Shown here: in pieces, positions 1-36,198 of the stretch | Layout of the letters: every line of letters starts with the position of its first letter | Numbering within the stretch: the first letter of the stretch is position 1 | IMG/VR virus record: IMGVR_UViG_3300020406_000011 | Coordinates: 1 to 36,198 of that record | Strand: one strand, 5' to 3' | Length of the DNA: 36,198 nt | DNA from: a virus | Translations under genes and position numbers: made by a program | The notes under the pieces: generated by a model | Seen by the model: only the letters and a program-made list of their open reading frames with translations | What the model was told of the DNA's origin: nothing | Databases searched by the model: none

Positions 1-3000
1 GTTTCGTTGGTACTGTTAGTATCTCTGAACTATCATCTATTAAGATTGTTGGTGGATCCATTACTATCACTGGATTCTCAGACAGTGATGAACTAGGTGG
101 TGCGTTCGCTTCTGACTCCTTACTACCTACACAGGCTGCGGTTAAGGACTACATCACTAACAAACTAGGACCTTACCTAAACCAACCATTCTCAACTAAC
201 GCTGTTCCTTCTGCTCTTGTACAGTTAACTACCTCTGGTAAGATTAACATTGAACAGATCCCTGCGTTACGTCCATTCAATATTACATCTGTAGCTTCTA
301 CAGCAGAGAGACTAGCAATCGAAGACGCATCAGCTGGTGACATCGCTATTGAAACTACATCTACATCATTCACATTCGTACCAGCTTCAGTTGATACAGT
401 TAACGACTACATCACAATACCTGGTCACGGACTAGCAACAGGTGACATTCTAACTTACTTCCAAGGAACTGGTAACGTTGGTAACTTGGCAGACGGTGCT
501 CAGTACTATGTCATAGTACACTCTGTAGGTGCTAACACAACAGACTACATCAAACTTGCTACATCACTATCTGATGCTCAAGCAGGAACTGCTAGAAACT
601 TAGCAAGTCAAGGATCTGGTACTCATACATTACGTACTGAGGGTGCTGCTATATCCTACATTCTTGAGAATGATTTGGACACTATGTTCATCGCATTCAC
701 TCCTGACTCAACATTAACATACACACCTGGCAACATACTTATTGGTTCTGCTAGTGGTGCTCAAGGTATCATTACAGGATATGAGCAAGGTGTTGTTAGA
801 GACATTCTAGTTGATGACACTGGATCTGGATATACAAACCCACCAGGCATTACAATTTCAGCACCAACTGGATCTGGCGGTACACAAGCATCAGCGACAT
901 GTACAATCGTTAACGGACAGGTATCCACAATATCAATCACAGACAAAGGTTCTGGATATTTCACACAACCTACTGTAACATTTACTGCTGCTCCTACAGG
1001 TGGTACAACTGCTACTTCTCAAGGTAACGTAGCAAGAGTTGAGGCAAGATTAGCTGTTGACCTAGCAAACAACATCAAATACTCTAACGTTGATTTCTTA
1101 CAAGACGAAGCAAATCAGACAGTTGCTACAGGTACATACGTACATGATACATTTGATATCACAGTTACAGAACTCAATCATGGATTTAGTCAAGGTGACA
1201 TCGTATACCTTAACTTTACATCTGGTTCATCTCCATCAGGTTTCTATGATGTAACTCCAGTTAATGCTAACGAGTATACAGTTATAACAGCAGTAGCACT
1301 GCTAACATCTGGTAACTACGAACGTAAGAAGATCGTTGATGTTATTAGAGTTGTTAACACATCTGCTAAAGACGCTGCTAACTGGACACAGTTATCATCA
1401 ACTAACATTGACGCATCTAACATCGTTGCGGGTACTATTGACCCAGAGCGTTTAGGTAAAACAGGTATAGCGAACTCATTCACATTCTTAAGAGGTGATA
1501 GTTCTTACCAGAACGTTATACAGTCTATCAAGTTCTCAACTGCTGACTGTATGGTTGCTGAGTCAAGTCTATCTGACACATCATATATTGAGAAGGTTGA
1601 CATAACAGTCGCAGGAACAGGATATACAAACGGTACATATCAGAACATCCCAATGTTGGGTGGTAACGTACCTATCTCTGATTCAGGGGTAGCACGTGCT
1701 ACTTACACAGTTGCTGACGTTACTACTGGTGGTATTATCGCTAGTGTAAGTAACCTCAATCAGACACCTGAGTCATACACAGCAAATACAACCTTTGACG
1801 TAGCACCATCTACAACAACTGGTGCGGGTCTAGGTGCTGTCATTAGATTTACTACTGACGCTGTAGGTACTCTATCGGTTGATCTTATACTACAAGGTGG
1901 ATCTGGATTCTTAGGTGGTGACACACTAACCTTCGATGGTCCTCTATTCGGTGGTACAGTACAACAACCAGTTGAAATCAGTGTATCGACATTAACTTCA
2001 TCACAAGCATTCGGTGTCATAACCAGTGTATCTGTGGTTACACCAGGTACTGGATATAATGGAGACTTTATACTAACAGTTCCAAATGAACTAGGTACTC
2101 CATCACAGGCAGCTACATTAAACGCACGTAAGGGTATTCTACCTAGATTCTTCGGTAACGCATCTATTGACGTTAGAAAAGCAAATAAACTTACACCAAC
2201 AACATTACAAGCTGGTGGTTCAGTCTTTGGTAACTACGGTATTGCTAAGTACAGAAAGAACGTTGCTGAACAAGCACTTGGTGATCAGACAGAAGGTGGA
2301 TTCAGAGTTACAGACAATGGTGAAGTATCCATCGACCAAGGTGCGGGTTCTAAACTTAATGCTGACAAACTAGATGGTAACGAAGGTGCGTTCTATCAGA
2401 ATGCTTCCAACTTAGTTGAAGGTGTTATTGACCCACAACGTCTAGCAAACACCACATATAACATTTCTATATCTGGTACTGCTGACTTTGCTAACGTACT
2501 ATTCGCTGAGACAACTGCTCCATCATCTGCTAACGCTAACCTAGTATCAGCAGCTAACGTTGGTGCTCAGTTAGCCCTTAGATCTAACAACGTTAACGGT
2601 ATTCCAACCGACGCAGGTGGAGATAGAAATGGTACATTAACATTCAGAAGATCTGCGACTGGTAACTCTGTTGCTCAGTTAGCATTCTCTGCTACAGATA
2701 ACTTATACTTACGTGGTAACTCAGACATATCTAACGTATATGGTAACTGGGCGAAGATCTGGCATTCAGAGAACGATGGTCCTCCTGATCAAAACGAACC
2801 TCGTCGTGGTACATTACCAGGTCCTAACGCTGACTTCTTAGATAATCAGCAAGGTCTATGGTATCAGCAAGGTTATAACATTCATGACCAGAGAACAATA
2901 GGTGTTCTTGGCGATCCAGCTCTACCAACTCTATTAGGTAGAGACAAGTTTGTCGCTGACAACTTCTATGTTGTATCTTCTGGAGAGAAATATCAACTAT

Positions 3001-4784
3001 ACGTTCCTAACTTCTTCTGTGCTACTGGTACAAACCCTGCGGGTAACTTATCAGCGGGTGGTACATACACTCTATATGCTGACGATGCTGCTGTAAACAA
3101 CATTGGTACAATCACCATTGATCCAGGCGGTATCACAGAGACAGATGATACTACTGTAGATGCTAAGTATACAGTTGTTACTGGTTCTATCACATTCGTT
3201 GGTGCGTATGGTAACAAGGACATCAGAGTCTTCGGTCCTAACCCTGGCTCTAAGTGGACAGTTACATCATCTAACCTACTTACAACTGGTGCTTCACAGG
3301 TATTCGCTCTTAGCAATACTGAAGATGGTGCTCTGTTTGAAATGGGTAGAGCAGGAATCGTTTCTACACCAATCTTTGATATAAGATCTGGTGGTCTATC
3401 AAATGACTATGATGTAAGATTCGAGTTCTCAGGTGGTAACGCATCTAATGGTAACGGACTCATGGACATCAAGTCCAGTAGCGTTACTATCAACAGCAAC
3501 ACAGTATGGCATGCGGGTAACGATGGTGTTAACTCACAGTTAGACGCTCACTATGTTGATGGTTATACTCAGAACACTAGCAACGTTGGTAACACACTTG
3601 TACGTAGAGAAGCAGATGGTGACATCAACGTACAGGATCTATATGCTGACCAAGGTATCTTTACTAACACTGGTACATCAACTCTACTATTAGCTGATGG
3701 TAATGGTATTACTTTAGGTAAGGCAACTACTAACGTTCTTGCTATTAAGGGTAGAAACAGCAGTTCTCAAGGTTTCATCAGATTTGGTAATGACAGTAAT
3801 AGCTTCGGTTACAATGGAACATACCTATCATACAACAATGTATACTTCCGTAACGGACGTATAGGTATTGGAGATTCTAATCCTGGTGTATCACTACAGA
3901 GTACTCAAGACGCAATATTCGGAACATCAGGTAGAAGTGCTAACACATATGTTAGAGCATTAGCTGGTGATTCATATCAAGCTGGTTTTGAAGCATTCGG
4001 TTCCAACCAAGGTACAGGTTACCTATACATTGGACAATCAATATCCTATGGTGGTGGTATTGCTTACAACGGAGATAACTCTCCTGCTTCGTTCGGTTCT
4101 GAGTCTGGTGATGATATCACATTCTACAGAAGAAACGCAGGATCTGATTCTCGTGTTATGAAGTATCGCTATAATGATTCTACTGTACATTTCTTTGGAC
4201 AGATTAGATCACGTATAGCACAAGGTACAGCACCATTCTACATTGATTCTACTACAGAAGTCAGCAACTTAAATGCTAACTTACTACAAGGATACACAGC
4301 GTTAGGTCTTCCATACTTGAAGAGAACAACTAACGAGTGGATCACATCTGCTGAAGGTCAAAGAAGATTCTACTTCGCTAACGATTCACATACATACTAT
4401 AGCAGTGGTGATAACTACTATTGGAGAAACAATGCTGACTACAGTATTGCTTCAGTTGATGGTGATGCGGGTACATGGACATTCTATGAACCAGGTGGCG
4501 ACACAACACAGTCATCTTACAGAATGGAGATCAGAGGAGACAATGGTCTTAACATCAACACATCTTCCGTGGGTGTATCAAGTGGTCAAAGATCTGTTGT
4601 TCTTCGTGCTGATGGTGACAAACAGTGGATTGATAGATACGGTATTATTAAGAGAAACCGTCAAAGTATCTCTGAGAGTATCACTATAAATAATGGAGAC
4701 TCCTGTAGTTCTAATGGTCCTCTAACAATCAGTAGTGGATATACAATTCAAATCGCAAATGGCGGTAGTTGGGTAATTCTTTAA
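1..4784 (+). CDS. Giant fibre-like structural protein, 5' end outside window
   Basis: The reading frame is open from base 3 to the TAA at 4782-4784, with no stop, so the gene begins before the window and at least 1593 codons are seen. The TTG at 486 is not the real start: the frame upstream encodes typical fibre text such as LPTQAAVKDYI. Visible segments are several GSGY-type beta repeats (about 800-2100, e.g. GSGYTNPPGITI and GSGYFTQPTVTF), recurring LDG-x-GA-FYQ and DPxRL segments (about 1440 and 2360-2460), a long region of short beta-rich repeats, and a C-terminal end rich in Ser, Gly and Asn. No intramolecular chaperone (S74) end is visible. It is probably a distal tail or fibre component contacting the host. 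Family recognition rests on repeat style only; the exact position in the virion is unknown. Confidence 0.85.
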   Translation, partial: FVGTVSISELSSIKIVGGSITITGFSDSDELGGAFASDSLLPTQAAVKDYITNKLGPYLNQPFSTNAVPSALVQLTTSGKINIEQIPALRPFNITSVASTAERLAIEDASAGDIAIETTSTSFTFVPASVDTVNDYITIPGHGLATGDILTYFQGTGNVGNLADGAQYYVIVHSVGANTTDYIKLATSLSDAQAGTARNLASQGSGTHTLRTEGAAISYILENDLDTMFIAFTPDSTLTYTPGNILIGSASGAQGIITGYEQGVVRDILVDDTGSGYTNPPGITISAPTGSGGTQASATCTIVNGQVSTISITDKGSGYFTQPTVTFTAAPTGGTTATSQGNVARVEARLAVDLANNIKYSNVDFLQDEANQTVATGTYVHDTFDITVTELNHGFSQGDIVYLNFTSGSSPSGFYDVTPVNANEYTVITAVALLTSGNYERKKIVDVIRVVNTSAKDAANWTQLSSTNIDASNIVAGTIDPERLGKTGIANSFTFLRGDSSYQNVIQSIKFSTADCMVAESSLSDTSYIEKVDITVAGTGYTNGTYQNIPMLGGNVPISDSGVARATYTVADVTTGGIIASVSNLNQTPESYTANTTFDVAPSTTTGAGLGAVIRFTTDAVGTLSVDLILQGGSGFLGGDTLTFDGPLFGGTVQQPVEISVSTLTSSQAFGVITSVSVVTPGTGYNGDFILTVPNELGTPSQAATLNARKGILPRFFGNASIDVRKANKLTPTTLQAGGSVFGNYGIAKYRKNVAEQALGDQTEGGFRVTDNGEVSIDQGAGSKLNADKLDGNEGAFYQNASNLVEGVIDPQRLANTTYNISISGTADFANVLFAETTAPSSANANLVSAANVGAQLALRSNNVNGIPTDAGGDRNGTLTFRRSATGNSVAQLAFSATDNLYLRGNSDISNVYGNWAKIWHSENDGPPDQNEPRRGTLPGPNADFLDNQQGLWYQQGYNIHDQRTIGVLGDPALPTLLGRDKFVADNFYVVSSGEKYQLYVPNFFCATGTNPAGNLSAGGTYTLYADDAAVNNIGTITIDPGGITETDDTTVDAKYTVVTGSITFVGAYGNKDIRVFGPNPGSKWTVTSSNLLTTGASQVFALSNTEDGALFEMGRAGIVSTPIFDIRSGGLSNDYDVRFEFSGGNASNGNGLMDIKSSSVTINSNTVWHAGNDGVNSQLDAHYVDGYTQNTSNVGNTLVRREADGDINVQDLYADQGIFTNTGTSTLLLADGNGITLGKATTNVLAIKGRNSSSQGFIRFGNDSNSFGYNGTYLSYNNVYFRNGRIGIGDSNPGVSLQSTQDAIFGTSGRSANTYVRALAGDSYQAGFEAFGSNQGTGYLYIGQSISYGGGIAYNGDNSPASFGSESGDDITFYRRNAGSDSRVMKYRYNDSTVHFFGQIRSRIAQGTAPFYIDSTTEVSNLNANLLQGYTALGLPYLKRTTNEWITSAEGQRRFYFANDSHTYYSSGDNYYWRNNADYSIASVDGDAGTWTFYEPGGDTTQSSYRMEIRGDNGLNINTSSVGVSSGQRSVVLRADGDKQWIDRYGIIKRNRQSISESITINNGDSCSSNGPLTISSGYTIQIANGGSWVIL
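4685..4692 (+). promoter_or_regulatory. Putative T4-type late promoter box
   Basis: TATAAATA is an exact match to the T4 late-promoter consensus. It lies in the last 100 bases of the giant fibre gene, 96 bases before the first adhesin ATG at 4788, so it could start a separate late transcript for the adhesin array. A chance match inside coding sequence is possible. Confidence 0.45.
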
Positions 4785-4787
4785 AAC

Positions 4788-5540
4788 ATGTCTAGACTTT
4801 TAGTTAACAATATCAGAGCATACTCTGGTTCGGTAATAACAATCCCTTCGACAACTAAATTGTCATTGGGAGGAAAAACTATTGGTGAAAACTCTGTTCT
4901 ACCTTCAGCGTCAGGACAGAGTAATAAGGCAATAGGTAGTGATGGTTCATCAATCATATACAACACTTACGGTGCTAGTGGCATGCAAGTGTTTACATCA
5001 TCTGGAACATATGTAAAAACAACAGGAACTAATCAGATCATGGTACGTCTGGTAGCCGCAGGAGGCGGTGGATCTGGACACTGTGAAGCTGGTGGAGCTG
5101 GTGGATTCTCGGAGAAAATATTAAATGTTACTGGTGTGGGTTCAGTATCTGTTGTTATTGGAACTGGAGGAACAGGTACATACTATTCTGGAAGATCTGG
5201 ACAAGGATCTTCCTCCTCCTTTGGTGCTTTCCTCTCAGCAACTGGAGGAGATGGTGCGAACCAGTCCTATCAACACGCAGGAGGACTTGGAGGTATTGGA
5301 GCTGGTGGAGATGTTAATATGTACGGTGGCGGTGGATCCGCACATGGTAGAATAAATGGTGGAGGAGGATATAGTTTCTTTGGTGGTTCTGCTGCCAGAG
5401 GTCATCCTCGTGGTGGTGACTATTCAAGAAACCATCAAGATCGTTGTGCACCTGGCTCAGGTGGAGCAAACGGATGGTTTAGATCCTACTTAGGACCTGA
5501 AGGTAAACATGGTATGGTTGTAGTTTGGGAGTTTAAATAA
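4788..5540 (+). CDS. Glycine-rich tail-tip adhesin-like protein, paralog 1
   Basis: This 250-residue protein is the first of three tandem paralogs. The N-terminal ~50 residues contain the shared pattern LLVNNIRAYSG...IPS...LSLGG, probably an attachment module. It is followed by a GTYVK...IMVRLVAAGGGG strand typical of glycine-rich phage proteins. The C-terminal 160 residues are dominated by Gly-rich segments with shared landmarks GTYYSG, SSFGAF, YQHAGGLGG, NMYGGGG and SFFGG, ending in VVVWEF. Alternating variable and Gly-rich stretches resemble adhesins of the T-even gp38 type, which use poly-glycine II packing, although direct homology cannot be shown here. It starts three bases after the fibre gene, so it may sit at the fibre tip. 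A receptor-binding role is inferred. Confidence 0.75.
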   Translation: MSRLLVNNIRAYSGSVITIPSTTKLSLGGKTIGENSVLPSASGQSNKAIGSDGSSIIYNTYGASGMQVFTSSGTYVKTTGTNQIMVRLVAAGGGGSGHCEAGGAGGFSEKILNVTGVGSVSVVIGTGGTGTYYSGRSGQGSSSSFGAFLSATGGDGANQSYQHAGGLGGIGAGGDVNMYGGGGSAHGRINGGGGYSFFGGSAARGHPRGGDYSRNHQDRCAPGSGGANGWFRSYLGPEGKHGMVVVWEFK

Positions 5541-6301
5541 TGAGTATATTAAAAGTAAATGAACTGAGACCTCAATCGGGTTCAAACGTAACTATCCAAT
5601 CAGGATATACATTGAGACTAGGAAGTAAAAACCTAGACTCTAGTAGTGTCATGCCATCACCTAGTGGACAGAATGGTAAGATACTTGTAAGTAATGGATC
5701 ATCTCGTAACTGGGAAGATCATGGTGCTGTCTCTATGTCAGTATGGACATCTAGTGGTACATGGTCACGACCTACTGGAGTAAAGAGAATTCTTGTAAGA
5801 ATAGCAGGAGCTGGTGGAGCAGGATCAGGAGTTGGAGAAGCAGGGGGAGCAGGAGGATATGCTGAAGAAATTATTGATGTAACAGGTGTATCATCTATAT
5901 CTGTTACTGTGGGACAACCTGGCTCATGGGGTGGTACATACTACTCTGGTGGTGCTGCTAACGGTGGTTCTACATCATTCGGAAACTATATGAGTGCTAG
6001 TGGTGGTAACGGTGCTAACCGTAACTATCAGCACTGTGGAGGACTACCTGGCGTAGGGTCTGGTGGAAACCTGAATATATATGGTGGAGGAGGATCAGGT
6101 CACGAATACTGGTCTGGTTATCCTGGTGGTGGTTCTTTCTTTGGAGGAGCAGGAGCAACAGGACACCCTCGTGGTGGTCACTATGCTTACAACCATCAGT
6201 ACAGAGCTGCTGTAGGAAGCGGTGGTTCACCTGGTTATCATACATCTCGTAGAGGTGCTCGTGGTATGGCGGGTGTTGTATGTGTCTGGAACTTTAGATA
6301 A
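5540..6301 (+). CDS. Glycine-rich tail-tip adhesin-like protein, paralog 2
   Basis: This 253-residue paralog of the flanking genes starts in a TAATG overlap with paralog 1, so translation is probably coupled. The N-terminus MSILKVNELRPQSGSNVTIQSGY keeps the shared module (given here only for its pattern SILKVNELRPQSG). The middle strand reads GTWSRPTGVKRILVRIAGAGG. The C-terminal Gly-rich part keeps GTYYSGG, TSFGNYMSASGG, YQHCGGLPGVGSGG, NIYGGGG and SFFGG, and ends GMAGVVCVWNF. Between these landmarks the loops differ from paralogs 1 and 3, as expected for receptor-facing loops. Function is inferred from the Gly-rich architecture and position; a structural filler protein is the main alternative. 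Confidence 0.75.
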   Translation: MSILKVNELRPQSGSNVTIQSGYTLRLGSKNLDSSSVMPSPSGQNGKILVSNGSSRNWEDHGAVSMSVWTSSGTWSRPTGVKRILVRIAGAGGAGSGVGEAGGAGGYAEEIIDVTGVSSISVTVGQPGSWGGTYYSGGAANGGSTSFGNYMSASGGNGANRNYQHCGGLPGVGSGGNLNIYGGGGSGHEYWSGYPGGGSFFGGAGATGHPRGGHYAYNHQYRAAVGSGGSPGYHTSRRGARGMAGVVCVWNFR

Positions 6302-6303
6302 CT

Positions 6304-7059
6304 ATGTCAAACGTTTACACAAATGAACTCGACGCTGCGTCGGGACAATCTATATTAATACCCAGTGGATACAACCTATCCTTGGGTGGTACCATATTGA
6401 ATAGTTCTTCTATACCTCCTGATCCAGAGGATGAGGGAGGAAAATATCTAGTCAGTAATAATACTGACGCTGTGTTTAGACATATAGGTCCTACAAGTAT
6501 ATCAACATTCTTTAACAGTGGTACATGGTCACGACCAGATGGTATCAACAGAGTCATTGTACGTGTTACAGGTGGTGGTGGCGGTGGTTCAGGTCACTCT
6601 GAATCAGGTGGTGCGGCTGGATATGCTGAAGAGGTTATTGACGTTCGAGGTATTTCTAGTGTATACTGTACAGTAGGTAATGGTTCTGGAAGTGGTACAT
6701 ACTACTCTGGAAATGGTGGCGGGGGCGGTACCTCATCATTCGGAAACTATGTTTCTGCTAGTGGTGGATTAGGTGCGAACCAAACATATCAACACTGCGG
6801 TGGTCTTGGGGGACTAGGATCAGGCGGTAACCTCAACATTTATGGTGGAGGTGGCATCGGACACATGAACTACATGGGTCACGGTGGAGGATCTTTCTTT
6901 GGATCAGGAACTATGAGTGCTCATGGTAACTGGAACCAAGGAACAAGAAGTTCTCAGTTGAAAGCTGCTCGTGGTTCGGGTGGTACATCAGGATATCAGC
7001 GTTCTTATCAGGGTGCTAACGGTATGGCTGGTGCAGTTATTATTTTAGAGTTTGTCTAA
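6304..7059 (+). CDS. Glycine-rich tail-tip adhesin-like protein, paralog 3
   Basis: This 251-residue protein is the third copy. Its N-terminus is the most diverged (VYTNELDAASGQSILIPSGY), but the architecture is unchanged: N-terminal module, GTWSRPDGINRVIVRV strand, then Gly-rich segments with GTYYSG, TSSFGNYVSASGG, YQHCGGLGGLGSGG, NIYGGGG and SFFGS, ending GMAGAVIILEF. It begins two bases after paralog 2. The shared TWSRP-x-G motif in copies 2 and 3, where copy 1 has TYVKTTG, suggests 2 and 3 are the closer pair. The likely role is an alternative or complementary receptor-binding tip; all three could be in one virion or form a heteromer. Confidence 0.75.
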   Translation: MSNVYTNELDAASGQSILIPSGYNLSLGGTILNSSSIPPDPEDEGGKYLVSNNTDAVFRHIGPTSISTFFNSGTWSRPDGINRVIVRVTGGGGGGSGHSESGGAAGYAEEVIDVRGISSVYCTVGNGSGSGTYYSGNGGGGGTSSFGNYVSASGGLGANQTYQHCGGLGGLGSGGNLNIYGGGGIGHMNYMGHGGGSFFGSGTMSAHGNWNQGTRSSQLKAARGSGGTSGYQRSYQGANGMAGAVIILEFV

Positions 7060-7062
7060 ATA
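7056..7062 (+). promoter_or_regulatory. Putative late promoter box CTAAATA
   Basis: CTAAATA overlaps the stop codon of adhesin 3 and lies 21 bases before the ATG at 7084. The same CTAAATA core recurs upstream of several other genes in this window, which supports a late-promoter role. If real, it could drive the whole halogenase/oxygenase cassette. Confidence 0.5.
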
Positions 7063-7083
7063 GAATTACGGATTCAAAGTAAC

Positions 7084-7599
7084 ATGGCTAAAAGTTGTTT
7101 AGTAGACTATCGTGGATTCATCACCGATGTGGTTGAGCCTGGTGAAGAGTTCGAGGTCTATCAAGGGGATGACTCCCCAATCAAATGGGTAACTTGCGAC
7201 GATGATAACGTCACAAACCTATGGGTATTATGTAATGGTGAGTTTTTTGACAGTGCTGACAGACTGGAAAGAAACCAACAGATGAAAAGAAAAGTTGAGT
7301 ATGGTTCTGTAGAAGAACAACTCGACATGATGTATTGGGATCAAGTAAATGGTACAACCACATGGAAAGATCACGTAGCATCAGTAAAAACTAACATTGT
7401 AAATCAGACAACTGCAGATGCAGATGCCTCGTTCTACGATGGCAAAAAAGAATTTGAGATGGGTACTGAAGAAGCACCCTCTTGGAATGGACTACCCGCT
7501 GCTAAGAGAGCAAAGGTAACTAAGTTCAAGAACGAAACAGTTTACGAAACAGGATGGGAATTAGACCCAACTACTAACAGACCTAAGTACGTAGGATAA
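7084..7599 (+). CDS. XkdW-like small phage protein
   Basis: This 171-residue acidic protein has an N-terminal ~60 residues that look like a small beta domain (LVDYRGFITDVVEPGEEFEVYQGD...WVTCDDDNVTNLWVLCNGEF). A central motif YGSVEEQLDMMYWDQVNGTTTWKDHVASVKT resembles the EEQLD-x-x-YWD-x-x-N-G-T pattern I associate with XkdW-like or tail-fibre-assembly-like phage proteins (pattern: EEQLDMMYWDQVNGTTTW). The C-terminus is Lys- and Glu-rich. It sits between the adhesins and the halogenases, so an assembly or fibre-accessory role is plausible. It is not similar to the halogenases; function unproven. Confidence 0.6.
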   Translation: MAKSCLVDYRGFITDVVEPGEEFEVYQGDDSPIKWVTCDDDNVTNLWVLCNGEFFDSADRLERNQQMKRKVEYGSVEEQLDMMYWDQVNGTTTWKDHVASVKTNIVNQTTADADASFYDGKKEFEMGTEEAPSWNGLPAAKRAKVTKFKNETVYETGWELDPTTNRPKYVG

Positions 7600-7609
7600 A
7601 ACTTACATT

Positions 7610-9184
7610 ATGAAAATTGAAGAAATTTGTATAGTCGGTGGCGGTACCGCAGGATGGATGACCGCTGCTACTCTGATTAAATCATTTCCAAAAAAGAAGA
7701 TTACTCTAATTGAGTCGGATGATATACCTACCATAGGTGTGGGTGAGTCAACCACTCAATTTTTTCGTGACTGGACACTTGAAATGAATCTACCAGATAA
7801 CTGGATGGATGAGTGTGAAGCGACATATAAGTACAGTGTAAAATTTAAAAACTTTAGTGAGTATGGTGACTTCCATTATCCTTTCTGGGATGGTGGTGCT
7901 CCTAAGAATAGTAGTTGTGATATATTAGAATGGTTCTTCCATTATAGAGCAACAAATGGTAATCCAGAGGTATCGTTTGCTGAGTGGATGACACCATATT
8001 GGAGAATTATAGAAGAGAACAAAGTTGTTATTAATGACTTTGAATCATTCAAAGGATATAAAAACGCAGGGTATCATCTTGACGCAGTTAAGTTTTCTAA
8101 TATGCTTAAGAGAGACTTCTGTCTCCCACGTGGTGTAGTACATCATATTGACACTATCAAAGATTGTATCAAAGATACTGATGGTAATATAGCAAGTCTT
8201 GTAGGTGAGAAAGACATCTATCTTGCTGATATGTTTGTAGACTGTACTGGATTTAGATCACAGATACTAGGTGGTATGATGGGTATAGAGTGGGATGAGT
8301 TTCCATTCCTTATCAACAACAAAGCATGGACAGTTAGGACAGCATATACAGATAAGTCAACAGAGATGACTAACCATACACAGTGTACAGCACTAGACAA
8401 TGGTTGGGTATGGCACGTGCCACTCACTACTAGAATAGGTACAGGATATAATTTCTCTGACAAGTTTATATCAGAAGAAGATGCGTTAGCAGAGTTTAAA
8501 GAATTTCTAGGTGATAGACCATTGCTATCTGAACCACGTTTAGTAAAATGGAAGAACGGTGTAGCAAAGAAAATCTGGACTAAGAACGTTGTAGGTATAG
8601 GATTATCAGCAGGATTTATAGAACCATTAGAATCTAATGGACTACTATCTGTACATAATTTTGCTGTGTTCTTAGCAGATGCTTTGTCAACACATGAGGG
8701 TAAAATCAATACTCTCATCAGAGCACAGTTCAATCGTAGATGTAGAAAACATATGGGACAGTTTTCTCACTTCGTTGGTAATCATTTCATGATGACAACA
8801 AAAGATAACAGTGAGTATTGGAGATATATTTCAGAGAACATTAATTATATGGATGATAAGGCAGAGAAAGAGGCAGAGACACATGGTGGGTATCCACTAG
8901 ATGATTTCCCATTGAAAATGGATGAGTTAACAAATTTTAACTTTAGCAATTTAGCGGGAAACTCCTTTATTTGTGCGGGTCATATGCATTCTCCACTTAC
9001 ACCATGGACATGTGATTATATGGAAAAGAGAGGAAACGTTGACATCTCCTCCTTCCGAGTGCTATCATCAGGGTATACACTTGACCCCAATATACATGCT
9101 GAAATAGATCAGTTCCCTACACCAGAGGAATTTTACTATGAAGATGTTGCGGGTATAGATTTCCATCATTCATTACATGGTTAG
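7610..9184 (+). CDS. Flavin-dependent halogenase, tryptophan halogenase family (copy A)
   Basis: This 524-residue protein has the N-terminal FAD-binding motif GGGTAGW (residues 10-16) and an IGVGEST segment at 42-48. The family's catalytic lysine is present as K74 in ATYKYSVKF, matching K79 of PrnA by eye. The halogenase motif WxWx[IV]P is W266-V-W268-H-V-P271, with Val where Ile is usual. The FxxPxxSxG motif is FIEPLESNG, with the catalytic glutamate as E341. Length fits PrnA/RebH-type enzymes (about 530). Such enzymes use FADH2, O2 and halide to make HOX and transfer halogen to an electron-rich substrate. No flavin reductase is seen in this window, so FADH2 would have to come from elsewhere. 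Cyanophage enzymes of this family are known (VirX1 from phage Syn10 is a halogenase). Substrate unknown; free Trp, a peptide or another aromatic are all possible. Confidence 0.9.
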   Translation: MKIEEICIVGGGTAGWMTAATLIKSFPKKKITLIESDDIPTIGVGESTTQFFRDWTLEMNLPDNWMDECEATYKYSVKFKNFSEYGDFHYPFWDGGAPKNSSCDILEWFFHYRATNGNPEVSFAEWMTPYWRIIEENKVVINDFESFKGYKNAGYHLDAVKFSNMLKRDFCLPRGVVHHIDTIKDCIKDTDGNIASLVGEKDIYLADMFVDCTGFRSQILGGMMGIEWDEFPFLINNKAWTVRTAYTDKSTEMTNHTQCTALDNGWVWHVPLTTRIGTGYNFSDKFISEEDALAEFKEFLGDRPLLSEPRLVKWKNGVAKKIWTKNVVGIGLSAGFIEPLESNGLLSVHNFAVFLADALSTHEGKINTLIRAQFNRRCRKHMGQFSHFVGNHFMMTTKDNSEYWRYISENINYMDDKAEKEAETHGGYPLDDFPLKMDELTNFNFSNLAGNSFICAGHMHSPLTPWTCDYMEKRGNVDISSFRVLSSGYTLDPNIHAEIDQFPTPEEFYYEDVAGIDFHHSLHG

Positions 9185-10730
9185 TATTTGTATACTTGGC
9201 GGTGGTTCATCTGGATGGATGACAGCTGCTGCTTTTGCTAAAGTATTTCCACATTATAAAATCAGATTGATAGAGGATCCAACTCAGAAACCTTTAAGTG
9301 TTGGAGAGTCTACTCTTGGTCATTTCAATCGTTACCTAGATTGTCTAGGTATAAAAGATAAAGATTGGATGAAAGATTGTAATGCCACATATAAACTATC
9401 AATTCAATTTACTAACTGGCAGAATAAGGGTGACGTATTTCAATATCCCTTTGGGGATTACGATTATACTAACGGTGACTTTGTAACATGGTATTATCTA
9501 CATCATACATTTCCTACCCTATTTCCTGATACAACATACTGTGAGTTCTATAACCCTGTTAGTTACCTAGCAAGTACAAATAAGATCGTAGACAACAATG
9601 ACTATGTACGTAATTTTAAAAGGCACTGGGATACATCATATCATTTTGATGCTACAAAATTTGGTGGTTGGTTACGAGATAATCTCTGTCAAACTGTAGA
9701 GCATACTAAAGCAAAAATTGTATCAACATTCTATGATGATAAGTGTAATGTCAAGGGAGTTGTAGATGAGTATGGTAATGACTATAAGGCAGATTATTTT
9801 ATAGACTGTACTGGATTTGGATCTCTGCTCCTAGAGAAGTCTATGGATCAAAGTTTTATAGAGTTCCCTAATCTACCAAATGATTCTGCTGTAGTCACAC
9901 ACGTACCATATAATGACAAACAGACAGAAATGAAAAACCAGACAGATGGTTATGCCATGGATAATGGTTGGTGTTGGACTATACCACTGTGGGAAAATAT
10001 TGGAAAGGGATATGTATATTCTAGTAAGTTTATTGATAAGTTTAAGGCAGAGGAAGAGTTTAGAAAACACCTAGATTTGAATTGCTTCACATCTAAGGAA
10101 TGGGATGGTAAAGTAGAACATATAAAATTTAGACATGGTAAGAGAAGACTAGGATGGTGTCAGAATGTTATTGGTATTGGTCTATCATATGGTTTCTTAG
10201 AACCATTAGAATCTACTGGTTTGTTTACTACACATGAGAACATACTTAGATTAGTAGATACGTTCCAACGTAGAGACGGACATATTACACAGATAGACAT
10301 AGATGGGTACAATCATGCTGTACACTATGAACTAGAAGCAATGAAAGAGTTTGTAGAAATGCACTACTATCTTTCTCCTAGAAATGATACAGAATATTGG
10401 AGACACTATAGTAACAAGTCACCACTATCTTATGAACACATGTTTGATAAGGTAGTTAGATCACCTCGTCTATATCAAGAGTTTATACATTGTTGGAACA
10501 TATCTAACGCACCTAAAGATATGGGTGGACTACCATATATCGCAGCAGGGTTAGGATATCATCCTATCACTAAGACTGACTATGACTATAAGATGGCAAC
10601 CGAACAGGTTTCAATAGCATATCTTCATGATGTTAAAGACAGACATTTCCATTATCGAAAATCTGTGCTAAAATACTTAAAGGATCAACCGTCACACTAC
10701 GAGTATTTGAGAGAAAGGATATATGTTTAA
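9177..10730 (+). CDS. Flavin-dependent halogenase, tryptophan halogenase family (copy B)
   Basis: This 517-residue second halogenase starts inside an 8-base overlap (ATGGTTAG) with copy A. It has GGGSSGW at residues 8-14, SVGEST, catalytic lysine K73 in ATYKLSIQF, the classical W265-C-W267-T-I-P270 motif, and FLEPLESTG with glutamate E345. It is clearly related to copy A but strongly diverged, so the duplication is old or the two were acquired separately. Copy B is closer to the canonical motif (Ile in WxWxIP; EPLEST rather than EPLESN). Active-site residues known to be needed for chlorination in PrnA are present in both, so both are probably active. They may act on different positions or substrates. 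Confidence 0.9.
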   Translation: MVSICILGGGSSGWMTAAAFAKVFPHYKIRLIEDPTQKPLSVGESTLGHFNRYLDCLGIKDKDWMKDCNATYKLSIQFTNWQNKGDVFQYPFGDYDYTNGDFVTWYYLHHTFPTLFPDTTYCEFYNPVSYLASTNKIVDNNDYVRNFKRHWDTSYHFDATKFGGWLRDNLCQTVEHTKAKIVSTFYDDKCNVKGVVDEYGNDYKADYFIDCTGFGSLLLEKSMDQSFIEFPNLPNDSAVVTHVPYNDKQTEMKNQTDGYAMDNGWCWTIPLWENIGKGYVYSSKFIDKFKAEEEFRKHLDLNCFTSKEWDGKVEHIKFRHGKRRLGWCQNVIGIGLSYGFLEPLESTGLFTTHENILRLVDTFQRRDGHITQIDIDGYNHAVHYELEAMKEFVEMHYYLSPRNDTEYWRHYSNKSPLSYEHMFDKVVRSPRLYQEFIHCWNISNAPKDMGGLPYIAAGLGYHPITKTDYDYKMATEQVSIAYLHDVKDRHFHYRKSVLKYLKDQPSHYEYLRERIYV

Positions 10731-11520
10731 AAAGAAAAAACCAAGAGCAAGATTTTTTAGTCTACATCCTGGCGTACATACTCTACATCCTATTACTAAA
10801 GCAGCAGAACTTGATAGGGATTGGGTTAGTAAAGAAAGAGATGATTATAAAGATAGATTAGGTAAGTGCCCTTTCAATAAAGTATTACAAGGAGAACAAC
10901 ATCAAGCTAATTCTATAGGTCGTTGTCCTGCTATAAATTCTATTATGAGGACAGGTTATATTGTGTATGCTCCTGCTGACTTTAAGGTTCATACAAATGG
11001 AGACAAACATACTATACTGTTCACTACCACTCCTTTTAATCCACCATCATCAGATTACGTTGTACTCCATGAGACAGATGTAACAAAATGGTTGATGGAT
11101 TCTAGTAAGGATACTACAATAGATCAAGTAGTAAAAATCAATACTACTTGGCGAGTACAGGCAGATGATGATGTCGTATTTCTCCAGACAAAAGTACCTT
11201 TCGTTAATGAAACTCGCTTCTCAGCAGTATCTGGTATTCTCGATCCACGTACTGCTTATGAAGTCAATGTCCAACTCTTCTGGCACGTGATGGAGGGTGA
11301 TGTAACAATTAAAGCAGGGACACCTCTCTGCTGTTATGTACCCATGTCACGTAGGATGTTAGAAGACTTAGACATGTCTATTGATGTAGCAACTCCTACA
11401 GATTATAGACTTGAAGAAGAGTTCATGTACACTGCGTACAATCAGTTTCCTGAGAATGTTAACACCACTCAGAGACAAATCAAAACTAATAAAATATTAA
11501 AGAAGTATTGGAATGGGTGA
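10723..11520 (+). CDS. Hypothetical protein, possibly DUF6065-like
   Basis: This 265-residue protein overlaps copy B by 8 bases (ATGTTTAA). It starts with a very basic stretch (MFKKKKPRARF). It has a CP-A-I motif in SIGRCPAINSIMRTGYIVYAP (pattern: CPAINSIMRTGYIVYAPADF) and later SGILDPRTAYEVNVQLFWHV followed by EGDVTIKAGTPLCCYVP. That layout, with CPA...GY/W...PADF and a beta strand ending in AGTPLCxYVP, reminds me of the DUF6065 family, members of which occur next to tryptophan halogenases; this assignment is from memory and uncertain. No catalytic motif is obvious; a beta-barrel or cupin-like fold is plausible. Its position fixed between halogenases and oxygenases suggests a partner protein. 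Confidence 0.55.
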   Translation: MFKKKKPRARFFSLHPGVHTLHPITKAAELDRDWVSKERDDYKDRLGKCPFNKVLQGEQHQANSIGRCPAINSIMRTGYIVYAPADFKVHTNGDKHTILFTTTPFNPPSSDYVVLHETDVTKWLMDSSKDTTIDQVVKINTTWRVQADDDVVFLQTKVPFVNETRFSAVSGILDPRTAYEVNVQLFWHVMEGDVTIKAGTPLCCYVPMSRRMLEDLDMSIDVATPTDYRLEEEFMYTAYNQFPENVNTTQRQIKTNKILKKYWNG

Positions 11521-12124
11521 CGTATCAATCCCTTTGTTTTCTGTCCCTGTAGTTAAGGGTAGAATAGTACCAGATGAGTATGCTGATGCTGCCACTGAGA
11601 CTGTGTTAAATCGTATCTTTCTTGATAGGAAGTTAGGTCAGTTTGAAGGTGAGTCAGGTTTATCTACAGGTCCTGATGAGATGAAAATACATGAAAAAGA
11701 AGAACTTAAGTGGTTAATGAAACCACTAGAATTTGCTGTCAAAGAATACTGGGTATACACTCTGGGATATAAGAAGATGGCAGATATTAAATGTAGAGAT
11801 GGTTGGGCAAACAAACACTTCGCAGGAGACACTACAGTAGAACATAGTCACAATGATGGATGGTGGGGTAGTTGTCAGATATCATGTGTATATTATTTTA
11901 GAAAACCAAAAGGATCTAGCAATATAAAATTCTGTAATCCAAATGATTATATCTTACGTAACCAACCTTATGCTATGATGAAGGGGATACATACTATAGC
12001 AAGTGAACTTCCTGCTGAACAATACGAGTATGTTCTTTTCCCATCATGGGTGAGACATAGAGTAGATCCTAGCACTGTAGGACCTCGTATAGCAATGTCA
12101 TTTAATTACTATGGATATGAGTAG
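11513..12124 (+). CDS. Putative Fe(II)/2OG-dependent oxygenase
   Basis: This 203-residue protein overlaps the previous gene by 8 bases (ATGGGTGA). The core reads TVEHSHNDGWWGSCQISCVYYF, containing H113-N-D115 as a possible HxD metal pair (H111 adjacent). Downstream FPSWVRHRVDPSTVGPRIAMSF supplies the distal H182 and the 2OG-anchoring R192. The spacing, strand pattern and [FP]SW-x-xH...R-x-x-x-SFN ending match the small phage 2OG-FeII oxygenase families. The substrate is unknown; these enzymes hydroxylate or otherwise oxidise proteins, nucleic acids or small molecules using O2 and 2-oxoglutarate. Which His is the true ligand cannot be decided from the sequence alone. Confidence 0.7.
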   Translation: MGDVSIPLFSVPVVKGRIVPDEYADAATETVLNRIFLDRKLGQFEGESGLSTGPDEMKIHEKEELKWLMKPLEFAVKEYWVYTLGYKKMADIKCRDGWANKHFAGDTTVEHSHNDGWWGSCQISCVYYFRKPKGSSNIKFCNPNDYILRNQPYAMMKGIHTIASELPAEQYEYVLFPSWVRHRVDPSTVGPRIAMSFNYYGYE

Positions 12125-12923
12125 ACTCCCTATATCTAAGAGGGTATATCAAGAGACAAAACCTATTTTCAAACCAGTGAGTGAGTGGTCATACACTTAC
12201 CACAGTAAGTATTGGATTGTCAGAGATATATTTAAAGAAGGTGGTCTAGATTTATTCAAGGACATCGCTAGTTCTTATCCTATTGTAGATGTTAACAATC
12301 ACGATGAGGACTTTGATCACAATCCTTTCATGGTACATCATCTACCATACTGGATCACACAACCTCTATGTGAGGCAGTGAGAGAATTTGTAATTAGAGA
12401 ACACTTTGGTCAAGGACCTGAAATGGAACTGATAGATGAACGTCTGTCAGAGTGGGGTAACGTATACTTTAAGGACGAGTGTCGTCCTCTAGTAAATTCA
12501 TATATCCCACACGTAGACTTTCCTGATGATGAGGGATGGATAGGAAACTTATGGTTAACAGAACATGAAGAAGGAAAAACAACAACAAACATCTATGACT
12601 ATAAAGGAGAGATTGACCAAGGACGGTACGATTTCCAACTCGATCCACGTCACCAACGGTACAAAGAGTGGCACAACTGGGTTGGTGACGGTAGAAACCA
12701 CGTCGACGGCTTCCAGAATTTTGATGGCAAAACTGCCTTCCACTGGGGATTCCGACAAGTAGGCAAGGCACCATGCGAACATGGCACTATGACAATTTAC
12801 AATGGCAACATACCACATTGCCCTTTTGTCGATGATAGTGTAGAATATAGATGGTCTCATTGCTTTGGTTTTAAATACAAATCATTAGCAAAGGTCTTTA
12901 AAGCACAAGAAGTTCCTGTTTAA
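12111..12923 (+). CDS. Putative Fe(II)/2OG-dependent oxygenase with HVD motif
   Basis: This 270-residue protein (263 if started at the in-frame ATG 12117, which gives the same 8-base ATGAGTAG overlap seen at neighbouring junctions) contains NSYIPHVDFPDDEGWIGNLW, with the HxD pair H134/D136 numbered from 12111. The distal His is H236 in GNIPHCPF, and R247 in VEYRWSHCFGF is a candidate 2OG-binding arginine. The middle (about 155-225) has a long, aromatic and His-rich insertion unlike the compact neighbours, and the DNA there is visibly richer in GC. It may belong to a DUF6445-like branch of the fold, but I am not certain. Confidence 0.65.
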   Translation: MDMSRLPISKRVYQETKPIFKPVSEWSYTYHSKYWIVRDIFKEGGLDLFKDIASSYPIVDVNNHDEDFDHNPFMVHHLPYWITQPLCEAVREFVIREHFGQGPEMELIDERLSEWGNVYFKDECRPLVNSYIPHVDFPDDEGWIGNLWLTEHEEGKTTTNIYDYKGEIDQGRYDFQLDPRHQRYKEWHNWVGDGRNHVDGFQNFDGKTAFHWGFRQVGKAPCEHGTMTIYNGNIPHCPFVDDSVEYRWSHCFGFKYKSLAKVFKAQEVPV

Positions 12924-13483
12924 TGTTTCTAGAAGAAATATTTCCTACCCCCATCTGGGGATTTGATCTTGATCTTGATGTAGACAGTATAAAATACTGG
13001 TGCTACGGATGTATGAAAGAGAATCCTGGCAGAGTTATATCTAACGTTGGTGGGTGGCAATCAGAAGATTATAGAGAGTTCGGTCAAACACCATTGACTG
13101 AACTTGTGTTGTATATTGTCAGAGAATCTCACAACATAGCAAAGGACATAGGTATACCTGAAGGTGATCGTTGGGTGGAGAATCTATGGGTCAATATCAA
13201 TCCAAAGTATTCTTACAATCAGGTACATGTACACCCAGAAGCAAGACTATCTGGTGTGTTCTATGTGTCAGCTCCTGAGAACTCAGGTAATATATGTTTT
13301 ACTAGATCTAATGGTTATTCTTTAGGAACGGTTGCTCCTAACTCTACTAGATACAGTAGTTGTGAATGGTGTTATCCACCAAAGAAAAACAGACTAATCA
13401 TATTTCCTGCTTGGCAGGAACATCACGTGAAAGCGAATCTATCTGATGAAGATAGAATATCAATATCATTCAATATAAGATGA
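12923..13483 (+). CDS. 2OG-Fe(II) oxygenase, 2OG-FeII_Oxy_5/TIGR02466-like
   Basis: This 186-residue protein overlaps the previous stop as TAATG. It shows the signature of the small phage oxygenase family: an N-terminal FPTPIW, then WVNINPKYSYNQVHVHPEA (H102, H104), LSGVFYV, and a C-terminal LIIFPAWQEHHVKANLSD with distal H167/H168 and R178 in DRISISFNIR. This arrangement matches the 2OG-FeII_Oxy_5 type often seen in marine T4-like phages and bacteria. The substrate is not predictable. It is the best-recognised oxygenase of the cassette and supports reading its less typical neighbours as the same fold. Confidence 0.85.
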   Translation: MFLEEIFPTPIWGFDLDLDVDSIKYWCYGCMKENPGRVISNVGGWQSEDYREFGQTPLTELVLYIVRESHNIAKDIGIPEGDRWVENLWVNINPKYSYNQVHVHPEARLSGVFYVSAPENSGNICFTRSNGYSLGTVAPNSTRYSSCEWCYPPKKNRLIIFPAWQEHHVKANLSDEDRISISFNIR

Positions 13484-14100
13484 GAGAGTTTAGAAACTTT
13501 TTACCCACCTCGTTAGCAAACGAGTTACATGATAAGATGACATCTAATGAGTTCCCTTGGTTCTGGTTAGATGATGTTACTGTATCTCCAGAGGAACGAT
13601 CAGAAGTTCCTGAGTTTTACAGGAGTCAACCTGGCATGCACCATACACCATATCGTGATGGTAACATGAGTACATGGTACGGTGACTTTAGTTTCTTCTT
13701 TCATTACATCGTTGATGTTATGAATCTAGATTACAAAGACTGGTATCTATCCAGACTAAGATGTGGATTAAACTTCCCTACATTCAGAGAAGAACATTTC
13801 CTACACAATCAACCACACGTTGACTTTCCTGAGTCATCAGGTGTTGATCATTACACATGCCTATACTACGTAAATAATTCCGATGGTCCGACAGTCGTAT
13901 TTGAAGAGAAAAAAGAATCGCCCAAGTATACGATTAAGTATAAATGCGATCCCGAAAAAAATAAGTTATTCGTTTTTGACGGTAAGCACTATCATGCTAG
14001 CTCATGTCCTCAACATCATGACGCACGGTTAGCAATAACTATCAACATTGTAAAACGTCAACCTATTCAGAATGTTAAGCCGTTTCTTCGCGTCGCGTAA
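13480..14100 (+). CDS. 2OG-Fe(II) oxygenase (HxD...H...R)
   Basis: This 206-residue protein starts in an ATGA overlap. The core LHNQPHVDFPESSGVDHYTC gives H113/D115. Then YYVNNSDGPTVVFEE is the usual jelly-roll strand pair, NKLFVFDGKHYHASSCP contains the distal His (H172, or H170), and R183 in DARLAITINI should bind 2-oxoglutarate. All four expected residues are present, so it is probably active. This C-terminal pattern (FDG-x-x-YHAS...R-x-x-x-x-INI) is shared by many phage oxygenases of prolyl-hydroxylase-like fold. Bases 13880-13980 use unusual CG-containing codons compared with the surroundings. Confidence 0.8.
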   Translation: MREFRNFLPTSLANELHDKMTSNEFPWFWLDDVTVSPEERSEVPEFYRSQPGMHHTPYRDGNMSTWYGDFSFFFHYIVDVMNLDYKDWYLSRLRCGLNFPTFREEHFLHNQPHVDFPESSGVDHYTCLYYVNNSDGPTVVFEEKKESPKYTIKYKCDPEKNKLFVFDGKHYHASSCPQHHDARLAITINIVKRQPIQNVKPFLRVA

Positions 14101-14764
14101 CCTATACTGCGATGATGGAGTGGTTCACATTCGCAATTTTTTAGACGACCCAACTCAATACCTATCATGGAAAAGTGTAGAGCATTGTCTTACACGTGAT
14201 GATATATTCTGGGAACTCATAGACAAGAAAGGACATAAGAAGAATCTTCAACAGTACAAACCATACTGGTCTCCTGTACCATGTCAGGATAAGAACACAA
14301 TATATGAACACATACAAAGCAAAGAAAGTTTTGTCATCACAGGTTACAGTAAAGTAAATAGAAAAGCAAATGACCTGTGTATAGAGATAGAGAGATCTCT
14401 AGATGTTAATGTAGATATACATGTGTATGGAGGAAAAGGTGAGGCACCTTCATTCAAGACACATTGTGATCACTTCTCTAATTTTATTATACAGTCTGTA
14501 GGAGAAACATATTGGAAAGTATATAAGAACAAGCAAACATCCTTACTTGCTTGTAGGAATGACAAACCATTAAACTATGATATAATGGATATTGAATGGG
14601 AGGGTATTTTAAAGCCTGGCGATCTCCTCTATATACCTGATAGAGCATACCATCAAGCTCTACCAGATAGACCTAGGTTGTCCATGAGTATTCCTTGTGT
14701 ACCAACTGTATTAAACCCTGAGTTTTATGACAGACGTAACTACAAAATACAAACCGATAATTAA
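14072..14764 (+). CDS. JmjC/cupin-like Fe(II)-dependent oxygenase
   Basis: This 230-residue protein overlaps the previous gene by 29 bases in another frame. It contains SFKTHCDHFSNFIIQSVGET with H131-C-D133 as the HxD pair, followed by YWKVYKN, and a distal H194 in GDLLYIPDRAYHQALP. The order HxDxxxxxxxQ...G-x-x-x-W-x-x-Y...L-x-P-G-D-x-L-Y-I-P-x-x-x-x-H is that of JmjC/ribosomal-oxygenase-like (cupin-type) proteins, distinct from the 2OG-FeII_Oxy neighbours. Known relatives hydroxylate ribosomal proteins or other proteins, which makes a protein substrate attractive, but this is inferred. Short for the family, it lacks an obvious C-terminal winged-helix domain. Confidence 0.75.
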   Translation: MLSRFFASRNLYCDDGVVHIRNFLDDPTQYLSWKSVEHCLTRDDIFWELIDKKGHKKNLQQYKPYWSPVPCQDKNTIYEHIQSKESFVITGYSKVNRKANDLCIEIERSLDVNVDIHVYGGKGEAPSFKTHCDHFSNFIIQSVGETYWKVYKNKQTSLLACRNDKPLNYDIMDIEWEGILKPGDLLYIPDRAYHQALPDRPRLSMSIPCVPTVLNPEFYDRRNYKIQTDN

Positions 14765-15344
14765 AGTTGTTAAGAACTGCGTTCCTATTCCATTAGTCGA
14801 TTACTTGTACACAGAGTTCAGACTGATGAGGGATGCCCTACTTGCCATGGGAAGCAATGAGGGTTATAATGACCCTACAGTTCCTAACACTTTCTCTTGG
14901 TATTCACCCCTGTGCTTTGAAGCATTGGGTCTACATTTGAAACCTCAAGTGGAAAAAATACTGAAGACAAGTGTCGAACCAACCTACTCTTATGGACGCA
15001 TATATACTGAAGGAAGTGAACTCGTCAGGCATACTGACAGACGTTCCTCAGAGATAGCAGTCAATCTGTCTATTGCTCGTGACATCAAGTGGGATCTAAA
15101 TTTTTTATGGGAGGAGCAAACTCTACATATTGACTTAGAACCAGGTGATGTGGTAATATACAGTGGATCAATTCCACACTGGAGAGAGAAGTATACAGGC
15201 AAAGAGCATATCAATGCTTTCATGCAGTATGTCTATGCTGATGGTCTACATAAAGATTTAAAGTATGACACACGTCCTTACCTCGCCACACCTTTTGCTC
15301 TCGCACAGCAAGATATACAAGATGAAGTAAAAAATTATGTCTGA
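14727..15344 (+). CDS. 2OG-Fe(II) oxygenase, prolyl-4-hydroxylase-like
   Basis: This 205-residue protein overlaps the JmjC-like gene by 38 bases. TYSYGRIYTEGSELVRHTDR contains H102-T-D104, preceded by the usual Y-x-x-G-x-x-x-x-x-H pattern. Strand residues EIAVNLSI and LDLEPGDVVIYSGSIPHWRE (read as LEPGDVVIYSG...PHWRE) give the distal H151. A lysine or arginine shortly after (K156 or nearby) could anchor 2OG, as in prolyl 4-hydroxylases. It is the last oxygenase of the cassette and ends in an 8-base overlap with the next gene. Substrate unknown; prolyl hydroxylation of a protein is one possibility. Confidence 0.75.
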   Translation: MTDVTTKYKPIIKVVKNCVPIPLVDYLYTEFRLMRDALLAMGSNEGYNDPTVPNTFSWYSPLCFEALGLHLKPQVEKILKTSVEPTYSYGRIYTEGSELVRHTDRRSSEIAVNLSIARDIKWDLNFLWEEQTLHIDLEPGDVVIYSGSIPHWREKYTGKEHINAFMQYVYADGLHKDLKYDTRPYLATPFALAQQDIQDEVKNYV

Positions 15345-15642
15345 CGCACCAGAAACAGCAGGAATGGGTACCATTGAGAATGCTCCAAAAGAATGGACAT
15401 TTGATATGGTATGGGAAGACTTCGTTGCTCAGTTAACTGCAGCACGAGAAGAAGTTAGAGAGAAGGAGGAGGAGTTAGATAAGAACTCTAGTCTCATGAC
15501 TCGTATTGATCTAACTGATCTTAATGACGCTCGCACTAAAGTGAACCGTCTAGAAGGTGCTTGTGAAGCACTTGATATTATACGCACCACCGTCCTAGGT
15601 GTCGAATCTAAAATCCAACGTACTGAGGAAACTACAGCATGA
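15337..15642 (+). CDS. Small coiled-coil protein
   Basis: This 101-residue protein overlaps the oxygenase by 8 bases (ATGTCTGA). A short N-terminus (SDAPETAGMGTIENAPKEW) precedes a highly charged heptad-like helix (about residues 35-65, with REEVREKEEELDKNSSL) and a second helix to the end. There are no catalytic motifs or membrane segments. Cyanophage genomes often carry such small helical proteins between fibre and neck genes; I do not recognise a function. The pairing with the next, also helical, gene suggests they interact. Confidence 0.6.
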   Translation: MSDAPETAGMGTIENAPKEWTFDMVWEDFVAQLTAAREEVREKEEELDKNSSLMTRIDLTDLNDARTKVNRLEGACEALDIIRTTVLGVESKIQRTEETTA

Positions 15643-15839
15643 CCATTGAAGAAATGATTACAGACTTTACTGAGCAACAGAGTAAGGTAAAAGCAGAAGT
15701 GGCAGAAATAAAAGATGCCCTTAAAACAAGAGAAGACCAACTACTGCGTCTACAAGGAGCAATAGAAGGTCTTAGATTAGCAACGCAGGACAAAGGAGAG
15801 GAAGCAGAAGCAGCTCCTAAACCCGCTAAGGTTAAATAA
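15639..15839 (+). CDS. Small coiled-coil protein
   Basis: This 66-residue protein starts in an ATGA overlap with the previous gene. One long charged helix (about residues 1-50, VKAEVAEIKDALKTREDQLL) is followed by an acidic, Ala/Pro/Lys-rich tail ending APKPAKVK. It stops one base before the stop codon of the minus-strand gene, so the two converge without a gap. Function unknown. Confidence 0.55.
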   Translation: MTIEEMITDFTEQQSKVKAEVAEIKDALKTREDQLLRLQGAIEGLRLATQDKGEEAEAAPKPAKVK

Positions 15840-16127
15840 TTAGTCTACAAATTTAAGGAACTTACTTGATATCAAGTCATGTTTCTCATCAAACTCTAAA
15901 CGTCTACGGGCATGGGTCTTATCTCCTTCAACAATGAGATAGTACCTTTTACCGTAGATGTTTTTTGTTATGCCTATAGCAACGATAGGTCTATCGTCAT
16001 ATTTGTCGCCAACGTCAAATGGAATAGTTTCTGAAGTACCATTGAAGGGCAGCTCGGTTCTACTCCAGAGGTGTTCTCTGAGTCTATATTCACCTGTTGG
16101 TGCTTCTCTGTCTCTAAGTCCAGCCAT
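15840..16127 (-). CDS. Small hypothetical protein, only minus-strand gene
   Basis: This 95-residue protein begins MAGLRDREAPTGEYRLREHL, with the ATG at 16127 reading leftwards. It has a beta-rich centre (RPIVAIGITKNIYGKRYYLI) and a basic C-terminal half (THARRRLEFDE). Composition is protein-like, and no competing frame on the + strand is convincing. Its stop abuts the end of the coiled-coil gene and its start lies 42 bases from the divergent giant gene. A possible sigma70-type promoter (TTTACT, 18-base spacer, TATAGT, reading left at 16189-16160) sits upstream. The opposite direction hints at earlier or separate expression. Function unknown. Confidence 0.65.
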   Translation of the reverse strand: MAGLRDREAPTGEYRLREHLWSRTELPFNGTSETIPFDVGDKYDDRPIVAIGITKNIYGKRYYLIVEGDKTHARRRLEFDEKHDLISSKFLKFVD

Positions 16128-16133
16128 GAGTTC

Positions 16134-16141
16134 TATAAATA
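16134..16141 (+). promoter_or_regulatory. Putative T4-type late promoter box
   Basis: TATAAATA, an exact late-promoter consensus, lies in the 42-base divergent gap, 28 bases before the ATG of the giant protease-containing gene at 16170. It is the best-placed late promoter in the window because it is not inside a coding region. Confidence 0.65.
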
Positions 16142-16159
16142 CAAAAGAGGATAATACTG

Positions 16160-16189
16160 ACTATAATCAATGGCAACCCTTTTAGTAAA
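16160..16189 (-). promoter_or_regulatory. Possible sigma70-like promoter for minus-strand gene
   Basis: Read leftwards, TTTACT (16189-16184) and TATAGT (16165-16160) are separated by 18 bases, and the start would fall about 25 bases before the minus-strand ATG. The match is partial and the -35 part lies inside the divergent gene, so this is only a candidate. Confidence 0.25.
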
Positions 16190-19100
16190 GGTAGCAGGTT
16201 CTATGACTCTTGATGGTGCTCAAGCACTAATAATGGGTCAGCATAGTTATTTAGAATTTGTAAGATCTTTCCCTTCATTTAGAACTATCCAGTTTACAGC
16301 ACCATCAAAGGATCAATCATCTATAGATGAGATCAGAAGTTTGGCGTATGTTCATGGTGCTACCTATGATAAAGAGTATGAAATAGATCCAGTGCTAGGT
16401 GGTGAGACAGCAATAGCAGAGTGGGAGACAGATATAATTGAAACTAACGCAGAAGAAGTAGAGGGAACAAGAAATACAAGAATTATTACATCAAGCGGTG
16501 GTGGAACAATATATGTAAAGGTAGCAAACTATGGTGGTAACTTAAGATTTCAGTTGTCATCTACACAGGGTGGTGTCTACAGTCGTATCGCAACCTATAG
16601 TGGTTTCGTACAAGGTGGTACATATACCTTTGATCAGAGTGACTCATCTAACACAGGTCATAGACTAGCATTTTCTTTAACACCTGATGGTACACATAAA
16701 AATGGTACACAGTACACATATAATGTGACAACAGCGGGTACACCTGGTTCATCTGGTGCGTATACTCGTATCACAGTAGATAGTGTTACAGCATCTGTAC
16801 TATACTGGTACAACGTATCTAACTCTGACTACGGTGCTTATGATGATAGTCCATTACGTTATGGTGCTATTTGTATACATGACTTTTGGCATCTAGATCG
16901 TATCTCAAAACAAAGCAGGAGTTTTTTAAATGGAGTATATAACACTACGGAAGAAGCTGACGGTGTTGACGTTTATGTGCTTGATACTGGAATTAGAGGA
17001 GCTTCGAGACCGACTGGAACCAACGTAGGACTACATCCAGAGTTATTTGATGTAGACAATAACGCTGACCTCAATGGTTTATCAGAGCAACAGTCATACA
17101 GAGTATATGAGGTAACAGGATATAGTTCAGGATATACTGTCAATGGTGTAGCTAACAGTAATGAAGATGACAACGGACACGGTACATACTGTGCTAACCT
17201 CATTGGTGGTATCAAATCAGGTGTCGCACACAAGACAAAATTCTATGCTCTGAAATGTTTTAGTTCAGGTGGTGGTGGAACTTTGTCAGGTATCATGAAC
17301 GCATATCAGGCAGTCATCAACCACAATGACAGTGGAAATGCCAGCTACAAAGGTAATACTAGACCCGCAGTTATCAACGCATCCTTTGGTTCTACACAAC
17401 CTAGTGGTTCTTTCCCGTATGTTGAACTAAACGAGGCAGGAACTGACGCAGGATTTGACGTAGAACTATATGACGAAACAGAGAAAGACGTAGTAGATGC
17501 TAATATTGTACTCGTTAGATCAGCGGGTAACGGATTTAAAGACTCTAGTGACAGTTTCTTAGGACCTCTACAAGGTAGATACCAACCAGGTACTAGATCA
17601 GCAGGATATCCAGACGGTGACGTAAACACAGTTGACACAAATATCGCGTCTATCTCTGTAGGTGCTACAGACTACAATGATTTCTGGGCAGACTTCTCTA
17701 ACTATGGTTCTGCTGTAACAGTTACAGCACCAGGTCAACATATAACTGTACCAAACTATAACTGGACAACTAACACCCCATATACATCAGTGGGTAATTA
17801 TAGTGTTATACAAGGTACATCGTTCTCAGGTCCTATCACAGCTGGTGTAGTATCTCAGTTCATAGCAGCTAACAGTTATACACTTAGTACAGGTACACTA
17901 CCAGTCTTATGTAAAAACTGGATCAGAGGATCAGGAGATCCTGGCAACTTCGCTGCTACAAGTACAACAGCGTACCCTGCTAATACAGCTCACGAATATA
18001 AGTTACCTACAGACCCATTCGCAGTCAGTTCAGGTAGTAATGTAATCAAAGTATACTATCCTTCCCTGTATTCATCTGCCTTCTTGAACAAGATAGGTAA
18101 GAAACTACAGCTAAGAATAGCAGCTACCAGTTTATCAATAGGTGGTCTTAATATTAAAGAAGTATCTGGCACATGGTATGGTATCACAGGACAGGATGCT
18201 GCTAATAACTATATCGAGATAACTGTACTTAACAGTGGTACAAGTAATGAAGTGGGTGGTGGAGATAATAACTATGCTTGCGTAATATCTGACACACATG
18301 AGGGAACTGACGGACCTACATTTGGTAATGTCACACTATATGCTGAGTTAGACTCAGAGGAAGCAGGACATACAGGTCGTACTATTCAACAGATACCAGT
18401 AGATACAGGTGTTGACTTTGACTATAGTCAGACAGGTGCTTTGATTAGTAAGGTCAGAGGACTGTTCACTAGATACATCTCTAAGACTATCACATGGTTC
18501 TATAACGGTAATATAAGTTCAACAGGAGGACAAGGTGTTACCAATGGAAGAATATATTGGGATACAACAGGAGTCACAGCTGGTAGTTACTTTTATCAAT
18601 GCTCTGCTCACAATGACATGTATGGCACAATCACTTTATCTGGATCAGGTGGTACTGCCAAAAGATATTGGAACGTAACCGCTTCAGGTAGTAGCAACTA
18701 TACTTTAACAGAACAGAATGTCAATCCTGTAGTCAATACATATAACTTTGCTGTTACTGCTAGTGGTAGTCAAGACTATATCATATCTGGTTCTGATAGG
18801 ACTGGTTCAATCAGTGGTAATGACCCTGCTATTGTAGTACAAGTTGGCGATACAATAAACTTTAATATGAATGCGGGTGGCAGTCACCCAACTGTTTTCA
18901 AGACTGTACAGGGAACTGGTTCAAGTAATCAAGTATCAACAGGTACATACACAGGTGGTGGAGCATCAGCATCTGGTACTGTCAAGTGGATCACAACTGG
19001 TGTACCGATTGGCGTATACTACTATCAGTGTACTGCTCACAACAATATGTACGGTACTATCACTGTACAGGCAAACAGCACAGCAGGACAGAGTGGTGAT

Positions 19101-22100
19101 GATGTAGGTATCAATGCCACACCAGGTGACATTCTAGTATTTGACACTACAGCAGGATCTAGTCATCCATTCTATATCAAGACAGCACAGGGAACTGGTA
19201 GTGGTAATCAAGTAACTACAGGTAAGATAGGTGGTGACGGATTCGCTCACAATACTTCTATCAGTAAAGACATAGGTGTTGATGAGTTCAAGAGTTATGC
19301 TAATGAGACATTTAACGCAGGAGAAGCATATACTCTTTCTGGTGATGATATATCAGGTACAGGATTAACATTCAATACATCAAGTGGTGTTCTATCAGGT
19401 ACAGTTACATCATCCTATCAGGATACATTCTTTGACATCGTAGTTACAGAGGATAGTTCTGGAGAGGTAAAAAACTATAACTTCCATACACTAGGTACAG
19501 GTGTTGTAATTACAATCGGAGATCAACCTTCGGATGCGACAATAGAAGCAGGAGCAGGAACTAACGCACAGTTCGGTCCTCTTAACGCAAGTATATCTGA
19601 CAGTTCTACTATCAACTACCAGTGGCAGTATAGTACAGGTGGTGCTTGGACAAGTATTAGTAGTCTATCAGGACATAGTGGAGAGACAACAGATACACTT
19701 ACAGTAGATGATGACTACTCATACAACGGATGGCAATACCGATGCGTTTGTAGTTCTAATACAGCAGCTGCTGATACAACATCTAACTCTGCTACATTAA
19801 CTGTAACTAGAGTAGTAACGATATCACAGCAACCACAAAACCAATCAGCTGTATCACCAGCTGCTGCTACATTTAATGTAACTGCTAGTACTGCTGATGG
19901 AGCATCATTATCATACGGATGGGACAAGTCAGAAGATAATGTAGTATGGCATCAAATACCAGGTGCTACAAGTTCAGCATATACAACTACAGCTACCACA
20001 TATGACAGTGGTGGTACACCTCCCGCATCTTTTGATGCTGATAACGGTGACTACTATAGAGTCAGAGTCAATGCTATCGGTGCTTCAGAGATAACATCTA
20101 CGAGTGCCCAGTTATCAGTTACAAGAACTATAACAGTAGACACACACCCTACCAATACTACAGGAGCAGTAGGTGGTACAGCAGACTTCACAGTTGCTGC
20201 TAGTCTTTCTGATGGAGACAGTGCTGACCTTAACTACCTATGGCAAGTATCACTTGACGATGGACAAAACTGGTCAGGTCTTTCAGGAGCAACTACAGCA
20301 TCATATACAACACCTACACTTTCAGCTCAGTTTGATGAGTATCAGTATAGATGTTTAATATCTGCGGCTGGTGCTAATAATACATTCTCTAATGCTGCTA
20401 CCTTACAGGTAGAGTCAGTATCAGTTAGCGTAGTTTCTGATCCTAGTGACAGAACTATAAATGAGGGACAGGCAACAGGTTTCACAGCAGTTGGTACAGT
20501 AACAACTTCTGCTATCAGTGCGTTACTCAACTCTTCCTTTGGAGTTGGTAATTGGACAACACCAGCTGGTGGTGGTGCTTCTGCTAAGGCAGAGACAGCT
20601 GCTGACCCAGAGCTATACAACTCTATATGGTCTAGTCATACACCCTCAGTCCAGTATCAGTGGCAAAGAAAAGATGGTGATGAAACTATCACTGTCACAG
20701 TGGGCACAGATACAGTTAATGGACAGGCAACAGGAGTATTCTATTTCAATGGCGTAGAGAAACCTAATAACTTTGAATTTGAAAGAGGAGCAACATACTT
20801 ATTTGATCAATCAGATTCTTCTAACATTACTTGGAACACTCAATCTCACCCATTGATGTTTAGTACAACAGAGGATGGAGATCTAGTAGGAGGTGGACAA
20901 CACTATGATCCTACAACCACTGTCTACAGATTAGATGGTGTCATCAAAACTATGGCAGAGTACACTGCTCAGTTCTCTGGTGCTACAGTTAGAACTGTAA
21001 CGTTCACACCACCAAGTAACGCACCTAATACACTTTGGTATTGGTGTCACTTCCACACAGGTCAGGGTAACTCAATGATTATGACTGATGAGTGGAGTGA
21101 TATCAGTGGTGCTACAAGTCCTACTTACAACACAGGAACAGCAACTTACGCAGCAGATAATGCTGATCAGTATCGTTGTAAGCTTTCGGCTATAGGTGCT
21201 GACGCTGATGTATTCACCTCAGCCGCATTGCTAACCGTCTACAGGACTCATAGTGTAACTTCTGAACCAGTCAACGCAACAGGTAATGAAGGAGGCACAT
21301 CATCATATACTGTAGCGGGTACAACATCAAGTGGTTCACACACATATCAGTGGAGTAAATCTGATAACGGTGTTGACTACAATACTATACCAGGTGCGAC
21401 AAGTGCTACTTACACCACTCCTGCTCTAGTATTTGCTGATGATAATGACGACAGATATAAGTGTACACTAAGTCTAGTAGGTGCTCAGAGTGATATAGAA
21501 TCAACCTATGCTGTACAGACAGTTCTTAGAGTTATTTCTATTCAAACTCATCCACAACCACAAACTATTATTGAAGGACAGACAGCAACCTTTAGTATCG
21601 GTGCTTCTATTACCAGTGGAGCATTGAACTACCAGTGGCAGAAGTCAACTAACAGTGGTGCTGATTGGGCAAATATAAATGGTGCGACAAGTGCTAGTTA
21701 TACTACACCCACACAACCATTCCCAACAGTCAATAATGAATATCGTTGTGTATTATCTAACTCTAATGCTATATCAGTCACATCAAACTCTGCTACTATA
21801 ACTGTTAATGAGTCTGAGTTCGTAGAAGCAGCTGCTACTATGGAGGTCAATATAGACGACACAACTAACTTGACATTCAACAGACAACCTACATTTACAG
21901 CAGGAGCATTTATATCACAGTACGCAGGATCAACACATCAAGCATCGTTCTGGATAATCAAGAGAGTGGCAGATAACGCAACCGTATATGATACATCACA
22001 GATCACTGTACCTGACTTATCACAAGGTGATACTGGTAACTTGACTACGTTTACAGTACCAGCTGGTACACTTGATTTCGCAGTCACATACTCTGTACAA

Positions 22101-22427
22101 GTCAAGTATAAGGATAACGCAGGACTACAAAGTAATTACTCATCTCCTGTACAGTTTGCTACACCTGTAGTAGATCAACCAGAAGTACAAACTATTACTC
22201 CTTCATTCAATCCTACAATCAACGTTCTAACTCCTGAGATCAAGGCAGGATATGGACATAACTCAACTGACTGGCAGTTCTCACAGGGAGATACTTTCAT
22301 TAACATTGAACATCAATCGTTAGGAAACTCTACTAACCTACAGTCTTATACATTACCAGGTGACGTTACACTGTTACCTACAACTACATATTATGTAAGA
22401 GTGAGATTCAACGTGGATACAGTCTAA
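16170..22427 (+). CDS. Giant structural protein with subtilisin-like (S8) protease, cupredoxin-like and Ig-like domains
   Basis: A 2085-residue protein. Residues 1-85 may be a prodomain-like or attachment region. At about 105-230 lies a degenerate cupredoxin-like segment. At about 255-575 is a subtilisin-type domain with the complete triad: D272 in VYVLDTG, H337 in DNGHGTYCA, S551 in QGTSFSGP, plus oxyanion N454 in SAGNG. After it come cupredoxin-like units with C-x2-H-x2-M ligands (C811/H814/M817 and C954/H957/M960), a putative Ig (He_PIG)-like unit near 1050-1100, then about six Ig-like domains (1110-1885, motif YQWQ...GATSxxYTTP). One of these is split by another cupredoxin-like domain (about 1503-1640, C1626/H1629/M1636). 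The end (about 1890-2085) looks fibronectin-like. A virion-surface role in binding and cleaving host envelope proteins is inferred; no signal peptide is seen. The protease could also act in maturation. Confidence 0.85.
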   Translation: MATLLVKVAGSMTLDGAQALIMGQHSYLEFVRSFPSFRTIQFTAPSKDQSSIDEIRSLAYVHGATYDKEYEIDPVLGGETAIAEWETDIIETNAEEVEGTRNTRIITSSGGGTIYVKVANYGGNLRFQLSSTQGGVYSRIATYSGFVQGGTYTFDQSDSSNTGHRLAFSLTPDGTHKNGTQYTYNVTTAGTPGSSGAYTRITVDSVTASVLYWYNVSNSDYGAYDDSPLRYGAICIHDFWHLDRISKQSRSFLNGVYNTTEEADGVDVYVLDTGIRGASRPTGTNVGLHPELFDVDNNADLNGLSEQQSYRVYEVTGYSSGYTVNGVANSNEDDNGHGTYCANLIGGIKSGVAHKTKFYALKCFSSGGGGTLSGIMNAYQAVINHNDSGNASYKGNTRPAVINASFGSTQPSGSFPYVELNEAGTDAGFDVELYDETEKDVVDANIVLVRSAGNGFKDSSDSFLGPLQGRYQPGTRSAGYPDGDVNTVDTNIASISVGATDYNDFWADFSNYGSAVTVTAPGQHITVPNYNWTTNTPYTSVGNYSVIQGTSFSGPITAGVVSQFIAANSYTLSTGTLPVLCKNWIRGSGDPGNFAATSTTAYPANTAHEYKLPTDPFAVSSGSNVIKVYYPSLYSSAFLNKIGKKLQLRIAATSLSIGGLNIKEVSGTWYGITGQDAANNYIEITVLNSGTSNEVGGGDNNYACVISDTHEGTDGPTFGNVTLYAELDSEEAGHTGRTIQQIPVDTGVDFDYSQTGALISKVRGLFTRYISKTITWFYNGNISSTGGQGVTNGRIYWDTTGVTAGSYFYQCSAHNDMYGTITLSGSGGTAKRYWNVTASGSSNYTLTEQNVNPVVNTYNFAVTASGSQDYIISGSDRTGSISGNDPAIVVQVGDTINFNMNAGGSHPTVFKTVQGTGSSNQVSTGTYTGGGASASGTVKWITTGVPIGVYYYQCTAHNNMYGTITVQANSTAGQSGDDVGINATPGDILVFDTTAGSSHPFYIKTAQGTGSGNQVTTGKIGGDGFAHNTSISKDIGVDEFKSYANETFNAGEAYTLSGDDISGTGLTFNTSSGVLSGTVTSSYQDTFFDIVVTEDSSGEVKNYNFHTLGTGVVITIGDQPSDATIEAGAGTNAQFGPLNASISDSSTINYQWQYSTGGAWTSISSLSGHSGETTDTLTVDDDYSYNGWQYRCVCSSNTAAADTTSNSATLTVTRVVTISQQPQNQSAVSPAAATFNVTASTADGASLSYGWDKSEDNVVWHQIPGATSSAYTTTATTYDSGGTPPASFDADNGDYYRVRVNAIGASEITSTSAQLSVTRTITVDTHPTNTTGAVGGTADFTVAASLSDGDSADLNYLWQVSLDDGQNWSGLSGATTASYTTPTLSAQFDEYQYRCLISAAGANNTFSNAATLQVESVSVSVVSDPSDRTINEGQATGFTAVGTVTTSAISALLNSSFGVGNWTTPAGGGASAKAETAADPELYNSIWSSHTPSVQYQWQRKDGDETITVTVGTDTVNGQATGVFYFNGVEKPNNFEFERGATYLFDQSDSSNITWNTQSHPLMFSTTEDGDLVGGGQHYDPTTTVYRLDGVIKTMAEYTAQFSGATVRTVTFTPPSNAPNTLWYWCHFHTGQGNSMIMTDEWSDISGATSPTYNTGTATYAADNADQYRCKLSAIGADADVFTSAALLTVYRTHSVTSEPVNATGNEGGTSSYTVAGTTSSGSHTYQWSKSDNGVDYNTIPGATSATYTTPALVFADDNDDRYKCTLSLVGAQSDIESTYAVQTVLRVISIQTHPQPQTIIEGQTATFSIGASITSGALNYQWQKSTNSGADWANINGATSASYTTPTQPFPTVNNEYRCVLSNSNAISVTSNSATITVNESEFVEAAATMEVNIDDTTNLTFNRQPTFTAGAFISQYAGSTHQASFWIIKRVADNATVYDTSQITVPDLSQGDTGNLTTFTVPAGTLDFAVTYSVQVKYKDNAGLQSNYSSPVQFATPVVDQPEVQTITPSFNPTINVLTPEIKAGYGHNSTDWQFSQGDTFINIEHQSLGNSTNLQSYTLPGDVTLLPTTTYYVRVRFNVDTV

Positions 22428-23236
22428 TGGCAAAACCAAGTAGTAAAGCAACTCTAGCAGAGTATGCTTTAAGAAAACTAGGAGCACCAGTCCTAGAAAT
22501 AAACGTAGATGACGATCAGATAGATGATCTGATTGATGATGCTTTGCAGTTTTTCCAAGAGAGATCTACTGATGGTTATATTAGAACGTTTCTAAAGTAT
22601 AAGTTTGATCAAGCAACTATAGACTTGATGAAGACTGACACAACTACCACAGTGACACAGGTAGGTGCTAGACAACCAGAGTTTCTTGAGCAGAATAATT
22701 TTATTACTATGCCTGAGCATGTCACCTCAGTCATTAAGATATTTGATTTCACATCTAAGAATACTACCAACCTATTTGACGTAAGATACCAGTGGAGATT
22801 GAATGATCTCTGGGATCTAACTCAGACTGAGATTCTTACATATGAAATGGTAAACAGAAGATTAGAAGATATATACTGGTTACTAGAAGGACAGAAACAA
22901 ATAAGATTCCAAGCAAGAGGAGACAGGTTATACATGGATCTTGACTTCAAGACTGATGTAAACGATGGTGACTTTATAGTATTTGATGCTTACAGAGCAT
23001 TGGATCCTTCATCATTTACTACACTATATGATGATATTTTCCTCAAGAGATATACTACACAACTTATAAAGAGACAGTGGGGTCAGAACTTGAGTAAGTT
23101 CCAAGGTGCTCAGTTGCCAGGTGGTATCACTATGAATGGTGATCAAATATATCAACAGGCACAAACTGAGTTAGACAGGATAGAAGATGAGATGCTAATG
23201 AAGTATGAAATGCCCCCAATGGATATGATCGGATAA
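22427..23236 (+). CDS. gp13: Neck protein gp13
   Basis: This 269-residue protein starts at a TAATG overlap with the giant gene. It reads KATLAEYALRKLGAPVLEIN followed by VDDDQIDDLIDDALQFFQER, a hallmark of T4-like gp13 neck proteins, and ends with a helical region and an acidic/Met-rich tail (EMLMKYEMPPMDMIG). Gp13 with gp14 forms the neck ring that closes the filled head and receives the tail. It is somewhat shorter than T4 gp13 (about 309). It is the first gene of the conserved 13-14-15-16 block, each gene joined by short overlaps. Confidence 0.9.
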   Translation: MAKPSSKATLAEYALRKLGAPVLEINVDDDQIDDLIDDALQFFQERSTDGYIRTFLKYKFDQATIDLMKTDTTTTVTQVGARQPEFLEQNNFITMPEHVTSVIKIFDFTSKNTTNLFDVRYQWRLNDLWDLTQTEILTYEMVNRRLEDIYWLLEGQKQIRFQARGDRLYMDLDFKTDVNDGDFIVFDAYRALDPSSFTTLYDDIFLKRYTTQLIKRQWGQNLSKFQGAQLPGGITMNGDQIYQQAQTELDRIEDEMLMKYEMPPMDMIG

Positions 23237-24570
23237 TGGCAAGAAACGTATTCTTTACACACGGTACTCGTAACGAGCAGTTCCTTCAGCAGAACCTTGT
23301 TGAAGAGTATATCAAGATGTTTGGTATGGATGTGTTATACATTCCCAGACAGATGATAGCAAAAGATAATGTGTTCAATGAAGAGGTTGTATCACAGTTC
23401 GATGACTCATATATTATAGAAGCATACCTAGAAAACTTTGATGGTTTCCAAGGTGGTGGAGATCTATTGACAAAGTTTGGTATCAGACAGACTGATGAGA
23501 TAACTATGGTTATATCACAGCAGAGATTTAGTGATCTTATATCTCAGTTCCTATTGTTAGACGAAGACATAGAGGTAGGAGAAAGACCACAAGAAGGAGA
23601 TCTAATATACTTCCCACTATCATCTAACTATTTTGAGATCAAATTTGTAGAGCATGAAGAACCTTTTTACCAGTTAGGAAAGAACTATACATATAAACTA
23701 AAAGCAGAACTCTTCGAGTACAGCGACGAAGGTGGAGAGTTCTTCGCAGGAGACGACGAGTTAATAGATACAGGTTATACTGTACAATACTATTATCTTG
23801 TAACGCCTGGCGAGTCCGCTGCTGCGACTCCGCTACTTGATGGAGATGTAGTATCACAGGCTATAGTTACTACAAATGGTAGTAAGTATAACTTTACTCC
23901 GACTGTTACTGTTACAGGTGATGGTACAGGAGCAACAGCACATGCTGAGATGATCGTTGTAAATGTGGGTGGATCTATTCCAATAACCCCAGCTGTCTTA
24001 GATCCTACTGTGAAGAACGGTAAGATGGTTGGTCTAGAAATAATTTCAGGAGGTAGTGGTTATGATGTATCTCGATCTAGTATTGATTTCACTGATCCTA
24101 GTAGCACAGGCACCAAACCTGTGGTCATTCCGACTTTTAACTCGTCTGGTTCTCTCACTAAAGTCGAGATTACAAATGAAGGATCGGGGTATGATTCTGT
24201 CGAAAGGATAGTTATAGACAGTGGTGGTAGTGGATACACTACTGCTGAATTTGATATACAATCAGTACCAGCTGGACTGTCTGGAAACTTTATTGATAAG
24301 GAACAAGTTACAGGTGGAACTACTGGTGGTACAGCTATGATTGCTGATTGGGATAAATCAGAAGGCTGGTTGAAATTAAAATCAGTAACAGATGACTTCC
24401 AGATCGGTGAACTATTGGTAGGTAATACCAGTGGTGCGTCAATAACGATACATAGTTATGACGCAATGAAAACTACAGATACTAAATACTCTGAGTCTTC
24501 CACGTTTGAGACACTTGCTGATGATATCATTGACTTCAGTGAAGGTAACCCATTTGGTATAGGAACATAA
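23236..24570 (+). CDS. gp14: Neck protein gp14 with an internal beta-repeat insertion
   Basis: A 444-residue protein; T4 gp14 is about 256. The N-terminal ~185 residues are typical (RNVFFTHGTRNEQFLQQNL, VLYIPRQMIAKDNVFNEEVV, DGFQGGGDLLTKFGIR), and the last ~35 residues are the gp14 end (STFETLADDIIDFSEGNPFG). Between them, about 190-410, is an insertion containing GSKYNFTPTVTV, GSGYDVSRSS, GSGYDSVERIV, GSGYTTAEFDI, and a unit FQIGELLVGNTSGASITI. The same kind of repeats occurs in the first fibre gene. The core should still make the neck; the insertion probably decorates the neck surface, perhaps binding whiskers or cell surfaces. Confidence 0.9.
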   Translation: MARNVFFTHGTRNEQFLQQNLVEEYIKMFGMDVLYIPRQMIAKDNVFNEEVVSQFDDSYIIEAYLENFDGFQGGGDLLTKFGIRQTDEITMVISQQRFSDLISQFLLLDEDIEVGERPQEGDLIYFPLSSNYFEIKFVEHEEPFYQLGKNYTYKLKAELFEYSDEGGEFFAGDDELIDTGYTVQYYYLVTPGESAAATPLLDGDVVSQAIVTTNGSKYNFTPTVTVTGDGTGATAHAEMIVVNVGGSIPITPAVLDPTVKNGKMVGLEIISGGSGYDVSRSSIDFTDPSSTGTKPVVIPTFNSSGSLTKVEITNEGSGYDSVERIVIDSGGSGYTTAEFDIQSVPAGLSGNFIDKEQVTGGTTGGTAMIADWDKSEGWLKLKSVTDDFQIGELLVGNTSGASITIHSYDAMKTTDTKYSESSTFETLADDIIDFSEGNPFGIGT

Positions 24571-24571
24571 A

Positions 24572-25570
24572 ATGTTAGGTGAATACACATATAATAAAGT
24601 CATCCGTAAATGCGTTATAGGATTTGGTACTTTATTCAACGGAATAGAAGTTAGAAAAGAGACAGGTGGTACAACCTATCAGAAGATGAAAGTACCTCTT
24701 GCCTATGGTCCTAAGCAAAAGTTTTTAGCAAGACTAGAGGGACAACCAGAATTAAACAAGAAGGTTGCCATCACTCTACCTAGAATATCATTTGAACTGT
24801 CTGGAATATCATATGACAGTACTAGAAAGTTAAGTCCTATAACGACTGACTATAAGAAAGATGGTAAGAATGTAAGAAAGATATTTACACCCGTACCATA
24901 TAATCTAGACTTCAGTTTGTCTATACTATCAAAGACAAACGATGAAGCGTTGGAGATTATAGAACAAATCGTTCCTATATTCCAACCATCATATAATATT
25001 ACTATCAAAATATTAGATGATATCAATGAGTATCGTGACATACCAATCGTTCTGAATAGTATTTCCTACTCAGACGAGTATGAAGGTAACTTTGATCAAC
25101 GTAAATTAACTACGATTGACTGTACCTTTACTGTCAAAGCATACATCTTCGGACCTACATCCACACAGAAACCAATCAAGAAAGCAAAAGTTCATTACGA
25201 TACTGGTACCCCTGCGACACCAAACCGTCGTGTATCATATCAAGTAGAACCTACTGCCTTACGTGATAAGGATAGTGATGGAGCAGGACTGACTATCACA
25301 GCACAGGTCAACAGTAAGGTAGCTACACTACCAGTTGTAGACTCAACTGTACTCAGTATAGGTGACTATATTGAGATCAATAACGAAGTTATGAAGGTCA
25401 AGAGTAAACCAGATGGTACATCTATTACTGTACATCGTGGTCAAAATGCCACAACTCAATCTGCTCATGCGAGTGGTTCAGTTATAGATATTATAACAAC
25501 CGCTGACACAGAACTATTAGATAGTGATGATGACTTCGGATTCAACGAAATGACTTCTTTCTATGGATAA
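24572..25570 (+). CDS. gp15: Tail sheath stabiliser/completion protein gp15
   Basis: A 332-residue protein (T4 gp15 about 272). The N-terminal 200 residues are a good gp15 match in style: YTYNKVIRKCVIGFGTLFNG, VKVPLAYGPKQKFLARL-like text (VPLAYGPKQKFLARLEG), PRISFELSGISYDSTRKL, VPYNLDFSLSILSKTNDEAL and EQIVPIFQPSYNITI. Gp15 caps the tail and joins it to the neck. The extra C-terminal ~120 residues carry a small beta module (SIGDYIEINNEVMKV...TVHRGQNAT), absent from T4, which may be a surface addition. It overlaps gp16 by 8 bases (ATGGATAA). Confidence 0.92.
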   Translation: MLGEYTYNKVIRKCVIGFGTLFNGIEVRKETGGTTYQKMKVPLAYGPKQKFLARLEGQPELNKKVAITLPRISFELSGISYDSTRKLSPITTDYKKDGKNVRKIFTPVPYNLDFSLSILSKTNDEALEIIEQIVPIFQPSYNITIKILDDINEYRDIPIVLNSISYSDEYEGNFDQRKLTTIDCTFTVKAYIFGPTSTQKPIKKAKVHYDTGTPATPNRRVSYQVEPTALRDKDSDGAGLTITAQVNSKVATLPVVDSTVLSIGDYIEINNEVMKVKSKPDGTSITVHRGQNATTQSAHASGSVIDIITTADTELLDSDDDFGFNEMTSFYG

Positions 25571-25958
25571 CAATTTCGGTGGTTTAGAAAAGGCGTTTGA
25601 TACCTCAGAACCTAAACCCAAAAAAGTAACTCCTATCAAGAATACTGATGATCAGATAACTGATGATCATGAGTATGCTAGGTCAAACCTATACTCTCTC
25701 ATAGAGAAAGGACAGGAAGCAGTTGATGGTGCTTTAGATGTAGCACAAGGGAGTGATCACCCTAGAGCATATGAGGTAGCAGGACAGTTAATCAAACACG
25801 TCGGTGACGTTGCTGATAAACTTATGGCACTTCAGAAAACAACCAAAGAAGTAAAGGAAGAGAAAAAGAAAGGACCTTCCACAGTTAACAACGCTTTATT
25901 TGTTGGTAGCACAGCAGATTTACAGAAGATGTTGAAGAATGCTTCCAAGGATAAATAA
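25563..25958 (+). CDS. gp16: Terminase small subunit gp16
   Basis: A 131-residue protein, shorter than T4 gp16 (164). The helical centre DHEYARSNLYSLIEKGQEAV, HPRAYEVAGQLIKHVGDVAD and KLMALQKTTKEVKEEKKK fits the oligomeric small-terminase core, and the C-terminal NNALFVGSTADLQKMLK is a strongly recognisable T4-like gp16 end. It regulates DNA packaging with gp17. Unlike T4, it is not next to gp17; almost 5 kb of other genes lies between. Confidence 0.92.
   Translation: MDNNFGGLEKAFDTSEPKPKKVTPIKNTDDQITDDHEYARSNLYSLIEKGQEAVDGALDVAQGSDHPRAYEVAGQLIKHVGDVADKLMALQKTTKEVKEEKKKGPSTVNNALFVGSTADLQKMLKNASKDK
25950..25957 (+). promoter_or_regulatory. Putative late promoter box GATAAATA
   Basis: GATAAATA overlaps the gp16 stop codon and lies 23 bases before the next ATG at 25981, a spacing similar to the other candidate late boxes. 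Confidence 0.45.
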
Positions 25959-25980
25959 GTAAGAACCAACTATTATTAAC

Positions 25981-26523
25981 ATGTCAGTATTAAAAGTAGT
26001 GCAGGATGGACCTACGGTAACCGTTGGTAGTGCTGCCAATACACAAAGTACAGCACTATCTGTGAAGACAGGTATCTATCGTTTTGCTGCTGAAGTCGCA
26101 AAGGGCGGTGCTGCCATACAGTTAGGTGGAGATGCCAATGCCACTAACTCAAGTTTGTATGTAGAGAAAGGCGAATCAATTATTGTCAAAGGTGACAGCC
26201 CAGTACGTATGGGTATCACGGGTGCTACTGCTGCTAACCCAGTAGTATTCACAGTAGAAAGATCAGGTGGAAATCATAATCAGATTAAAGTAGGAGACTA
26301 CGTTACAACAACTGGTTCATCTGTTGGAGCATATAATTTATCTCACGTTGAGGTAACTGCTGCTACACCATCAACAATTACAATCGGTGGTACAGATGGA
26401 TCTGGTTTCGCAGCATTCTCAGGAACTGCTGAAGTGCGAAAGTCTATGAAGTATGCTATAATGCCTAAGACTGCTAGTGGAGCAACAGTCCACTGTACAG
26501 AGGTTCAAGTCGTTGTATCATAA
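25981..26523 (+). CDS. Small beta-rich structural-type protein
   Basis: A 180-residue protein starting SVLKVVQDGPTVTVGSAANT. It is nearly all short beta strands with Gly, Ala, Ser and Thr, e.g. LSVKTGIYRFAAEVAKGGAA, LYVEKGESIIVKGDSPVRMG and VGDYVTTTGSSVGAYNL. No enzyme motif or transmembrane segment is present. Cyanophage genomes often have such proteins near gp16/gp17, and a head- or tail-decoration role is plausible. I do not recognise the family with certainty. Confidence 0.65.
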   Translation: MSVLKVVQDGPTVTVGSAANTQSTALSVKTGIYRFAAEVAKGGAAIQLGGDANATNSSLYVEKGESIIVKGDSPVRMGITGATAANPVVFTVERSGGNHNQIKVGDYVTTTGSSVGAYNLSHVEVTAATPSTITIGGTDGSGFAAFSGTAEVRKSMKYAIMPKTASGATVHCTEVQVVVS

Positions 26524-26756
26524 TGATCACAGAAGCTGCGAGACTGAATGAGTATGGCAAATACTATTACGTCGAGTTGGTTTGGCGTGGTAGACCATAC
26601 CGTGTTCAGATATTTTTCCCAAAGCTTCAGAAACCACAACGTCAGGATATCCAAAAACAAGCTGGCAAGATATATCCTGGTGCTAGAATAGTATCATATG
26701 TAGAAGCAAGTCGTTCTAACGATCTACCTATGCTATTCGCTATTGATTATTTCTAA
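26523..26756 (+). CDS. Small hypothetical protein
   Basis: A 77-residue protein that starts at a TAATG overlap. It is basic and aromatic, e.g. YYYVELVWRGRPYRVQIFFP and KLQKPQRQDIQKQAGKIYPG, ending with MLFAIDYF. This composition suggests a small alpha/beta protein that may bind nucleic acid or a partner protein. Function unknown. Confidence 0.6.
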   Translation: MITEAARLNEYGKYYYVELVWRGRPYRVQIFFPKLQKPQRQDIQKQAGKIYPGARIVSYVEASRSNDLPMLFAIDYF

Positions 26757-26914
26757 TGCAGTTCAGAGAAAACGACATACTAGAATTACTAGACCTATGT
26801 CGTACAACAGATAAATGTAGTGTCAAACTTATACGTAAGTTAGAAGACTACCTAGAACAATATTCTTGTGATGAGCAAAATTTGGCACGAACATATCCCC
26901 CCTTCCCTCTTTAA
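26756..26914 (+). CDS. Very small hypothetical ORF (52 aa)
   Basis: The ATG at 26756 overlaps the preceding stop codon (TAATG), a junction type used repeatedly here. It encodes MQFRENDILELLDLCRTTDK and continues to a TAA at 26912-26914, running 44 bases into the next gene in a different frame. Its charged, Leu-rich sequence (SVKLIRKLEDYLEQY) looks like a helical peptide and fills what would otherwise be a 110-base gap. Short length limits certainty. Confidence 0.55.
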   Translation: MQFRENDILELLDLCRTTDKCSVKLIRKLEDYLEQYSCDEQNLARTYPPFPL

Positions 26915-27416
26915 CAAGTTAAAAGATGCTTGTATAGAAAGAAGGAAAGATGAGGACTGGGACTATAATAATAAATTAGTTGGTGCTTTGAATCAACAGT
27001 CATCTCTCGTTCCTACTGAAGGGTTGGAAGATTATCTCGTTCATACTTCACAGAATATATGGCATACAATCTTTCAGACATGCCCATATAAAGGAGACTT
27101 CGATCCAAACTATTTGGATCTCCGCGAACTATGGGTAAACTATCAGAAACCTGGTCAATACAATCCTTACCACTGCCATCACGGTGTGGTAAGTTTTGTT
27201 ATTTTTGTAGACATACCATACGGTGTGGAAGAACGGAAAGACTTTGCTAGTGATGGTGGATTCCAACTAGAGGATAGACTTATAAACGTGGATAGATCAT
27301 GGAACGGACAGGTGCTTATGTTTCCGTCTCCTACTAATCACGCAGTTTATCCTTATCATTCCACAGACAAAGAAAGAATTACCGTAGCAGGAAATTTATT
27401 CTGGAAAGTGTGCTAA
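26871..27416 (+). CDS. 2OG-Fe(II) oxygenase
   Basis: A 181-residue protein. The ATG at 26871 is preferred to the GTG at 26868. RELWVNYQKPGQYNPYHCHH gives H101/H103 (first metal ligands), followed by VSFVIFVDIPYGVEER, and NGQVLMFPSPTNHAVYPYHS gives the distal H157 and ERITVAGN the R169. This is the T4-like cyanophage 2OG-FeII family seen near gp16/gp17. It is the seventh oxygenase-type protein in the window and shares the YxKPGxYNPxHxH style with the 12923 gene. Substrate unknown. Confidence 0.85.
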   Translation: MSKIWHEHIPPSLFNKLKDACIERRKDEDWDYNNKLVGALNQQSSLVPTEGLEDYLVHTSQNIWHTIFQTCPYKGDFDPNYLDLRELWVNYQKPGQYNPYHCHHGVVSFVIFVDIPYGVEERKDFASDGGFQLEDRLINVDRSWNGQVLMFPSPTNHAVYPYHSTDKERITVAGNLFWKVC

Positions 27417-27428
27417 ATATATTAGCAC
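27410..27428 (+). promoter_or_regulatory. Hairpin overlapping a late promoter box
   Basis: GTGCTAAATATATTAGCAC forms a perfect 7-base stem (GTGCTAA/TTAGCAC) around a 5-base loop. It begins over the oxygenase stop codon and contains the CTAAATA box at 27413-27419. No T-run follows, so it is not a standard terminator. It could be an mRNA end-protecting hairpin or simply a palindromic promoter. Confidence 0.4.
27413..27419 (+). promoter_or_regulatory. Putative late promoter box CTAAATA
   Basis: CTAAATA lies 20 bases before the ATG at 27440, inside the palindrome 27410-27428. It supports choosing the ATG at 27440 over the upstream GTG at 27410, which would lie before the transcription start. Confidence 0.45.
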
Positions 27429-27439
27429 CAATTATCGCC

Positions 27440-27682
27440 ATGTCTGAAGTACCAGAGGATCGCCTCACAGCCCAGTTGGACTTTGAGGAAGATATGAAAG
27501 AGAACCCTGAGTTCTACCAAGATTATCTAACAGCACACCATAATGAATACCCAGAAGCACCTCACTGGGATTACATAATAGACAAGTGGGTAGCATATGA
27601 TCATGGAGTCACAATGTTCTTTGACAAAGAGTCAGAAGCACGTGACTGGTATTCGCTAAATACCCATAGTACAAGTAGTTAA
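27440..27682 (+). CDS. Small acidic hypothetical protein
   Basis: An 80-residue protein starting MSEVPEDRLTAQLDFEEDMK. The upstream GTG at 27410 would add ten residues but would lie over the promoter box, so the ATG is chosen. It is acidic and aromatic, with HNEYPEAPHWDYIIDKWVAY and DHGVTMFFDKESEARDWYSL, perhaps a small alpha/beta fold. Its 3' end contains the promoter box of the next gene. Function unknown. Confidence 0.55.
   Translation: MSEVPEDRLTAQLDFEEDMKENPEFYQDYLTAHHNEYPEAPHWDYIIDKWVAYDHGVTMFFDKESEARDWYSLNTHSTSS
27655..27662 (+). promoter_or_regulatory. Putative late promoter box GCTAAATA
   Basis: GCTAAATA is near the end of the small acidic gene, 29 bases before the ATG of the large fibre-like gene at 27692. 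Confidence 0.45.
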
Positions 27683-27691
27683 ACAGTTATA

Positions 27692-30600
27692 ATGTCACTG
27701 ACGATTCGTAGATTACCTGAACAGGATAACAATCTGCTCAGACCACCGACAAGTATACAACCCTCACAGAATGGTGACGTAGTATTAGAAGCAACTTCTA
27801 ATAGCGTTTTGACCATGAAGTTGAAGGGCACTGATGGTGTCGTCAGAAACTTTGACGTTGGTGGTGGTGGATCAACGATTGGTACAGAATATGATATCCG
27901 TGCCATCTCAGCTACATCTCCTGATGTTACATTTAGATTGACATCTTCTTACTCTGTATTAGATGATATTACATTTAAAGGTAACTCACAGCAGATAATT
28001 ATTAGTAGAGTAGACGACGATAATATACAATTTGCTTTCCCTAACGATGTCACAATGCCTAATGACTTGACAGTCACAGGTGATTTGACAGTTAATGGAA
28101 CTACTACTACAGTTAATTCTACTACCGTACAGGTGGATGACAAAAACCTAGAACTAGGTACAGTCGCTTCACCTACCGATTCTACGGCTGACGGTGGTGG
28201 TATAATTTTGAAAGGAGCATCAGACTACAGTATGCTCTGGTCAAATACTAATGATGCTTGGACATTCAATCAGAATGTATTTCCAAGTGCTGATAGTTCA
28301 TTTGATTTAGGTAGCAATCTTATACGTTGGCAAAACATATATGGTGACGCTGCTAATATTACATCTATAACAGGAGCACTTACTGGTAATGCTGACACTG
28401 CAACTAATTTACAGACTGCTAGAGACATTTCGGGCGTTTCGTTCGATGGTGGATCGGATATCACACTGGTTACTGACAATGTTCAGGAGTCAGGAACCCC
28501 AACCAATGTGTACTTCACAAACACTAGAGCGAGATCTGCGATTTCTATCACGGACTCTGGAGGTGATGGATCCCTCGGTTACGACAGCGGAACGGGTGTT
28601 GTTACCTATACTGGTCCTAGCCCCTCAGAAGTTAGAGCACATTTTTCGGGAGGGACAGGAGTTACACTCACCTCTGGAATAGTTAACATAGGACAGGCAG
28701 TTGGTACAACTGATGATGTAGAATTTAACCAAGTAACAGCCGCAGTTGTAGGTAACGCAACTACAGCAACAACATTACAGACAGCAAGAAATATAAACGG
28801 TGTATCATTTAATGGTGGTGCTGACATCACATTAGATCTAGATGATATTCAAGAAGCACAATCTACACCAACAAACTTATTCTATACTAATGAGAGAGTA
28901 GATGACAGAGTAGCAGTTCTACTTACAGGTGGCAATGGTATAAACAAATCATATGATGATGCTTCCGACTCACTTACATTATCTGTAGACTTTACAGAAT
29001 TTACAACTGATGATGTTGTAGAAGGATCAACAGATTTATACTTTACTAATGGTAGAGCAAGATCTGCTGTATCAGTCACAGACGCAGGAGGAGATGGTAG
29101 TCTAGCATTTGATAATAGCACTGGTGTATTTACATACACAGGTCCTAGTGCTGCTGAAGTAAGAGCACATGTATCAGTCACTGACTTAGGTGGTGACGGA
29201 TCTATGTCTTATGATAGTGCGTCAGGTGTTATAACTTACACAGGTCCTAGTCCTCTAGAGACTAGACAACACCTTAGTGGTGGTACAGGTGTATCTTATA
29301 ATTCCGCATCAGGTGTAATTGCTATAGGTCAGGCAGTTGCTACTAACTCTGACGTTACCTTTGGTGAGGTAACTATCGGTGCTAGTGGTACAAGAAACTT
29401 ACTTATACAGAACACTGACAACGTAGGTACAGTAGACACAGTTGCTAACATTACATTCAAGCATAGTGGTATTGACTTTACCTCTGATAGTATTGTTGCT
29501 GATGGTAATGACCTAGGACACATTGACTTTAGAAACAATGGTGGTTCTAAGATAGCAGCTTTTGGATTCAGAAAGAGAAATACAGAAGGAAGTAAATTAA
29601 CATTTGAAGTTGACGCAAATAACAATGGTACACCTAACCTAGAGGTAGGTGACACAAACTTAAATCTTGAGTCTAGTTACATCAAACTGACTGCTGCTAC
29701 AACTAAGGTGATCGGTGCATCACTCACAGTAGAGTTAGATGATGCGTCAGAGAACGCAGGTCCTGACTTTATCATTCAGAGAGATAGTGCTAGTGCGGCT
29801 ACTAACGACCTACTTGGTGCTATTAAGTTCCACGGTAGGAATACAAGTAATGGTGCTGACGTAGAGTTTGGTAAGATACAATCTAAGATTCACTTTGATA
29901 CTGAGGGATCTGAGAGAGGACTACTACACTTCTCAGTTATAGACGCAGGATCAGAAGTTAAGACTATGACACTACGTGGTGGTCTAGTCGGTCTTAATAT
30001 AGAGGAACCCGCAGGACAGTTACACGTCAAAGGTAATGACACAACTGACCAAATAATTATTGAGAACACAACTAACAGTTCTACTACTGCTCCTGACCTT
30101 GTACTATACAAATCAGGTACTATTGGTGTTGGACATCAGCCAGGTAGAATTGACTTCAGAGGTAGAAATGCTAATGATGATGCTAACGTTACCTATGCGG
30201 GTATCTTTGCTGAAGTTACTGGTACAGCAAACCTAGCAGAGAACGGAGCACTTAAGTTCTTTACTGTACAATCTGGTACACTATCTGAAGCCGCAAGAAT
30301 TACTGAAGCGGGTCACTATAAGTTACAGCAAGACAAAGGTATTGACTTTAGTAACCAGACATCATTACCTGGCAAGACATATCAAATCCTTGATCACTAT
30401 GAAGAAGGTTTCTATGATGCTACACCAGAGTTCCAGTCAACAATCAGAGCTGGTATGACAACTACATCTACTGGTTACTACACCAAGGTAGGTAGAATGG
30501 TACATGTACATGCTAAGGTTACAGTTAACATCCAAGACGCATCATTAATTGGTGGTGTTCTTAAGTTCCCAATTCCATTCCAACCCGCACTATCACATAG

Positions 30601-30844
30601 TGACGCACCAGTACAGACAGTAGTAATGGATACATCATCCACACACTTCTTGAACACAGGACAAGCAATATTCTTAGACGACAGTAAAGATATGGTAGTA
30701 TCACACGCAGGATCTCAGAATCAGTGGATGGTACTCCAGATACGTAACGCTGATTATAAGAGATCAAGTGTCATCACCGCAGGAAACTGTGCGATTGGTA
30801 CTGCTGCGTTATTCCTAGACTTTACTTATAGAGCTTCCTCATAA
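27692..30844 (+). CDS. Fibre-like structural protein
   Basis: A 1050-residue protein. The N-terminus (SLTIRRLPEQDNNLLRPPTS) leads into a GDLTVNGTTTTVNSTTVQVDDKNLELG segment (pattern: TVNGTTTTVNSTTVQVDDKN) that is widespread in marine phage structural proteins. Then come units with ALTGNADTATNLQTARDI and NGVSFNGGADITL, and three copies of a GGDGS...Y...TGVVTYTGPSPSEVRAH unit (28563-28640, 29093-29170, 29191-29271). A second half is beta-rich and hydrophilic. The last ~130 residues (from about YEEGFYDATPEFQSTIRAGM, with STGYYTKVGRMVHVHAKVTV) resemble a globular tail-fibre tip. It probably forms a trimeric fibre or whisker. It ends at a TAATG overlap with gp17. Confidence 0.85.
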   Translation: MSLTIRRLPEQDNNLLRPPTSIQPSQNGDVVLEATSNSVLTMKLKGTDGVVRNFDVGGGGSTIGTEYDIRAISATSPDVTFRLTSSYSVLDDITFKGNSQQIIISRVDDDNIQFAFPNDVTMPNDLTVTGDLTVNGTTTTVNSTTVQVDDKNLELGTVASPTDSTADGGGIILKGASDYSMLWSNTNDAWTFNQNVFPSADSSFDLGSNLIRWQNIYGDAANITSITGALTGNADTATNLQTARDISGVSFDGGSDITLVTDNVQESGTPTNVYFTNTRARSAISITDSGGDGSLGYDSGTGVVTYTGPSPSEVRAHFSGGTGVTLTSGIVNIGQAVGTTDDVEFNQVTAAVVGNATTATTLQTARNINGVSFNGGADITLDLDDIQEAQSTPTNLFYTNERVDDRVAVLLTGGNGINKSYDDASDSLTLSVDFTEFTTDDVVEGSTDLYFTNGRARSAVSVTDAGGDGSLAFDNSTGVFTYTGPSAAEVRAHVSVTDLGGDGSMSYDSASGVITYTGPSPLETRQHLSGGTGVSYNSASGVIAIGQAVATNSDVTFGEVTIGASGTRNLLIQNTDNVGTVDTVANITFKHSGIDFTSDSIVADGNDLGHIDFRNNGGSKIAAFGFRKRNTEGSKLTFEVDANNNGTPNLEVGDTNLNLESSYIKLTAATTKVIGASLTVELDDASENAGPDFIIQRDSASAATNDLLGAIKFHGRNTSNGADVEFGKIQSKIHFDTEGSERGLLHFSVIDAGSEVKTMTLRGGLVGLNIEEPAGQLHVKGNDTTDQIIIENTTNSSTTAPDLVLYKSGTIGVGHQPGRIDFRGRNANDDANVTYAGIFAEVTGTANLAENGALKFFTVQSGTLSEAARITEAGHYKLQQDKGIDFSNQTSLPGKTYQILDHYEEGFYDATPEFQSTIRAGMTTTSTGYYTKVGRMVHVHAKVTVNIQDASLIGGVLKFPIPFQPALSHSDAPVQTVVMDTSSTHFLNTGQAIFLDDSKDMVVSHAGSQNQWMVLQIRNADYKRSSVITAGNCAIGTAALFLDFTYRASS

Positions 30845-32538
30845 TGTCTGCCCAAGACTTCTATCTTGGTAACCCCAACCTTAAAAAGGTTGGAACTGAA
30901 ATTGAATTTACTCAAGACCAGATCCAAGAATACTTAAAATGTAAAGAAGATCCCGTCTACTTTTCTATGAACTACATCAAGATTATATCTCTTGATGAGG
31001 GTATAGTTCCATTTAAGATGTGGGACTTTCAACAAGAACTGATTAAGAACTTTCACGAGAATAGGTTTAATATAGCAAAACTTCCTAGACAGACTGGTAA
31101 GTCCACTACGTGTGTGTCTTACCTTTTACACTATGCATTGTTTAATGACAATGTAAATATAGGTATCCTAGCAAACAAGCTATCCACTGCTAGAGATCTA
31201 CTTGGAAGACTACAACTTGCCTATGAACAACTACCACTCTGGATGCAACAGGGAATCATAGCATGGAACAAGGGTAGCATGGAGTTAGAAAATGGATCAA
31301 AGATTCTCGCTGCATCTACTTCAGCATCTGCTGTTCGAGGTATGTCGTTTAACATCATCTTCCTCGATGAGTTTGCGTTTATACCTAACCATATTGCGGA
31401 ACAATTCTTTAGTTCCGTTTATCCTACTATTACTTCTGGTAAATCCACAAAAGTCATCATTATTTCCACACCAAATGGAATGAATCACTTCTATAAGTTG
31501 TGGGTTGACGCACAGAAAGGTAGGAATGGATACGTCTGGACTGAAGTTCACTGGTCAAAAGTACCAGGCAGGGATGCTGCGTGGAAAGAAACAACTATAG
31601 CTAATACTTCCGTAAGACAATTCACTCAAGAGTTTGACTGTGAGTTCCTAGGGTCTGTTGACACATTGATTACCGCATCTAAGCTCCGCACACTGACATA
31701 CGATGACCCAGTGCGGACAAATGGATCACTAGATGTATACGAAAACCCTATACCTGAGAGAGATTATATAATTACGTGTGATATATCCCGTGGTTTAGCA
31801 CAGGATTATAGTGCTTTCTGCGTGATAGACATATCACAAGCACCATGGAAACTGGTGGCAAAGTATAGAGACCATGATATAAGACCTATGTTACTCCCTA
31901 ATGTGATAGCGGATGTGGCAAACGCATATAATATGGCGTATGTTCTGATAGAGGTTAATGATATAGGAGAGGCAGTAGCATCACAGCTCCATTATGATGT
32001 GGAGTATGAGAATGTACTCATGTGTGCTATGCGTGGTAGAGCTGGACAGATAGTTGGTACAGGATTTAGCGGAGGAAAGACACAGATGGGTGTCAAGATG
32101 AGTAAAACTGTGAAAGCACAGGGATGCTCAAACCTCAAGACTCTGATAGAAGATGACAAACTAATTGTAAACGACTATAACATTGTATCTGAACTGACTA
32201 CATTCATACAAAACAAGCAATCATTTGAGGCAGACGAGGGATATAATGATGACCTTGTGATGTGTCTTGTCATCTTTGCATGGTTGGTACAACAGGAATA
32301 TTTCAAGGAACTGACTGATCAGGACATAAGACGGAGAATATATGAGGAGCAAAAGAATCAAATAGAACAGGATATGGCACCATTTGGTTTCATTCTCAAC
32401 GGTGTAGATGATGAAGAGATTGTGGTAGATGAAAAAGGAAGTGTCTGGTCACTTGAGATGGACGGTAGTGACAGGGAGACCTCAAAATGGAATACAGACG
32501 AGTATGGTGACAGATCATTTATGTGGGACTATCGGTAG
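30844..32538 (+). CDS. gp17: Terminase large subunit gp17
   Basis: A 564-residue protein (T4 gp17 is 610). The ATPase domain has Walker A LPRQTGKSTT (K86) and Walker B NIIFLDEF (D175, E176). The nuclease domain has acidic residues D313 in ITCDISRG, E370/D373 in LIEVNDIGEA and D469/D470 in GYNDDLVMCL, as expected for the RNase H-like headful nuclease. It packages DNA into the prohead with gp16 and the portal gp20. The C-terminal SKWNTDEYGDRSFMWDYR is a typical cyanophage gp17 ending. Active-site residues are intact. Confidence 0.96.
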   Translation: MSAQDFYLGNPNLKKVGTEIEFTQDQIQEYLKCKEDPVYFSMNYIKIISLDEGIVPFKMWDFQQELIKNFHENRFNIAKLPRQTGKSTTCVSYLLHYALFNDNVNIGILANKLSTARDLLGRLQLAYEQLPLWMQQGIIAWNKGSMELENGSKILAASTSASAVRGMSFNIIFLDEFAFIPNHIAEQFFSSVYPTITSGKSTKVIIISTPNGMNHFYKLWVDAQKGRNGYVWTEVHWSKVPGRDAAWKETTIANTSVRQFTQEFDCEFLGSVDTLITASKLRTLTYDDPVRTNGSLDVYENPIPERDYIITCDISRGLAQDYSAFCVIDISQAPWKLVAKYRDHDIRPMLLPNVIADVANAYNMAYVLIEVNDIGEAVASQLHYDVEYENVLMCAMRGRAGQIVGTGFSGGKTQMGVKMSKTVKAQGCSNLKTLIEDDKLIVNDYNIVSELTTFIQNKQSFEADEGYNDDLVMCLVIFAWLVQQEYFKELTDQDIRRRIYEEQKNQIEQDMAPFGFILNGVDDEEIVVDEKGSVWSLEMDGSDRETSKWNTDEYGDRSFMWDYR

Positions 32539-32551
32539 AAAAGCTACTTTC

Positions 32552-32559
32552 CCTAAATA
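32552..32559 (+). promoter_or_regulatory. Putative late promoter box CCTAAATA
   Basis: CCTAAATA lies in the 61-base gap between gp17 and gp18, 40 bases before the gp18 ATG. An AGGAG ribosome-binding site at 32587-32591 follows. A late promoter just before the sheath gene is expected because sheath and tube are needed in very large amounts. Confidence 0.55.
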
Positions 32560-32599
32560 TTTTTAGACAAATTGAAATTATTCATCAGGAGTACCAAGC

Positions 32600-34564
32600 A
32601 TGGCTAGCACACTTCTCTCACCAGGAGTGGTAATTCAAGAGAGGGATTTAACCCTTGGATCCATTGAGACAGTAGAAGTAAACGTTGGAGCAATAGCTGG
32701 AGCTTTTACAAAAGGACCAGTTAATAAACCAGTTAGAATCTCATCGGAATCAGAATTACTTTCTAAATTTGGTGAACCAAATGACAGTAACTATGAAACA
32801 TGGTTCGCTGCCTCATCTTTTCTCGCATACGGTGGCGTACTTGACGTAGTACGTGCTAGTGGTGCTTCATTACAAACTGCTAACGTAGGTGGAGTTACAC
32901 TTACAATCAACAGCGTAGAAGATTACGAAGGTAATTACTACGATGGTACAGCAGCTTGGGACTATGCTTCTAGATCTATTGGTGCTGTTGGTAACTCACT
33001 TAAAGTTGTAGTAATCGACTCAGGTGCTAATCAACAAGTAACTCTTGCGGGCAATCTCCAGTCAGCTGGTGTAGCAGCAGGATCATTAATCCAAAACTCA
33101 GCGGGTACTAAATCTGCTTACATCCACAAAATTACAGGTGGTACAGTAGTAGATGTTATCTGGGTATCTGGTGGTGCTTGGACAACTTCCGATCTAGTTG
33201 ATGATGGATCTAACCCTGATGTTTCTATCACAGCAGTAGCAGGATGGTATGATTCACAGATGATTACCCCAACCTTGAACTGGAATCAAGTGGCTCCCCA
33301 ACCTGGCACTTCAGTACACGTTGCTGAACGCGGAGGATCAAACGACGAGATGCACATTGTTGTAGTCGACGTTGACGGTGGAGTAACAGGAACACCTAAT
33401 ACAGTTCTTGAGAAGTTTCTCTATGTCTCTAAAGCATCTGATGGTAAATCAGCAGAAGGTTCTTTAGTCTATTATCCAGAGGTTATCCTCAACCAATCCA
33501 GTTACATCTACTGGGGTTCTCATGATAACGAGGACATCTGGGATGTAGGTGGTAACGCTCTTGCTAACTCATCTAACGTGGGTGGCTTATCAACAACAGC
33601 ATTTGATATTCTTGGTGAGAAAGAATACTCAATGACAGGTGGTGTTGATGACTTTACACTATCTCAGGCAGAGATTATCGCAGGGTATGATTACTTTGCT
33701 GATCCAGAAACAGTACAGATTGACTACCTAATCATGGGTGGTGGCGGTGCTACTGAGACAGAAACAAAAGCAAAAGCAAACAAACTGATCAGTATTGTGA
33801 ATAATCGTAAGGACTGTGTTGCTTTCATTTCTCCTGATAAAACAAATGTTATCGGAGTATCAGACAGCGGTACACAAACTAATAACATAGTTGAGTTCTT
33901 CGATACATTCCCATCATCTTCATACGTAGTCTTCGATAGCGGTTGGAAGTATCTTTATGATCGTTTCGCTGACAAGTATAGATGGATCCCATGTAACGGT
34001 GACACTGCAGGATTATGTGCTAGCACAACTGCGGCTGGAGATCCATGGTTCTCACCCGCAGGACTTAATCGCGGTGGAATCAAGAATGCTATTAAACTAG
34101 CATATTCACCTAAGAAATCTGAAAGAGACACACTTTATCAGAAGAGAATCAATCCAATCACTTCTCTACCTGGTCAAGGTATCGTACTCTTCGGAGACAA
34201 AACAGCTCTCGCTTCACCATCTGCCTTTGATCGCATCAACGTCCGTCGTCTCTTCCTCGTCATAGAGAAGACAATAGGAAATGCTGCGAAGGGAGTATTG
34301 TTTGAACTAAATGACGAATTTACTAGAAACAACTTCAACAACGTTGTCGAACCATACCTACGTGACATTCAAGCACGTCGTGGTATCACTGACTTCTTAG
34401 TTGTTTGTGATAGTTCCAACAACACACCTGATTTAATTGATAAGAATGAGTTTGTTGCTGAGATTTACATCAAGCCTGCTCGCTCTATCAACTTCATCAC
34501 ACTAACCTTTGTTGCTACACGTACAGGTGTTAGTTTCGAGGAAGTAATCCCAAGGAGATCTTAA
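32600..34564 (+). CDS. gp18: Tail sheath protein gp18
   Basis: A 654-residue protein, very near the T4 gp18 length (659). It begins ASTLLSPGVVIQERDLTLGS, like T4-type sheath proteins, and contains VGAIAGAFTKGPVNKPV and SYETWFAASSFLAYGG-like text (NYETWFAASSFLAYGGVLDV). The C-terminal domain has FVAEIYIKPARSINFITLTF and VATRTGVSFEEV, a strong sheath hallmark. Subunits form the contractile sheath around the gp19 tube. A good AGGAG site at 32587 supports the start at 32600. Confidence 0.95.
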   Translation: MASTLLSPGVVIQERDLTLGSIETVEVNVGAIAGAFTKGPVNKPVRISSESELLSKFGEPNDSNYETWFAASSFLAYGGVLDVVRASGASLQTANVGGVTLTINSVEDYEGNYYDGTAAWDYASRSIGAVGNSLKVVVIDSGANQQVTLAGNLQSAGVAAGSLIQNSAGTKSAYIHKITGGTVVDVIWVSGGAWTTSDLVDDGSNPDVSITAVAGWYDSQMITPTLNWNQVAPQPGTSVHVAERGGSNDEMHIVVVDVDGGVTGTPNTVLEKFLYVSKASDGKSAEGSLVYYPEVILNQSSYIYWGSHDNEDIWDVGGNALANSSNVGGLSTTAFDILGEKEYSMTGGVDDFTLSQAEIIAGYDYFADPETVQIDYLIMGGGGATETETKAKANKLISIVNNRKDCVAFISPDKTNVIGVSDSGTQTNNIVEFFDTFPSSSYVVFDSGWKYLYDRFADKYRWIPCNGDTAGLCASTTAAGDPWFSPAGLNRGGIKNAIKLAYSPKKSERDTLYQKRINPITSLPGQGIVLFGDKTALASPSAFDRINVRRLFLVIEKTIGNAAKGVLFELNDEFTRNNFNNVVEPYLRDIQARRGITDFLVVCDSSNNTPDLIDKNEFVAEIYIKPARSINFITLTFVATRTGVSFEEVIPRRS

Positions 34565-34567
34565 ACA

Positions 34568-35146
34568 ATGGCTGAAACCAAAGCACTGGGCGTATTAGAA
34601 TTCCAGTCTAGAATCAAGGGAGCAGTTAGACCTAACCTGTTCTCTGTGACACATAACTTTCCAACAGGCGTTATCGCTGAAGATGGATTAGAAACATACT
34701 TATGTAAGAGTGCTGCTCTTCCTGCATCAACAGTAGGAACAGTAGAACTACCTTTCCGTGGTAGAGTGATCAAGGTACCTGGCGACAGAACCTTTGAATC
34801 ATGGACTGCTACATTCTATATGGATGATGCTTTCCAACTACGTGGTGCTTACGAAAAGTGGATTGAACTAACCAACACTGTAGATGCCAACACAGCATCC
34901 GCAGGAATGGAAGCAATATTACAGGACATCACTGTAACTCAAATGGATAAGTTCAACGGATCCGCAAAACAATTCAAGGACATCCGTCAGTATAAATTAG
35001 TGAAAGGTTTCCCAGTATCTGTTTCACAGGTATCACTAGCATATGACAACAACGATTCTTACGAAGAGTTCGATGTTGAGTTTGCTTACCAGTACTTCGA
35101 GACATCTATTGGTCAGAATACTATGAAAAGGGTTGGTACTGCCTAA
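34568..35146 (+). CDS. gp19: Tail tube protein gp19
   Basis: A 192-residue protein (T4 gp19 is 163). It begins AETKALGVLEFQSRIKGAVR with RPNLFSVTHNF, the usual tube start, and has GDRTFESWTATFYMDDAFQL and a C-terminal SYEEFDVEFAYQYFETSI. It forms the hollow inner tube through which DNA passes. It lies 3 bases after gp18 with a GGAG site in the sheath's last codons, as expected for co-expression. Confidence 0.95.
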   Translation: MAETKALGVLEFQSRIKGAVRPNLFSVTHNFPTGVIAEDGLETYLCKSAALPASTVGTVELPFRGRVIKVPGDRTFESWTATFYMDDAFQLRGAYEKWIELTNTVDANTASAGMEAILQDITVTQMDKFNGSAKQFKDIRQYKLVKGFPVSVSQVSLAYDNNDSYEEFDVEFAYQYFETSIGQNTMKRVGTA

Positions 35147-35153
35147 CTAAATA
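35146..35153 (+). promoter_or_regulatory. Putative late promoter box ACTAAATA
   Basis: ACTAAATA overlaps the end of gp19 and lies 22 bases before the portal ATG at 35176, consistent with other candidate late boxes here. Confidence 0.5.
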
Positions 35154-35175
35154 GTAGGTACAGAAACGCAATATT

Positions 35176-36198
35176 ATGGCAGAGTTATTCGGATTCTCGT
35201 TTAGAAAAAGAGAGGAGCAATTAAAGAAAAGTGCTCCCTCTCCCGTTGCCCCAACTAATGAGGATGGTGCTACAAGTTTTATAGCTGGTGGTTACCACGG
35301 GACATACGTAGATCTTGATGGTAACTTCAAGACTGAGTACGACATGGTGGTTAAGTATCGCATGATGGCGATGCACCCTGAAGTAGACAGTGCGATTGAA
35401 GACATTTTACAAGAGTCAATAGTCACAGACCAAAATGACTCACCCGTACAGATAAACCTGGCAAACTTAGATGTCAGTGATTCTGTCAAGGATATGATTA
35501 GAACAGAGTTCGATTATATTAAAAATTTAATAGGATTTGATACTAAAGCTCATGAAATGTTCCGTAGATGGTACATTGATGGGCGTTTGTATTATCATAA
35601 GGTCATAGATTTGAAGAGACCTCAAGATGGTATTCTCGAACTCCGTTATGTAGATCCACAAAAGATCAAGAAAGTCAGACAGATTAATAAGATTCCAAAG
35701 ACAGCAGACCAGTTTCAGTCACTAGACTATGGTAAGGTAGACGAATATTTCATATACAATCCTAAAGGACTACGCAATACCTCCGCAAATAGTGGTATAA
35801 AAATTGCGAAAGATGCTATAACATATGTGACCTCTGGTATTCTCGATACCAATAAGAATATAGTATTGTCTTACTTACATAAGGCAATCAAAGTTCTTAA
35901 TCAACTCATGATGATCGAGGACTCTCTTGTTATCTACAGGATATCAAGAGCACCAGAGCGTAGAATTTTCTACATTGATGTAGGAAATCTACCAAAAGTA
36001 AAAGCGGAGCAGTACCTACGTGAGGTAATGAGTCGCTACAGAAACAAACTTGTTTATGATGCAAACACAGGAGAAATAAGAGATGACAGAAAATACATGT
36101 CGATGCTCGAAGACTTCTGGTTACCCAGAAGAGAAGGAGGACGAGGTACTGAAATCACTACGTTGCCAGGTGGACAAAATCTTGGAGAACTTACGGAC
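35176..36198 (+). CDS. gp20: Portal vertex protein gp20, 3' end outside window
   Basis: The frame is open from the ATG at 35176 to the right edge (341 complete codons; T4 gp20 has 524). It begins AELFGFSFRKREEQLKKSAP and contains AMHPEVDSAIEDILQESIVT, RRWYIDGRLYYHKVIDLKRP, LRYVDPQKIKKVRQI, LMMIEDSLVIYRISRAPERR and FYIDVGNLPKVKAEQYL, all conserved in T4-like cyanophage portals. It forms the dodecameric DNA entry ring and docks the terminase and then the neck. The portal gene is a common marker for cyanomyovirus diversity. Confidence 0.95.
   Translation, partial: MAELFGFSFRKREEQLKKSAPSPVAPTNEDGATSFIAGGYHGTYVDLDGNFKTEYDMVVKYRMMAMHPEVDSAIEDILQESIVTDQNDSPVQINLANLDVSDSVKDMIRTEFDYIKNLIGFDTKAHEMFRRWYIDGRLYYHKVIDLKRPQDGILELRYVDPQKIKKVRQINKIPKTADQFQSLDYGKVDEYFIYNPKGLRNTSANSGIKIAKDAITYVTSGILDTNKNIVLSYLHKAIKVLNQLMMIEDSLVIYRISRAPERRIFYIDVGNLPKVKAEQYLREVMSRYRNKLVYDANTGEIRDDRKYMSMLEDFWLPRREGGRGTEITTLPGGQNLGELTD

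Follow-up and report, generated by a model that had tools for sequence, protein, structure and literature searches.

Two flavin-dependent halogenases and six oxygenases kept beside tail-fibre-tip genes in a phage module that may tailor its own attachment proteins

In the stretch of viral DNA analysed here (36,198 nucleotides, IMG/VR record IMGVR_UViG_3300020406_000011; the window), nine consecutive genes on the + strand, with overlapping or touching ends, occupy positions 7610-15344, as described by the first-pass annotation; they encode two VirX1-type flavin halogenases (H1 and H2), a protein named g3 and six 2OG or JmjC oxygenases (g4 to g9). Directly upstream of the halogenases, at 4788-7599, three genes for Gly-rich fibre-tip proteins (f2 to f4) and a small gene (sp0) form part of the same block; the gene unit exceeds nine genes and begins with these four, which had earlier been left outside it. 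The block sits among phage structural genes. A further 2OG oxygenase is encoded at 26868-27416, apart from the module, and is excluded from it because nothing links them. Promoter-like matches and CTAAATA sites were not clearly above chance.

The halogenases, H1 (7610..9184, + strand) and H2 (9177..10730, + strand), are assigned by profile to the flavin-dependent tryptophan-type halogenases of PF04820 (Trp_halogenase; E 8.9e-86 and 4.6e-99, corresponding to 289 and 333 bits against a curated cut-off of 21), and halogenation is their predicted activity. The GxGxxG motif is present (GGGTAG and GGGSSG), as is W-x-W-x-x-P (WVWHVP in H1, WCWTIP in H2); the conserved residues are K74, E338 and W266/W268 in H1 and K73, E342 and W265/W267 in H2, the catalytic Lys and Glu and the W-x-W pair being kept across 314-318 relatives. 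Both proteins match VirX1, the iodinating halogenase of cyanophage Syn10 (PDB 6qgm; E 3.6e-83 for H1 and 1e-128 for H2), of which H2 is a probable orthologue; VirX1 is enzymatically active, takes many small aromatics in vitro and has been described as a stand-alone biocatalyst (PMC8407142).

The six oxygenase genes, all on the + strand, are g4 (11513..12124; PF13759, E 3.6e-12; H111-x-H113, H182, R192), g5 (12111..12923; phrog_1644, E 4.7e-20; H134-x-D136, H236, R247), g6 (12923..13483; PF13759, E 4.2e-23; H102-x-H104, H167, R178), g7 (13480..14100; phrog_274, E 1.8e-34; H113-x-D115, H172, R183), g8 (14072..14764; JmjC_2 PF08007, E 2.7e-18; H131-x-D133, H194, R202) and g9 (14727..15344; phrog_2954, E 1.1e-45; H102-x-D104, H151, R153). 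Their classification as 2OG-Fe(II) oxygenases, or as a JmjC oxygenase in the case of g8, follows Pfam for g4, g6 and g8 and PHROG family together with motif for g5, g7 and g9, and oxygenase activity is predicted from their sequences. The signature H-x-D/H...H...R, comprising the iron ligands and the basic 2OG-binding residue, is conserved in all six, with H-x-H instead of H-x-D in g4 and g6; the closest solved relatives of g8 are NO66, MINA and the L16 arginine hydroxylase. The PHROG labels "minor coat protein" (g5), "DNA endonuclease V" (g7) and "ferrochelatase" (g9) look wrong. The dN/dS values of the cassette genes, 0.06-0.30, indicate that they are not decaying, which, together with the conserved active sites, bears out the earlier reading of an intact cluster.

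Between the halogenases and the oxygenases lies g3 (10723..11520, + strand), a member of phrog_7084 (E 3.7e-54) whose AlphaFold model (pLDDT 88.5) has a dUTPase-like predicted fold, the PDB fold matches listed for it being dUTPases (best E 5e-4); the resemblance is at the fold level only, and neither a profile nor a sequence match supports g3 as a dUTPase. It had been called a protein of uncertain, DUF6065-like family, of which the uncertainty holds and the likeness is not supported, since its score of 14.7 bits falls below the gathering cut-off of 26.6, with 2/40 members matching weakly. In many modules g3 is absent or swapped for another protein, u411, which belongs to phrog_1458 and returned no match in Pfam, NCBIfam or the PDB; these sources give no support to u411 as a peptidase-U32-like hydroxylase. 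After the cassette, in close relatives also, comes g10 (15337..15642, + strand; 101 aa, phrog_20247), probably a coiled coil.

The Gly-rich proteins that open the module are encoded on the + strand by f2 (4788..5540; 250 aa; phrog_863, E 3.4e-45), f3 (5540..6301; 253 aa; Gly_rich_2 PF21722, 24.9 bits against a cut-off of 24.3) and f4 (6304..7059; 251 aa; phrog_863, E 2.4e-47). The top PDB match of the f3 AlphaFold model (pLDDT 85) is the Pam3 receptor-binding fibre 7ypx (Foldseek, E 1.2e-8), and by domain and predicted fold f3 belongs to the Gly-rich phage fibre tips of the Pam3 type. The adjoining sp0 (7084..7599, + strand; 171 aa, phrog_1787) is proposed to be a fibre-assembly chaperone; its position and size are compatible with this role, known fibre chaperones adjoining the fibre gene and measuring about 160 aa, and a PDB sequence search against solved fibre chaperones gave no match. 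In cyanophage Pam3 the distal loops of the fibre are described as hypervariable, and the gene that follows the fibre gene codes for its chaperone (PMC9608196); the gp24/gp25 pair (PDB 7ypx) resembles the present locus in the Gly-rich distal tip fold and in having a small gene beside the fibre gene, which in Pam3 is the chaperone gene of about 160 aa, whereas Pam3 has a single tip gene instead of three and no halogenase was found with its fibre.

A further difference from Pam3, with its hypervariable loops, emerges from the alignment of 182 non-redundant halogenase-linked tips (median identity 45%), in which five residues are near-invariant within otherwise variable loops: in f3 numbering, E100 (179/182), E109 (177/182), Y135 (179/181, with variable neighbours), H165 (181/182) and H188 (181/182). 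Outside the Gly columns, the lowest entropy is confined to these five positions plus S146 and F147. Among 13 tip relatives with no halogenase such residues are mostly absent (E100 2/13, Y135 2/10, H165 2/11, H188 4/10). In phages that have a halogenase and no detected oxygenase, E100, H165 and H188 are retained, so that they are not simply oxygenase targets, and the oxygenases are ruled out as the sole cause of the invariant His residues. Most halogenase-linked tips belong to a single subfamily, so that common descent may account for the invariant residues; alternatively, these may make up a receptor or metal site.

A near-identity DNA search in phages gave no match for the locus, and comparison was therefore made by protein searches. 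Selection on nothing but the tip protein, with at least 2.5 kb required downstream, gave 63 contigs (the tip threshold, 105 bits, having been chosen after the score gap was seen), of which 63/63 had the halogenase and the small gene, 56/63 three tip copies and 51/63 at least one oxygenase; the constant partners are the tips, the small gene and the halogenase, and the number of oxygenases per module ranges from 0 to about 11. All 20 GenBank phage records with a tip also have a halogenase, the two being adjacent in 10/10 maps examined. In marine and freshwater cyanophages the tips, the small gene, the halogenase(s), g3 and the oxygenases are kept together, and in other phage types the tip, small gene and halogenase likewise; on its upstream side the module has a constant neighbour, on its downstream side a variable one. 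When loci were picked by halogenase, a Gly-rich ORF lay within 6 kb in 38/47, against 0/22 terminase-centred controls, and many of these ORFs fall outside the f2-f4 tip family; some terminate 29-43 bases 5' of the halogenase. Phage halogenases away from fibre genes also occur, beside recombination genes in S-B64 and beside psbA in S-MbCM6.

Cyanophage S-RIM44 and dozens of viral contigs share this nine-gene order, which excludes chance. In S-RIM44 (NC_047734, 97743-118504) the order of the nine genes, three tips and small gene is identical, and the neck genes follow; the 2085-aa gene that separates cassette and neck in the present locus is lacking, and the S-RIM44 proteins are roughly 30-60% identical to those described here. 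Its annotation is gene by gene only, with PHROG names that are partly misleading. Syn10, the phage of VirX1, matches this order for the tips, small gene, two halogenases, g3 and oxygenases, and syn9, S-CREM1 and P-TIM40 likewise have tips, small gene, halogenase and oxygenases; no discussion of the natural substrate of VirX1 or of the surrounding module was found in the open-access papers searched. The first-pass annotation had regarded the cassette as a dedicated modification system and scattering of its genes in related phages as evidence to the contrary; the block stays together, which supports a functional unit, although one in which the co-occurrence of the oxygenases is variable. Large 2OG oxygenase arrays are known from S-CREM1 (10) and S-SCSM1 (24), where they have been viewed as host-metabolism genes and the link to fibre tips was not noted (PMC9964418, PMC9602691); in S-CREM1, which like the present phage encodes many divergent 2OG oxygenases, the array lies within the same module.

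The linkage to the tips and the invariant loop residues point to the fibre tips as the probable target of the enzymes, and the position of the enzyme genes beside those for attachment-fibre tips suggests that the phage probably modifies its own attachment proteins. We accordingly favour, with moderate confidence, a reading in which halogenase and oxygenases tailor the tips, Tyr135 of f3 (codon 5942-5944) being the first candidate for halogenation, with Tyr133 of f2 (codon 5184-5186) and Tyr134 of f4 (codon 6703-6705) as its counterparts. The three paralogous proteins would form the distal, receptor-contacting tips, folded with the help of sp0; during their synthesis and assembly the halogenase(s), drawing reduced flavin from the host, would introduce halogen at an aromatic side chain of an exposed loop, and the oxygenases would hydroxylate side chains of the tips. 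Such modification might improve or alter the attachment of the tip to the host surface, or make the tip more stable. Gene content, active-site residues, purifying selection, gene order, linkage and the near-invariant loop residues form the observed basis, from which we infer the substrate, the modified residues, the halogen, the timing, the role of sp0 and the benefit. MibH (lanthipeptide) and the mimivirus collagen hydroxylases illustrate that such enzyme classes can act on peptides and proteins; unlike the present locus, they do not concern phage fibre tips and are not part of a fibre-linked module. Gene linkage is not proof of substrate identity, and tip tailoring does not account for g3 with its nucleotide-enzyme-like predicted fold.

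The same linkage and residue conservation would be predicted if the invariant residues made up a conserved site for a receptor or a metal (metal binding being conceivable for two Glu, two His and one Tyr) and the enzymes, as a co-travelling host-range package, acted elsewhere, for instance on another fibre protein or on the host cell surface; the retention of E100, H165 and H188 in loci with no detected oxygenase agrees with this. We judge it unlikely, as by itself it leaves unexplained both the halogenase-tip association in every tip-picked locus and the presence, in other phages, of halogenases next to unrelated Gly-rich proteins. Somewhat less probable still is that these are auxiliary metabolic genes, by which host small molecules are altered (a halogenated antibiotic or signal) or 2-oxoglutarate is drained to steer nitrogen control: published readings invoke antibiotic production or protection (PMC2984593, PMC9964418) and 2OG/NtcA (PMC3037559), the in vitro breadth of VirX1 (PMC8407142) fits small-molecule substrates, and the halogenases of S-B64 and S-MbCM6 are distant from fibre genes. 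However, the block lies among structural genes with fibre tips and a small gene as constant partners, 2OG drainage requires neither a halogenase nor such a gene order, and no further biosynthetic genes are recognised beside the cassette in annotated phages; pathway genes of the pyrrolnitrin type were recognised neither among those phage neighbours nor among the scanned genes of the window, which is incomplete.

Modification of nucleic acid, of the phage or of its host, with a nucleotide-handling role for g3, would suit the dUTPase-like predicted fold of g3, and DNA is a substrate of some 2OG oxygenases; we hold it to be very improbable, because g3 shows no homology to dUTPases in sequence, many modules lack g3 or carry u411 in its place, the linkage of the module is with fibre tips rather than replication genes, and the JmjC_2 relatives matched by g8 act on proteins.

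Every enzyme family involved is already known; the novelty lies in the module and in its probable target. The open-access literature searched yielded no account of the module, and a search of that literature for tail-fibre modification together with halogenase returned nothing relevant. Tip tailoring in its fullest form, with a dedicated and widespread module giving fibre-tip residues that are hydroxylated and halogenated with Cl, Br or I, the conserved Tyr being the halogenation site, is put forward tentatively, at somewhat short of an even chance. The halogenases and multi-copy 2OG oxygenases of cyanophages have been familiar from annotation for a long time and were read as host-metabolism genes; tying them to the attachment tips of the phage itself puts the question directly within reach of mass spectrometry on existing isolates. 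If true, this chemical tailoring of viral receptor-binding proteins would add a new type to the known modifications of viral proteins and bear on adsorption, host range and enzyme discovery; the tips would be the first halogenated virion proteins known, and VirX1 would have its natural substrate.

The record of 36,198 bases derives from a T4-like cyanophage and covers a portion of its late genes: a large gene for a fibre, three genes for Gly-rich fibre tips (4788-7059), the cassette, and the genes of neck, terminase, tail sheath and tail tube. Its host group is suggested to be Prochlorococcus, since a Prochlorococcus single-cell genome includes a contig (L291) with a relative whose g3 (the third cassette protein, phrog_7084) is 92% identical. 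Gene calls bear out the nine + strand genes at 7610-15344, with touching or overlapping ends, recognised by the first-pass annotation, together with its two halogenases, both tryptophan-type (E 3.6e-83 for H1 and 1e-128 for H2 against VirX1, the solved halogenase of cyanophage Syn10), and its six 2OG-Fe(II) or JmjC oxygenases (g4-g9). The key residues had been considered intact in nearly all of the recognised proteins and the cassette not decaying; indeed, metal-binding and catalytic residues are kept in all halogenases and oxygenases (H-x-H where H-x-D is expected in g4 and g6), and dN/dS against relatives is 0.06-0.30 in every gene allowing an estimate. The solved relatives of g8 include NO66 and MINA, which are protein hydroxylases. 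The DUF6065 likeness proposed for g3 stands as a match that is present at a sub-threshold level only; the PDB matches listed for its AlphaFold model (pLDDT 88.5) are dUTPases, and a search for sequence homology between g3 and dUTPases found none. Three proteins with oxygenase motifs carry apparently misleading PHROG names, also found in public records: "minor coat protein" (12111-12923), "DNA endonuclease V" (13480-14100) and "ferrochelatase" (14727-15344).

A further 2OG-Fe(II) oxygenase (26868-27416; phrog_81, E 2.3e-26) lies outside the cassette, flanked by the two terminase genes, small and large. Residues about 884-967 of a probable fibre protein of 2085 aa (16170-22427), encoded between cassette and neck, match the plastocyanin/azurin type of copper domain (PF00127, E 5.6e-7); the candidate ligands are H, C, H and M (GGSHPT ... 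YQCTAHNNM), and such a domain is odd in a protein of this kind. A 95-aa ORF (phrog_26228; 15840-16127, - strand) keeps its position in close relatives, the rest of the region being on the + strand. The motif CTAAATA, which the window as a whole contains less often than chance predicts, occurs at 7056-7062, in the gap 5' of the small gene (7084-7599) separating tips and halogenase, and at several other gene boundaries.

The same gene order, sought in other phages, was found in S-RIM44, where all nine genes keep their order between fibre tips and neck. In syn9 and Syn10, two halogenases and g3 are joined by a longer series of oxygenase-type genes; S-CREM1, Sf-FP1, Sf-FR1 and P-TIM40 have variants of the block; and in S-WAM1, S-SZBM1 and P-RSM6 the tips and small gene are accompanied by halogenase(s) and oxygenases, g3 not being recognised. 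In a flavobacterial assembly (Nonlabens xiamenensis), a contig of 188 kb (NZ_RMVE01000006.1) bears a P-TIM40-type cassette in unchanged order; this contig is probably a co-assembled cyanophage rather than a prophage. Scanning with g3 gave 80 loci, 52 of them distinct, with a halogenase in 49 and a halogenase plus tip in 43; missing partners mostly reflect contigs ending early, and further exceptions are one architecture whose fibre genes lie on the opposite strand and three g3 loci devoid of any halogenase. The oxygenase row of certain freshwater loci, such as L091 (18204-20742), ends with another pair of halogenase genes on the opposite strand.

The co-occurrence of halogenases with fibre tips was also assessed independently of the enzymes, on contigs chosen by tip protein alone (cut-off 105 bits, chosen after a gap in the scores had been seen): halogenase and small gene are present in every one of the 63 distinct loci that extend at least 2.5 kb beyond the tips, one or more oxygenases in 51, and exactly three tip copies in 56. 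In this set g3 occurs in 34 loci and u411, a protein standing in its place, in 25, never both, and in several loci u411 accompanies tips, small gene and halogenase while no oxygenase was detected; the constant part is therefore tip, small gene and halogenase, the oxygenases being an elaboration. Among GenBank phages, 20 of 20 records with a tip have a halogenase. The u411 family (408-441 aa; phrog_1458, unknown function; L121 13580-14815, L120 14954-16237, L124 and others) has paired cysteines and adjoins small gene and halogenase.

When loci were selected by halogenase, with 3 kb on both sides, a Gly-rich ORF lay within 6 kb in 38/47, against 0/22 control loci centred on terminase, a contrast which is indicative, since the control spans just one region of related phages. 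Some of these Gly-rich proteins fall outside the tip family, and their genes stop 29-43 bases short of the halogenase; the halogenases of S-B64, S-MbCM6 and a few contigs are found in other contexts. In L172, L176 and L215, three tandem g3 copies are matched in number by three neighbouring fibre-like proteins, which are not Gly-rich and belong to a different type.

Among 182 non-redundant tips linked to a halogenase (median identity 45%, minimum 26%), entropy is lowest in columns of glycine and at E100, E109, Y135, S146, F147, H165 and H188 (numbered on f3, one of the three tips). F147 and other core residues are common to relatives lacking a halogenase, in which E100 is found in 2/13, Y135 in 2/10, H165 in 2/11 and H188 in 4/10, a comparison confounded by descent, the linked tips being largely one subfamily. 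Y135 lies 12 residues N-terminal of F147, in an otherwise variable loop. In the fibre of cyanophage Pam3, according to PMC9608196, the distal loops bind the receptor and are hypervariable. The near-invariance of one Tyr, two His and two Glu in loops of this sort suggests a conserved chemical role.

Each enzyme family was already known and the cassette itself is present in public genomes; published readings invoke antibiotic production or protection, or host 2OG/nitrogen metabolism (PMC2984593, PMC9964418, PMC3037559, PMC9602691); in the open-access papers searched, no description of the module, nor of virion tailoring by it, was found. The simplest account would have the enzymes modify the fibre tips during assembly, a function which we consider somewhat probable, inferring every step from linkage to substrate. 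The active site of VirX1 is open and accepts large substrates (PMC8407142), and thus fits a protein substrate. Tyr135 would be the first candidate for halogenation; His165, His188, His209 and Asn160 may be weaker candidates for hydroxylation, all except His209 weakened further because they are kept where no oxygenase was detected in the locus. What is new in the system is the module itself, with tailoring of the fibre tips as its probable role.

Follow-up and report, generated by a model that had tools for sequence, protein, structure and literature searches.

The reading frame at 16170..22427 (+ strand) of the DNA studied here, the 36,198-base IMG/VR virus record IMGVR_UViG_3300020406_000011 (referred to as the window), very likely encodes an S8 subtilase zymogen, as judged from sequence and predicted fold, and the enzyme is likely to be active. 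The deduced protein of 2085 aa (phrog_27200, 1816 bits) consists, in this order, of a predicted prodomain, a linker, a cupredoxin-like module, the S8 catalytic domain, a middle region, a cupredoxin module, Ig-like repeats and a C-terminal region. The best explanation at present, for and against which we see the balance as about even, is a late virion-type protein that carries a competent, proteinase K/aqualysin-like S8 zymogen, held by its prodomain and acting at the host surface.

Origin of the DNA and gene order

The window is probably a fragment of a larger phage genome. Gene-by-gene profile matches identify its gene content as that of a T4-like cyanophage, and its nearest named phages by DNA are the Prochlorococcus phages MED4-213, P-HM2 and P-HM1. 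Tail fibre genes are followed by a halogenase/oxygenase island, the S8 gene, gp13 and gp14, and then by the tail sheath stabilizer, terminase subunits, sheath and tube. The island (7610-15344), situated between the tail fibre genes and the S8 gene, comprises two tryptophan halogenase, two 2OG-Fe(II) oxygenase, endonuclease V and ferrochelatase-like genes; at 4788-7059, three successive genes of ~250 aa each match the tail fibre assembly family phrog_863.

A bacterial origin of the S8 gene was considered and rejected, the sole two relatives from the genome_contigs collection both being phage DNA. One is a 189,106-base phage contig in the assembly of the Prochlorococcus single cell AG-418-C09, where the S8 domain is 90% identical and the gene adjoins gp13. 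The other, a 7-kb contig binned as Dehalococcoidia in the GTDB collection, encodes the S8 gene together with gp13 and is thus phage DNA as well. The record ‘Acinetobacter phage MD-2021a’, in which an S8 protease lies among bacterial housekeeping genes, looks like host DNA and was set aside.

Identity and fold of the S8 catalytic domain

The first-pass annotation had described an intact subtilisin-type catalytic set, and all four residues were found in one reading frame at the positions and in the motifs given: D272 (nt 16983, VLDTG), H337 (17178, NGHGT), N454 (17529, SAGNG) and S551 (17820, GTSFSGP). Its interval of 16965-17895 covers the core with the motifs, and the domain as folded reaches further, over approximately residues 237-600 (16878..17969, + strand). 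When residues 237-599 were scanned alone, PF00082 (Peptidase_S8) matched residues 264-570 (nt ~16959-17879) with an E value of 1.2e-23 and a score of 84.3 bits against a curated cut-off of 21.8. A Pfam scan of the entire 2085-aa protein at E values up to 0.1 did not have S8 among its matches. Routine annotation of the full-length protein can miss the domain, and this may be the reason why orthologues have been deposited as hypothetical proteins.

A sequence profile search gave aqualysin, keratinase and proteinase K as best matches. Residues 237-599 were modelled with AlphaFold2 from 100 diverse viral S8 rows, with a mean pLDDT of 82 and a pTM of 0.87; in an earlier model from 17 close rows the catalytic domain was poor. 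The solved structures closest to the phage domain belong to the proteinase K/aqualysin group (S8A): the top 17 rows of the VIA-align search are aqualysin, Protein T, proteinase K and their kin (Z 31.5-33.8), among them Protein T (Z 33.8, 259 residues) and aqualysin I (Z 33.7, 258 residues) with an rmsd of 2.0 Å, and PCSK9 and subtilisin rank below this group at Z ~29-30. Pfam profile, motifs, conservation and predicted fold agree on a real S8 domain, and the objection that the triad might be unable to assemble is answered, at the level of the fold, by a predicted model that matches S8 structures.

Conservation was followed in an alignment of 85 rows, the window and 84 loci, many of which are near-duplicates and 80 of which are the best 80 of 118 confirmed matches in one scan. 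D272 and H337 are kept in every row and N454 and S551 in 84 of the 85, far more often than chance would give. The exception (L037) is a reading frame that stops at 334 aa; Asp, His, Asn and Ser are retained in 84/84 rows that reach all four positions. An alignment of 100 rows of diverse viral S8 domains, which had been picked as S8 hits, likewise shows no variation at these residues. For the catalytic domain, dN/dS was 0.10-0.18 in ten comparisons (dS saturated in the distant ones), and for linker residues 76-105 it was 0.18-0.81 with the same ten relatives and the same saturation. The S8 domain is, by sequence and model, under purifying selection. A dead S8 fold that serves just as a structural or binding module has a precedent of sorts in cyanophage S-CAM1, where a degenerate S8-like domain has Glu in place of Asp and shows that loss of an S8 catalytic residue is possible. 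Complete retention of the four residues in the rows that reach them and the low dN/dS of the catalytic domain speak against such a fate here, and we regard it as the most improbable of the explanations discussed in this contribution.

Predicted prodomain and linker

Residues 1-71 (16170..16382, + strand) are predicted by AlphaFold2 to fold as strand-helix-strand-strand-helix-strand, with a pLDDT of 73-90 for this block, and are followed by a fast-evolving stretch (residues about 72-109, 16383..16496, + strand) that is predicted to be disordered (pLDDT <50). The model containing the prodomain has a whole-model mean pLDDT of 53.6 and a poor catalytic part. With this low-confidence model, VIA-align placed the propeptide-bearing chains of PCSK9, pro-subtilisin E and pro-Tk-subtilisin from model residue 1 onwards (Z 16-20 over 255-282 residues), whereas the alignment of mature enzymes started at about residue 240 (Z ~15, ~181-196 residues). 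A prodomain-type fold is positioned against the catalytic domain in the model, the mean confidence of which is low. A Pfam scan of residues 1-102 gave no hit, including no match to inhibitor I9, and hhalign found no significant match between the prodomain and other phage S8 prodomains. The prodomain assumed by the first-pass annotation is thus recovered at fold level, by the AlphaFold2 model together with VIA-align: residues 1-71 are predicted to be an inhibitor-like prodomain with a linker as in self-activating zymogens, and linker residues 72-109 would be the place of autoprocessing.

Self-cleavage of this kind is also what would be expected of a maturation protease that acts during assembly, on its own chain or on adjacent virion proteins, and lacks any target in the host. 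Processing of this sort is the strongest competitor of an action at the host surface. The prodomain and the fast-evolving linker fit it, and a cut in the own chain could free either the prodomain or the C-terminal Ig segment. Further points that bear on this rival come from the gene neighbourhood and are taken up below.

Cupredoxin and Ig-like modules

A cupredoxin-like module (residues 106-235, 16485..16874, + strand) lies between prodomain and catalytic domain. The C..H..M motif of this N-terminal module plus His164 is present in 65/85 rows; the motif has been lost in the clade of the window (18/85 rows), and the His position is gapped in 2. Downstream of the enzyme, residues 884-967 (18819..19070, + strand) match the Pfam family Copper-bind (E 1.4e-8) with the full His-Cys-His-Met set of H906, C954, H957 and M960. 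The Ig-like repeat region spans ~residues 1110-1882 (19497..21815, + strand; approximate boundaries from profile matches) and encloses a further cupredoxin-like insert near residues 1535-1640; the C-terminal repeats match the Ig-like chain 9ncf_S with an E value of 1.1e-29, the best stretch being residues 1642-1881. Cupredoxin-like modules with His-Cys-His-Met sets are thus found inside phage structural-type proteins, and their copper binding is putative. A loose count of such sets across homologues was set aside because the pattern is permissive.

These profile matches confirm that Ig-like and cupredoxin modules are joined to the S8 domain. The accompanying view that modules of this type belong to secreted bacterial proteins and are foreign to phage virion proteins did not hold, since phage head, tail and structural families match these modules, as do cyanophage structural and tail fibre proteins and other cyanophage S8 proteins.

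Late promoter, gene position and probable location of the protein

A T4-type late promoter, TATAAATA (16134..16141, + strand), precedes the ATG of the S8 gene by 28 nt and falls in the 42-nt gap between the starts of the S8 gene and the companion gene GC518. The exact sequence TATAAATA occurs within 60 nt of the start in 36/79 loci, compared to 0.34% of random 60-mers. If NATAAATA or CTAAATA is accepted, the values are 78/79 loci and 1.8% of random 60-mers, where the CTAAATA alternative was added after the sequences had been inspected and the loci are related to each other. Over the whole window TATAAATA was found 2 times, with 3.2 occurrences expected by chance; only its position is telling, not its window-wide frequency. 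Sullivan et al. (PMC3037559) searched with TATAAAT as the T4 late promoter.

The gene of the neck protein gp13 (head-tail adaptor Ad2; 22427..23236, + strand) is located directly downstream of the S8 gene. It was found at the expected distance in 72/84 loci; of the other 12, 11 have no more than 3,096 nt beyond the catalytic domain, and the twelfth is phage S-BM3 with a different neighbourhood. The slot before gp13 presumably corresponds to the short tail fibre and whisker genes in the T4 gene order. A large gene stands directly before gp13 in 6/11 other cyanomyovirus records read (S-SZBM1, ACG-2014d, P-RSM6, S-CAM1, S-WAM1 and S-RIM8), while S-SM2, Syn1, ACG-2014e and ACG-2014f have just small genes there and S-SCSM1 a gene of 128 aa annotated as tail fiber protein; because five of the 11 records lack a large gene, the slot is not always occupied by a large virion gene. 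The slot protein SSZBM1_200 of phage S-SZBM1 was detected in virions by mass spectrometry; homology between it and the S8 protein was rejected, as no BLASTP hit was obtained at E 1e-3. The PHROG hits of the S8 protein include no family named fibritin (wac) or gp12 and no gp21 prohead protease, the protease family listed being phrog_3677. Where papers on such phages use the word ‘subtilisin’ in the sections consulted, it denotes a domain of the tail sheath, which is encoded here by a separate ORF (32600-34564). A literature search for virion proteomics of the S8 protein or of P-HM1/P-HM2 returned none.

Gene position and late promoter support the earlier description as a structural-type protein, and from promoter and gene order we consider it likely that the S8 protein is carried in the phage particle. 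The detection of SSZBM1_200 in virions and the ‘virion protein’ label of another cyanophage S8 protein, SSCSM1_228, speak for the same location. The late promoter would equally suit an enzyme that is made late, freed at lysis and acts on debris or on the cell envelope, and subtilases are commonly secreted enzymes. Such a released enzyme would hardly be expected to be fused to ~1,500 aa of phage structural-type Ig/cupredoxin modules, nor its gene to adjoin gp13, and we think this explanation improbable. A takeover protease that cuts host proteins in the cytosol during infection would be in line with the N-terminus, at which no secretion signal is apparent by eye. The promoter is late-type and not early, a prodomain is predicted and the chain is a giant of structural type, all of which makes the cytosolic role very improbable.

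A conserved companion gene

The gene directly upstream of the S8 gene, T4-GC518 (phrog_26228; 15840..16127, - strand), encodes 95 aa in the window and ~95-111 aa overall, and is preceded by a small homologue of T4-GC517 (phrog_580, 66 aa; 15639..15839, + strand). A Pfam scan of GC518 gave no match, and a comparison with solved structures only a chance-level hit (E 0.73). GC518 is found beside the S8 gene in 74/77 loci with at least 450 nt of upstream sequence, on the same strand in 65 and inverted in nine, namely the window and eight of its nearest relatives, so that the window differs in this respect from P-HM1 and most relatives. The three loci without it are S-BM3 and two contigs (L050 and L060), in which another reading frame terminates shortly before the S8 gene and which themselves stop soon beyond it; by eye this frame appears aminotransferase-like and resembles glutamate-1-semialdehyde aminomutase. 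An independent search with GC518 yielded 59 contigs, which are closely related and partly identical with the loci above. The S8 protein starts within 400 nt of GC518 in 44/47 of those with at least 450 nt downstream (at other distances in 3), and the S8 catalytic domain is encoded in 43/43 with at least 2,100 nt downstream. Within the phage collection GC518 is restricted to P-HM1, P-HM2 and MED4-213, which are those with the S8 gene before gp13.

Because the adjacency survives inversion of the gene, GC518 and the S8 protein appear to be functionally linked. A tentative extension, which we rate as possible though rather doubtful, is a two-gene unit of a virion-carried zymogen subtilase and GC518 as its dedicated partner, be it inhibitor, chaperone or assembly factor. 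GC518 would then prevent the protease from doing damage inside the host before release, and would be a starting point for learning how a phage restrains such an enzyme.

The conserved companion and the fixed neighbourhood with virion genes can also be read in favour of the maturation protease introduced above. On the other hand, P-HM1 already encodes the usual gp21 prohead protease as a separate gene, and related cyanophages manage without an S8 domain (0/8 records chosen for gp13 only). Taken together we judge maturation unlikely, though a serious competitor.

Proposed function

We propose the following sequence of events for a host-surface protease. The enzyme would be the S8 domain, which by sequence and model has the complete catalytic set and is under purifying selection. 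The prodomain is predicted to fold and cap it and would subsequently be freed by self-cleavage in the linker. Promoter and gene order suggest that the protein is expressed late, along with gp13 and further virion genes, and would become located in the particle, probably in the tail or neck region. In the least certain step the Ig and cupredoxin modules may hold or present the enzyme, which might trim proteins of the host surface during adsorption or entry. That the protease is aimed at host surface proteins is a proposition to which we give somewhat less than even weight. The S-layer, which the first-pass annotation had suggested as a target, was dropped: nothing points to it, the relatives infect Prochlorococcus, and Prochlorococcus is not known to have an S-layer.

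Among tail-borne enzymes known to breach the host surface, most cleave sugars or peptidoglycan. If active and zymogen-controlled on particles, the S8 protein would represent a different way to handle host surface proteins, which as receptors and shields play a part in phage resistance, in Prochlorococcus, the most abundant photosynthetic cell. The orthologues in P-HM1, P-HM2 and MED4-213, phages of a laboratory host, make the question directly testable.

Comparison with known systems

The S8 peptidase of P-HM1 and P-HM2 has been in print since 2010, when Sullivan et al. listed it among 70 genes shared only by these two phages, under cluster number 518 (PMC3037559). In the P-HM1 and P-HM2 records 518 is the small neighbour and 519 the S8 protein, off by one from the paper, and the single PF00082 match of P-HM1 is in the T4-GC519 protein; a search of the open-licence literature found nothing else on this peptidase. 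The window protein resembles the T4-GC519 proteins PHM1_104, PHM2_106 and CPMG_00018 (of P-HM1, P-HM2 and MED4-213) with 46-48% identity over residues 1-649, and shares with these phages the place before gp13 and the companion genes. In contrast to the window, their companion gene is not inverted, and their S8 proteins are deposited as ‘hypothetical protein’. The ‘peptidase S8’ of S-BM3 (WDS61281.1, 2648 aa, labelled T4-GC_519) has an S8 domain that is 36.6% identical and keeps the catalytic residues, but it differs in its N-terminal region and neighbourhood and has no gp13, late-promoter match or GC518.

More distant is SSCSM1_228 of phage S-SCSM1 (1411 aa; PF00082 E 2.9e-26), which like the window protein is a long protein of the tail-fibre region with an N-terminal extension and intact S8 motifs. 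Its BLASTP similarity is weak (E 0.011), laminin G/concanavalin-type modules replace the Ig and cupredoxin modules, and its locus is another one. It is labelled ‘baseplate wedge subunit (virion protein)’. By hand count 48 genes of the record are labelled virion protein, a translational repressor included, compared to 45 proteins reported as detected by mass spectrometry in S-SCSM1 (PMC9602691); label and detection list agree largely but not fully, and for this reason detection of SSCSM1_228 is not certain. The jumbo phages Atu_ph07 (1251 aa) and Phosso (1287 aa) likewise combine an N-terminal extension with an S8 domain near tail genes, but in other hosts, in another neighbourhood and with only ~25% identity in the S8 domain; a scan with the S8 domain of Phosso found no relatives. 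The Anabaena phage A-1(L) has a baseplate hub with an embedded peptidase domain, which was tested on host cells (PMC10966104). It is comparable as a cyanophage virion protein with an embedded peptidase, although the description of the domain that we consulted does not tie it to S8.

At least 476 confirmed S8-encoding stretches were present in viral contigs, and of 83 S8 ORFs examined 53 had 500-1000 aa, 22 were shorter and 8 longer. PF00082 was found in 7/15 cyanophage records (four known carriers and three picked via phage names from the structure search) and in none of the remaining eight. ACG-2014e and S-CAM1 join their S8 domain to a cupredoxin-like module of similar kind. Among cyanophages, structural-type proteins that bear an S8 domain thus recur.

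Compared to aqualysin I, Protein T and proteinase K (Z 31.5-33.8, rmsd 1.9-2.2 Å over 254-261 residues), the phage domain is longer (117 residues between His and Asn, 97 between Asn and Ser) and embedded in a chain of 2085 aa. Aqualysin I, Protein T and proteinase K are secreted free enzymes. Among the features of the window protein and its locus, those without a precedent in our searches are the prodomain, the cupredoxin-like module between prodomain and enzyme, and the companion GC518.
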